Source of the DNA: Thermothelomyces thermophilus ATCC 42464
Lineage: Eukaryota; Ascomycota; Sordariomycetes; Sordariales; Chaetomiaceae
Direction of reading: 5' to 3'
Length of the DNA: 64,000 nt
NCBI RefSeq assembly: GCF_000226095.1
Contig: NC_016473.1
Location: forward strand, 1,240,001-1,304,000
The translations under genes were made by a program, and so were the position numbers. Within the stretch, counting starts at the first letter, position 1; every line of letters begins with the position of its first letter. The notes under the pieces were generated by a model. It was not told where the DNA came from. It did no database searches and saw only the letters and a list, made by a program, of their open reading frames with translations. Shown here in pieces: positions 1 through 64,000 of this stretch.

Positions 1-2004
1 CACTTGCCTCTGCATCGAGAGTTATGTATGTATGTACTTGGTAGTAACCCGTAGTTACATAGCTAAAATCTGTATTACCCATAGGCAATGAATGCACCTG
101 TGGTTTTGGATTGGGATGACATATGTAGGACGGCTTTAGGCACTACGTGATCGCATGCGCGCGACTTGCAGGTTGTTTTGGGCTTTGATTCAAGGTTGGG
201 GAACGCTATCATGGTATCAATTGTCTTGGCTGCGTCTTACGCTGTAGTTGTTGGCAAATGAATGAATGATGGGGCTTCTGTTGGCCTTGATTTGGCCCAA
301 CCGCAACGCGCTATGGCGGCGAAATCGGGGTTTGTTGCCGTGTCAATCTGTTTCCAGGCAGCGTCAGTGACCGATGACTACTCTACCACCGCCTTACCCG
401 GACACTGTTGCTTAAAAGACCCAATCTTGGAATTCCTTTCATGCCAGGCGGTTATTCTTTCAAAAGGTTGGAGAGGGTGAAGGGGGGGGGGGCAGCAATC
501 GATTGTTCTTGTTGTCAAAGGAAGAGACGGGATCGACAAAGCACCTCAGGCCGAAGGGGGGCCAATGACGCGACAGGGTGGTTGCCTAGTGCTCTAGTGT
601 ATTAGGAACGAGCCTTCCATTACAGGACTTAATCAGGCAGTCCCCACGACGTATCTCACAAGACACTCCCGAGCCCCTCGGGCCCCTGCTTGCAGTTGAG
701 TTCCCTCAATGACTTGCGTTTAGGGGTCCTCTGCCTTTCAGCGTGCAGCCCAATCGGGTTGCGCTGCAGTATACGGAAAGACAGTACATACATACATCCC
801 GGCCTTTTTGCATCCCTTTGCCGACCTCCTGCAGCGGGCCCGACCTGCAGCTCTGGAGATCCGTTGTCCCACGTTGCAGACATCGGATCAGTCTTGCGTC
901 AAGTAACAACACTAACCTACTATACACAATTCAAATCTGCATAGATACACACATAAACCGGACGCTCTCCTCCCTAGGCGGTTGATCGAAACGGCCACCT
1001 CCCAAAAAGGGTTGGCGCGTCGCTGACCAACCGCCAACATGGCCGCTCCTGATTGTTGAGCATTCTCCGGATGCGAAGGTCCGTGTGGATGGCGGCAGCG
1101 CTGGTCTTTTATCTTGCGTCAGGTGGACTTGCTTTCTGGGCATCAAAAAAGTTGCGCCAAGATTGGGGAGCAGCACGCGGCTGTGATGGCCGGGTGGCCG
1201 GGTGGCCGATGGGCCCCAAGCCATCGTGGACATCATGGCACGCGATAGCAAGGGGAGCCTTGCGCCTGCGGAGGGCCACTCCGCCACGCAACAGGGCGAG
1301 AGGCCAATTGCGCAGGCCGTGCTGGCACCAGTGCGCCCATTGTATTCGTAATGAAATCCGTAGTACTCCGTATGTATGTACATACGGAGTACAGTATTGG
1401 ATGTACGGATTACACAGAGTTTTCGTTGGATTGTAGGTACGAAGTACAAACTACGTACAGTATCAGAGAACGAAGGTATGCATGTACTGTTACGGATTAC
1501 ATCCGTACCTTTGCCGCCCCCCCCCCCCCCGGGTCGCCTCACCCGGTCCAGCTGTCCAAGGGCTTCCAGTTCATTCCAGTTCCGCCCGCCCAAGTCCGCT
1601 TCTCGTCAGTTGGCCACCACCTTTCCAGGATCATAACACCACGTGAGTGCCTTGGGTTATCTCTCCTGGGAACTGGGGACCGGCCTCCACCAGGGCGTCC
1701 TCTTTCGTCTTTATAATCCGTCGGCCCATTCTTCGCCTGCTCCTGTTCGCTTGGTTCCTTTCCCTTCTCCAATCACCGACATATCGCCATATCGCCATCT
1801 CGCCATCTCGCCATCCAACTCGCTGGCTTATTGATTAATCAATACGCCGAGACCGGAGAGCGACGGTTGCTTATCTTGCCGTAACCATCCAACACCGTAA
1901 CCGAATTCTCAAACGTCTTACTTACCATCGTCTGTGTCCCAACAATTCAACCCGTCCTAGCAATTCCAACCCAACCCACTTCCGCATCATCACCGCAGCC
2001 CACC
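1..2004. other. Intergenic, upstream of the AN1 gene
   Basis: No supported gene. The stretch holds TATG/CATA-rich microsatellite pieces near 25-40 and 783-796, and a cluster of palindromic repeats at 1363-1507. The last 300 bases before the AN1 gene are pyrimidine-rich with CAATCACC-like and CCAAC motifs, as expected for a fungal promoter and 5' leader. The open frames here resemble no family I know. Confidence 0.6.
1363..1392. repeat. 30-base near-perfect palindrome
   Basis: Two 15-base arms (first arm GTACTCCGTATGTAT) pair with one mismatch and no loop. A second copy of related motifs follows directly: GTACGGATTAC at 1403-1413 and an inverted TACGGATTACATCCGTA at 1491-1507. It belongs to the dispersed TACGGAGTA/TACGGATTAC repeat group seen between genes across the window. 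Confidence 0.7.
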
Positions 2005-2307
2005 ATGGCTAAGGTCAAGTGCTCGTTCGAGGACTGCAAGCTGCCCGCCCAGCGCATCGTCGGAGACTGCAGCTTCTGCCAGGGCTCGTTCTGCAAGAAC
2101 CACCGCCTGTTGGAGGACCACAAGTGCCGGAACCTCGAAGACGTAAGTTGCCTCCCAGCGCCGTCGCAGTGGTGGCTCGTCGGCCTGTCGGGGGTGCTCG
2201 GCGAGGACACGCTGGCTGACCTTGTCTCCAAGTGCAAGAGGGAAGCCTTTGAGCAGAACGCGAACCAGCTCAACAAGGAGCGGACGCAGGTCATCAAGAC
2301 CGCCTAA
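2005..2307 (+). CDS. Small AN1-type zinc-finger protein
   Basis: Two exons, 2005-2142 and 2233-2307, give a protein of about 70 residues. The first 46 residues hold an AN1 zinc finger with ligands Cys6, Cys11, Cys22, Cys25, Cys30, His33, His39 and Cys41, the usual C-x4-C then C-x2-C then C-x4-C-x2-H-x5-H-x-C spacing. The C terminus is a short charged helix (EQNANQLNKERTQVIK). AN1 fingers bind zinc and often occur in ubiquitin, proteasome or stress adaptors; this free-standing mini version is common in fungi and its exact role is not known to me. The start is the only ATG in a good context (CACCATGGC). The 90-nt intron has GTAAGT, a CTGAC branch site and AAG, is phase 0, is a multiple of three and has no in-frame stop, so a retained intron would simply insert 30 residues. 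Confidence 0.85.
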   Translation: MAKVKCSFEDCKLPAQRIVGDCSFCQGSFCKNHRLLEDHKCRNLEDVSCLPAPSQWWLVGLSGVLGEDTLADLVSKCKREAFEQNANQLNKERTQVIKTA

Positions 2308-4184
2308 AGTTCGAAATCGGCCCGACCGCTGGTTTTAACTCTTCTTTTTCTTCTCGACCGACGAGCAAACCCCCCCCCCCTCGTACGAAACCCGGCGCCG
2401 GTTTCAACGACGGTTTCACGCCAGCGACAGGACGAAACCGTCCTTCTCGACGGAGCGAAAGCAATCAGTCCGGTAGCCTCTTCTTTTGACTCGAAGAGGA
2501 GGAGGCTTTTGGCGCCCTGCAGCGCCGATTCCTACACGGAACGGGCTGCTCGCACAGACCTTTCCGATTCACACCGACAGCAGCAACAACAACAACAACA
2601 TCACACATACCGCATCCGCAAACTGGCAACGTACCCTTGCCAAGGCACGAGAGGGGCAGGAATTCAATGTTTGTCGGTTTTTGAATTTTGTTGGCATGGC
2701 GTTTAGGAAATGGAATCTAGCGCGCTTACCCCTCGCCTGAATTTTGGGCAGGCCAGGGGCCCAGGAATTGAATTGGTTTGATGGAAAAGAGATATTTACC
2801 CTACACATGGCCCCGGCGTGCTTGTTGGGTTGGCCTCCGCCGCCGAGGTGGCGGTTGGTCAGGTAGATGGAAATTAGACATTCTACTATCGCCAGCATCC
2901 ACAGTATTGTGACAACCGTTTGAGCTTTCCGTGACACGACTAAGCGATTTCCTTGTGCCTTCAGACCGGGGGACCGGCGTAGACTCTTTGTAGAACGAAC
3001 CCGAGTACCGGGCGTTTTATCAGAGAAACTAATGTTCCGTCGAAGTGTCACTACAGTACCCCCAAGATCGTGCTATGACCCTGGCCACTCCCACCCTTGG
3101 GCTCTCTGACTCATAGGCCAATTTTGGGCCAGTTTTCCTCTTCATTGCCTTCCAATATCCCGTCTTGTAACCGCAATTATCTTCTTCCATAGCAGCTTTC
3201 CTTTGGTTTGACTCAAGGTCGGCGCATAATATCCGTCATGGTCCTAATTTTCTTCCTTCCAAATCGATCACCCTCCGAGCCATGAAAATTATGAAACTCA
3301 TTTCTCCAGATGTTTGACTTCTCTCGTCAAAATTGCCGTGCAAAAGTGTTTGATGCGCCTGCTACAGCCCGTCAATAGTTTTTCCATCCCCCTACGTTCC
3401 ATGCAGAAAGCGAAGTTTCGGCGGCTGCCAGTGGGATGATAGGTAGTTCCCCCCTTGTCCCCCCCCCCCGGCGGGACGTCGAGGAAGACCGGCCAGATGT
3501 CCGAAAGAGGATTCGGCATCGCTGTATCCTCGGAGTACACGCTGTAGAGCATGTCGTGAGACGCGGGTGCTCCGAAACCAGAAGATTAGCTCATGCTTCG
3601 AGATAACGGGGTTCTCCATTGCCCCTTGGCCGGAGCTGAGCTGCCCGGCGTTGCTTGGCACAGTACACCCAAGTGTATAATATATGGCCGCGGCTGGAAC
3701 ATGGCCCCCCGGGGGGGGGAGGGGGGAGTCTTCGGGTGACGAGGATATGGCTTGCTGCGCCAGTCCGTGTCACATGTGGGTGGAGGTGGGTGGAGAGACG
3801 TAGGAGGAAGGAAATAAAAACACAAGCCCGGCCAGCTGGGCAAAGGGCTCTGGCTGCTTATTCAGGCCGCCAGAAGACAAGCATCTTCAGGCGGGAGGCG
3901 GGAGATTGCCGGATGCCGGGACAAGACTTATTAGCAGAGAAATTTAAGTACCAAGTAATAAGAGGATACTGCGGCCATGGCGCGCAGACTTTTGTATACC
4001 CGGCTCGCCGACCTCCTTTCCCCGTTTCACGGGCGAGCGGCCACCAAACAAAGATGCTACCCGGCTTGTGTCGGCGCAGCCGCAAATCTTCGTTGGAATG
4101 ACCCACGTCAGCTCCCCTCGCACGGGGATCCCCTCTCATTATCTCTTCCCCCCCCCCCCCCTCTTTCTTTTCCTTTTTTTTTTT
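2308..4184. other. Intergenic between convergent genes
   Basis: Contains the 3' end of the AN1 gene and, on the other side, the 3' flank of the minus-strand NTH1 gene. Notable only for a C9 run near 2371, a CAG/CAA tract near 2578-2600, and homopolymer C/G/T runs near 3465, 3705-3725 and 4150-4190. A 160-residue minus-strand open frame at 2569-3051 has a hydrophobic stretch but begins without an ATG and resembles nothing I recognise, so I do not call it a gene. Confidence 0.5.
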
Positions 4185-5717
4185 TTAACCGTCGCGACCC
4201 TCCTCCTCTTGTTTGATCCTGGGACTCTGCGGCGGCGCCTCCGCAACCGCCTCGTTGACCACCACCCCTTCCCTCTCCTTCCGTTCCTCCTCGACCTCGA
4301 CCTCCATCTCGACCTTGTCCACCACCACCTCCTCCTTCTTCTCCACCTTCGTCGTGGTGGTGGTGGTCGTCGTCGTCGTCGTCGGGGTCACCGTCACCGC
4401 CGCCCTCCTCTTCCTCCCCTCGAGGACCTTTGCCCTGTCGGCGCTCTTGCACAGGCCGCGCAGGCCGAGCTCGCAGTCGCCGCAGCGGCGGCCGACGGGC
4501 AGGCAGACGGTCTGGCCGAAGCCGACGAGCAGCCAGTTGATCTCCTTCCAGCGGTCGCGGGGCAGCCAGCTCTCGAGGGCGCGGCGGGTGTCCTCGGGGC
4601 CGCGGGTGGGCGGGCGCTGCCAGCCCCAGAGGTTGGTGATGCGGTGGACGTGGACGTCGACGCCGATGCCCTCGACGCGGCCCCAGCCGTGGGTGGCCGA
4701 CATGCACAGGTGGGCCATCTTGGGCCCGACGCCCGGCAGGGAGGTGAGGCCGTCGATGGTCGGGGGGATGTCGGAGCCGAAGCGGTCGCGGAGGATCTCG
4801 GCCGTCTGCTTGAGGTAGCGGGTCTTGTTGTTGTGGAAGCCGACCTTGCTGATGAGCCGGTTGAGGACGGCCGGGTCGACGGCGAGCACGTTCTCGACCG
4901 TCAGGCCGGGCCGGGCGCCCGGCTCGTGCGGGGGCAGCTCGGTGCGCAGGCGCGCCATCGCCTCGGCGTTGACCGTGTCCTTGGTCTGGCTCGAGAGCAT
5001 GAGGGCGACGAGGGTGTGGAAGCGCCGCTCGCGCGGGCTCGCGTCCGGGTCCGCCAGCCGCTCGCACCCCATCGTGTCGACGGCCGCGTTGGCGGCCGGC
5101 CCGCTGATGCGCATCTGCCTGACCAGCTCGTACATCTCCTCCCAGTCCGAGGGCGGCTCGACCGTGACCGCGCCCGTGGCGGCGTCGGTGGTCTTGCGCA
5201 CCGGCTTGCGCGCGCGGCCGCGCGGTCGGTCCTTGGTCTCGCTCTCGGCGTCGGCGTCGGCTTCGGCTTTGGCATCGGAGGCTGGCTGCCCTGCCGTCTT
5301 GACCTCGGCGGTATCCATCTCGGCGTCGATCTCGGTCTCCATCTCGGTCTCCATCTCGGGTTTGATCTCGGTCTTGATCTCGGCCTTCATCGTGCTCCTC
5401 GTCGCGCTCCTCGTCGCGACCCGCCGCGATGCCGACTGGGTCACCGTGTCGGTGCGCTTGCGCTTACGCTTGAGAGTGTGCGAGACGGTGGTCGTGATGG
5501 CGTCCTCAATGTCGGAGCCCAGTGTCACCTCTTCGGTGGCGCCATTATTGCCGGTGCTGGCGTCGATGCCCGTCGGCGGGCTGCCATTCGTGCCATCATT
5601 GTATGCGAAGCGGGCGAGGCTGGCGCGTGTCAATCGACGTGGTACGGCGGCGGCGGCGGCCGAAGCTGAGTCGAAATATTTAGACGTTTTTTCTTTGGCG
5701 GCGCGTGGGGCTCGCAT
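4185..5717 (-). CDS. nth1: Endonuclease III homologue (Nth1), DNA glycosylase/AP lyase
   Basis: One uninterrupted frame of 510 residues. It should excise oxidised pyrimidines in base-excision repair, in nucleus and mitochondria. The core is about residues 190-425: the helix-hairpin-helix LPGVGPK with catalytic Lys333, the catalytic Asp354 in [10 protein letters not shown], and an iron-sulfur cluster motif with Cys405, Cys412, Cys415 and Cys423 (C-x6-C-x2-C-x7-C; most bacterial and human family members have x5 in the last gap). The N-terminal 180 residues carry a Lys/Arg-rich stretch (KRKRKR near 85), a plausible nuclear signal, and an acidic E-x-E-T repeat. The C-terminal 70 residues are a Thr run followed by Glu/Val repeats, longer than the family core needs. 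The start MRAP.. lies in an ATG and fits the usual MR-S/A-x opening of fungal Nth1. Assignment is secure; function of the tails is unknown. Confidence 0.93.
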
Positions 5718-6541
5718 GATCCTTAACCTGCGGCTGCGGGGGCTTCACGGCAGGCGGGCGCCCTCCTCGGTGTTGGTTCGATGATCGCGATCGCGTCCCC
5801 GAGCCCGGGCGACGTGATTCTGCATGTCAGCAGACCCAGTTAATCCGTACTAGTACGTAACTAATCCGTACAGTATGTACATTCATTTCAATTGCTCCCT
5901 GCAGGACCCCTGTCTATCGTTACTTGCCCAGGCCGTCGGGTCGGCAGGGTGCCAGCGCTAAGCCGATTATGGGATCCAAATATGGGGGTTAGAAGCTTAA
6001 TCTGTACGTAGTGTAGTCACTCCGTAGTCTGAGACATAGTCGTACAATGCAAGACATGCTATTGGTCATAATAGTCATAGTATGTACAGTACATCTCTAA
6101 ACAGCAGGTCCTGCGGCAGCTGCTGCTTTGTTAGTTCCGTGTCTCGGAAAGAAAAGCCATCAGAGCCAGCGTACGGATTACTTATAAGCACTCGTACACC
6201 AAGGTAACGGATATACAGAAGTTGATCCTCTCAGTTTTGAACCTATGTGATATGTTTTCTATGAGCAATATCAAGCAGTCAACCCTTCCGTGCTCCCTCC
6301 TCCTCCAAAAAGAACAAGCCCCACCTCCTTTCCGAACTCCCCCTCATTCCTATCACACCTAACCAACGCCTACGCTGCAAACGACGAAACGACCCCCCTT
6401 TTCAGACGCCGGAAACTCTTTATCAGAACGCCACTAAATCAGACCAAGCCACACACCAACGCCAGAAGTTGGCCCGTCCCCCTCCCCCCCTTCTTTCACC
6501 CCCTAATATCTTCATCTTCCCTTGAACACAACGAGAGTAAA
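5718..6541. other. Intergenic with dispersed palindromic repeats
   Basis: Contains several copies of the TAATCCGTAC / ACTCCGTAG motif (5841-5880, 6022-6030, 6171-6181), typical of the short repeats found between genes in this window. The NTH1 promoter lies at its left end and the 3' flank of the esterase gene at its right end. No gene seen. Confidence 0.5.
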
Positions 6542-8416
<1,875 letters not shown>

Positions 8417-9659
8417 GGTTGATCAACGAGCTCTCCAACTGGACGAGAAGTGCCGGTCAGGTTTGCGGCAAGCCGCCTTTCAGCAGACTGAAAATAGGAA
8501 AAAAGAAAATAAAACCTGCTTCGACTGAAGAAAAATAAATAAAAAAAATATGAAGAGGAAAAAATTTTTTTCTTGCGAAATAGAGCAACCAGCCGGGCTT
8601 GAGAGAAGGCCTGTTTTCTTGGCTCCTTTTTTTTCCTCCCTTCTTTCTTCTTCTCCTCTTTTCCAGATTTACGTTTTCTTTTTATTTAGCGCGAGGATCG
8701 GGCCGTTCTCGCGTTCAGCAGTTTGGTTCCTTTTTTTTTGTTCCCGCTGCTGCTGGGTGGTAGGCAGCAGTCAGGGTTGGAGAGCTGAACTGAAGCGTCA
8801 AAGCTGATCAAAAAAATTCCAACCATCGACGGGATTCCTCTCTACCTCTATTTAAGAGAGCGCCTTGCGGCACATTGGCGGAGGGAATCCTGCCCCGATT
8901 CTCCGAAACGTTTGATGGCCAAGCGCACTTTTCTTGTACACTTATCGCGCGGGTGGCCGCGCAAGTTGGACCCAGGCGCAGCAATGCCCACGTCACATTG
9001 GCGATAAAAAAGCTTGCCAACAAGGTCTCACAGTGGGTAACAAGGAGGGGTGGGGGGGAGAACGGGGAAAGAAAGGGGGGGTTGAGGAGGGGTTTTTGTA
9101 TCGCTTCTGGTTTCTTGGCACCCCGACCGCACGGCGATTTGCCAAAAACGCACAGTGAGCACGCGACACGCGACACGCATTGGGACTTCATCGACAACAA
9201 GAGAAGAGGAGATCACGCATCCAGAGTCAAAATCAGCGGCTTCAATCGATGTCTCTTTCTTTCGAACCGTCTAGTGTATCCGGGTTTCTGCTTCCTTGTC
9301 CACAGGATCATCATCGCAGATCCGATAAGAAGCCTGTGATAAGGCGAGATAAACCAATTTCGACCTTGTTTCACATTTGGGTCCGCTTTTGGGCGACGGC
9401 CTTGGCGATTCAATTTTGTGTAGCGGTCACGTCACGGGCAAGCAGTTTCTGGTGGCTATCGGAAAAGTGGTGCCTACTATGTAGTGCAGCGACCTGTTTG
9501 GCGTGCTCGGGAGCTCTGTGTACGGGGTCGTGTCCGTGAATCCCAAGCGTGCTAGGCTAATAATTGCCGCCATGCGTAACATGGCTAGAGGAAGAACGAA
9601 CAAGAGCACAGAATTGGGAGGGGGGAAAGAGGAACCATTACTACAGTCGTACTCCATCA
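8417..9659. other. Intergenic, esterase promoter and GDPD 3' flank
   Basis: The first few hundred bases upstream of the esterase (8417-8800) are rich in A and T homopolymers (8465-8580, 8625-8700). The remainder has open frames on both strands without any recognisable family. A G-rich run lies near 9045-9090. Nothing else seen. Confidence 0.5.
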
Positions 9660-11242
9660 CTACGCCTTGACAGGCAAGGTCGCACCGCCGAGCTGCCCCG
9701 CGCCCCTGCCCTTCTTTGGCCGACCCCTCGTGTTCAAGGGGTACCACAGGAGGATGGTCAGCAGCGCGGCGCCGACCTGCCAGAGCATGGCCACGAGGTA
9801 CAGTCGGATGGTGCGCGGCCACCGCATGCCGTCGCCTGGCCCGACTCCAATCCCAACCTCAAGCCCCTCCGCGTTCCCATTCGCCTCCGCCTCGATATCG
9901 GAAGCAGAAGAGGCGGAAGAAGGAGAAGAAGAAGAAGAAGAAGAAGAAGGAGACGAAGACGAAGAAGGCCGGTCTAAGACGGCCCGCAGCCGCACGACCT
10001 CGTCCGTGACGACGCCGTCGACGCCTTTGCTGACCGCCCAGGCCATCCAGCGGGGCTCGTTGACGGTCCAGATGAACAGGCGCCGGCCACGCGCGCGGAC
10101 GGCCCCGCGGAAGGCGGCGCCCAGGGGCCCGACGAGGGTGGGCTGGGCCAGGTTGAAGTGCACGTCCGAGTACTCGTCTGAGAGGAAGCGGCGGGCGTAG
10201 AGCAGCGAGAAGCCGATGTAGGCGAGTGGGTGGCCCGGCAGGTGCAGGCGAGCATGGCGGATGTAGTGTTCCTTTTTTGTTTTTCCATTGCTCAGTAACT
10301 GATCGCCAATATTCTCTACGGGAAAAAAAGAAAGTAAAAAGGAAAGAAAGGAAAAAAAAGGGAAGAAAAACAACGTACATTCCACGCCCCAATTACGATC
10401 CTTTTCTTCCACCCTTTCATGTCCCCCCCGGGCGGCGGGGGGGCCGAAGCGATGGTGCGCGCGACGGCGGGGAGCAGGCGCTCCGGGTCGTCGTTAGTCT
10501 TGATGTCGAGCAGCAGCCAGACGGAGGCGGCGGCGGGCAGGTCGGACGAGGCGGCAGCGGTGGCCAGCCACTCGAGCAGGTCGGCCAGCCGGGGCATGCC
10601 CTCGCGCGGGTGCTGGAGCGTCCGAAGGGTGCTCAGGTACGACCAGTCGCAGTCGGCGATGCGGGCGTCGACCCCGAAGCAGCGCTTGAGCGTGGGGTCC
10701 TATAGATGAGAGAGAGAGCATATATATGTGTGTGTGTGTGTGTGGGTGTGTGTGTCAGCAACGCGGGCCCGGGCCTCCCCAATGGCCAGAGACGAGGGAG
10801 AAAGGAACCAGCCCTCCCTCCCCCCCTTCCCTCCCCTCCTCCCGGCTGTTGCCGCGACTATGCCTGAATCCAATGCACGTCTCACTGATCGTCGTCCCGT
10901 TGTTGGGAGAGCTAGGTGGGGAGAAGGGGAGAAGGGGGGGAGGAGGAGGAGGAGGAGGGGAAAGAGGAAGTGAGGTATAGGAGGGAAATATGTGAAATAA
11001 TATAGGGGTGGTGCTCGGCTTACGTGTGACAGCACGACCACGCCGTCCCGGGATAGGTGGAGATCCGTTTCGATGGCATGAGCACCCGCCTCCACGGCCC
11101 CGCGGAAGGATGCCATGGTGTTCTCCGGGTACGCCGCCTTGTAGCCCCGGTGCCCGATGTTCTGGGGCAGCCGTGGCGGCCAGGGGCCGAACTCGGCCGG
11201 CCCCCCGTCTTTCTGGAGAAGCGGCGTCTCTTCGGGCGACAT
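9660..11242 (-). CDS. Glycerophosphodiester phosphodiesterase-domain protein (Pgc1-like)
   Basis: Three exons (minus): 11242-11024, 10699-10379, 10271-9660, all phase 0, giving 383 residues. The GDPD domain spans about residues 26-310 with the classic catalytic set: His31-Arg-Gly (NIGHRG), Glu58 and Asp60 in ETDLH, and His73 in LSHDPTL, the last motif being completed across intron 1. A TM segment near residues 340-365 ([23 protein letters not shown]) is close to the C terminus. This layout matches yeast Pgc1, a phosphatidylglycerol-specific phospholipase C of mitochondria and lipid droplets, so a role in phosphatidylglycerol turnover is likely but inferred. A Ser run before the TM segment is low complexity. 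Intron 1 is long (324 nt) and carries a TG repeat; intron 2 is 107 nt. I chose ATG 11242 (MSPEETPL); the frame extends upstream but without ATG. Confidence 0.87.
10722..10756. repeat. (TG)n microsatellite in an intron
   Basis: Alternating TG run with one GG interruption, located in intron 1 of the Pgc1-like gene just after its 3' splice site on the plus strand. Likely length-variable. Confidence 0.8.
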
Positions 11243-12134
11243 GGGGTACCGCCAATTCTGGGGCAGCTCCGATGGAGACTGGGAGAAGGATATCAAATAC
11301 GTAGTATGGGGTATGTACTGTACAAATTATCTTGGATACGTTAACGTTTCCTGAACGCGCCACTTCGCAGAACCAGTATTGGGGCACTGTACTGTACTTA
11401 CAAGCAAACCATCAATCAGCCCGACGGCGGCGGGGCTTCGGGAGTTTGACGGATGTTGACGGGGTCTCGGGGTGGAAAGACTCCATAACCCTGATATCGG
11501 CGCGGGGTTACGCCCGAGTTCAGCCTCCACTGTACGCCGGGCCTGGCCGGTTAGCGAGGGGTCACTGGGCGGAATGGGGCAGACTCCGGCACGTGGTGGG
11601 GTTGGCTGTCGCCGGCCGCCAACGCTCAGCTGCTGCCCCCGATTCGAGAGTGTCGCCAAGCCCCCCTCCCCCCCTCCCCCGCGGACTTCTCATCCCTCCT
11701 CTCGCCCGACAAGGTACGCCCACGCCTCCGTTGACCGGCGACGGCGCGCCCCTGCACTTGTCCTAGCGGCGTGTCAGGCGTTCACAGATGATCCGCGAAC
11801 CAGAACTGCCCTCGCAGCGCAAGGCGGGCGCGGAACATCACTTTCTTGTTTGGATTTTCTCTTGATTCTTTATCTCTGGCTCCCGCCCGCCAGGTGGTTT
11901 AGCCTAAACCGTCCAGCGTTGCACACGGCTGTCTCCCACACGTGGGATGATAAACGGGCAGGCCCGCGTGGTTTCACTGCACAATCTAATTCCAGAAAGG
12001 CTCGAGGCAGATTAATGAATTGACGGGCCAAAGTCACGTCTGAGTGCCGGGTCGGATCCAGAGAGACACGCCTAATAAACAAAGGAACAGCCAGTGAATA
12101 CCAACGCCCCACAGTAATGTACGGTGTGTATGTA

Positions 12135-12169
12135 TGTATGTATGTATGTACAGTACATACATACATACA
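12135..12169. repeat. Perfect 16-base-arm hairpin of (TGTA)n
   Basis: TGTATGTATGTATGTA at 12135-12150 pairs perfectly with TACATACATACATACA at 12154-12169 around a three-base CAG loop. Simple-repeat inverted duplication in non-coding DNA. Confidence 0.85.
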
Positions 12170-13104
12170 ATACGCACGCACACGTACTGCACTTCAGTAC
12201 GAACAGCACATAAGGTACGGATTACACTTGTGCTTCTGGCAAGATGCCGATTGCGCGAGGACCAGGCGAATTGAGCGAAGCAGCCGTGGTTCCCGAAGTG
12301 CATGGATGCTAGTTAACACATGCAGGCTCCGCCATTCCCGTCTCTCGCTAGTAACTATCCGTAAAGCCTACAGACGAGACGAGGCACACCACAGCAGTGC
12401 ACTATTGCGATTCCGGACTCCCAATTCTGGTTCAGGTCCCCTGTAGGGGGCACTTTCTCCTACAACCGTTCCGCAACCTTCCGAGGCAGACATCCTGTTG
12501 TCGTCCGTTTCCTCCTCTGATCCCTACCCTCTCTTCGTTTTATTTGTTATTAGGGAAAAAAGAAGAACCCTTACATACGCCGCGCCTGATTGATTTGCCC
12601 CTGGACATCACCACCATCACCGGCAAGTCGCAGCAGTTGATCCCTCGCCTCGGCAGTTCACTTCATGACCTCATCTCTCCAGACCGGGCAAAGTCGCGCC
12701 CAATCCTCTCCTCCACTAGTTAATTACTCATCACAACCCTCCGCCCATTGTGCAGCCCATCTTTGCCGGCGACGCCCCCCCTTTTTCCCCGGACCAATGT
12801 TAACTGCTAGCAGGGGCCCGGCCCTTCCGAAACTGGACCGACTACGGAGTAACCCCCAGAAAGAAAACCCCGAGACTCCCGCAAAGCCCCGGCAGTGCTT
12901 GATTGATCCACCCGAGTCAGTCATGGTGGACGCCGGAAGGCGTTTCCACTTGTGGGGAGTTTGACGCCCGCCAATGCCCTCTGTAGCGGGGGCCCTACTA
13001 GGTGGTATAGGTAAGTTTCTTCCCCATGACGGGTACTAACAAGGGTCCCCACCTACAACACCACATTGAGAAACAAAGCACAGAAAACAATACCAGCACT
13101 AGGA

Positions 13105-13185
13105 TTTTGCTTTAAAAATCATATACATTATATAATAAGAGACATATTTATTATTTTATCTTATATATACCATTTTTCTTCTTGG
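13105..13185. other. AT-rich island
   Basis: About 80 bases composed almost wholly of A and T (for example ATATACATTATATAATAAG and TTATTATTTTATCTTATATA) inside GC-rich surroundings. Could be a remnant of a mutated repeat, a matrix-attachment-like element, or chance; no coding signal. Confidence 0.5.
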
Positions 13186-13967
13186 TTAATGATGTTGTGC
13201 ATGTCTTGAAGATGTATTTCCGGTACTTTGCAACAAACGCCTGGGAAGCATGGGAGGCTTTCCGTGTCACCCCGGTCGGTACCTGCCTAGGGGGGAAGAA
13301 CTTTGGCTCGCAACCATAGTACACTACACCACTGCCTCAGCACGCTAGAGTGGCTTGGCGGAGCATAAGATCGCCGTTTCCGTATCTACCGAGATGCGTA
13401 ATGCCCCAACAAAAATCGGGCCAAGGCGCAAACGGCATCACGCCGTCTGGTCACGAGATCCAAAGACGGTGTGAACTGCTCACTCGAGGTCTGATGATGG
13501 CAAGACCATATTGTAAGAGCAGTCACCGAATGTAAGCACCGAAAAAAGGGTTAAGGTAACCAGACCGTTTTGGAAATTCAGGTCAATTTGTCCCGTAAAC
13601 CCAAGTGACATTCCACAGGGAAGAAACCAACCGTCAAGTAACTTCATACACAAAAAGAAGAAAACCCGTGCTCAAGACGTAAGCATCTTGATGTTCCACG
13701 CCGTACATGTTCCACGCCGTACTACCCCCCGGACAGCTCCTCCATACCTAGGTATCAAGTGAAAAGCCCTCCATCGGACGCCAGTGGAAGAATAGCGCAA
13801 TAAAAAGAACAGTAGCAAACAGACAAACAGAATCCCATACACAGCGAGCGAACCATCGATCCAGTTCAACCGAAATCCCAGTCATACCCTCGCGGTCGAT
13901 TCTCGCGTCCATTCATCCCGTCCTATCCTTTACCGTGCCTCCTAGAACGCCGTATCGCCATCAGACA

Positions 13968-16771
13968 TCACATCGGAAATGGCCCATCCAGGCTATCCAG
14001 CACGAACCCATCTGTTGTCGTCACCGGCATTCCCAGGCCGCCCCTGAAATCCATCCCGGCAGCAGCGGTGCTACCGACACTGCCCATGTCATCGCTCGAG
14101 CTCAGCCCATCCTCGCTCAGGCTGACCACGCTGTGCGCCGTCGTCGCCGACCCAAAATCTCCGAGGTTGAAGCCCGTCAAATCCCACGAGTCCGGGGACC
14201 ACGGGTCGTTCGTCGTCGTTGGGGTCGCTGACACGGGCGCGTTCGCCGCTTCCGCAAGCGAAAGGCTGGGGCCCCCGTAAATGGCGTCGTACACGTTGAG
14301 ATGGCCGCCCTCGATAGAACCTAGGAGCGCTTCCCACTCGGCTGTCGAGACACTGGAGCCTTTCTGGAGCTGCGAGTACAGCTGCGCTTGTTGAGAGTGG
14401 TTGATTGATGGGTGCGACCCGCCGGCGCCACGGGAGTGCACGGGGGAGTCGGGCTGGGTTGGCGAGTCTACGTGGAGGTAGTCAATCGATTGGTGTTTGG
14501 TGTGTGGAGAAGCCGAAAGGCGCCCCAGCAGGGCTGCCTGTGCAGCGTGGGCTTGGCTCAGGGACAATCGGTGATCTCGCTGCGAGAGGGGAATCGACGG
14601 TCTTTGGCTGTCGAACGATCCTCGGGGACGCGGGTGTACTTGTTCCGTCCGGGGGTGGGTAGGATGCGGCATGGTCATTCTGCGCAGTTTTTCTTGCTGC
14701 ATCAGCAGATCGCTTTCGCTTATGCTAGCAGCGTTGTGGCGCCCGAGCGTCGCGTGCGGCTTGTTGGAGGCGCTGACCGAATGTCGCTGCGCTGGCGGAG
14801 CGGTGAGGCAGGCATCCGGGCTCTGCCTCGGGGGCGTCGGCAGGGACTGCGGTGGCGGCTCGTCGATGGTGACCAGCATCCGAGCAATGCGTTTGAGATC
14901 GTAACAGCCAGGCGCTTTGGCCTTATCTGCGGCCTTGATCACGTCGTTGACCAACTTCTCGTTGTCTTTCAGCAATTTGCTGTCCTGCTTCAAGCCCAGG
15001 GTCTGGTACAGTAGCACCATGCCGCAGAGAACCAGAGTGTCCGCCTTGTTAAGGCATAGGGAAAAGGACATGTTTCTTTCCTCGAGCAGCTGGATGATCT
15101 GAATGATGTGCTTGCTTGCCTCGCTGACCGCAATGAGCGCCGGAGCAGCCTTAGGCCCCAGACTGGAGGTCACCGCGGGCCTGAAGATAAGAGTACGGAT
15201 GTAGTAGTATGCAAGGGCCTACGCGTGTACTTGTTAGTCTTGTGGGGTTCCCGGCATCTGGGTAGGTCCATCACTTACCAGGATCGGTGACCTGCTGCCG
15301 GTCACGTCGGTCGATGGCTTGTCTTGCTTGAAAGTGAGTTTAAGGTGAGGAGGTAGCTTCTCGTACCAATCGTCGAGCTCCCCGGCAAGTACGGACATTT
15401 GCTGGAGCGAGAGCTCATGGGACGTGGCGGAGGGATAAATCTTCTCCAAGACCTTGCTCAAAATCCGGGCTCCCCGGAACAGGGCTAGCGCACTTGACAA
15501 GCGAGTAGCCTCGCCCGGAAGGCTCGGCTGAAAGCCTTTCTCGGTAACGTACTCGTCGTCGGTATCGGAGGGGAACTCAGTGTGGACGTCCTCCTCTTTG
15601 AGGAGCTTCGGGAGCCCGAGGATGGCAGCGGAGAAGCAGTCGAGAGTGTAGAGAGTCCAGAAGACTTTCTTCCGGGTCTCGATGGTGAGCACACCGAAGG
15701 AGAACCGTTTTTGGCTCTGGTGCAGTCCGAGTCGGAGTGAAAGTCCGACCGCGATTCCTTTGTAATGCTGCAGTCTCTTGTAATCGGCCCTGATCGCGCA
15801 GTAGATCAGTGCAAGCAACAGGCACTGCAGGGTCATCATGGTGTTGTCCATGAGGATCGCCTCCAAGGACCGCTGCCATTGCTGCTCGCAAGCCGCGATT
15901 TGTTGAAGATCTTGTTGCTCGCTTGATAGCGCTGCGATCCCGAAAACCAGATAGAGCTGGGTGAGCTTGTGGTTGTTCCTGATCTTTTCTGGATCCGCGA
16001 CGAATTCTTCATAGACGCGAAGGAAGGTAGGCTTGTGGAGGACTGGAAACAGAGGCGCCCACTCCTGGAAATAGACGTTGACGCATCTATCGGAGAATAG
16101 GCGCGGCGGTATCCTCATCGTTTGGCTAGGCGGTTTTGCCGTGAGAGGGTAGCATCCTTGGATGTGCAAGAACGCCTCGGGGTTGAAGTCGGAGCAAGAC
16201 TTCCCGTTCTCTTGCATTTTTCGCTTGAGGGATTCTAACACGACGGTTAGCTCCGAATCCCGAGATTTGATATAAGGTTCGACAAACCAATGAATCCGCG
16301 CCCGCTGGAGGCGCCCATGAAGTAAGAATCTGAGTTCTCGACGCCCAGCAACAACGGCGAGGCCTGGACGCGAAACGTGTCCTCCTTTGCCGGTGTGCCT
16401 GCATCCTTCTTCGCGTCGGCGGGGGGTTGGCTCTGGCACTTTTCGTTCTGCGACTGCCGATTGCCATGCATCCTCGAGAGCATGTCGATCTTCTCGTCCT
16501 TCTCATCCAACAAGTCCTTTAGCTCCCGGACCTCTGCTTCCAGCGCCCGTACACGCTCCTCCAACGATTCGGTGTAGCCCCGTGGGAAGGCACGGCGGCT
16601 TAATTTGTCGCTGGTGCGGCACTCGAAGCCGACGTTGGCGCACTGCGAGCAGGTGGGACGGATGCCATCGCAACGGATCTTCTTGCTGCGACACCTGTCG
16701 CAAGCCTGGGCGATGCGACTTTGTGAGCTGGTGCCCACCTTGATGACTTTCATGGGCAGTATTCCGGGCAT
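13968..16771 (-). CDS. facB: Zn2Cys6 transcription factor FacB/Cat8 (acetate and gluconeogenesis regulator)
   Basis: Three exons (minus): 16771-16288, 16234-15279, 15218-13968; introns of 53 and 60 nt; 896 residues, near the size of Aspergillus FacB. The binuclear zinc cluster is Cys24, 27, 34, 41, 44 and 51 (C-x2-C-x6-C-x6-C-x2-C-x6-C). It is followed by the linker [21 protein letters not shown], shortened here, that is shared by FacB and yeast Cat8, and a coiled coil at about residues 68-102. The middle carries the fungal-specific regulator domain (residues about 200-480: [20 protein letters not shown], then YFS/DCF helices). The C-terminal region is Ser/Pro-rich and ends in an acidic, activation-like segment ([19 protein letters not shown]). 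FacB/Cat8/Acu-15 activates acetyl-CoA synthetase, glyoxylate-cycle and gluconeogenic genes through CCG-type repeats. ATG 16771 opens MPGILPMKV; the frame above it lacks an ATG. Confidence 0.93.
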
Positions 16772-19225
16772 CTTGACGGTGTTCCTTGTCGCCTTCGTTA
16801 TCAAATAACTCGCATCCGCACGGCTGGACGGTTTGTCGCAATGACGGTGCAGAAGATACGGGGCACAGGCGGGTTACTTGGTGGCTTCGTGCCGGGATAA
16901 GGGACGCCCGAGGCGAAGGAGCGATGAAAGATCGCAGCGACCAGCCTTAGCGGTGCTCACACCCTCTGATAATCGTGACCAAGAAGCGTCGACCATGGAC
17001 TTTCCAAATCTGTGACAAGAAAGATGGTGTTGGCAAACTAGGGGAACACGAATAAAACCAGCAGTAGCAACGCGGAAAGGAAGCGACTTGGAGGGCGGGG
17101 CCAGTGGATTTTAAAGGACTCGGATGGCAGGCTACAGGGAGTGAGGGAAAATTGGCAAGCCAGGGCCAAGTGGCTCCCCTCGCAACGCGGAGTGCGCAGC
17201 AAATGCGTGGAGGAAAATTGGAAACGGCCGGTCAAGGCACTTGCCAGACATGGGACCGCTGCTAACCAGGGGATCTTCAAGTGTCAAGGAGTGGCCAGCG
17301 CTGATTGGCCAGCGAATCGAGTCGGTGACCCTGCCCACACGGCTTCCCGAATCAGTGACGCAGGAAAATCTGGGGAGAGCAGGGATTGGACTTTGTCAAC
17401 TTCTTCCCGCCCAGCTTTCACCTACCCGGTCTACACTGCTAAACTATAAAGTCACAACAAGCTGTGCAGCGATCTTATGCGGTGTCAATTGAAATCTTAT
17501 TTCAGTAGGTGCGTTTCCCTCCAAAATACCTCAGATTTAGGTTGGTTGCGATTTTGCATTGCCGCTTGCATGCATCTGCTGACTTTTGAACGTCGAACTT
17601 TTGCCTCCGCCTCCGATCACGGTCGACAGAGCACCACTGTACATATGGTACAGTACATTACCTGTATGTACTGTACGCTGCAGTAGAGTACTCAGCACCG
17701 CAGTCTTGACGGGAAATCCCGTTGCAGAATGGGCAGTACAGCTACACACACGCTCAACAAAAGTGGCATCATATAGTTGAGGACCAGACTCAGGGGGCTG
17801 GCTATGACTCGCAAGTCGCCAGGTACATACAAAGGTACGTGGAGGTACCGTATGTGCCGCGTTTCATCATGAGGCGAGAACGCTCGAACCAGGCAAATCG
17901 CCAACGACAGCCACTGTTGTACATATCGCAGTACATCATGTCATCAGCGCAAACCTACCTGGTACCTACGACCCATTACGGCACGTGGCGACCAGAGACT
18001 TGTAGTCGGCTTCTTAACCTCGTAGCGTCCGGACACCTATTGTAGGTCTGTCGTCAAGGACCGAAAAATGACATAAGGAGAGGAGCAGGCGATGTTGTAA
18101 CCGGTAGTTCAGGAAGGTTGCATTCTACACTGGCCGCAGCAATACCGATCTGAACACAAAGACCGGGAAAAAACTCTGCGCTGTAAGCACCTCCGGGCGC
18201 TGTAACTACGCACTGTACAACATCTTGACCGCGGCTTGACCGCGGCATTCGATGCTGATGACGGCGCATACCTCCTGACTTGGCGGGCAATGAGTAAGAG
18301 AGAAAAATTTTTCGGAAACCCCCGGCCGTCGTTGACAACGAATCAGCGAGCGTTTGGCAGCCCCTAGTGTACAGCCGTATTAGGGCTTCCTGCTCCTTGG
18401 GAGAAACAATGGACATGACGGTTTCAATTCACCGCTGCTTCTTCTCGGGCCTCCTGCGACAAGCAACGACCCCAAATCGAACGAAGACCGCATTGGAAAC
18501 CTAGTTGGCAGCCTTGTCCGTGGCACCTCGATCGAGACGGGACGTCTTCTTGTGGTGCCCTGGCATCTAAACGTAGCCCTGCAGAACACGAGGAGAAGGA
18601 CCTGGAACGTACATGTTACCCAAGGCAGCATACATCGGTACAAACATACACGATCGAGCAGATGAGCATTTAGAAACCAGTTACCAGTACGTCCGTACAC
18701 GCAATCGCCTCTTTGCTGATAGTACCGCTTGGTTGGATGGTCACTGACGCCCCGTCCTTCCCCAGCAAGGAAAGGCCAGCCATCTCCACAGATCTGACAA
18801 TTCCGGGGTGCATTAAAACCAAGCCCATCATCATTGATCGCTCCGGTTCTTCGCGATACCCCAACTTCCCCGCATTCTTGGAATGCGAGCACGAATGCGG
18901 AGGCTCACGTTGCGCACCCATCCTTCGGTAAATTCCGGCAGATATGGTCCCTTGTCATGGGACGATACGCACTGCATTCTCCGCAGGAGCTACGAGTGAA
19001 TTCTGCAGTCTTTAGCGAGATCGACCATGTCGCCCATCTTCCTGCTTTCCGTCTCTTACTATGTACACTGCACACTTTAAAGTGGCGTCCCGTAGTGTAT
19101 AATCGGCTCCTGGGACCATCAGATGCGGTTCACGAGCAAGACTTGGTTGACATTGCACGCGAGTGGTGGCAAGAATCGAAGAAAGACGAGAATTACTCGA
19201 GGTGTCTCACATCCAAGCGAAACGA
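16772..19225. other. Intergenic, facB promoter side
   Basis: 2.45 kb between divergently unrelated units. The first kilobase is presumably the facB upstream region. An 11-base-arm hairpin lies at 17648-17676. Minus-strand open frames at 18054-18921 have some coding-like composition (for example a cysteine pair CQICGDG) but I recognise no family and no convincing ATG, so they are left unannotated. Confidence 0.45.
17648..17676. repeat. 11-base-arm inverted repeat
   Basis: GTACAGTACAT (17648-17658) and ATGTACTGTAC (17666-17676) are perfect inverted copies separated by seven bases. Same GTAC-rich style as the other intergenic palindromes in the window. Confidence 0.75.
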
Positions 19226-20993
19226 TCAGCTGAAATCCTCTGGCTCATTGGACGCCTCCTCGCTCGCCAGACCCGATTCGGCAGCTTCCTTCAGCCCGAG
19301 ATAAGCCACCACGTTTTCGTCAGTCAGTAGTAAGCTTCTCTGCGCCAAGACATGGATAGTCAGTTTCATGCTTCCCACGTGCAGTATAAAAGTGTGGGCG
19401 CGCTAGCTAGACCCGATCTGTGCGATCCTGCATGCGAGCGCCTCGTCGTGGTCTACAACCAACACACACAATAATACACCACTAGTGTAGTGTAGTGTAG
19501 TGTGCACAGATGCACAGCCCAGCTTTACGGTACGACACTTACCTCGCGGTCCAGCACTGTAATGGCGTCTTCGAGAATATTCGCCTCAATGTCGCGCAAC
19601 GTCGCCGCAGCCCTGACGCAATCTTCCCTCAGCCGGGGAGCAGTAGCGTCTTCTTGTTCTCCGTTCAGAACCGGAACTGGGATAGCGGGAGCCGAGCGAA
19701 GCCGCTCGAGCTGCGCCCGCAACGCCTCCTCGACAACGGTGACGACACGCAGCCTCAGAACGGCCGCGAGGGGGTGTGTCCGGACCAGCGTCTCGAAGTC
19801 GCGTGTACGCTCCGTGACGTCCTCGTCCTGCCAGAAGACGCGCAGCTGCTGCTCCCCGTCCGTCTGCTGCAGGACGCGGAATTCAAGCCCGTCTTCCTCA
19901 TTGACGCACATGAGATACGCGAATGGGCTTGTCCACCGGGTGGGGGCCAAGGTCCCTTCGCCGGCACCCGTGCTCTCCCCTCTACCCCGCGACACGTGGA
20001 TTCTGGGCGGCTCCCCGAATGCGACAAGCTTCGCCTTGGCGAGCGGGTCGTCGGGAAAAGGGGCCAACGGTAGCACCAGGCTGTTGATCGCCGTCTCCCG
20101 GTCGATGAAACCGTAACTGAAGAGCATCTCTGCGGCGGACTTAGCGTCGCCGTAGTTGATGGTGATTTCGTCGCCTCGCGAGATGGTGGTCCCCGGCCGC
20201 AGCCGCAGGACCACCTCGTCTCTGGGGTTCTCGTCGTAGTAAGCTGAGGGCGTGGCTGAGTGATTGATCATGTCGATGCAGGGGACCATGGATTCCCCGG
20301 ATCTTGGCAGCTCAAGGCAGCGGGAGCGATACAGCGCGTCGAGACGGATCCAGTCCATAAAGCTGACAGCCGAGGCGCCTTCCGCGCCCCAGAGTAGGTC
20401 ATTCCAGCCGACAATGTCAGACGATTTTTCCCTGACAAGGCCGAACTCGGCATCCAGAGCCGAGATCTTGGCATCGACGGCCGTTTCGAGGGAAGTGCCG
20501 CGTAGGAGAAGCCTCTCCTCTTCAGTCCATAGCGTAGGGACTGGGACAGTCTCGGGCAGGAACTTGAGGTACTCGGTCCAAGGGTTAGACACACCCACGG
20601 CGGGATGGCTGGATCGGGAAGCCAGCACCGTCTGAACGAGGAGGAACAAAAGCGCGTCGGTTCGTGTGGACTGCAAGGTAAGGTCAAATTCAACTCGCCG
20701 TCCTTGCGACAGGTTACGGTACCTACACCATGGCCAACCGCATCCAGAAGTTGCCTGAAATTCTTGTCTTCCTTGGCGTACTCGCTGACGGCTTCGGCGT
20801 TGAGGACGAGGGCGTGTGGAACGGCGAGCAGAGTCGGGCTGTCGGTCGTGTCATCAGTGACGCTCAGATCCGTTCCAGACACCATTCCGTAGCCCTTTCT
20901 CTCAGTGCGAGTGACTTTGACATCGTGAAACACCACATCATTGAGGCGGGCCCAGGCCGGGAGGCCTTCAATTGGAAGAGTTTGCCGACGCAT
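19226..20993 (-). CDS. SET-domain protein lysine methyltransferase (Rkm/SETD6/LSMT type)
   Basis: Three exons (minus): 20993-20727, 20670-19543, 19339-19226, all phase 0; 502 residues. The split SET domain runs from about residue 20 to 290. The N-terminal GYGMVSGTDL resembles the G-x-G cofactor loop; INHS in CIDMINHSATPSAYY and GDEITINYGD are the C-terminal SET motifs that bind S-adenosylmethionine and the target lysine; FSYGFID follows. The second half (from about 300) looks like the Rubisco-LSMT substrate-binding domain seen in fungal Rkm enzymes that methylate ribosomal proteins. Which substrate this one has cannot be told from sequence. Intron 1 is 56 nt; intron 2 is 203 nt and carries a GTGTA repeat. 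The last exon supplies the acidic C terminus ending EPEDFS. Start is ATG 20993. Confidence 0.85.
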
Positions 20994-22404
20994 CTGACAT
21001 GCTAAAATTTAAATGTTTGGAGACCATGGAAGGCAGCTACCGAAGTGCCTGCCTTGAAATGTTCAGTGACCTCTTCTCGCTCGCACTGTCCCTCCGTTCT
21101 TATCGCTTATCGCAAGGAGCGGGGCGCTCAATTGAGACTCGGATTCGCACCCTAAATCTGTATGACAATCGCCCTGCTTAGACGCTGCTTAGACGCCTTG
21201 GAGCATGAGCATATACAGCTTGCTCAGAGTGTACTTTACATCTAGCCGTTTAGGAAAAGGGAAATTGCGTGTACCATCAACGTCTTTAAGAAGAACAGTT
21301 TTAGGTGAGGTGGCCTTCTTGAGAACTGAGCCACCGTTTGTAAAAGGTTTCCATCTCTACCTTAGGTAAAGGGCTGTTCAATACACCAAGTCTGCTATCT
21401 CCTTTCAGGTGAACCGAATAGCAAGACTTGATGCTGACATGGATTTAGTCCTTTCGAGCCCGAAAGAACTGGTTTATCAATCCCCAGCAGTATTAGGTTC
21501 TCAGTGTTTCCTTATCGCAGTTTCAATCTAATATAACCTAGCCACCGGACCTACAAGCCAACAGCCTGAATATGTCAAAACTGCCTGCTGTTTCCTTCCA
21601 AATTTGCAACCTATTCCCACAAACTTGACCACATGCCACATCCGGAATCGTCCTTGTCACCGTCACAGTTGGAGGATTGCAGAGCGGAGAATCGAACGTC
21701 TAGCCAAGGGAACTCCGTTAGATTCTAATTAGGCATTGGCCGAGAGAGACTGTTTTACCTAGCTATAACAGACGAACGCCCACCGTGCAAAATGCAACCG
21801 TAGCCAAGGAAGCTCTGACGAAGCTGGCAGCGACAAATAAAATCAAGGGCTCCATTAAGCAGATCTTTGCTCTTCAACCAAGAAAAGCACTATTACTAAC
21901 ATATTAAGGCGTGGTTGTATGGGCTCAACTCCGGTCTTGTCCTCTCATCGTGTTGCTGACCTAGGCATCTTTTTCCCTCACCTTCTTTTCATCTCTATCG
22001 CTCCCTCGGTTTTACACTCCACTATTCCTATTTTTTTTTCTTTTTTGAGCCCTGGGGGGAAAGAGACGAGAGGAGGAGAACGGGGGTTGAGACGTGAATT
22101 GTGATCAACACAGGGTTAGGGTTCACAGCGTGAAGCAAAATGATGCGACGCATTTGGGGATTCACGATTTCACTTCGCAACGTGATCAAGACGAAATTAG
22201 CGACTACTGGTCTGTAGGGGTGAGGTGTGTTCTGATGTGTTGGTATCAAGTTGTTCGGATATTCGTTTTGTGTGAACAACTTACCAAAGGCGATTCTCAA
22301 CGACTGACATCAGTGTCCGCAGGCAGTTTGTAGAGCTCCACCCCGCAAACCCTCGGGATCTGGCTTGGGCAACAGAAGAGCAAACGACCCGAGCAGCAAT
22401 AAAG
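20994..22404. other. Divergent intergenic region, SET gene and translin promoters
   Basis: 1.4 kb between minus-strand SET gene and plus-strand translin. It is less GC-rich than its surroundings (21200-21900). GGGTTAGGGTT, a telobox-like element, lies at 22113-22123, about 280 bases before the translin start. No gene seen. Confidence 0.5.
22113..22123 (+). promoter_or_regulatory. Telobox-like element upstream of translin
   Basis: GGGTTAGGGTT, two near-complete telomeric units, about 280 bases upstream of the translin ATG. In fungi and plants such short TTAGGG elements in promoters are bound by Myb-type telomere-repeat factors. The role here is inferred from position only. Confidence 0.45.
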
Positions 22405-23351
22405 ATGGCGCCCCCAATGATCGATCCCTCGCTGTTTGACCAGCTCAAGTCTAAGATTGAGGAGGATACCAGCATCCGAAAGGAACTGGACCAAATCGTC
22501 GATGACCTGAACCAGCATGTCTCGTTTACCCAGGGCGTGCTTTCGCGGATACACTCGACGCCGCGGTCAAAGTGTCAGTCTCGAACCTTGTTTCTCCTGA
22601 AGCTCTCTGCCCTCGCTCTCTCGTTCCTGAGACTAACGAAAGACAGACGCAAGCCTGCTTGGTCAGGTGCAGGACGGCATCAACAAGGAGATCGAGACCG
22701 TCGGCAAGCTGGCGGCGTTTGCGTCTCAGTACCCGTACTACAAGTGAGTGCGGCAATGGCCTCGTGCGACGCAAAGGACGTGGTGGTGTTCTGGCGCTGA
22801 CCATGTCGCATTGCGGGGAAGGTATAACCACAAATGGTCGCGTACGGTCCAGGATGCCATCTCCACGGTCATACTCTGTGCCTGGCTGGGTGGCTTGTCG
22901 ACCGAGTCGAAGCCGGGTGAGCTCGGTCGTCTGTTGACCCTGGAGGATGTTGGACAGGTCTTCAACGGTGCGGCTTACCCTGCTCTCTATCCCTTTCCCT
23001 ATAGGCCCCTCTGTTTTGACGATCACGACTGATGGCTCCCCAGTGCCCGTGAACCTCAAGGACCGGGACGCGTTCCACATCACCATCGAAGAGTACCTTC
23101 TGGGCTTGATCGCCGTGATCGATGAGCTCAGCCGGCTGGCAGTCAACTCGGTTACGCTGGGGGACAATGCCATGGCCGTGCAGATCAGCGGGTTCATCAA
23201 GGACCTGCATGCTGGATTCCAGGTCCTGAACCTCAAGAACGACATTCTGAGGAAGCGGGTGGACTCGATCAAGTATGCCGTCAAGAAGGTCGAGGATGTG
23301 GTTTACGACTTGTCGCTGCGCAACTTGATCCCGGCACAGGACGCTCAGTGA
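22405..23351 (+). CDS. tsn: Translin
   Basis: Four exons: 22405-22573, 22647-22743, 22822-22967, 23044-23351; introns 73, 78 and 76 nt; 239 residues, the usual length of translin (human 228). It is all-helical throughout: FDQLKSKIEEDTSIRKELDQIVDDLNQHVSFTQGVL matches the family N terminus, and VDSIKYAVKKVEDVVYDLSLRNL matches the C-terminal motif. Translin forms octamers, binds RNA and single-stranded DNA, and with Trax makes the C3PO RNase that removes passenger strands and tRNA leaders. The first exon junction uses an unusual GTCAGT donor; with it the frame reads SKYASLLGQV as in homologues. ATG 22405 is the first in frame. Confidence 0.93.
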
Positions 23352-23758
23352 GGGGCTTGCGAGCCCGGATTTTGTATTATGAAGCTACAGAATTACTCAA
23401 CTTTTCATTTGGCATTCTCTTTACTTTTCCCCCTCTGCCGGCATTGACCTGAGAGGAAGAAAACCCCCTTTGTCGTTGGCTTGGGCTGGGTCCGAGATGA
23501 GGCAATGTTAGGGTTAGGGTCCAATGCCGAGCATGCCGAGTCAAAGCGAACCTCTTTAATTACCGAGGACATCGTCAACTTAATTCCAAAGTGCATAGAG
23601 AGATATCCACCCGGGTTTCGATTACTTTGCGAGTCGGCCCTCCGTGCCCTCCGTCCGCTTTGCAAGCTCGGCACCACCACCACCACCACCACCACAACAA
23701 CAACAACGTCAACAACAACAACATCACCATCCCCGCGCGTGCACCACACGCGCCCCCG
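23352..23758. other. Short intergenic region, translin 3' end and GPI11 promoter
   Basis: Contains GTTAGGGTTAGGGT at 23507-23520, a second telobox-like element, 240 bases before the GPI11 start, and CACCAC/AACAAC repeats (23674-23725) just upstream of the start. No gene. Confidence 0.6.
23507..23520 (+). promoter_or_regulatory. Telobox (two TTAGGG units) upstream of GPI11
   Basis: GTTAGGGTTAGGGT holds two complete vertebrate/fungal-type telomere units in the GPI11 upstream region. Too short for a chromosome-fusion scar; a promoter element is more likely. Confidence 0.5.
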
Positions 23759-24806
23759 ATGCTCCTCGCCGACCCGGTAACGAGCATGTCGTCCGCCCTC
23801 GTCAAAGGCGCCGCGGCGCAGGCGCAAGCGCAAGCGCAAGCGGCCTTCGCCAAGTCGGCATCGCTCGCGCCCCGGACGACGCTGCGTCCCGTGCAGATCC
23901 GGCAGACCCCGCTCGCCCAGACGGCGCGCCACGCGCTCCCCGCCCTGCTGGCCGGTCTCTTCGCCCTGCGCTTCCGCGCCCTCGTCGCCGACCCCGTCTC
24001 GACCATGGCCACCACCACCCTGCCGCTCACCGCCGCGCTGCAGGTCGCCTACGCCGTCTGGTGCCTGCCCGCTCCGGGGGGCCCGGGTACCGCTGCTGCT
24101 GGTTCTGCGGCGGGGGCTGGAGCACATGCAGCAGGAGGAGGAGGAGGAGGAGGAGCGGCAGGAGCTGCAGGAACGGCAGGAACAGCAGCAGCAAAGGCGG
24201 GGCGGAAGCAGAGGCCCGGGGAGAGCAGCCTTAGGAAGAGAGGGGCGGCGGAGAGCAGCGGGTCGAGTGCCGTTACTGTGCGTAACATGAAGTTCCTCTC
24301 TTTCCCCTTCTATTTTTCTATCCTCCTGCCTACTTCCGGCCCTCCATCCCCCAGAGTTTCCCGGGATATGGCGACTTTTGGCGAGCTAACCAAGGTGTTA
24401 CTATGTTGTTCAGACCGCGGTCCTCTCGCTGATCCTTTCGCTCCTCGTCACGCCCTTCCTCTACGTCGCCATGATCCTCTTCGGCGCGCCCTTCCTCACG
24501 CACGCCGCGCACACTTTCCTCTGCGCCGCGCACCTGGCCGTGCTGGTGCTGCTCCCGCTCTTCTACGTCCACGGCGTGGACGGCTCCGCCTGGGCGGTCG
24601 TCGGCGGCTTCGGTGCGCCCCTGGACGAGACCTTTGGCGGGCTCGTCGGCGGGCTGGTCGGCGCCTGGCTCGGTGCCGTGCCGATCCCGCTCGACTGGGA
24701 TTGCGACTGGCAGAAGTGGCCCGTCACCATCATGTGCGGCTTGTATGGCGGCTATGTGCTCGGCCGCGTCATTGGGGGCACGCTTGCTTGGGGAAAGAGC
24801 TTCTAG
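23759..24806 (+). CDS. gpi11: Gpi11/PIG-F, GPI-anchor ethanolamine-phosphate transfer subunit
   Basis: Two exons, 23759-24277 and 24414-24806, 303 residues. PIG-F/Gpi11 is an ER membrane protein that partners Gpi7 and Gpi13 to add phosphoethanolamine to the GPI precursor. The N-terminal half has TM-like segments (ALPALLAGLFALRF, LTAALQVAYAVW) and then a long Ala/Gly and basic linker with an AGG repeat. Exon 2 carries at least four hydrophobic segments and the family signature near the end: PIPLDWDCDWQKWPV followed by CGLYGGYVLG. The 136-nt intron has a GTGCGT donor, GAGCTAAC branch site and TTCAG, phase 0. ATG 23759 (MLLADPVT) was preferred; ATG 23786 (MSSALVKG) nine codons downstream is a possible alternative. 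Confidence 0.9.
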
Positions 24807-25693
24807 AAGGAAGGAAAGAAAATACTGGTGGTGTATGAATAATCGTGTGTGAATATTGGTCCGTGAAGGGACCGAGGAGGCGTTGAGATACCCTTAGACT
24901 CGCATCGGAGGAGACGGGCGTAGTAGGATGGGTTCTTTTGGGGAAGCGCACACTTGTGAAAGCTGCAAGCCTCGTTTGGCAATGGATTCTATCGACCTCT
25001 TCGACGAATTATTGGTCAATTACTACGTATGCACAAGATACGAGTTTCCACACTGAGAACCACTTGCCCCGGACCGGGCTGTGTGCCCACCCCGGCTCCT
25101 TCATGAGCTCGAGGATTTGGGCCGCGCATCGACAAGCCCAGGGCCTTTGGGGACTCTGCGAGATCGACACCGGCACCAAGGACGCGACCGCCCTTACCTA
25201 CAGATTCTCCTTGAAGATTGCAGATCCTCCGTCCCCGCGGGGACGGCAAAGGCTCTTGATGAACGGAGTTGAACCCGAAGGGTTCCGTAGCCCGCCAACT
25301 CTCTCGGACTGGAGGAGAGGCGAGTGAGTGAGCGAGTGAGTGAGTGAGTGAGTGAGTTTTTGCTGCCTGTCTTACGCCCCGACTCTTGCTGTGTTCTACA
25401 AGTACGGCGCAGGGCCGCATATTCCGCTCTGCTACGACTTGCGCGCTCGGCATACATTCACCCATGACCGGCCCCACTCATCCCGAACCCTTCGGGGCGT
25501 CCGATACCGCATCTGTGGATCGGGAATAAGCTCCGGATTTGATTCCGATAATTCCAACAGCCGACCCGACGACAACTCAACATGAACCGGACACCACACT
25601 CCCCCGCCCTTTGAAACTCAATTTCCGAGGCGCCGCTGTTCCGAATCTCCCCAGTCCTTTTCTCGATCCGACCGCGCCCGGGGAGCAGCTTCA
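24807..25693. other. Intergenic with a GAGT repeat
   Basis: A TGAG/AGTG tetranucleotide run lies at about 25321-25357. Minus-strand open frames across 25016-25778 look like shadows of repeat-rich sequence. The last 100 bases are the carrier gene's 5' leader. No gene. Confidence 0.5.
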
Positions 25694-26803
25694 ATGGCGG
25701 CCAACATGACCGTGCAGACACCAGCCGCGACCTCGGCCTCGGGGCAACAACCACCACCACCAACTCAGCCCCAAACAACGACGTCCAATAAAAATTACAA
25801 GGGCTTCGTAGCAGGCGTCTTCTCAGGCATAGCCAAACTATCTGGTGTGTCCCTCCTCCTCCTCTCAGCCTCCTGCTACTACTCTCTTAATCTCTTTCCC
25901 CCCCTTCTTTTCACTATCCTAAATTTCCTGAAGCATGACTAAACCTGCCTCTCTCATCCACCAGTCGGTCACCCCTTCGACACGATCAAGGTCCGCCTCC
26001 AGACGACCAACGCGAACCGCTTCTCGGGCCCGCTGCAGTGCCTGACCCAGACGCTCCGCAACGAGGGCCTCTTCGGCCTGTACAAGGGCGCGACGCCGCC
26101 GCTAGTGGGGTGGATGTTCATGGACAGCGTCATGCTCGGCTCGCTGTCCGTCTACCGGCGGCTGCTCCGCGACCACGTCTTCTCGCCGCACCCCCCGCCG
26201 GGCCACCCGCCGCCGCCGCTGCCCGCGCACGGCCACGGGCTCGCCGGCATCCTGGCCGGCGCCACCGTCAGCTTCGTCGCCGCCCCCGTCGAGCACATCA
26301 AGGCGCGCCTGCAGATCCAGTACGCCGCCCGCAAGAGCGACCGCCTCTACAGCGGGCCGCTGGACTGCCTGGCCAAGATATGGCGCCACCACGGCATCCG
26401 CGGCGTCTACCACGGCCTGCAGGCCACCCTGCTCTTCCGCAGCTTCTTCTTCTTCTGGTGGGGCAGCTACGACCTCTTCTCGCGCTGGATGCGGCAGCAC
26501 ACCAGCCTGAGCGCCCCGGTCATCAACTTCTGGGCCGGCGGCCTGAGCGCCCAGGTCTTCTGGGTCATGAGCTACCCCAGCGACGTGGTCAAGCAGCGCA
26601 TCATGACGGATCCGCTCGGCGGCGGGCTCAACGACGGCGTCAGGAGGTTCCCCCGGTGGAAGGACGCCGCCAAGGCCGTCTACAGGGAGAGCGGCGCCAT
26701 GGGCTACTGGCGCGGCTTCCTGCCTTGCTTCCTCAGGGCTTTCCCCGCAAACGCCATGGCCCTGGTTGCCTTTGAGGCCGCCATGCGGGCGCTACCCGAG
26801 TGA
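25694..26803 (+). CDS. Mitochondrial carrier family protein (SLC25)
   Basis: Two exons, 25694-25844 and 25965-26803, 329 residues, six membrane spans in three repeats. The three carrier signatures are PFDTIKVRL, PVEHIKARL and PSDVVKQRI, each followed by the matching GLYKG-, GVYHG- and GYWRG-type loops. It sits in the mitochondrial inner membrane and exchanges a metabolite. The pattern (FRSFFFFWWGSYD in repeat 2; Pro-rich loop between repeats 1 and 2) is closest in my memory to the Ymc1/Crc1/ornithine-carnitine branch, but the substrate is not settled. The intron (120 nt, GTGTGT donor, CATGACTAAAC branch region) splits the Val before GHPFDTI. The N terminus is a Gln/Thr/Pro-rich tail. ATG 25694 is the first in frame. 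Confidence 0.88.
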
Positions 26804-27103
26804 TGACCGGCCCTGGCCCATACTTTCGTTTAAAGGACAGACGGTGAAATTTCGTTTACCTTTTTTTTTTTTTTTTTGTTTTTCACGGCATTATACCCAG
26901 GGGGCAAGGCAAAAATAATAAAAGCACCAAGATGATTCGGCCAGAAGGGTGGCCCGGCGGCCGCGGCAGCGGCAGTGTCTTCATTATTGACCCATTCCCG
27001 CTATGCACAACAACCGTCTAGTATCCCTATTGCCGTCTTTGTTGTTTTTGGTAACCCCCTGCCTGATGATCCCGAGGAACTCCCAACCGGATGGCGACCA
27101 ATT
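26804..27103. other. Convergent 3' region of carrier and rpl22
   Basis: 300 bases with a T15 run at 26863-26878 and AATAATAAAAG at 26914, a likely polyadenylation region for the carrier. Nothing else. Confidence 0.6.
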
Positions 27104-27728
27104 TTACTCCTCGTCCTCCTCAGCCTCGTCGTTGACGACGTTGAAGAACTTGAGCTCGTAGACGCCCTTAGAAGTGGAGACCACGCGAAGCCAGTCGCGG
27201 AGCTGCATCTTCTTGAGGAACTTCTTGGTCCTGTGGCGGCCCCGTCAGTATTCGCTTTCTCCGGCGCGGGGAACTCTCGCGGCCACGACGTACAGGTACT
27301 TGAGGTAGCGGCCAGAGAGGTCGTTGTGGGCAATGATCTCAATCTTGCCCTCGCCCTGCTGCGAGATCTTGATGGTCTCGCCGAGGTTGCCGACGCGGCC
27401 ATCGACCTTGATCCTCTCGTTCAGGAACTTCTCGAAGGCCGAGACATCGAAGATCTTGTCGCTGGCGGGCTGCGAAGCGTTGATGATGAACTAGTTGCGA
27501 GGCGACCACCAGTCAGCTACGGGCAAGCGCAACGGCTTCCATTGCGAGCTGGGACACTCACCTTCTTCGTGACCTTGGGGCCCTTCTTGGCGCCGGTCTT
27601 CTTCTGTTGTCCCGAAGGAATTGACTTAGCCTACTGCTTCACGCCATCATCCGTCTCGGGGCTGGCCCGAGGGGACTGGGCCAACAGCAAAGCGGTCAGG
27701 TGGTGGGACATACTGCGATGGGAGCCAT
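27104..27728 (-). CDS. rpl22: 60S ribosomal protein L22 (eL22)
   Basis: Four exons (minus): 27728-27714, 27603-27562, 27490-27294, 27230-27104; introns 110, 71 and 63 nt; 126 residues, the normal eL22 length. The first exon encodes only MAPIA, as is typical of fungal ribosomal protein genes with an intron right after the start. Exon 2 gives [14 protein letters not shown]; exon 3 [19 protein letters not shown]..; exon 4 [17 protein letters not shown] and the acidic tail EEAEEDEE. It is a structural protein of the large subunit. It is divergent from the GTPase gene with about 520 bases between, containing an AAACCCTAA telobox as found in many ribosomal protein promoters. Confidence 0.95.
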
Positions 27729-28247
27729 TGTTTCTGTCGGGATGGATCGGCGGAGATTGACCGTGGATGTCTAGGACGCAAAGAGGTTGATATCCTGCGC
27801 CTGGTGGTGTGGTGACGGGTGGTCTTTTTTTTAAGATATCGACCGGGGGGGAAACTTTGTCGCGGGCGGTGAGGGATTCCAATTCGACACTATGCTGCAT
27901 AAATTCGTTGGCCCTAAGTTTTTAGGGTTTGAAGAGCGGATGTGGGGCCTCTACACTACTGAAGCAAACTCCGTGCCAAGCTCGGATGCGGGACTTTCAG
28001 TCTCGCTGGAACTGTCCACCCTAACCCTTATCATATCTGTTCCAGACCTTGGCACCATTGTTATCATGGTGGGGCGGTGGGATGGTGGGGTATCAGCAGC
28101 CGCCCGCTGGCCGTTCAGCTACATACATTGCGAATACCAAACTCGACAACGATCGTTAGCGACTTCGCAACAACAAGCTCCCGCCTTTGATATCAATTCT
28201 TTCTCGCTGCCTACAAAAGTTCGCTGAGCGGAGACAACCGCCACAAC
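27729..28247. other. Bidirectional promoter rpl22 / YchF-type GTPase
   Basis: 519 bases between the two divergent ATGs. Contains the telobox pair and the CCCTAACCC element listed separately, plus an AT-rich TTTTTTTTAAGATATC at 27824-27842. Co-regulation of a ribosomal protein and a ribosome-linked GTPase is suggested by the shared elements. Confidence 0.55.
27920..27931 (-). promoter_or_regulatory. Telobox AAACCCTAAA in the rpl22 promoter
   Basis: On the minus strand the sequence reads CAAACCCTAAAA about 195 bases before the rpl22 ATG, and a partner CCCTAA at 27912 gives CCCTAAGTTTTTAGGG, an inverted pair. A further ACCCTAACCC lies at 28018-28028. Teloboxes are known elements in ribosomal protein promoters of fungi and plants. 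Confidence 0.6.
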
Positions 28248-29808
28248 ATGCCCCGCGACCCTCTGATCGGCCTGGTCGGAAAGCCCAGCGCGGGCAAATC
28301 CAGCACGCTCAACTCCCTCACAGATGCCTCGTCCAAAGTCGGTGGGTAGAAAAGCCATCTCCAGCTCCTGCGCTCCCCCGTAAAGTGCGAGCCAGACAGA
28401 GAGCCTCCAGGTTGCTGATACGGCCTCCTGTGCAGGAAACTTTCCGTATGCAACGCCTCCTTCGACCTTGCCGACCAATCCCTACATAACACTCTGCCCT
28501 TTCCAGTCGCTAACCAACGCCCGCCCAGGTTCACCACGATCGACCCGCAGCGGGCCATAGGATACCTCCAGATCGACTGCGCCTGCGCGCGCTACGGCCT
28601 CTCGGACCGGTGCAAGCCCAACTACGGCTCGTGCGTCAACGGCCGGCGCAGCGTGCCCATCGAGCTGCTCGACGTCGCGGGGCTGGTCCCCGGCGCGCAC
28701 CAGGGCAAGGGACTGGGCAACAAGTTCCTGGACGACCTGCGGCACGCCGACGCGCTGATCCACGTGGTTGACGTCTCGGGCACGACCGACGCCGAGGGCA
28801 AGAACACGCGCGGGTACGACCCCAGCGTGGACATCGCGTGGTTGCGGAGCGAGATCGTCGCCTGGATCAAGGGGAACCTGATGGAGAAGTGGGGGTCGAT
28901 CAAGAGGAGGCACGTCGCGGTCAAGGCGACGGCCGTAGAGACGCTGCAGAACCAATTCAGCGGGTACGGGAGTACGAGCGCGGTCGTGGCGCGCACGCTG
29001 GATAAGTTGGGTTTGAAAGAGCCGCTGGAGGAGTGGAGCGGTGAGTGCTTTTCTAGCCTCTTCCATGGATCTCGCCGATGAGGACGACTTGTGCTGACCT
29101 CGGCTTCGTTCATGGTTCGCAGAAGAGACTATCGATCGCGTAGTCAACGCGTTTACCGACGAGAAGTTTCCGACCGTCATCGCTCTCAACAAGATCGACC
29201 ACCCCGACGCCGACAAGAACATCGCCAAGATTGCCAAGATGCAAGATCCCAACAACATCGTGCTCTGCTCGGCCATATCAGAAATATTCCTCCGCAAGCT
29301 GGCCAAGCAGGGATATATCCGGTACACAGAAGGCAGCGAGTTCGTGGACACGAGGGAAGACCTAATAGCAGAAGGCGATCCGGACGGGGGCGGATTGAAG
29401 GAGCTCGACGAGAAGAACCGTGCCAGGATAGAGAACCTGAGGGACATGGTGCTCTACCGGTTCGGTTCGACAGGGGTAGTTCAGGTGCTGTCCAAGGCTG
29501 CCGAGATATTGGGCTTGGTGCCGGTGTTTCCTGTTAGGAATACCACGACATTCGGGTCAGGATCTGGCGACTCCAAGGCGGTATTCCGAGACTGCGTTCT
29601 GGTCAAGAAGAACTCGACGGTGGCCGACGTGGCCAGGAAGATCATGGGAGATGCACCCATTGCCTACGTCGAGGGTCCCGGGGGAATCCGGATTGCCGAA
29701 GACCAGATCGTGTCAGTGGGGAAAAACGATGTGAGTATAAGGATGCTTGCTATCCCAAGCCAGCTGCTAACTTTTGGAAAGATATTGTCATTCAAGGTCG
29801 GAAAGTAA
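28248..29808 (+). CDS. YchF-family GTPase of the archaeal type (Obg-related, TGS domain)
   Basis: Five exons: 28248-28341, 28436-28445, 28529-29040, 29123-29730, 29782-29808; 416 residues. The G domain has G1 GKPSAGKSS (residues 11-19), G3 [25 protein letters not shown]4 NKID, and a C-terminal TGS-like segment ([19 protein letters not shown]). The insert with [24 protein letters not shown] between G1 and G3 is characteristic of archaeal YchF proteins and separates this from Ola1. YchF proteins hydrolyse ATP or GTP and interact with ribosomes; the role of the fungal archaeal-type copy is not known to me. Exon 2 is only 10 nt (GAAACTTTCC): it is needed to complete GNFPFTTIDP, the conserved switch-1 region, with both flanking introns carrying good branch sites. 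ATG 28248 follows a CACAAC context. Confidence 0.88.
28436..28445 (+). other. 10-nt microexon of the YchF-type GTPase
   Basis: GAAACTTTCC between TGTGCAG and GTATGC. It restores G-N-F-P before FTTIDP. Skipping it would shift the frame. Inferred from frame and family alignment in memory, not from transcripts. Confidence 0.75.
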
Positions 29809-30894
29809 GCGGTTCATGATCGACACAATCCTTGCCGTTTCCTATTGCCTACTCTGGTACGCAAACAGAGGGTTGTTGGTGAGGTCAGGGGGTCATCACC
29901 TCAAGGGGCTAGTGTAATAACAAGGGAGGCATATCGACTCGCTGCTTTCCTGCCGACCACGAGGATGTCACAAAGGCCCTCCCGCGCTTCCAGTTTGAGT
30001 CGTGACTCGGCATTCGGATCGCGGTACTTGTCATAATTATCTCGTCGCACTCTCCCCTTCTTTCCGTTACACAGCCAAGGAGGTTGGCAGCCATGGACTG
30101 GGCAGGATCGGACGACGGGCGCGTACGCCAAGGTCATCAAGGGTACAAAGGGCACGCGCAGGGAGACGACAGCTAACCAATTCAAGTCGGGGCGAGACCG
30201 AAATATGTACCAATTCATGTTCAATTCGTGGCGCAAGGCCGATTTCGGGTATCGTGAGATTAAACCGGCTCACAAGTCGAGCCGAGCACAAACGACGTGA
30301 GAATCGGCAAGAAAAACCATGAAAATAGGGGGCAAAAATCAATCAAAAGAGTCCCATCGAGTCCCGTGCCCAAGTCATAGCTCATAAAATCATGTCCCCC
30401 AAGACACCTCTCTCAAAAAAGCAGCATCTCTTTTCGCCTTCCCGTCGAAGGATACCCGTTGGCTGGTGATTCGATGAACATGACCAAAGTGATGATCCAT
30501 CGTGGTCGTCTGGATCGCTTGGCGCCGAGCCAAACTTGCATCCGTGGCAGGCCGAGAGCGGGGTGCCCAGGAGTGGGCGGGTGAGCTGGGCGCTGATGTC
30601 ATTGCAGATCAGCCCACCGACAAGCTTGACCAGGGTAGTGGCAGCACCGTCGCTCTGGGCAAACTGCCGAAACTCCCGTTTGCTCCAATTTTTTTTTGTT
30701 TTTCTCGGTTTCTTTCGGTGTGATGGAGTTTGAGACATCCGGGTCCTCAATCGGCGAACGCCCTTCTCAGGTTTGGGGCAAGGGAAAAAGTGAAGGGAAG
30801 GGGACGGCCCAAGCTCGCTTAACCTCATACGAGCGCGGAAGAAAATGGCGGCATCTTGACGACAGGTGCGAGGTAATGGGGGGGGGGCTATGTT
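29809..30894. other. Convergent 3' region, GTPase and pmp3
   Basis: 1.1 kb. It should contain both 3' UTRs; the right half up to 30894 is probably the pmp3 3' UTR, which is long in fungi. A G8 run lies at 30880-30888. Open frames here are not recognisable. Confidence 0.5.
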
Positions 30895-31286
30895 CTAGTA
30901 TTTGCAGATGATATACAAGGCGTGGACGATACCAGGAAGGTACTAGAAGAAAGGAGGAGCAATCGTCAGCACACCGCAGTCTGTTTTTTTTTTTTTTTTT
31001 TTTCTTTTTTTTTCCCTCTCGCTGGCAAAACGACCAAACTCCCGTTTTGAAAGAAGAATGTATGAAGTGAACAAAAGGCAAGAAACTTACGCCGAGGATG
31101 GTGAGCAGGATGTTAATGAAGAAGTCCGCGTTGCACCCGCGCTCGAGGAAGACACCAAGCGGCGGAAGAATGATGGCGAAGATGATCTTGCAGATGTCGC
31201 TAGAAGGACCGGGTGAGCAAAAATGAACGTGCTTCAAAACTAGTTAGGTAGTGAGGCGGGAAGGCTAACCTGGCGGTGAGAGGCAT
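30895..31286 (-). CDS. pmp3: Pmp3/RCI2 plasma-membrane proteolipid
   Basis: Three exons (minus): 31286-31270, 31199-31091, 30942-30895; 57 residues, the standard Pmp3 size. Two hydrophobic helices: ICKIIFAIILPPLGVFLE and FFINILLTILG-YLPGIVHALYIICKY, with the family loop ERGCNADF between. Pmp3 proteins sit in the plasma membrane and modulate membrane potential and salt/cation tolerance. The first exon is 17 nt (MPLTA plus two bases). Intron 2 (148 nt) contains an unusual T/A homopolymer block near 30984-31012. Every frame join is clean. Confidence 0.93.
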
Positions 31287-34058
31287 CTTTGACGATGTTT
31301 GCTAATGTTGCGTGGTTGAGAATAGGTTCGCTGTGGTGTCGAAAACTTCCTGGGTAGGTCGATAAGTGATCTCGTGAACTTGATCGATTAAACTCGAGAT
31401 GCTGGAGAAGTAGATTTGTTTTTGTTATGTTTGAGCAAAGGGCGGGCGATGGCGAGCGGGCTCTTGGTGTCTTTAATACTTGTACTTGCTTGGGCAAACA
31501 AGCGAGACATTGAACGGGCGGCCAGAAAGATGGCCCACTGGTTCGGCAAGGTCGGGGAGGGACGATACAGTGTCGTATACGTGTGCCTTGCCAAATCAGT
31601 GGGCCGCGAGCAGCTTACCTCCACCACTTCGGCCGTAGTGCTGGAACGCCGACCTTGGCCGCGGCGGTACGGGGGCTTGGGGGTCGAGGACATGCGTCAT
31701 ATGCTGTCGTATGCGATCAGCCACTGCCCAGTTTCGAGGCTCAGTTCCCAGCCATCTTGCTTGCATCTAGTAGCGGGAACGCGCATGGTTCGCCAATGCT
31801 CTTTGTTGACACTCGAGCGCCTATTGGTTGCCAGTGCTAGAATGTTCGGCAACGCGGCACCTTCAGGTCATGACTTGACAAGTTCGGTGAAGATAGGGTT
31901 CTCGTAAATAGGCCGAACTGATTGATGCCAGCCACATTTCTTAGGTGCTGGAAGAGAGTAGGTAGCCTGCCAAGCAAGGTTGGGCAATACTTGGGAACGG
32001 CCTGAAGAAGCTTATCCGCGTCGCACAACCACTGCTTCAATTTCATCGGCGGCAGGGCGCATTGCGTCCAAGGCATTTTCCAGTTGCCAGTATGCAGAAC
32101 GAAATCACCAGCCCATCCAACATCCGCATGGCTGATTTTTTTTTTTATCTTTGCATCGGCCAAAAGCCAGCTGCGCCAGTCCTTGGTTTGGCTGTCCAGA
32201 ACATCATGTTCCGATTAGTTGGCTTTGACAAGGCGTGGCACATGCTCGGGCGGATCTGGTACCCCAGCATGTGCCCAGCCCAGAGCACGCTGGCTGATGA
32301 CATCATCCCCCTATCCGTTGGTTGCAGGGGAGGCGTGCAGAGTAACACTGTAGGGTTGTATTTCTCGACATGCGCGCTCGAGAAAATCTCTACCCTTTTG
32401 GCAGCGGCAGCAGGATTGAAGTCGACAATTCTAAGGCTAGCCTTAATGTGTGGAGGCGGATTTGCAGAACCCTGAAGCACTGCTTCAAGGAGCACAAACA
32501 GACAAGCAGAGCAGCTACTCCGTAGAGCAGGTGCCGAAAAAAAATATTTGGTATCTTTCCGCCCTCAGCTCGCTCGCTTCGACAAATTATCTGCCAATAA
32601 TTACCATATATGAATGTCATCACGATCACCTACACTAACCCTGCTTTCTGCTTCATACACAGATCAGGCATTCCTTGCAGCGGATGCCTCGGTAATTTGT
32701 CAAGTCTTAGAGACACCCGTATATATGCAGATGAAGGTATTTAAAAGGAGGAAAGCGAATAGAAAACTAACCAAACAAGAAGCAAAGATTGGAAGAACGA
32801 CAACGTCTATAGGTAAGTGAGAAGAGAACCAACAACGATTTTGAGTACTAGTCCCTGCTAGATCCAAGTTAGGTCAGAGTCACGGTCAATGGATTTGTTT
32901 TGGCGCTTTGCACCGTAGAGATGTTCGTAGGGTGGCCACCATAAGGTGAGGTGATTAGCTCTTAACGTGAACTCGCCTGATCACCTGGTACAAATTAGGC
33001 AAAAACCTGAGCTATGCCTTTCAGCAGAGCCATGCCCTAGTGCTAAGCGCTCCTTCCTCTGAACAGGAGTCTAATGGGCAGGGAGTTTTCGGCTAAGTGA
33101 AAGAGCCGGTTAGAAGAACGAGGCGTTCGTTTCTTGTTAGCAGAATGCAAAATTCCTTCGAGTACGAACAAATATGCCTCAGCTTAGAAAGATCGAGTAT
33201 GTGCATCCTACAATTCCTGCTGGAAATGACCGAAAATGAAATAACTGGCACGCTCTTTGAACTTATCCCGCGGGTCATTAGATACTACGGTTCTCCCTGC
33301 CTATGATCTTTCTTTTCTTACATATCGCCTACAAATAGGGGTATGTTCGCCATAGGGATGTCACTATAGTTGTGGGTAGCCGGGTGGTGAAAATGCCCCT
33401 ATTCTTCTCCATATAACCTTTTGTTAGCTGATTGAGAATTGAAGCAATGCTTCCGGTCTAATAAGTGCCTCGGACTTGAGATGTAACTCACTGACGGATG
33501 ATACACTCTGGTCAGAGTATCTATGAGACTACCTTGGTTTACGGCACTCAGGCGAGAGGGAGAGAGCGATGGAGTGGACATAACGATGGTAATTCATTAC
33601 AACCGCGAGTGACGCCAGAGACAGAGCGCGGTGGTTGCCCTTCAGAACATAACGGCCGAGAAGACAGGTTCACGTAAGATACACATGATGGTCATGGCGG
33701 CAGAGAAGATACAGAACCTGGAGAGGAGCGTAATCAGCGTTTTTGGGCGATGATATAACCCCTGGTATTGCCCCTCATGTAGGGCTATTATTAAGCACAC
33801 GGGTTCTCAAAGAACCTCTCCTCCACCCAGAAAGCTCAAGGGTGGCAGAACACTCAGCAGAGGAGATGCTCGCCCGCCTGGAGCAGTTTCCAAGGACACA
33901 TGTGCTGGCCATTGCGATCGTCTCTTTATACTAATGATATATTGCCTGCAACTCAAGTCTCACCTATAGTTACCTACTGCAAACTGATTACTATTTAATT
34001 ACTACTATTGTAGGTGAAGAATGATCCTTATTAGTCCTCCTCCTCCTCCTCCTCCTCC
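31287..34058. other. Gene-poor, less GC-rich stretch
   Basis: 2.8 kb with no recognisable gene. 32560-33990 is visibly poorer in G and C than its flanks and has many stops in all frames, so it could be decayed sequence or an old repeat. A short inverted pair GGCACATGCT / AGCATGTGCC occurs at about 32236-32275. Forms the left boundary of the accessory region. Confidence 0.45.
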
Positions 34059-34660
34059 TCAGGGCTTGCCGACCTCATCGGCCTCTCTCGGTTTCCTCTC
34101 CTTCGGGAGCCCGCCGGCGGCGACGCCCATGAGGGCGGAGAGGGGCGCGAGTCCGAACCAGATCAGCTGGCCGTCGAGCAGGCCGCTGCGGACGGCCATG
34201 GCGTAGAGGGCCGAGGTGGCGCCGGGGGCGACGGCGCGGACGGCGCTGGAGACGGTCAGGGCGAGGGCGTTGAGGGTGCCGAGGGTGCGGGGGGGCTCGG
34301 GGTGGCGTCGTTGAGGGCGAGCTGGGCGGCGGTGAAGGACATGGCGACGCCCGGGCCGCGCAGGCGACCCAGAACGCCGGGTTCGCGCCGGAGCATCCAG
34401 TTGAGGACGGCGTAGCCGGCAAAGGTGACCCGGTAGGCGGTGCCGCAGGCGCACAGGACCCTGCGGGTGCCGAGGCGGCGGAGAAGAGCGACTTGATGAG
34501 GCCGCTGTAGAAGCCGACGTCGGACTCGGGCAGGCGCCCGTTCCGCTGGACCATCTGCGCGACGAAGGGGAAGATGGAGAAGAAGGCGATGGGCTCCATC
34601 ATGCGCGCGAAGCACAGGAGGAGAACTTGTCGCCTTGGCAAGGACTTGCTCGGGCTCCTT
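34059..34660 (-). pseudogene. Relic of an MFS transporter (YCR023C / ZIFL-like, tetracycline-resistance type)
   Basis: The N-terminal part reads LPRRQVLLLCFARMMEPIAFFSIFPF (shown to 34640-34540; continues VAQMVQ..DVGFYSGLIKSLFS), which is TM1 and the start of TM2 of MFS drug transporters that open with LP-x-x-Q. The next coherent piece jumps to a late segment (RVTFAGYAVLNWMLRR), and then, in a third frame, to the C-terminal signature LGTLNALALTVSSAVRAVAPG followed by the last two TM helices. The pieces lie in three different minus-strand frames and the central 200 or more residues of a normal ~500-residue protein are missing. This is therefore an internally deleted, frameshifted remnant. It lies 1.5 kb upstream of the enzyme cluster and may once have been its exporter (inference). 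Confidence 0.72.
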
Positions 34661-36194
34661 GGGTGCCGTGTGCCGTGCCCATCCTGACCGGCAGTGTCAC
34701 GGTTCGTAGTGTATCCCACTCGGGAAGAGGACGCCCCGAGCTCGCGGCGGAGCAAGGGAGTGTCCTCTCCGGCCCCTACCTGGCGTGGCGGTTGTGATAA
34801 CGACTACATGGTGCTGACTTTGAATCTGTCGGGAAGGAGTCCATGAACAAGACGTGGACAAAGGTGTTGTGTATTGTGCTAACCATGGCGGTAGGCTAGG
34901 AGCACGTAGCGTAGTGTAAGGTCAAGCCAGGCGGCTGAGCTGCGAAAATGACCCAGTCGGAATTTAGATCGAGGTCCTTGTAACAAAAATAGTGCGACAG
35001 CGAATAATATCCCCCGCTTTCCCTTTACCCCTCTTTTTTGTTATTCTTTTTTTCTTTGTTTTGTTGCCCCCAATGACATGGAGGAACGCTCACTCTTCAC
35101 ACTGGCGGTGTGCTGAGACGCGGCACGGTGTGCACTCGCCTTCCTTGATAGGGAGGCGTTTGTGCTGTGTGTGATGCTTAGCGCAGCACTGCGGTGATCC
35201 CCACGCCTACAGGCTGCCAAAACATCGTTGGCGTTTCGTACATGACCGCAGTAATTACGGGGTACAAAATACGCCTTCACGGGTGTAGTGTTTGCATGGA
35301 TTTCGTACACTAGTACTCCGTATTTGATTCAGGGTCGCCGTGTGGTCTGCACTGTGCCGCATCTGGTTGTTGGGGTTGTGGGGCTCGCAACGATCCGCTC
35401 CGGGGATCCGTCGACTAGTTAACCTTATTCGGACGCAGATCATTTTCAGCCGCAGGAGCAGCGAGAAGATGCAGGGACCACAAATGACAACAATTCGTAG
35501 ATGGCTGCATTTTTTTTTTCGGTACGCTTCTGTAGCATACAGGTACACGCCCTGAGCTGAATTCCGAACCCGCGAAACTAATCTTGTCGGGAAGAACATT
35601 TGCTGACCAATAATGGTAGCTGATGGCTGGGTGCCTAGCAGAAGCAGGGCGTGGAAAGAGCGACCGCGTGTAGGACACGGTGGAATCTCTGGCTCCACTG
35701 GAACAACCTACTACGGCAGCTTCGGAAGCTGCGCGATCTGGTGAGATGGGTCAAACAGGGCCAGACTTGGAAGATGCCGCGACATTGCGAGCAGGTATTC
35801 CGCACATCATGGACCCGTGGCCAGAATCGGCCGACGAATCGGCAGTCACGTCCCGTACATGCACTAGTTAGCGCTTCAGCTGTTCGGGCGTCAGTCAAGG
35901 AATCTCCGTGGCCCTGGTCTCTGACCTCGCGCTCGCCGTGCAAGATCTGCTCTATGCATTAGCTGCTACCTTACACTAATGACGATTCACTCCATGCATA
36001 TTACGGGTAATCCGTACATAAGTACATAAAGTAAGTACGGAGTAGTGTATCTACAATGGCAACGAACTCGCTTTGGCAGATGACGACGAGCCCAAACGCG
36101 CCTTCCTCTTCTTACCCCAAGTTGTTTCCCACCACTTCCCACAGCTCTTCCTCCTGCACGCTCCCGCTTGAACTCGCACCGGGCAGACACCAAC
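34661..36194. other. Intergenic, left flank of the enzyme cluster
   Basis: 1.5 kb without a recognisable gene. It carries ACTAGTACTCCGTA at 35308-35322 and a repeat cluster AATCCGTACATAAG..AAGTACGGAGTAG at 36011-36045, about 150 bases before the ATP-grasp-like start. The minus-strand frames at 35041-35943 are not recognisable. Confidence 0.5.
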
Positions 36195-37943
36195 ATGAAG
36201 TCGACAAGAGCGCAGCCGCTGCGGCAGATCCACGCCTTCTTCGGCCCCGTCGGTGAAGCCCCGACCGGCGCAGCGACGGACGCGGCCATCTACCGCCAGG
36301 AGCAGGACATGCACGAGTCGTGCCTCCTGGGGCTGTGCCCGGTGGAGAAGTGGTACAAGGGCTCCTACGCGGCCGCCTGCCCCCGGCCCATCCTCGTCGG
36401 CAAGCATCACCAGGAGCAGCTCGAGCGGCTGCACCGCGCCCTTACTCTGGCAAATTGTTGACATTGTGCAGAGATGGTGGTCTGACCCGGCCGCCCAGTT
36501 CCCCCAGCGGATGCCGCTGGCCAAGGAAGAGGAGGAGCTCCTCCAGGTGCGTTGCGTTGCCCGTTTCCGGACTCGATTTTTCTTCTTTTGCCCCTCGTTA
36601 TGTTATGCCTAGTCCTAAGAGCAATCTGGCAGTGGATCGAGACTCAAGTGCCCCATAGCCTGCCCGAGTTCCGACACGTCCTCGGCTCCTGGAGACCCGA
36701 TTTCCTGGTCGGAGATGTTGTTCAAGGAGGACCGTATCCATCGGGCGAGATCTTCTGTCTCACCGAGATCAACGCTCGCTTTAGCTTCAATGGTTTCATG
36801 CACGAGGCGTATGGGCGACAGGCCCTTGTAAACCTCGGCGTGGAGAAGCGAGGATTGCGCTCCGAGACCAGTTCGCCTAAGGTAGGCCCATTTGGCTTTC
36901 TTTATGGCGTACGGCTTTGACACTGGCCGAGCCAGCCCCTTAAGTATTGTGCATGGCTGACACAATGATGATCACCACCCCCAAAGATCCTCGATGGGCT
37001 GTGCAGCCTGTTTCGCCTCGACCGCCCCTTGCACCTGTTGAAAGGCGAGGAGGCGGGAATCGACATCCACATGTTTGTTGATTTCCTCGAGCGCCGCTCT
37101 GGTCTGAGGCCGCGCATCATCGCGCCCAAGGACCTCCGCCTGGTGCCCGACGACGGGGCTCTCGAGGGTTACAAGCTATGCTGTCTGGCCCCGTCGTCAT
37201 CGTCTCCTCCTTCCGCCTCCACCCGCCTGCTCTCCTTCGGCGGGGAGACGCTGGAGGAGATACACCAGGTTGGCCTGGAGCTGCACCAGCGCGAGCTCTT
37301 CGCACTGCCCCGAGACGTGCTGCGCGCCGTCGCCCTCCGGTGCTTCAACGACCTCCGGGCCGTTCTGCTCGTCCATGACAAGCGGATGCTCGGCCTCGTG
37401 CGGGAGGAGCTCGACTCGCTGGTCGCCCGGTCCGTGCTGAGCGAGACGCAGGCCGACGCCCTCCGTCACGGCATCGCCGAGACGCTGCTCCCGGGCTCGC
37501 CAGCGATCCGGGAGCTGCTTCGGCGCTGCGCCGAGTCTCCGGACCTGAGGCGCGAATACCTCCTCAAGCCAATCCGGGGCGGCAAGGGGGCGGGCATCAT
37601 ATTCGGGGATGAGCTGAGCGCTTCCGAGTGGATGGCTCATCTGCAGCAGCTCGAGAACGCCGCTCAGCTCGTCCCCGGCCGTCCCACCTGGATCGCACAG
37701 CGGCTGGTGAAGCAGCGTTCGTACGATGTCGTGCTCGGGTCGCCCGCCAAGTCCGCCCGTCAACCCTTGGTCGGAACGTACCACGTCGTCCATGGTGAGC
37801 TCCTCGGTTTTGGGACATGGAGAGCCGGACCGGGCCGCATCTGCGCTGTGAGCAATGGGGCCGCGTGGATCTGCTCTGTCGTGCAGGAGGATGCAAGCGA
37901 CAGCGAATCTTCGTCAGAATGGCCGACCAACACCCAAATCTAG
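36195..37943 (+). CDS. ATP-grasp-like ligase of unknown specificity, apparent frameshift
   Basis: Three exons: 36195-36546, 36633-36881, 36987-37943. If one base is discounted in exon 1 the product is about 518 residues. Near residues 390-410 the protein has YLLKPIRGGKGAGI, the Lys-Pro and Gly-rich loop of ATP-grasp ligases, followed by WIAQRLVKQRSYDVV and a closing GTYHVVHGELLGFGTWRAG, the order seen in circularly permuted carboxylate-amine ligases. The middle segment GEIFCLTEINARFSFNGFMHEAYG resembles the acceptor-binding part of that group. It would join a carboxylate to an amine using ATP. Oddity: exon 1 is 352 nt, one more than a whole-codon frame allows. Around 36446-36456 the reading frame moves from HRALTLA to IVDIVQRWW without any splice signal, so there is either a one-base insertion in an AAA run or an assembly error. 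Family assignment is moderate; the substrate is unknown. Confidence 0.62.
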
Positions 37944-39022
37944 TTTCCTTTTCTCTTTTTTTTCCTTTTTTGGGTTAATTCACCAGTATAAGGTAATTTA
38001 CCGTAATACCAAAAATGAATGAAACGAAACGATGTACGGCGTACTTCGTCCTCCGTACGTAAGTCATGATACTTGACTACAATACTACTATGTAGTAGTG
38101 CGAGCAGCTGAGCCCCTGAGTATTCTGTTTACTCGGCGATCGGTCAGGGGGAGGTCCCGTTCTTCGCATGCCAAGAGCATGTCTCTGGACTGGCCAGCTG
38201 AAGGACTCACCCTGTCCGACGTGGCCGAGTGCGACCTTAGCGATGTTCTTTGGCTTTCTGAAACACCACACTACTTGTAGTTGGTCACCAGCCCAAAATG
38301 GTTGCTTAGGGCTGGCTGTTCCTTACTGATCGTGAAACCCGGCGCTGATCAGCCGCCCTGAGCGCGCAAACCCTCGTCATTTTCCGGATCAATGTGAGAG
38401 AGGGGCACCCTTCCAAACTCGTGCAGGGGCTTGTGTGGCCCCAGAGCCGTGGATCCCGCGCGCGCTACCGAGAGATCACAAAGCTGAGCCGAATACATCC
38501 CAGACACAGCGACTCACCTCTCTTGACCGCTCCGGGGCATCGGGTCTCCATTTGGGCGAACCCCAGTGGCTCTTAGCAAGGAGAGTTCCTCAAAGCTACC
38601 CTTCCGCGAGACTCCATGGGTCCCTGAGCGGACATGTTCGCGGGAGTGTGTGTTGCTTCGTTTGTATGTGCTTGGTTATGTGGTGCCAGACTCGGCAGTA
38701 CGTGGGTGCCAGCGGCACACTTTGTCCAACCACCCCCTCGCCCTTCCCATTCCCCGGGGGGGGGGGGGGGGGGATAAGTGATCTGAGGTCCTGGGGCTGT
38801 TCCCAACTCAAATTGGAGTTACCGATACTTCATCACGCCGGCCCGGTCCATTGACCAACTCAAAAAAGCATATCTGATTTTTGCCTGATCGTAGAGGCCA
38901 GACTCGTTCTCAAGCTCTGTGCCCTAGTTAGTTAAGTACTTAGTGTTCGTTGCCAACAGCTCCCCGGCAGTCAGTCAATCAACGGCCGAACCTTGTTTCG
39001 TTTCCCATCGTTTCCCACCACC
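37944..39022. other. Intergenic between ligase and dioxygenase
   Basis: 1.1 kb between two genes on the same strand. It has a GTACGGCGTACTTCGTCCTCCGTACG repeat, shown in part (38034-38059: TACTTCGTCCTCCGTAC), and a run of 18 G at 38756-38773. The dioxygenase 5' region follows. No gene seen. Confidence 0.5.
38756..38773. repeat. G18 homopolymer
   Basis: Eighteen consecutive G after TTCCCC. Prone to length change and to sequencing error. Confidence 0.85.
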
Positions 39023-39230
39023 ATGCAGCACCTATTGCATCCCCTCAAGCATTCCGGGGTTGGCGCCCTGCCTACTCGTAACTTCCCTACTTTCTCCTCT
39101 TCCCATCCCAACATGCTCTTTTTTTTCATTTCCGTTCCCGTTTCGGAGCTGTTGGCTCAAGATCGGGGACACGGTTTTGCTGAAACTTAGCCATCTTTTT
39201 TTCATTGGCTTCTCGTGGTCTAGGTGTTCT

Positions 39231-39261
<31 letters not shown>

Positions 39262-40104
39262 ACCACCACCACCACCAGCAATGCAGTACCGCATCTGAGC
39301 GTGAGCCGGCTGGACTGCCTGCAGCAACCAGGCCACATCCAGGAGGTCAATCAGCTGCTCGAGCGGGAGGGCATGGTCAAGCTCAGCCTGGGCTTCCCGG
39401 ACGACGAGAGCAGGTACCTGCACGGCCTGATCGTGGGCCTGGGCCGGTTCCACGGGCACGGCCAGCCGGTGGACCACAGCGCGACGCGGGGGTGGTTCTG
39501 GGACATCCGGCCGAGCGCGAGCCGGTTCCAGAGCAACGGGTGCCAGGCGCGGTCCGAGACGATGCGCGAGTTCCCCTGGCACACCGACTGCAGCTACGAG
39601 GACCGGCCGCCGCGCTACTTCGCCCTGCAGGTCCTCCAGCCGGACCGGCGCGGCGGCGGCGTCTTCTCGGCACTCGCCGCCCGCCACGTCCTCCGCCAGC
39701 TCTCGCCCGCCGCCCGGGACGCCCTGAGTCGGCCCGACTTCCGCATCGCCGTGCCGCCCGAGTTCGTGCGGTCCAGCGGCAGGACACACCTCGTCGGCAG
39801 CATCCTCGCCCCGGGTTGTTCCGCATCCGCCTCCGCCTCCGCCTCCGCCTCCGCCTCGATCCGGTTCCGGGAGGACATCGTGACGCCGCTGAGCGAGGCA
39901 GCGGCCCGGGCGATGGACGAGCTCAAGCGGGCGCTCCAGAGCCCGGAGGCGAGACGGGAGACGCTGCACCTCACGTCCGAGACCCTACCCCGCGGTTCTG
40001 TCCTGCTGCTGGACAACCGGCGCTGGCTCCACGCGCGGAACGAGGTCCGCGACCCGGAGCGCCATCTGCGCCGTGTCAGGTGGGACGCCGTTCCGTTTGT
40101 GTGA
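39023..40104 (+). CDS. TauD/TfdA-type Fe(II)/2-oxoglutarate dioxygenase
   Basis: Proposed exons 39023-39077 and 39224-40104, 311 residues. The catalytic domain (about 45-305) has the iron facial triad His138-x-Asp140 in FPWHTDCSYED and distal His288 in NRRWLHARN, with Arg-rich RHLRRVRW after it for 2-oxoglutarate. It should hydroxylate, desaturate or cleave a small carboxylate or amine using O2 and 2-oxoglutarate. A Thr-rich N-terminal linker and a Ser-Ala repeat (residues about 218-230) are low complexity. Exon 2 has no ATG before the domain; the frame opens cleanly onto ATG 39023 (MQHLLHPLK) through a 146-nt intron GTAACT..CTAG that restores codon phase, so this start is likely but less sure than the domain. 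Same strand as the upstream ligase. Confidence 0.78.
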
Positions 40105-41033
40105 GTGCGCGGAGCGGAGGCAGGGGAAGAAGAATGAAGGGGAGGAGGAGTGGTGAGAAGAGGAGAGGGTAGGAGAGGGGAAAATAATTAGATTAATAAT
40201 GAGGCCATTGATGAGGTCAAAATTGAGAGGTTGAGTTTGCTGTTCAAAAAAAAAAAAAAAATTAAAGGGAAGGAAACCAAAGCACTAAATTAGACAGTAT
40301 TTGTTTGCGTTTTTTAAACCTAACAAATCCGAGGGGGAAATTGTGGTGTAGGTAATTAATTAATTCATCATTTTCATCCTGTAAAATGCTAACAACAGAG
40401 ATCAATCACTGGATTGGGGGTGGGGTGGGGGGATAGTGGCGTTGCGGAGTTATTGAACTTTCTAGTGATTTTTTTCGCCCCGATATTGCCGGCCAAGATA
40501 TTTCAAGTCGTTGACGCATTACAGACAGCCTGATGGAAGATGGTTCCAATTGATGGAAGAAGGTTGTAGTATTGTAAATAGTTCAAAAGTGCGATGTCTT
40601 CTTCCTACGCTTGCTAGCCCTGTGGCTCTGTATAAGTAGAGGATAGGAACAAAGAACCCTCCGTTTGCCAGCCCGTTTGCCAGATCCACAGGGCTTATCT
40701 TATCAAACCTTACATGATGGACGCGTCCGTAGATAACGTACTGCATCACAGCCCATTGAATTTTGCACACTTACTATATGCGAGGAACTATCTGAAACTT
40801 CTTGAACCAGGTTGCAGGAGGCATAATCAAGTCTTGTTTTCAAACGTGAGGCTGGCCGCCTCGGGTCTTTTTTTCTATTTCGTAATCGCCCTCTCAATCC
40901 AGCGAATAATTATACTCTGTACACGAATCGCGCCTTCCTGGTGGATTGGGATGCGCACACCAGGCATCCACGCTATGTTGGTATGAAGGTGTGTTCCTAA
41001 TTCCACCATTCATCGAACCTCTCTTTCCACTTG
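40105..41033. other. Convergent 3' region, dioxygenase and decarboxylase
   Basis: About 930 bases, AT-richer than the genes, with an A16 run at 40246-40261, TTAATTAATTAATTC near 40355, and no recognisable gene. Holds both 3' UTRs. Confidence 0.55.
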
Positions 41034-42742
41034 CTAACTCCTATTCTCTCCGTTTCGATATACGACCTCTGGCCCCGGGTTCACGTACAAAATTTCGTAC
41101 GTATTGGGAAATCCGTTGAAGGTTGTCGCGCAGGTTACCGAGTATGCTGCCTCTTGAGTCAGGGCGAGCGTCCACAAAGAAAAAAATAAAAAGAAAAATG
41201 AAAGAAAAAAAAAAAAAAAAGAGAAAAAAAGAAAAGAACAAAAGAACAAAAAGACTCACCTCCCATGTCTGTGTATTTCAACCAGTCGCCGATCCTGGCC
41301 TCGCAGGGCAACGTCGCCCGTTCGGAAACGCAGTCGAAGCCGTCGCAGGTTGGGCCCCAAACGGAATACAAGTGTTTCCCTTGGGCCCGGGCCCGCCGCG
41401 GCGGTGCGCCGGGCTGGTCCTTCTCCTCCTTGTCGTCGTCGTCGACGGGGATCAGGGTCGGGACGAACACCTCGTCTTCGACCAGGCGGTTCATGAAGCA
41501 GCCGTAGACGCCGTCGTTCTGGTACAGCATGTCCAGCTGCGGCCCGTCCACGGCACCGGTGCCGTCGCCATCATCATCGTTGTTGTCGTGGTCGTGCGTC
41601 CGACGGGCGATGATCTTGCACGCCAGCGTGTAGAAGCTGCGGGCGTAGAAGCGGCCGGGCTCGGCGATGATGCGGACGCGGTCGCCGCTGGGGAATTCGC
41701 TCTCGATCGCCAGGCGCAGGGCGGACGCCATGGCTTCGAAGTTGGCGTCGGTGAAGCCGCCGCCGACGTCCAGGATGGTCAAGTCGAAGCCCACGTCCCT
41801 CGCCTGGTCGAAGATGCGCCGCGCGTCCCGGACGGCCGCGTGGAGGGCCTTGGGATCCGTCGCTCCCGATCCTGTCTCCGGGAAAATAGACACTGTGTTA
41901 AGACAGGATGAAATAGTTAAAGAGGGGGTGGGGGGGGGGGGTGGGGGGAAAAGAGAATTGGGGACGACGGCGGCATTACCAATGTGGAAGCAGACGCCGA
42001 CGACTTGGAGACCGAGGGCGCGCGCCTTTAGGAGCAGGGGGCGGGTGGCGTGCAGGGACGCGCCGAACTTGTTGCTCAAGCACACGGCGGCCGTCTCGTC
42101 GTCGGCGTAGATGCGGAGCAGCAGGCGCATGTCCGGGCTGACGCTCGCGATCTTGTCCAGCTCGTCGGCGTTGTCGAAGGTGGTCAGCAGGACGCCGCGG
42201 TCCGAGGCCATGTGCAGGGCCGACGCGGCCTTGCACGGGTGGGTGTAGACGATGCGCGACGGGTTCACCCCGAGGCCGAGCACCAGCTCGATCTCGGCCG
42301 GCGAGGCGCAGTCGAAGCCGAGGCCCAGGTCGGCCAGGAACCGGAGGAGATGGGCGTCTGAGTTGCATTTGACGGCTCCAAGGCGGGGAAGGGGGAAAAG
42401 GGGGCAGGAGTCAGCAACGCTATCATGATAACACCATGGCATGGTCGTCTTCGTGTTGAACCTGGCAAGCGAGGGAGCCGCAAACGTCAAACTGAAGGAG
42501 GAGGAGGAGGGTGGGGGAAGGGAAAGAAACCCTTGAGCAGTCTCACCATAGAAGGGCTGGATGTGCGGAAGATGGTGCATCCACCGCTGGTGCTGCCCGA
42601 GGGTTCTGGTCGAGTCTGCTACGACGAAGGGGAGGTCTGCCTCGGGGGCGAAGGGCGTCTCCCGCAGCTCCGCGATTCTCCTTCGTATCAGCACGTCGAC
42701 ACGCTCGTGCGAGAGCAACTCGGCGGCGGCGGGGGTCATCAT
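41034..42742 (-). CDS. Ornithine-decarboxylase-like PLP enzyme (fold type III)
   Basis: Four exons (minus): 42742-42547, 42375-41980, 41871-41260, 41146-41034; 438 residues. The family motifs are in order: PFYAVKCN with PLP-binding Lys68 (split by intron 1), CFHIGSG, LDVGGGF, EPGRFY (Glu268), WGPTCDGFD with catalytic Cys373, and MGAYSVTCATTFNGF at the C terminus. So it is probably an active decarboxylase of a basic amino acid (ornithine, lysine, arginine or diaminopimelate). It is not a clear housekeeping spe-1: the N terminus is short and there are two acidic insertions (DHDNNDDDGDG about 291-301 and DDDDKEEKDQPG about 341-352). It sits head-to-head with the adenylating enzyme gene across about 980 bases, so shared control is likely. 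Introns 171, 108 and 113 nt. Two adjacent ATGs (42742, 42739) serve as start. Confidence 0.88.
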
Positions 42743-43720
42743 GTTTTACGTTCCTTTTGCTCCAGCAACCTCTGCCAACAGCAGTGTCCACCTTGCCGCC
42801 TCCCGGTTTGTTCAGCAGAGTGCAGCGCTTGCTTTTGGTTTTCTTGGATGATATATACGGTCACGGCCGAGGCAAGTTACATCCGTTGCCGCGTTCGCTT
42901 CATCATGTGTTATGGATATACCCACAGTCGCCTTGGACAGGCCACTTAAAGGCGACATGTCGCGTGGGAATCAAAACCTTCGTCTTCCTGGCACCTCATG
43001 ACGCCTTCGCACCGACAAAAGCACTTCCCCCACGGAGTAAGACGAGCGGTGATGGCCGGGACGAGCCGAATCGTGGTTTACCACTAGTGTGGTTCGCGGT
43101 ACACTACCCCGGAACCCAGCTGAAGCGGCGCGCTGATCTTTGCATTTTAAAGCATGCGCTTGGCGGCCCCAGCCAACACTGGTCGATCGATGTTTCTGAT
43201 CCTGTCTTACTAGTAGTGGGGGGGAGGGAGATGATTCAAACAGTGCCATGACACTGTACGGATCTGAGGGACGTCTTCACACACGGAATACTCCGTACCC
43301 CTGTGCTATTGTAAATACAACACACGACACACATAGCAGCTGGTTCGTGTATGTATGTACGAAGTATTGCGGTATGGATTACATACGGACGTACAAACAC
43401 GATACCTCGGATTTCCGTGGAGCACAAGGGAAAAAAAGGGAAGAGCCGGGGGGGGGGAATACTCCGGACAGGAGACGCACCCGCGTTTCGCGCGGGACGG
43501 AATATAACCGCAATGCCGCCGTCTTACTGCACATGAACAACGAGCAGAGACAGCTCCCAACCTGGCTCAGAGACCCCCCCCCCCCCCCCCCTCCTTTTCT
43601 CTTCACCCTCTCCCGTACAACAGAAACAAGACACAACTACTACAGTACGTCATCATCACTTCAGACCGCACGGGGTTCCTAGCTGTGGTGAGAGAGACGG
43701 TTGACTTGCAAACTGCCAGG
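42743..43720. other. Bidirectional promoter, decarboxylase / adenylating enzyme
   Basis: 978 bases between divergent ATGs. It carries the repeat GTACGGATC..AATACTCCGTACCC..GTATGGATTACATACGGACGTAC in pieces (43254-43395), a C18 run at 43574-43591, and GAAACAAGACACAACTACTACAG just before the start. The enzymes are probably co-expressed. No clear operator was recognised. Confidence 0.5.
43574..43591. repeat. C18 homopolymer
   Basis: Eighteen C in a row, 130 bases upstream of the adenylating-enzyme start, next to CTCCTTTTCTC. Confidence 0.85.
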
Positions 43721-45603
43721 ATGAAACCCGGCGCCTACTCCCTGAACGAGGTCCTTGCTGTCGCGAGGATCCATCCCTTCTACAACCCCGCGGTCCAGTA
43801 CCCTCCTGACGAAGAGGGCATCCGGGCCGTCTTGGAGTCGGCGGCAAAGGAGCAGTCGGCTCCGGACTTGGGCCGTGTGCCCCTCACCACGAAGAAGGAC
43901 TTGTAAGGACAATCTCGACCATTGTGCCTGTTTCCTTGTCCCCCCCCCCCTTCTCCATTCTCCCTCCCTCCCTGTTCTCTCCCTCTATGAATATATGAAT
44001 ATATGCATTTGCTGACGCAAACGGGGGGAGCCACAACCTTTCAAGGTACAAAACAATCGAGCGGCTGGCGGGTGATGCGAGCCCCGACAACACGTACCGC
44101 CGGAGTGCCTACCTGAGCATCACCGGTGGCGGATCTGGCGGCCTCCCCATGTTGTTCGCGACCGACGCGGCCGAGAACCGGGCACAGCGGGCCCGAATGG
44201 GCAACCTGATTCGGAACTGCCGTCTCATCGGGCCGGGCGACTGGGTCTTGACCACCCATGCTAGTGGTCACTTTTACCGGTATGCGCCTGTCTGAATTTC
44301 TTCCTAGCCTGCCCCAGGGTAGCGGGCTCTCAGACACGGAATGTGCGGTGCCGGAGCGAAGAGAACTAATAGTTTGTTTGTTTTTATTTTCCCTCTTTTT
44401 TCTTTTCTAAAGAGAGGAGAAAAGAGAAGAAAGAAAATAAAAAGAAACGGCAAAGGAAAGGAAAGAAGAAGCTAAAGGGTCGCCGGTTATAGATCACTCG
44501 ATCTCACTCTCGAGATCCTCGGGAACGCCGGCGCGAGCGTCCTGTCGGCCGGGCACAACATGGAACCGGCCGAGGTCGCCGCGGCGCTGGCGCACTACCG
44601 CGTCAACGTGCTGACCGGCGACGGCAGCCAGGTCGTCCGCATCGTCCGCCACATCGCCTCGCTGCCCGCCGACGAGCGCCACCGCATCCGCCTGACCAAG
44701 ATCATATACACCTCCGAGCCGCTCACCCCGAGCCAGCGCGCCTACATCGCCGACGTCCTCGGCCCTGGGGTCGCCATCGGATCCATGCTGGGCAGCTCCG
44801 AGGCCGGGCCCTGGGCCGTCGGCCCCCTCCGCGCGCCCCTCGAGGCGACAGCAGAAGAAGCAGAGCAGAAGCAACAGCACGAGGACGCTTCGGCGGCGGC
44901 CGATGCGGGAGCCACCGACTTTGTTTTTGACACGCGCACCATGGTGATCGAGATCCTCGACCCGTCGTCGTTGTCATCCTCCTCCTCCTCCACCACCACC
45001 ACCACCGCCGCCGCCTCCGCCTCCGCCTCCGAAGCAAACAGAACAAGCCAGCAGCCGGTGCCGGTGCCGGTGCCGGAGCCGGTGCCGGAGGGGACGCCCG
45101 GGATCGTGGTGCAGACGTCGCTGCAGCGGCTCAAGAACCCGCTGGTGCGCTACGTCAGCGGCGACGTCGGGTCGCGGCACCCGCTGCCGGCGTCGCTGGC
45201 GGCCGTCGTGCCCGAGGGCGAGCGCGAGCACATGCGGGTGCTGCGCCTGCGCGGCCGCGACCGCCGCTTCAGCTTCAAGTGGTACGGCGCCTACTTCGAG
45301 TTCGACCGCCTGGCCGCCTTCCTGCGCGCCCCGGAATGGGGCATCCTGCAGTGGCAAGTCGTCCTGGCTAGCGTCGAGGCCTCCTCGCCCGAGGTCGCCC
45401 TCGAGATCCGACTTCTGCTGCCCTCCGGGCCCGCCCGTCATGGCGCCGCAGAGTCCGAGCTGGTCCGGGCCATCGAAACCTTCTTCTTTGTCCAGGCCGA
45501 GAGCCGCCATCTCTTCCGGATCAAGTTCCTCAAGGACATCACCGAATTCGAGAGGAGCTGCACCGGGGGGAAGGTGATGAACTTCGTCGACAAGGTGCAC
45601 TAA
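43721..45603 (+). CDS. PaaK-like adenylate-forming enzyme (phenylacetate-CoA ligase family)
   Basis: Three exons: 43721-43902, 44046-44279, 44493-45603; introns 143 and 213 nt; 508 residues. The N-terminal IHPFYNPAVQYP resembles the PaaK opening, residues 85-95 SITGGGSGGLP are the ATP-phosphate loop (family SSGTTGxP), SLDLTLEILGNAGASVLSAG follows, and EPLTPSQRAYIADVLGPGVAIGSMLGSSEAG matches the acyl-adenylate A5 region. YVSGDVG is the A7-like Asp motif. A low-complexity insertion (Ala/Thr/Ser and Pro-Val repeats, about 310-360) lies between the N- and C-lobes. The last exon ends in GGKVMNFVDKVH, reminiscent of the C-terminal catalytic Lys segment. It should activate a carboxylic acid as AMP ester, possibly to a CoA thioester. 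No fused carrier or reductase domain is present, so partners must lie elsewhere. ATG 43721 follows GCCAGG. Confidence 0.8.
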
Positions 45604-46236
45604 CCGACCGGTATGAGAGCCTCGGAGCATGCTGTCAGCTAACTGGCTTGCTGTACTCTAAGAGGGTGAGAGAGAGTCTGTATATGAGTGAGAGAGACCT
45701 GGGATCTCTTTAAAGATAACCATATATGTGCTGTTGAATGTCGTGTTTAGGTCACTCCATCACTCTGGCTCTGTCTGTGACCATGACTGACCGTCAGGGA
45801 GGAAGGGGGGGAGGGGAAAGATGCTTGCCATTCTCAAGTTGCTCATCAACATACACACATCGTGTACAACATCCAATCTCGTCGTGTTCTTGTCACGGGG
45901 CGGCCGTCACTTGCCACCAAGTATCATCAGTCGCCCGACAAAAACATGAACAAATACATCATCGCCTCATCAACTTCGTCAGAGACTGCCAAACACATCA
46001 TGTCTCTCGTGCTACTCATCAGTCCATAACACACCATCGTCATCATGAGCCCCCGTCCATCGTCAAGTCACAAAAGAAGAAAAAGACGAGAAAGGAGGTA
46101 GGGGAGGAAGGGGGAAAATGAAAAGAATAAAAGGAAACCATGTCTCATCATCACCTTTCCAACCAATCAAGCATTCCCCCTTAGCCTGGGCAACTCGTCA
46201 TCTCATCTCGTTTCCACTCCATAGAACCACAACCCC
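45604..46236. other. Convergent 3' region
   Basis: 633 bases between the adenylating enzyme and the giant gene. GAGAGAG repeats (45660-45705), GGGAGG runs, and AAAAGAAGAAAAAGACG near 46070. No gene seen. Confidence 0.6.
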
Positions 46237-49200
46237 TCACGAACTGCTCGAAAAGAACCGCTTGATAGCGGCCCTGATACCGCCCTTTTCCTTGGCCTCC
46301 TTCTCCTTGGCCCGCTCTCTCTTCTCCTGCCTCTTTGCCCTGTGGGCCTGCGAGTCCACATCGCCACCGCTCGCCGACGACGACGACCCAGCCACGGCCG
46401 CCTCGCCTGCCGACGCAACCGAGGCCTTGGTAGCCTTCTGCTCCGCCGTCGACGGCCTGTCTCGCTCACTCTCCCTCTCTCTCTCCCTCTCCCTCTCCCT
46501 TTCCCTCTCCCTGTCTCGGTCTTTGTTTTCCCTGCTGCCGCGCTCCTCGGACCGGCGCACCCTGCTGGTGCTGCTGCGCCTGAGCTCCGGCGGAGCGCCA
46601 CCGCCCGTGACGGTCGTCTTGGAGGCGGAGCCCGACGACGTCGGCGGCGGGCCGTTCGACGCAGACGTGTCGCGGGGCCCGACGCCAAAGTTGACCTCGA
46701 GCACGCTCTGGCCGTTCTTGATGTCGAAGAACCTCTTGCTGGCCGCGGGCGAGGGGGGGATGGATACGTTGGATGGCCTGGGCTCCATGCTGTGCCGGCT
46801 TTGGCTGTGCCGACGCGAATCGCGGTGGTGCGAGTGGCGGTGATGCTCCGAGGACCGCTCTGAGCGCTCGCGCGGTGCGGACCCGTCCCTGTCCCTGTCT
46901 GCGCTGGCTGGCGAGCTTGGCGCGCCGTCCTTGGCCTTCTCCAGCTCGCGGGCACGGCGCCGCTCCTCCTTGCGCTTCTCGTGAGCGGCCTGTTCCTCGG
47001 GGGTCCGATGTCTCCGGGAGTGAGGGCTGCTCCTATGCTCGCCGAAGCCGGCGTCTTCGCGAATCGGAGTGCGCGGGGGTTCATCCTCGCCACGCGAGCG
47101 GACCGATGCGTGGCTGTCTGACCTGGACCGGTGGGAACGTCTGGATCCATCCTTACTTCCGTCTCGGCTGTCGCGGTGAGACCGGTGGCGGGAAGAATGG
47201 TGGCTGTGGCGTCGCGAGCTGTGGGCAATCCTGGAGTCCTCGGCCTTGAGAGGTTCCCTGATCTTGGCGTCTACTGAGAGGTCAGCAACAGGTTCAGGAA
47301 GATCTCTCGACCTGGATCTGCCCCTATCCTGCTCGATTCCGGACGGATCATCCTGGGGAGATGCGGCGTGCACCTCGGCCTCCTTCCCCTTCCCCTTCGC
47401 ATCAGAATGCATTTCGGGCGAACCAAGGACACTGGTCTCTGGACTCGCGAGTCTCGGACTACCCGGCGGACTGAAGGCCTCGGCGGTAGCATAGAGCACC
47501 ACGGCGGCGGCCACCATCTCCTCGGCCTGCTTGATTGTCTTCCTCCGCTGCCGGCGCAGGCTGCGCATCCGGCCTAGCTGCTTAGCCACAGGATCGTCGA
47601 GGTCAGGAAGAATGACAGCAGGTGTGGGTACACGGAAGTCCAGAACGACGTCTCCTTGCTGGCCGGATCCTGTTTCTTCGGTTGTCGGCCTTGGAGCACC
47701 CAGAGAGCCATCGTCAGCCTTCGTTTCCTCGCCACCAGCAACAACAGCAAACCGCGCGACAGATTCCTCACCATCCTCAGAAGAAGCTCCCTTCTTTTCC
47801 TCACCCTTTGCCGCTTCTTCTTGGGCTGGTGCGTCCTTCTCGACAATGTGGAAGGACTCGGAGAGCGGGGCCACTTTGTCCACCACAACCTGCGACGACT
47901 CCATCGCCTCGGCTTGCTCAGCCGGCTTATGCGACGGTGGCACCTTGTCAGGTCTGGCCCCTTCTCCAGGAATCTCCTCGGCAGTAACGGCGTCTGAGGC
48001 CGCTGGCCCATCAAGCTTGCTCGCGAGTTCCTCAAGACGCGAGATTGTCGGAGGCACATCAAGTTTGTCAGACAAGTTGTGCGCAACCAGAGCAGTTGCT
48101 ACTCCCACCGTCCCCACGGCTCCCGCTATGCCTGCCCCGACCGCGAGCTTCTTCGCCGAGAGGTCTTCAGTGGCGGCGATTTCGGCTTTGTCATCAGGCA
48201 GTGGCCCTGCCGCGCCGTGAGGCAGCGAGAGCGTTGTGTCGGTGGGCAGAGTAAGTGTTGTCTCCGTCGGCAGAGGGTACGTCGTCTCGGTCTTGAGGGA
48301 GAGAGTTGTGTCTCTCGGGTCGTAGTCTGAAGCAGTACCGTGCACCACGCGTTCAACAGGGCTATCCCCGCCAACTTGACTGGCAATGCCGAAGTTGGCA
48401 GCCGTAGCATTGTACGCGACAGCATAATCGGCGACAGCAACCTGTACTGAGGGCTTCTCTTCGACGACAGATGGTGCTAGTGTCGTTTCATTCACAGCCA
48501 CGCCAGGAGCGTCGTTAGGCTTGGCGGTGATCGTCTCAAGCTGCCCTGCTTCCTCCCGGGCAGGTGCTGGGTTGGTGTCGCGCTTTGGTGAAGCGAGTGT
48601 CTCTGATACATTGGCCACCTGCTCGCTTGGAGAGATGATTTTATCTTCGGCCGTGGCTCGTGTTTGCTCAACGTCGACAGCGGCAGTGATTGCGGTGTCT
48701 TGCGAAGGCTGTTGCTCGAGTACGACCGGTCCTTCAGTCGACAGATGGGAGGTCTGCGCACTCAAGACGACGATGGACTCATCTGCCGCGGCATCGGCTG
48801 CCGGGACACCCTCTTGGGACGGCAATTCCGAGGTAGAGACGTGCTGCGACGACGCGGCCGACTGGTCAATGAGGCCTGATTCACCAACGAGCTGGAAGCT
48901 CTCGGTGCCTGCGGCAACAGGCTCGTCGGCCGCCAAGTCGCGGGAGGTGGCGACATCCTGGCCATCCTCGGGCTGCTCAGATACAATCACCTTCTCAAGG
49001 GAAGAAGCGGTGGATTGTTCGGCAGCGGCCGGGACCTCGGCGGTGGGAGTCACAATTGACTGGTTGTCATGCGGAATTGAGGCAGCCTCCTCAACCATAA
49101 CATACTCCTCGGAAGCCGTCTCTGGGCCAACCTGCTCCGTCTCGCGCGGTGATGAGACTTCGCTCGGCTCTGGCTTGCCAGTCTCGAGGTGCGTTGCCTT

Positions 49201-52200
49201 GAGATCTGGCTCGGTCACCTCCGTCTCGGCGGCGGCCTCTGTTGCTGCCTCGCTGGCCGTGGCCTGAGAGGTAGGTTCAAGGTTGTCGTCTGGCTCTTCC
49301 TTGACGGCAGGTTCCTCGACGGTCGCAGCATCCTTTGAAACGGTTTCGTCGACTGCCCGAGCCACCACGTCTTCAGCCTCGTTACCCTTGGTAGGCTCCT
49401 CGACAGCAGCAGGCTCCGCGAGAATGACGGACTGCTCAGCCGGCACGCCCTCGGTGTGCGCGACGGATTCCCCAGCCTTGGTATCTGCCTCTGCTTGAGC
49501 AATTGGCTCGGCATGCGCATGCTCCTCAGCTTCAGCAGGCTTCGGGGCTTCGACGGCCCCCGCAGCCTGGATCGCCTCTTCAGCCTCAACGGAAGGCGCA
49601 GGTGCAACAGTTTCCGGCGTGCTGGCAGGCTCCTCGGCTACAGATGGATCATCTACTACGGCATGCTGATCAGCTTCGGCCAACTGTTTGGTGCTCACAG
49701 CATCGGCAGCTTGGACCGAATCCTCCGCTGGGGTCAGTTCCTCAACTGCCACGGTCTCTTCAGCTGAGGGACTGTCGACTTGAACAACGCCATCAGCCTC
49801 GGGGATCTCCGTAGTCTGGCCCTTTTGAACGTCATCAACCTCGCCAGTTCCCGTAGCGCTAGGAGATGATTCAACGATGGGGGGTGGCTCAGCCGTGACG
49901 GGCCCTTCCACACCAGGAGGCGCGTCAATGTTGGCAGGGCCCTCGGCCTCTACGTTTTCAGTGGCAACAGCTTCCACTTCAGATCCAGGCTTGTCCACCG
50001 TGGCTTGGGTAGGCTCAGGAACAGAAGGCTCAGTGGTCGGGTCCTGTGTCGTGGTAGCGACCTGGGCGATGGCTTGGACTTCCTCGGCGGTGAGCTCGGC
50101 ACCAGGTTGAGCGACAAGCTTCGGGTCCTCTGTGGAAGGATGTTCCTCGGGTACGGTTGCCTCGCCAGGCACTGTTGCTTCCGGAGTCGGCGAACCAGCT
50201 GCTGCTTCATCGATGGCCTTCGCGGCCGCTGGAGTTTCTGGCGATGCTTCGACGGCCGGGACGCTCGAGGCAACCTCAGCAGCCGCAGTTGCATCACTCT
50301 CAAGGGAGCGAGAGGTGTCAACCGCGAGGTCATCCGCCTTCGGCTCAGGCTCCTTCACATCGTGTGGCACCACCGTCGCATTATTCTTGCTATCTTGGGC
50401 TTCCAGCACCTGTGCCGGCTCCTCGGCAGCAACGTTGGGGGCCGCAGGCTCCTCGACAACCGAGGCCGTCTTCTTATCTTCTGCTGTATCAGAAGTAGGT
50501 TCCTGAACCGTCTCCTGTACTTCTGGTGCCTGCGTCGACTCCTCGGTTGTAACGGTTACCGGGGCCTCTTTCTCGTCGACTTGAACCGGCTCAGACACAG
50601 TCTCGGCTTCGGCAGCTGCATCTGCGTCATGACTGGTCTGGAGTGGCACATCTCCAGCCTCAGTGATGTCCTCCTCGACAGGGACTCGTTCCTCCTTTTC
50701 AGCAGTACTCTCCCCCTCAGCAACCTCTGGAACAATCTTTTCGAGGACGGCCTCCTCGCTTGTCTCAGCGCCGGGTGCTGCCGACTTCTCAGCTTGCAGT
50801 TCCTCTTCAGCCGCCTCAACAGACTGGGCCGAGGTTTGCTCCGAGGCGGCCTCCTTGATGTCGGTGCTAGGGAGGTGTCCATCCTCTTGGGTAACAGGAG
50901 CAGGCACGTCAGCGTTGCTTGCCTCTGCAGGGAGGGCTTCCTCGCCCGCACTGGTCTGTTCCGTTTGCTGCTGCGGCTCTGTTGTCGTCGTTTCGACATC
51001 CGTTTGAGGTTTGTCGTCGCCGCTTTCTTGAGCCAAGGACTGGCCAGCCACTGATTCACCAGGCTCTCCGGCACTGGTCACTTGAGCTTCAGCCTCGGCC
51101 TCGGCCTCAACCTTAGCCTCAGTCTGAGTCTCAACTTCCGTGGTTGGCGCGATCTCAGAAGCGGCTTGCGGCAGAGGCTCTTGGGGGTTTGTGCTGCCCT
51201 CGGTGCCTGCCGTCGTAGCAGTCGCGGAGCCCTGTTGTCTCATGAGTAAAAGCACGTAATAGCAACTTGGCACTAAGCCTGCACTTACAGCCTGCTCGCC
51301 GTCCGCTGTGCGTTCTGATGTTGCAATCTCATGAACCTGCTCCGCGCCAGCGTCGGAACAGACCTTTTCCGCGTCATTCTCATTATCTCCGGCCGTAGCA
51401 CCGGTATTAAGTTGTTTGGGGGTATCAGGGGTATCATCATTTACAGTCGAAGTCGTCAAACTCGTGTCCTGGGTATCATGGGTATCCGGAAGTTGCAAGT
51501 CCAAGTCCGTGTCCGTTGGTTGTGAAATGCACTCTGGGGCGTTCTGCTCCGCCGTTCCACTACCACCGGGGGTATCAAGCAATACTGGGTGTGCCTCACC
51601 TGTCGCCTTCTTCTCAGCCACCTTCTGTTCGCTGGGAATTGGCCCAACCGTGTCTTTGCTCTCTCCGTCCTCTGTCTTAGATTCCTTGGGCTTTTCTTCC
51701 AGTGTAGTCTCCTCTTGTGCTGGTGCAGGAGCCGTCTCTGGACCTTCTTTTCCGTTTGCCTTGGGGTCTTCGGCCTTCTCGTCCTGAGATGGAGCTGGGG
51801 TGGGCGTGTCAGCCGGTTTCTCTTCGGCTGACGGAAGGGCTCCTTCGACTGCCGGCTTAGTCGTTTCAGGTTCGACCGCCACTTCCTGGGCGGGCTCTGG
51901 GGCAGTCTCGGGCCGAGCTTCTTGACCGAGAGACTCAGATTTGGCTTGTTCAACAGGCTGAGGCTTGGCCTCCTCGGTAGGCTCCGCTTCTTCTTCAGCT
52001 GGCTTAGCCTTGCCTTCGTCAGACTCAACCTTGACTTCCTCAGCTGTTTTAGCCTCCTCAGCCGGCTCCGGTTTAGTCTCCTCCACAAGCTCTGCCTTGA
52101 CCTCTTCAGTCGATGCAGGCGCAACTTCGACGGGAGCAGGTTCCTCCGCCGGTGCCGCCGGTGCCTCTTGGGTGGGCGCTGTCTTGGCTTCCTCTGCAGA

Positions 52201-55200
52201 CTCGACCGCGGCCTCTGCAACTGGTGCAGGCTGGGATTCTTCAGCCGGCTCAGCATTTGCTGCCTCGGCGGTTTCGGCCTTAGTCTCTTGTTCGACAGCA
52301 GGTTCTGCATCTGTCGTAGCAGCCTCAGTTTCAACCTTAAGCTCCACGACGGAGTCCGGCTTTGCCTCTTCGGTGACTTCGGTCTCCGGTTCCTTAACAG
52401 CTTCTGCCTTCCTGTCTTCAATGGGTTCTTCCTTAACTTCATCCTTGGCGGCCTCAACTGGTTCAGCCTTAATCTCAGCGTCGGGAGCGTCTTCTGTGGG
52501 TTCCGCCTGGGCTTCCTCGGTCGACTCGGCCTTGGCCTCCTCCTGAACCTCGGCCTGAGGAGCCCCAGCAGGCTCGACCTTGCCCTCTTCAGCCGGCGCA
52601 GCCTTGGCTTCTTCGACTGGCTCAGCCTTGACGTCGGCTTCGGCCTCAGCCTTGGATTCCTCGGCAGGAAGCTCAGTCTTGGGTTCCTCAGCAGGAGGTT
52701 CAGGCTTGGATTCTTCAGCAGACTCAGCCTTGGAATCTTCTTCGACAGATTCAGGCTTAGCCTCTTCCACCTTCTCGGGTGTAGCCTGCTTTTCAGATTG
52801 AGCTACTTCCTCCTTACCCGCCGGGGTTTCCTCGGCAGGGGCAGGCTTGGATTCTTCCTGCTGATCAGCCGCAGTTACAGCGGTTTCGGCTGCCGTCTCC
52901 TCCGCCTTGACCTCCTGAGGTTCGGCCGCCTTTACCTCGGCCGCAGGTGTGTCTTCGGCCTTCTCTTCCGGCTTGTCGACGTCGCCTTCAGTGGCAGGAG
53001 CAGATTCGGCCTCAGCCGTGGTCTGTGCAGGCTCGGCCTCTTCAGCAGGATTGACTTCCGCTGGTTTCTCAGCCTCGACAGCAGTCTAGTTCAGGTTAAC
53101 AGATGAAGAATACTGTGATCGCTAGCATTCTGGCCTTCTTACCCCATTATCAACGGCAGGCTTCTCCTCTTCAGCCTTCTCCTCGGCTTTGCTGACGGCC
53201 TCGGTCGACTGCTCATTAGTCTCAGCCTTCTCCGGCTCGGGCGCCTCTGCCGCCTTGGACTCATCAGCCTCGGGGGCTTCAGTCGCGGGCTCGCTCTTAG
53301 CGACTTCGGCAGGCGCAGGCTCAGCAGGGCTTGCCTTGTCAGCAACGGCAGCCTCCTCGGCAGAAGGATCCGCCGACTCCTTGGCGTCCGCTGGCTCCTC
53401 ACTCTTCTCCGCTGGCGTGTCCTTAGCAGCAGCATCGGCAGACTCGGCGGCAGATTCCATCTCTGTCTCAGGAATGGCCTCGGTACCCTCCTCCTTAGCA
53501 GGTGTGTCCTGGGACTTGGCAGAATCGGAGGTTTCTTCGTTTGTTGTTGCTGGAGCCTCCTCCTTGATTTCCGGTTCGGCCGGGGTAGCCTCTGTGGCAG
53601 CTTCGGGAGCAAGCCCTTCCTCGGAGGCAGCAGCCTCAGCGGGGCCATCCTTTTCAGTCACCCTGTTAATGATTAGCATCTATGCAAAGCCAGCCAAGTA
53701 CAATGCTTTTTGTAGATAGCTAATCACGTACTCAGAGGGCTCATCAACAAATTTGGATGCTACCTCTGCTGCAGCGGCATCGGTAGCAGCTGGCTCCTCC
53801 TTTACCTCCTCTGCAGACTCGGACGGGGGAGCGGGTTCGTCCTTTTTCTCGGGAGCCGGCTCCGATTCCTCCTTGACCTCGTCGGCTTGAGGTTCAGGAG
53901 GCGATGTCTCTGTCGTTTCAGGAGTAGGGTCCTCTTTAGCATCGGTAGCTAGCTCAGGAGCAGGCGTCTCCTCAGCCTCGGTAGCAGGCTGCTCCTTGGC
54001 TTCGGCGGGTTCCACTTTAGCTTCTGTAGCAGCTTCGTCCTTGACCTCGGCAGGTTCCTCCTTCACCTCAGGGGCGGGCTCGTCCTTGGTCTCGGCCGGC
54101 TCTTCCTTGGTTTCTGGAGCAGTTTCGTGCTTGACCTCGAGCGGCTCCTCCTTCACCTCGGGAGCAGGCTCATCCTTGGCTTCTGGAGTAGGCTGCTCCT
54201 TTGCTTCCGCAGGTTCCTCCTTCGCCTCAGGAGCAGGCTCGTCCTTGACTTCGGAAGTCCCCTCCTTCGCCTCAGGGGCACTCTGTTCCTTGACCTCGGC
54301 AGCCTCAGACTCGGGCTCAGCAGCGTTCTGGCTCTGGTCAGCAGGCTTAGCTTCCCCAGCCGGGGCAGGAGCCTCCTCCGACTCGGGAGCTGAAGCCTTC
54401 TCTTCAGCAATCTGCTCAGGCTCGGCTGCGGGCTCCCCGGTCTTGGTCGCTTCTCCTTCTGCAGCCGGCGTCTCTTGGGTTTCCTGCGACTTCTCAGTCT
54501 CAGCGCTGGCTTCGGCAGCAGGAGCAGCGTCTGGTGTTTCAGCCGCAGCCAGCTCCTTGGTTGCCTCAGCCGCCGGTCCGCCCGTAGCCGGAACCTCAGC
54601 ATCAGCCGGGACGGGCTCATTCTGCTTCTCCGCTTGCGCGGCTTCTTCGGCGGGTGGGGGAGCATTTTCAGCAGCAGCCTTAGCCTCAGTCGACTCTGCG
54701 GTGGGCTCGGCTGGAGTTGCCTCAGTTCCGGGCGCAGTGTCGATGGTCTTGTCTGAAGAGGGTGCCTCGGCGGCAGGAGAGTCCTCAGTCTTGGATTCCG
54801 TCACCTGCGGCTCGGGCTCAGGCCCTGTCGCAGCCGCGGATGCAGCTGCGGGATCCTCCGCCTTGGGCTCATCGTCGCTCTTGCTCTCGGTGGCAGCGGC
54901 TGTCTCCACGGAGTCGCTAGGTTGAGGCTCGCTGGTAACCTCCTCTTTCTTGGGCTGCTCCTCGACGCTCTGAGTTGCAGATTCCGGCTCGGTGGCCTTC
55001 TCCTCGGTGGGAGATTTTGACTTGGCGTCCTTCTCGTCTTTGTTCTTCTTGTTCTTCTTCTTCTTCTTGTTGCCACCGGAGGTTGTTGGTTCCTCCGGTT
55101 CCTGCTTCACCTCGGGCTCGGGCTCGGGTGCGGGCTCGGGCTCAGGCTCGGCGGTTGGTTCCGGCTTTGGGGCAGGCTCTGGCTCAGCGGCCTTCTCTGC

Positions 55201-55628
55201 TGCTTTTTCGCCTTTCTTCTTGTTCTTTTTCTTCTTCTTCTTCGAAGCCGAAGCGCCAGCGGCAGGCACCGCCTCTTCTACCGGCGCTTCACCTCCTTCC
55301 GGGTGTGAGCCTGAACCGGCGCCGTCACCTTATCAACGTAGGTCAGTCTCAGTGCCGCCCATTCTAGTACCACCCCAACTCCCAGAGAGGAGGAGAGGGG
55401 AAGAGAAGGAAATGACAGATGAAAGCAGAACTCACCTTCACCGTTCACGCCATTTGCGTTTTCTTCGTCCGAGTCCGGGGGCTGCTGAAAGTATTGAACC
55501 TCTCCATACTGGGCGACCTGCACATTATTAAAATCGGCAAACTTGACATTGTCAAATTGGGTCTGGGACCAATGCAGTTCCGTCCGGATCGGACTGAACT
55601 CGACATCTTCGCCTGCTGGGATGCTCAT
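46237..55628 (-). CDS. Giant acidic repetitive protein (about 3,030 residues), function unknown
   Basis: Five exons (minus): 55628-55436, 55328-53732, 53662-53143, 53085-51289, 51231-46237; all joins keep frame, 3,033 residues. About two thirds is a biased Glu/Ala/Pro/Val/Lys sequence with short imperfect repeats (KEEPAE, EEAKAE, TPEAKDEPAPE-like), strongly acidic and probably disordered or helical. A Lys run (KKKKKKNKKK) occurs near residue 90 and again later. Near the last quarter is a single hydrophobic Ala/Gly/Val stretch (LAVGAGIAGAVGTVGVATALV, about 48085-48160). Further on comes a basic conserved-looking segment SLRRQRRKTIKQAEEMVAAAVV. The C terminus is basic with RSRSDSH, RTPEEQAAHEKRKEERRR, RDRERERER and a final GGIRAAIKRFFSSSS. 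The layout recalls fungal 'involucrin-repeat' or leashin-type septal tether proteins, but I cannot confirm homology. Intron 4 (57 nt) is phase 0, a multiple of three and stop-free, so it may be retained. ATG 55628 is overlapped by the stop of a 39-codon upstream frame. Confidence 0.75.
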
Positions 55629-55744
55629 ACTTGTGTCTTGGGGGAGGAGGCGGAGTCGACCACCTCTTCTGCCTTGCGACCGTCCGAGGAGGGGCTCTCA
55701 ACGACTGTCGTCAGGACCTGGGGGGTGTTCTTATTATCCTCCAT
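55625..55744 (-). other. Upstream open frame of 39 codons overlapping the giant-gene start
   Basis: Begins ATG 55744 (MEDNKNTPQVL..), ends TGA 55627-55625, sharing ATGA with the proposed main start at 55628-55626. Composition is coding-like (SSPKTQV). Either a regulatory uORF allowing termination-reinitiation, or the true N terminus joined by a splice I could not establish. Confidence 0.5.
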
Positions 55745-58700
55745 ATGCGGGCGGGAGCGGGTGCAGTGCAACACACGGCAGGCCTGTGTGTGTGACTACA
55801 AATGTCGAAAAGGAAGGAGGGGCCGAAAACGGGCTGTAGAGGTCGATAGTATGGGGAGGGGGAGGCAGTCTGGTTTCTGCCTGCTCCGGGAGGCTGCAGA
55901 TGGGCTTCCCGCGAAACCAAAAAGCAGATTTGGTGGGGCGTTGGGTCGCGAATGGCTTTCAGCCACTGGTTGGGTTAAAGTCGTTGTACGGGATGCTCAA
56001 ATGTACATACAATGCACGGCTGACGCTCTGCAGCCGGCGACAAATAGCTCAATTGGTGGTTGTGGTGTCGCGGACTGTGGTTGGCCGCTACGATCTTAAG
56101 GATCCGTGAATAAGTTCCAAAGTAAACAAACGGCGATGATGGGAGGAGCTTGGTGTTGGGGAGAGGGGCGGGGTTTTGTGCGGGTGAGAGCAGCTGGGAG
56201 TAAGTAGTCACTAGTAAGCAAGCTACCCAAGCTCCCGTGGGGTGGCATGTGGAAAGGCAAAAAAAACCATTGCGGACTTCTTAGATCGGGAGGAGGGGAG
56301 ACGGTCAGGGCCGGGGAGGGGATGACCTTGAAAGCGAGGCGAGGGGCAGGTGGAGGAAAGAGCGATTGGGTTCTTGGCAAGAACTGCTTGACTGCGTGCT
56401 TGAACACCACACTGCGGCACTAGGGCAGTTCGCCGCGGCAATCAACACCCATCCAGGCGAGGAAACTCGTCGACCCCACGCAACGGGACAGGCTCTATGG
56501 GCGCGGGGTCGCAAAGACCTCGCAAATCCACTGGCCCGACTGCATCCAGGACGACCGAATTGGCCCACAGAGCTGCAGTGGCGCCACGTCTGCAACGGGG
56601 GTTGGATGCCGAACCCATCAATCACTTGGATAAAAACCGATCACGACGACGCAAGGCGAGGCTACTGCCCAATCGATCGAGACAAATCCGGAAAGCAGCA
56701 TGGGCAATCACAAATTCACAATGGCTCGTGACGAGCACGACGCCAGGCCATTGGAAAAAACGATACTTTGGACAGCACGGGAGACGGGCCGAGGAGCAGG
56801 CCACGCCCGGCATTGACCGCACCGATTCAAGCCTCTCGGGGCTAGTTATCTCTCTGCGGCTATCTCATCTCGCCGGTCAGTCAACTGATGTCTCCGGGTC
56901 GGAATATCAAAGATATTGTTTGAGCCTCGCGCTCAATTATTGGTTGGAACAGGATTTTGGGAATTGGCGCAACTTTGGGCCGCCATTGAGCCATCAAGGG
57001 ACGCCCCAGAACGCCTCAGGTCTCGGGTGAGGTCAAGGTCCCCTGGTGTCGGGCATCCCGTTCGGGAAGCTGGACAGCATGTGTCCCTTGCACACCCAAC
57101 CTGGAGCAGAAAATCGAAAAAGACACAATCAGGCTGGTGAGAGATGATGGTGTGGTAGTGTGCGCCGGGAAGGGTACTGCGTATATATTCCCTTCCTGTC
57201 ACTCTGACAACCGCGCGAGTTTGCTGTGGTTACAACCCATCCTGTCCCGTCGACAGCGAGTCCGACCATGGCGTTGATGGTGGTACAACAGAGCTACGAT
57301 GTTGTGTTGCTGGCGTGCTACGTGGTTGTCTGCTGGCTTGTCGCTTGTTGGGGATCCCTGTCGCTCGCCCACTCTAACCGCGAGGGTACCTTAGCTCAGT
57401 GGGGCCCGCTAGCAATATTGGGACGGAACGTGGGGCATCGTCCGGGGTGCAAGCCAACACACAGCAATCCTCGAGATTTTTTTCGGACAGTTCTGCGAGC
57501 TCGATGCGGCAGGTTCCAAGTCGTTGAGTTACTCCCCGACTCAGCCAGTCGGAATCGAGCTGAATAAAGAAAGAATCAGAGTGTAAGTTGACGGTATTCA
57601 AAACGCAGGTTCACGAGCCGATCTGTTAGCGCAAGGACTTCTTCCAGGGTCCTTGACCGCCCCAGAAGGACGCTAGACAGGGGTCCATCCCATGTCCTAC
57701 ACTAACAGTTGGGCGAGCAACGTTGACTCGAGCAGGTTTGCCAAGATCCCACGGACGAAATGTAACCGCAAACTCTTCACATCCGATGATGGCACATAAT
57801 GGCGCGGGTCGTGTTTTGGTGAAAGTTTTCGGATCGCAGACTACGGATGGACTTGTCCGCTGATGTGTGTGACCGAAACCGACGGGCTTCCAGACATGGC
57901 AGCATGGTCCTGGCTATGTAATTTACTATCAAAAAAGTGGGAGTTCTGCGCTTGAGCAGCAGCCATTCTCCGTCCACAGCACATAACTAGCACGACGCGC
58001 TCCGCATCCATCCAATCCAGAGTCGTCATGCGGGATGGGCTTCGGCAAGAGACCCATGTCGCCGTGCCCACTCCCCATCTCACCGAGAGATCCCGGCAGC
58101 CTCGAGCGTCCAATGACTCGAGGTGCACAGCCTGTAGCTAATCATCGTAAACAGTTGAACGGAATACGGCACACCGTCCATGTGTAGTTAGCTATCTGTT
58201 TCTGTGTTGAGGTAATTGCCGTTGGAATCTGCAAGATGCAGGCGGTTAAAAATTCGAGGAGCTCCTTCGAGGAAATCGTCGTTCCCGATGCTCAAACAAG
58301 TGGCAGGCGCTACGAGTCGAGGAGAGGACGATCAGACACCTGACAAGGCTGGAGGGCGAAGGGTGGCGCGCCCCGAGGCTCAACGGCACCCAATACACGA
58401 CGTCGTCTCCACCATGGTTCGAGCATTGTTGATCATGAGGCCGGGATGCGCTCCGAGATCCAATCATTAAAAGGCGGTGTAAGAATTCCCTCCACCGACG
58501 AGGTTGCCGAGCGACCTGGCTAGTGAACCGAGTTGTGTTCGGAGTACGGAGGAGTGTAATCCGTCCTTTGCACCGCGCAACCCTCTTTGGCCAGGGCTGT
58601 TTGTTCCAGAGCTCAGCTCCAGCCACCAGGTATCACCGGAACACCGCGTCACGGCTGTTGTTCTCCTGTCGTTCTCGGCATTCCTTCAGTCCTTCCACAA

Positions 58701-59103
58701 TTGAAGAAGATACCGAGCGCCAACAAGCCTCATCTCACGCCTGCAGCTGAGACAAGGCTGGGGCAGGAAAAGTAACAAAACTCGTGCTGCGTTAAACCAA
58801 CCTGCGTCTGACATGTTCCTCTGTGCGACCTCCCCATAACTACATTAAATCCTGAAACCTAAACGCCACCCTCCGCTAAGTCGGCAAAACTCCAGAAGTT
58901 GTGTCGGTATCGATACGGAAAACGGTGCGCACTCCGTCCGCCAGAGCCCGGCTACCCTCCCCTATATGCCCATCCCCCTTCTCTCCCAAAACCATGGGCG
59001 ACCTATGACGTAAAAGGAGGGGCCACCATCGAGTCGGCATCGGGATGTATTGGTCCTAGGCGACCGGCTGAGAGACGACAACCTCGCATGCCACATCCCA
59101 TGC
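55629..59103. other. Long intergenic stretch
   Basis: 3.4 kb. The left end is the giant gene's promoter. The single TACGGA..TAATCCG repeat pair is at 58543-58562. Several open frames exist (for example 177 codons at 56497-57030, plus) but codon use and content are not convincing and I recognise none. Confidence 0.45.
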
Positions 59104-59983
59104 TCACATAGCCATCTCGGCCTGCAACCTCCTGAGCTCTGCTTCCTCGTCGTCCTCGGCGGTGGCGGCTGCAGGTGCTTTGCCCTTGACTGAAGCGACG
59201 TTAGCACGGTCCGTTTATGACGCTCCTGGTGGCTCAACCACGAGGTCAACTCACTCTCTCCATTCGCCACCGTCGGCAGGCGTTGCTGGATGGAGTCGAC
59301 AGGGACGGTGCCCGTCTCGAGCATCTTGTCCTCGAGATCCTGCTGCTGGAGTGCCTCCAGCTCCTCGTCCAGCTCGGTGTCGTCGACTTGCGGGCCAACG
59401 GCAATATTGCTCATTGCATCGGCAATCTCTTCGTTGAGCCTGTTGTACTCTTGCAGTTGATCCCTACAAGCGCGGTCAGTACCCGAACCGTTGTGTATCC
59501 CCGGATCGCAGGACGGAAGCACGTCACATACATCGTCTCGTCGACCTTAGTCGGCGTCAGTTTGCCGTGTATGCTCTTCATGGCCTCGGTAGCCCGCTGC
59601 ATGGCCAAGAATGTTTCCTGGTTGATATTCGCCGATTCGATCGCATTCACCTGCTGTTCGATCGTCCCAATGTGGTTGAGTGTCTGTTCTAGATTGTGCT
59701 CGTGGATCTTCTTGCGCCGCAGCGCCGCCTTCGCGGCTGTCGAGATGTCAGCATCCCGACCGGATCGGAACCATGAGCGCGCCACTACGATAGCCATACC
59801 TGTCTTGTTCGTATTGACATTCTTTCTCGCAATCTGCTCTTGCTCCTCTATTTGGCGCGTGAGATGGGCCTCACGCTTCTGCAGCATCTCAAGCTGCGTC
59901 CGGAGGTCGAGAATGACATTCTTCGGCGTATCTTTCCGCTTCTGCGCGGCGCCACCGCCGAACCAGCCCCAGATACCTGACAT
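59104..59983 (-). CDS. snf7: ESCRT-III subunit Snf7/Vps32 (CHMP4)
   Basis: Four exons (minus): 59983-59800, 59736-59532, 59463-59255, 59189-59104; introns 63, 68 and 65 nt; 227 residues, normal for Snf7. The opening MSGIWGWFGGG with its aromatic, hydrophobic tip is the amphipathic membrane-binding anchor; helix 1 carries Lys/Arg (KKIHEHNLEQTLNHIGTIEQQVNAIE is helix 2), and the acidic C terminus EDDEEAELRRLQAEMAM is the MIM-type tail that binds Vps4. Snf7 polymerises at endosomes to bud multivesicular bodies; in fungi it also supports pH signalling through the Pal/Rim pathway. The start is ATG 59983. Divergent from Ten1, with which it shares about 660 bases. Confidence 0.94.
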
Positions 59984-60644
59984 GGTGGGTTCGATCGAGG
60001 TAAGAACCGGCAAGGCAGTAACGCAATATCGGCGAGGTCGAAAGTCGAGGTCTAGATGCGAAGGGAGCCAACGAGATTGATGTAGTGGCGGGTCGGGGCA
60101 GCTGACCAGCTGGGCCGATGACGCCTCACCAGTTTTGGCGGGGTCGAGATTCGGCTTCCGGCAACTTCCTTGCCTGTGTCAAACGGTTATAAAAAAATGG
60201 ATGAACACGCCAACAAACCAGACGAGCCTGGCAGACACGGTATCAAAAAGGAGAGTCAATTCTGGAGCCGACAAAAGGACGCGCAAGTCGCGTGGACGTC
60301 GAACCAGGCTGCCTATCGGAGGGGTATGATGCAAGGCGCTGCCAACAACGCCGCTGCAGCTGGGTCGATGGGTCGACGGGCAGATTGCGGGCGGTCGGGT
60401 TCTCGCCGAGGTTTATCCGAACTTGATCATGTGATCAGACGGACAAGCGACTACCAAATACAGATAGATATTGGGCATACGGTCAAGACAGGCCTGAGGT
60501 TACTCGCAGAGCCCACTCAGGCACCCCCAAGATCCACTCGTTCTTCCCTCCATCGTCCTCACATACAGAAGGCAACTGCTCGACCAACGTAAAACAATGT
60601 AAACTTCCATTGCTTTTTCCCAGATTCAAAATTCCCGCATCGCC
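59984..60644. other. Divergent promoter snf7 / ten1
   Basis: About 660 bases between the two ATGs. Apart from the doubtful ORF listed separately, only GATAAAAAAATGG-like A runs stand out. Confidence 0.5.
60197..60592 (+). CDS. Doubtful hypothetical ORF (131 codons)
   Basis: An open frame MDEHANKPDEPGRHGIKKESQ.. with basic, Ala-rich first half and a poorly coding-like second half. It starts 214 bases upstream of snf7's start and ends 52 bases before ten1. No family recognised, no intron needed. It could be transcribed leader sequence rather than a gene; low confidence. Confidence 0.22.
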   Translation: MDEHANKPDEPGRHGIKKESQFWSRQKDAQVAWTSNQAAYRRGMMQGAANNAAAAGSMGRRADCGRSGSRRGLSELDHVIRRTSDYQIQIDIGHTVKTGLRLLAEPTQAPPRSTRSSLHRPHIQKATARPT

Positions 60645-61245
60645 ATGTCATTTGGTCCACGGCCCTCACAGCTTTGCTTGCTTTCAAACTTACCGGAAAA
60701 GCAGGTGGGGGATAAAGTGAGATTCCTGGGATGGTGAGTGGTTCTCTCCTTCGAGCGAGAAATCGAGCGATAAAGTAGATTTGCGGGATTTTGTGGCAGT
60801 TATTGAAGAATCAGGCAGATACGTCCAGCAGTGTTGTTTTCACTCCCACCGTCGTGATGCATCTGCTCGGGCTTTCTAGGATTGCTCTGACCGTGCAAAC
60901 TTACCTAGTGTGACATCCTACATACCCGCATCTGGCGTCCTGGCTTTAGAGCACCGCTTGCCAGAAGAAGCTCGTTCAGTTCACGCTCTGGTGGATGTCA
61001 ATCTGGTCCTCGAGAGCTTGGGTCCGGAACAGACTCGTGTGGGCGAGTGGGTGAACGTTATCGGCTACATCACTGACATCGCTCCATTAGCCAACAGAGG
61101 CAACGAGTCAGCCCCAGGAACCCAGATTGTCCATGCCCAAGCTGTCCTTCTTTGGTCAGCTGGACCCTTTGATATACGGAGGTATGAGGCATCTCTCAAG
61201 ACTCTCATGCAGACGGGTTCCACGCGTTACCGTACGCCTTCCTGA
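60645..61245 (+). CDS. ten1: Ten1, small OB-fold subunit of the CST telomere complex
   Basis: Two exons, 60645-60733 and 60909-61245; 141 residues. The N-terminal MSFGPRPSQLCLLSNLPEKQ with GDKVRFLGC-V follows the Ten1 opening (leader, then the K-V-R-F-L-G-C strand). After the intron, VTSYIPASGVLALEHRLP, VDVNLVLESLGPEQTRVGEWVNVIGYI and VHAQAVLLWSAGPFDI match the Ten1 OB-fold: the EWVNV-x-GY and LWSAG pieces are its clearest signatures. Ten1 binds Stn1 and caps telomeres, regulating telomerase and C-strand fill-in. The 175-nt intron has GTGAGT and ACCTAG and splits a Cys codon. The stop at 61243 gives a C terminus of 20-25 residues beyond LWSAG, normal for the family. It would be missed in a search requiring long ORFs. 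Confidence 0.85.
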
Positions 61246-64000
61246 GCTATATGTTATTGCTTGGTGGTGTACCGCTGCCGGATACAACATCACGAAATAT
61301 GCTCCCTCATACCACCAACAGCAAAAGAGCTTTGGACGCTGCAACGAAGGAGCCGCTTCTTCTCTCAATTTCCTTTGGATTGCTCCCCCCCTGTCGTTGA
61401 AGCAGCGCTCGTGCAGCTCATGCTGTACAAGACCGCCAGCAGCGCGAAATCAGCTGGCGCCGCACAGGATACCTTATCAGACCACGAACAAGACACGAGC
61501 GCAAGCTTGCCGCTTCTACACTCGATGCTCATTTGGTCCGTGACTCGTCTGTTGGTGAGGATCCAGATTCGAGTGCGTTACCCTCCTCCTCGGTGGTGAA
61601 AGCGGCCCCGGCTAATGCCCCCGGCGTTTCATGAAGTCTCTTGGAATCGGTCGGATGAGGAAGACTCATCACTACTGCGGATAGTATTCCGACGGACACA
61701 AATATTCGATCAAAAGTGCAGTTTGTCCAAAACAACGCATGCAACGCAACCTGGGATAGCCGGCATTTTACAGTGCCAGCCTTAACCATACCATCGACGG
61801 GTTTGCCCTTCCGCTAGGTACATGCGAACGTGGACGAAAGCCCAATTGGGCCCCCTGCACCCGGTCCGAAGCTGACTAGTTGTCGGCTCGGCTGCAAGGT
61901 CCTACATACACATGCAGTTCTCCGCCAAACATACGGAAACTGTTAATGTCCATTGCAGTTACGGCATGCCAGATGGCACAATATTGCTGGTCCAAACACT
62001 AACCCCTGGCCGCTCTGCCACGGCCCGATTCTCAAGTTGCATCCGTCGCAGCCAAGATGAAAACATTTGTACGCCGTTCATCCTCCCGCGTACCTGGGCT
62101 CCCCTCGACATCCATCCAGTTTGTCGAATGGTGAAACGCAGACACTGCCCCGAGTCTCCGAGAATCTGAGAAACCGTCTTCGAACTTTCCCCGCTCTATT
62201 TCTCCCCTCCCAGGGGTGGTTCTTGCACCCATCATTAGGTACCAACAATTCCACGTGCTCGGTTGGGCTTCTATAAGGGTATCATGGAATCAACTTTGGC
62301 GTCTATTGTCCCGTCGGCTCCTGGTCTCGTTGCTCCGTCGGCTATCTCTCCTTCGTTTTGTCGAATCACTCGATCCCGCTTTTGACACAACCACGGGCTG
62401 ATGGAGCGGTCGCTTGAGGACTTTGTTCGCCGTTCCGGACGACCTTGCTGCTGCCTGTTTCTCCCACATCTCTCTAGACTTGACACAAATGTCGTCTATT
62501 TGTTCCTGGCGTGGGTGTCAATCTCCTGGTGTCAAGAGTCATGGCCGGTGGCAGGTTGTTGGCGGCTCACATCTGTCAGGCAAGGTCCTGGCGTGGTGAT
62601 CAAAAATCCGTCTTCCCCCTGGTGTCGTCAGCCCTCGGCCGTATCGATCAGCCGTACAGAAGGTTGACGCACATTGCGAGTGAAGGATCTCACCGTCGCT
62701 TCTGGCCCGAGGTAATACTGCAGTTCCCGGGTGATGACTTTTTTGTGGATATCCAAGTGCGGAATCCAATATTTGTTCATGGAGGAAGAAGACGACATGG
62801 TGAAGGAGTATCTTGAGGTATGACAGGAAGACGACAGCTGGACTAAGTGCCCGATGCTCTCGACTTTGAAAAGAGGGGTGCCCCCCTTATTTATGGTCTC
62901 TACCAAGCACATTACGGTCCAAGACCGTCCAGTCAAGGTGTGTTTACGGGCGAGAAGGCTGCTGACTAAAGTTCAGCTATACCACATACCCTTTTTGGTA
63001 GCAGCACTAGCCGCACCGCTCAAGCTATCGCAGCCACTCGCATTCTCCTTTGCTGCAAAAGCCGCGGATGGGAGAGGAATGGTGTCCAGGACGGGCAGAA
63101 CCAGGTCTCCTGAGTGGCTGGCTGATGCAACCACATGTGTCCGCCTCACTTTTTTTGCGCCCCGTCCCTTTCCCCATTCCGCCCCTTCTCGCCTTCTTGT
63201 GGGACGCATGCGCACTGGAACAAGACCCACTGCTCCCTCCAAGATGTAACTCTCGATCCGCATCTTTCTTTATACGGATTATGTAACTCTCGATAAGGGA
63301 ACTCGTGAATGACCTGAGTTTGTCCATGGGATAGCACTCATTGGTCACAGCCCTCCTTCATCATCACGCATCTGGATTTCATGTGTGGTTGAGCAGACCA
63401 TGGATTGGATGCAGCCCTATCGGCTTCCTTGGTGAGCGACAGGCCGGGGTTATTTAAAAACTTGGCTTGCCCTTGACTGGGCATCTTCCTGTTTCTCCGC
63501 GACTGGAGGTGGCGAACGCCCATTATGATGGCTCGTCATGGGGTTGCGTTGCCACTTCACCAACGTTATATGTTTCTTAAGCTGCGCTGCCTGAGCATCT
63601 TGTTCCATCAACCAATGTAGCGCAAACTATACAAAAATCAGGCTCTGATTCCCTATCTGCGCTGGTCCACGTCTACCCACATTCGCCCATGCCCTCGTCT
63701 CAAACTGCTTTTTTGTTAGCTAGCTAGTTTGCCGATAATCTCCCACGCTGGTGGAGAGTGACTTGCTTCTGCAGCCTTGCGAAGCTTCTTAGGCGCTTGT
63801 CGCTGGTTCGCCCTGCCGGTCCTGGTCTAATTATACCGCTTTCCGGCATCCTGGACCCAACCAGGTTGATGATCGGGCGCGTAACGGCTGGCCTGGTATG
63901 GCGGGACAAAGCCGTTTTCTGTCTGCTTTGACTCCACGGCCGGAAACGAAAATGATTTAATGTGTCATAGAATTGAGTACCTAATAGAGGCGCTTGTACT
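61246..64000. other. Right-hand gap, no supported gene
   Basis: 2.75 kb. Open frames at 62401-62816 (plus) show mild coding-like composition, for example LGRIDQPYRRLTHIASEGS and FPGDDFFVDIQVRNPIF, but none has a family I recognise or a complete exon model. A truncated gene or relic is possible. The edge itself is cut mid-sequence. Confidence 0.4.

What the first reader, a model, noticed from the sequence alone, without database searches (positions are those of the whole stretch)
36195..45603. Candidate backbone-free biosynthetic cluster: ATP-grasp-like ligase, TauD dioxygenase, ODC-like decarboxylase, PaaK-like adenylating enzyme
Four enzyme genes with complementary chemistry lie side by side in 9.4 kb, flanked by gene-poor DNA on the left and an unrelated giant gene on the right. 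A basic amino acid decarboxylase can make an amine, a PaaK-like enzyme can activate an acid, an ATP-grasp enzyme can form the amide, and a 2-oxoglutarate dioxygenase can modify the result. No PKS, NRPS, terpene or isocyanide signature is present, so cluster finders that need a backbone gene would miss it. I know of no described fungal cluster with exactly these four parts. The cluster and its product class are my inference.
Basis: partly seen in the sequence, partly recalled or inferred. Interest (0 to 1): 0.82.

Follow-up and report, generated by a model that had tools for sequence, protein, structure and literature searches.

The report
Fungal E-64-type protease-inhibitor gene cluster
Four neighbouring genes in a heat-loving fungus match, in enzyme type, a gene set recently shown in another fungus to build E-64, a small cysteine-protease inhibitor, and so would likely make a related compound, although one of the four has a reading-frame break in this genome sequence.

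Summary
The window is from Thermothelomyces thermophilus ATCC 42464. Its four genes are an ATP-grasp ligase homologous to the solved enzyme Cp1B (PDB 9cjn, E 3e-147), a TauD-type dioxygenase, a second ornithine-decarboxylase-like gene, and a PaaK-fold adenylating enzyme. These are the four enzyme types of the fungal E-64 cluster published in 2025 (PMC12568646). The likely product is an epoxysuccinyl-(hydrophobic amino acid)-amine cysteine-protease inhibitor; which amino acid and amine is not determined. One oddity remains: in this assembly cpB exons 1 and 2 are in different frames with no room for an intron. This may be an assembly error, a loss, or (improbably) recoding. The four catalytic residues tested in Cp1B lie downstream and are conserved. 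New member of a known kind; modest interest.

The parts
36195..37943 (+). cpB-like gene: ATP-grasp ligase, likely joins epoxysuccinate to an amino acid; exons 36195-36452, 36451-36546 (other frame), 36633-36881, 36987-37943
   Evidence: PDB 9cjn Ligase Cp1B, E 3.2e-147; no other copy found in the genome; residues R139, D141, E163, N165 of Cp1B conserved
36445..36461 (+). reading-frame break between cpB exons 1 and 2; the start-codon frame ends at the TGA at 36459-36461
   Evidence: matches in two frames overlap by 8 bases; contiguous in 109 of 110 homologues that score in exon 1
39023..40104 (+). cpA-like gene: Fe(II)/2-oxoglutarate dioxygenase (TauD family), likely fumarate epoxidase; exons 39023-39077, 39224-40104
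   Evidence: PF02668 E 4e-14; 88% or 86% to T. fergusii P0241; H138, D140, H288 (HxD...H, the iron-ligand motif as recalled) invariant in 120 aligned sequences, own included
41034..42739 (-). cpC-like gene: ornithine-decarboxylase-family PLP enzyme, likely supplies the amine; 4 exons, 439 aa
   Evidence: PF02784 and PF00278; ODC chains 7odc E 4.9e-94 and human 1d7k E 2.1e-93; 196 of 398 residues identical to the genome's other ODC. Not compared with Cp1C
43721..45603 (+). cpD-like gene: PaaK-fold adenylating enzyme, likely amide bond synthetase; exons 43721-43902, 44046-44279, 44493-45603; = MYCTH_2300559
   Evidence: 100% to P0121; 371 proteins at E <= 0.001; predicted fold closest to PaaK1 2y27
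34059..34803 (-). decayed transporter-like fragment (MFS type by eye) beside the cluster; membership in the cluster not shown
   Evidence: N-terminal piece 65% identical to a longer copy at C1:3180516; later pieces in other frames, middle missing; no Pfam match

Best explanation
These four genes match the four enzyme types of the fungal E-64 cluster and are predicted to make an epoxysuccinyl-amino acid-amine cysteine-protease inhibitor, although in this assembly the ligase gene has a frame break between exons 1 and 2. Inferred steps, by homology to the characterised A. flavus enzymes: the dioxygenase epoxidises fumarate to (2S,3S)-trans-epoxysuccinate; the ATP-grasp ligase joins it to a hydrophobic L-amino acid through an acyl phosphate; the decarboxylase supplies a diamine such as putrescine or cadaverine; and the PaaK-like amide bond synthetase adenylates the pseudodipeptide and couples it to that amine. 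Shown here: homology of the ligase to Cp1B, enzyme families of the other three, conserved catalytic residues, adjacency of homologues in other genomes, and a separate second ODC. Not shown: any activity or product, or that cpB yields a full-length protein in this strain.
For: cpB: Cp1B (PDB 9cjn) is the only PDB sequence match at E <= 0.001, E 3.2e-147, chain residues 103-516. The window's exons 2-4 are identical at 228 of 410 aligned residues to A. flavus P0020, which carries all eight residues that the paper numbers in Cp1B; the four tested catalytic residues are kept. cpA: TauD family, HxD...H residues invariant in 120 aligned sequences, own included. cpD: 371 homologues, PaaK fold. Adjacency by hand-transcribed locus tag: B-D within 6 tags in 19 of the 31 genomes in both lists, B-A in 14 of 19, A-D in 11 of 14. 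Of the 12 B-D misses, 9 show the same longest-contig length for both proteins (read by eye) and 3 do not. The paper describes the same four enzyme types in one cluster and reports the A-B-D cassette in more than 100 fungal species. The genome has a second ODC.
Against: cpB frame break. The four Cp1B pocket residues F175, V228, V477, I488 read H, I, T, V here, so the amino acid may differ. Sequences of Cp1A, Cp1C and Cp1D were not identified, so those genes were not compared with them directly. Tags are not close in 12 of 31 (B-D), 5 of 19 (B-A) and 3 of 14 (A-D) genomes. The paper notes that Cp1B and Cp1D homologues also occur in clusters not homologous to the E-64 one.
Confidence: 0.9

Rival explanations
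1. The cluster is of E-64 type but inactive in this strain: the frame break in cpB and the decayed transporter beside it are signs of loss. (This and the next rival concern the state of the cluster, not its type.)
For: Frame break with no room for an intron; no second cpB found in the genome; transporter fragment with its middle missing. In T. fergusii and Immersiella caudata, A and D homologues were listed but no B among the 120 rows shown of 488.
Against: No break seen in the cpA, cpC and cpD models. cpB exons 3-4 differ at 6 of 398 residues from T. heterothallicus P0001, proportionally fewer than cpD (24 of 496), so no sign of relaxed constraint.
Confidence: 0.4
2. The frame break is an assembly or sequencing error and all four genes are intact.
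For: Downstream exons are strongly conserved against T. heterothallicus; no break was seen in the other three gene models.
Against: T. heterothallicus model P0001 also starts after the break, in what is intron-1 sequence here, which hints that the break is shared; the genome is assembled in 7 contigs.
Confidence: 0.45
3. Same enzymes, different product: a non-epoxide acyl amide, with the dioxygenase acting on another substrate.
For: Altered amino-acid pocket; the paper reports malyl and fumaryl analogues when cp1A is omitted.
Against: The dioxygenase's listed homologues include many encoded next to cpB or cpD homologues.
Confidence: 0.08
4. Chance neighbourhood of unrelated genes, the decarboxylase being the housekeeping ODC.
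For: None found.
Against: Adjacency in other fungi; separate second ODC.
Confidence: 0.01

Closest known systems
E-64 biosynthetic clusters cp1/cp2 of Aspergillus flavus (acp1/acp2 of A. oryzae), PMC12568646
   Same: Same four enzyme types in one cluster; ATP-grasp ligase directly homologous to solved Cp1B; the pathway needs no NRPS
   Different: cpB frame break in this assembly; four pocket residues differ from Cp1B; decayed transporter fragment alongside; species not named in the paper's main text. Gene order of cp1/cp2 not seen (figures not held)
Cyanobacterial mfa cluster (Microcoleus), as described in the same paper
   Same: Same pathway logic; MfaA also makes epoxysuccinate, by the paper
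   Different: About 20% identity to Cp1 enzymes by the paper; not compared here; our scan of bacterial and archaeal genomes confirmed no relative
AnkG of the NK13650 pathway, as described in the same paper
   Same: Fungal ATP-grasp relative of Cp1B (about 30% identity by the paper)
   Different: Different pathway; not compared here

Membership tests
Fungal E-64-type cluster | Cp1B-type ATP-grasp ligase | tested here: met
   9cjn E 3.2e-147; R139/D141/E163/N165 conserved
Fungal E-64-type cluster | Fe(II)/2-oxoglutarate oxygenase beside cpB | tested here: met
   TauD Pfam match; HxD...H residues conserved; homologues within 6 tags of cpB homologues in 14 of 19 genomes. Not compared with Cp1A itself
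Fungal E-64-type cluster | ANL-family amide bond synthetase beside cpB | tested here: met
   Fold closest to PaaK1 2y27, E 4.6e-21; homologues within 6 tags of cpB homologues in 19 of 31 genomes. Amide-forming activity not tested
Fungal E-64-type cluster | PLP decarboxylase (by the paper the one gene not conserved in relatives) | tested here: met
   ODC family, distinct from the genome's other ODC; not compared with Cp1C
Fungal E-64-type cluster | A working cpB (one of three genes that the paper finds essential) | tested here: inconclusive
   Frame broken in this assembly; whether this is real or an error could not be settled
Fungal E-64-type cluster | Produces epoxysuccinyl-amino acid-amine | not testable with these tools
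   needs expression and LC-MS

The most novel reading that the evidence does not exclude
The frame break is real, shared in the genus and translated by +1 ribosomal frameshifting at a UGA followed by C, the kind of site used by yeast ornithine-decarboxylase antizyme (recalled), so that polyamine level would gate the ligase that starts a polyamine conjugate.
Probability: 0.03. Interest if true: 0.75.

Novelty: new member of a known kind. Interest (0 to 1): 0.27.

Why it matters
It extends a recently solved pathway for a widely used protease inhibitor to a thermophilic fungus used in industry (recalled). The enzymes might be heat-stable amide-bond catalysts (inference). A cysteine-protease inhibitor cluster in a protein-production host would also be practical to know about. 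It shows that reading raw sequence can find a backbone-free cluster, but the kind itself is already described.

Tried and rejected
Chance neighbourhood and single-ODC readings were rejected. An intron across the cpB break was rejected because the matches overlap. A stimulatory RNA structure at the break was looked for and not found: z -0.24, 81 of 200 shuffles fold at least as well, which tells against recoding; no Rfam family reached its gathering score in 33000-46500 and no tRNA was found in the window. The bacterial and archaeal scan with the cpB alignment gave 23 pattern matches, none confirmed; given the paper's 20% identity for cyanobacterial relatives this is not evidence of absence. 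A first tblastn test of exon contiguity was too strict (exon 1 hit by 1 of 120 homologues) and was redone by pairwise alignment. The tree joins the window's cpB to T. heterothallicus P0001 and then Dichotomopilus P0002 (support 1.0 each), but the next node has support 0.575, so Cp1-like versus Cp2-like was not resolved. The MFS part of P0190 did not match the left flank significantly (best E 7.8). Paper searches; 'epoxysuccinyl' with 'Thermothelomyces' gave 0 papers in that library. Of PMC12568646 I saw the abstract, the section list, Results parts 1 and 2 of 3, the Discussion, and found passages including Extended Data legends; figures and supplements were not seen. Other papers were seen only as search listings.

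Full report
What is there. The window lies at G000:C2:1240001-1304000 of a 38.7-Mb genome in 7 contigs. The spliced adenylating enzyme is 100% identical to MYCTH_2300559 of Thermothelomyces thermophilus ATCC 42464. Four genes fill 36195-45603: ligase (+), dioxygenase (+), decarboxylase (-), adenylating enzyme (+). Genome searches with relatives of the ligase, dioxygenase and adenylating enzyme found no second copy at E <= 0.001.

Ligase. Exons 2-4 match one solved structure at E <= 0.001, Ligase Cp1B 9cjn, E 3.2e-147, and 488 proteins in the large database, of which 120 are listed; the listed rows that carry an organism name are fungal. A. flavus P0020 carries all eight residues that the paper numbers in Cp1B (R139, D141, E163, N165, F175, V228, V477, I488). 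The window keeps the first four, whose change to alanine abolished or significantly attenuated activity in the paper, and reads H, I, T, V at the four pocket positions. The same H, I, T, V set occurs in P0003 and P0011 of Aspergillus (A. novoparasiticus, A. parasiticus); whether these are Cp2B orthologues was not verified.

Frame break. Searching the genome with the intact Dichotomopilus ligase gives exon 1 at 36195-36452 and exon 2 at 36445-36546 in different frames. Among the 112 listed homologues of at least 460 aa, 110 score in exon 1; in 109 of these the two pieces abut and in 1 the offset differs. The start-codon frame stops at a TGA at 36459-36461. The T. heterothallicus model P0001 starts after this point, in what is intron-1 sequence here. 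That is compatible with a shared break but does not show it. Exons 3-4 differ from P0001 at 6 of 398 residues, while cpD differs from P0122 at 24 of 496, so the ligase shows no sign of relaxed constraint. No RNA structure beyond shuffled controls supports recoding.

Other genes. The dioxygenase is a TauD-family protein with a short first exon. H138, D140 and H288 are invariant in 120 aligned sequences, own included. The decarboxylase has both ODC Pfam domains and matches solved ODC chains such as human 1d7k. The genome's other ODC-like gene, a 462-aa spliced model, is identical at 196 of 398 aligned residues; that it is the housekeeping copy is inferred. The adenylating enzyme has only a weak AMP-binding Pfam match below the curated cut-off, but its predicted fold (pLDDT 83.6; 32 sequences) is closest to PaaK1 2y27 at E 4.6e-21, and the amide bond synthetase McbA 6sq8 appears further down at E 4.4e-13.

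Adjacency elsewhere. From hand-transcribed locus tags, B and D homologues lie within 6 tags in 19 of 31 genomes found in both lists, B and A in 14 of 19, A and D in 11 of 14. Examples with all three in a row are Trichoderma viride ACHAQJ_005330-005332, Neonectria ditissima AK830_g4830-4832 and Fusarium zealandicum FZEAL_3939-3941. Of the 12 B-D misses, 7 have JGI 'DRAFT' tags, which often are not positional (recalled; one of them differs by 9), and 5 have other tags (CDV56, FDECE, N7519, QQS21, RU639). By the contig lengths shown, both proteins share a contig length in 9 of the 12; FDECE, QQS21 and RU639 do not and may be separate copies or scattered genes. All 5 B-A misses and all 3 A-D misses have DRAFT tags.

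Known system. PMC12568646 describes these four enzyme types in one A. flavus cluster: cp1A epoxidises fumarate, cp1B makes the first amide, cp1D the second. cp1C was not needed in A. nidulans, and the A-B-D cassette occurs in more than 100 fungal species. Thermothelomyces and Myceliophthora have 0 occurrences in its main text; its supplements were not read, so the species may be listed there. The finding is therefore a new member of a known kind.

Commitment. I hold at 0.9 that this is an E-64-type cluster. Whether it works in this strain is open: error and loss are about equally likely, and recoding is improbable.

Noticed in passing
34059-34803 (-): Decayed transporter-like fragment (MFS type by eye, no Pfam match); its N-terminal piece is 65% identical to a longer copy at C1:3180516.
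   Followed up: partly
46237-53085 (-): Very long open frame (2282 codons) rich in Glu/Ala/Pro/Val next to the cluster, no Pfam match at E <= 1.
   Followed up: no
T. fergusii VTH06DRAFT_2217-2218 and Immersiella caudata B0T14DRAFT: A and D homologues are listed but no B among the 120 rows shown, so cpB may be broken, unannotated or absent there.
   Followed up: no
P0224, P0237 and P0190: Two cpD-like models carry a TauD domain and one carries MFS transporter domains; these may be true fusions or gene-calling errors.
   Followed up: no
about 44980-45100: Low-complexity Ser/Thr/Ala/Pro-Val insert in the adenylating enzyme; model confidence is under 50 at residues 303-322, and protein length differs between Thermothelomyces species (508, 496, 490 aa).
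   Followed up: partly
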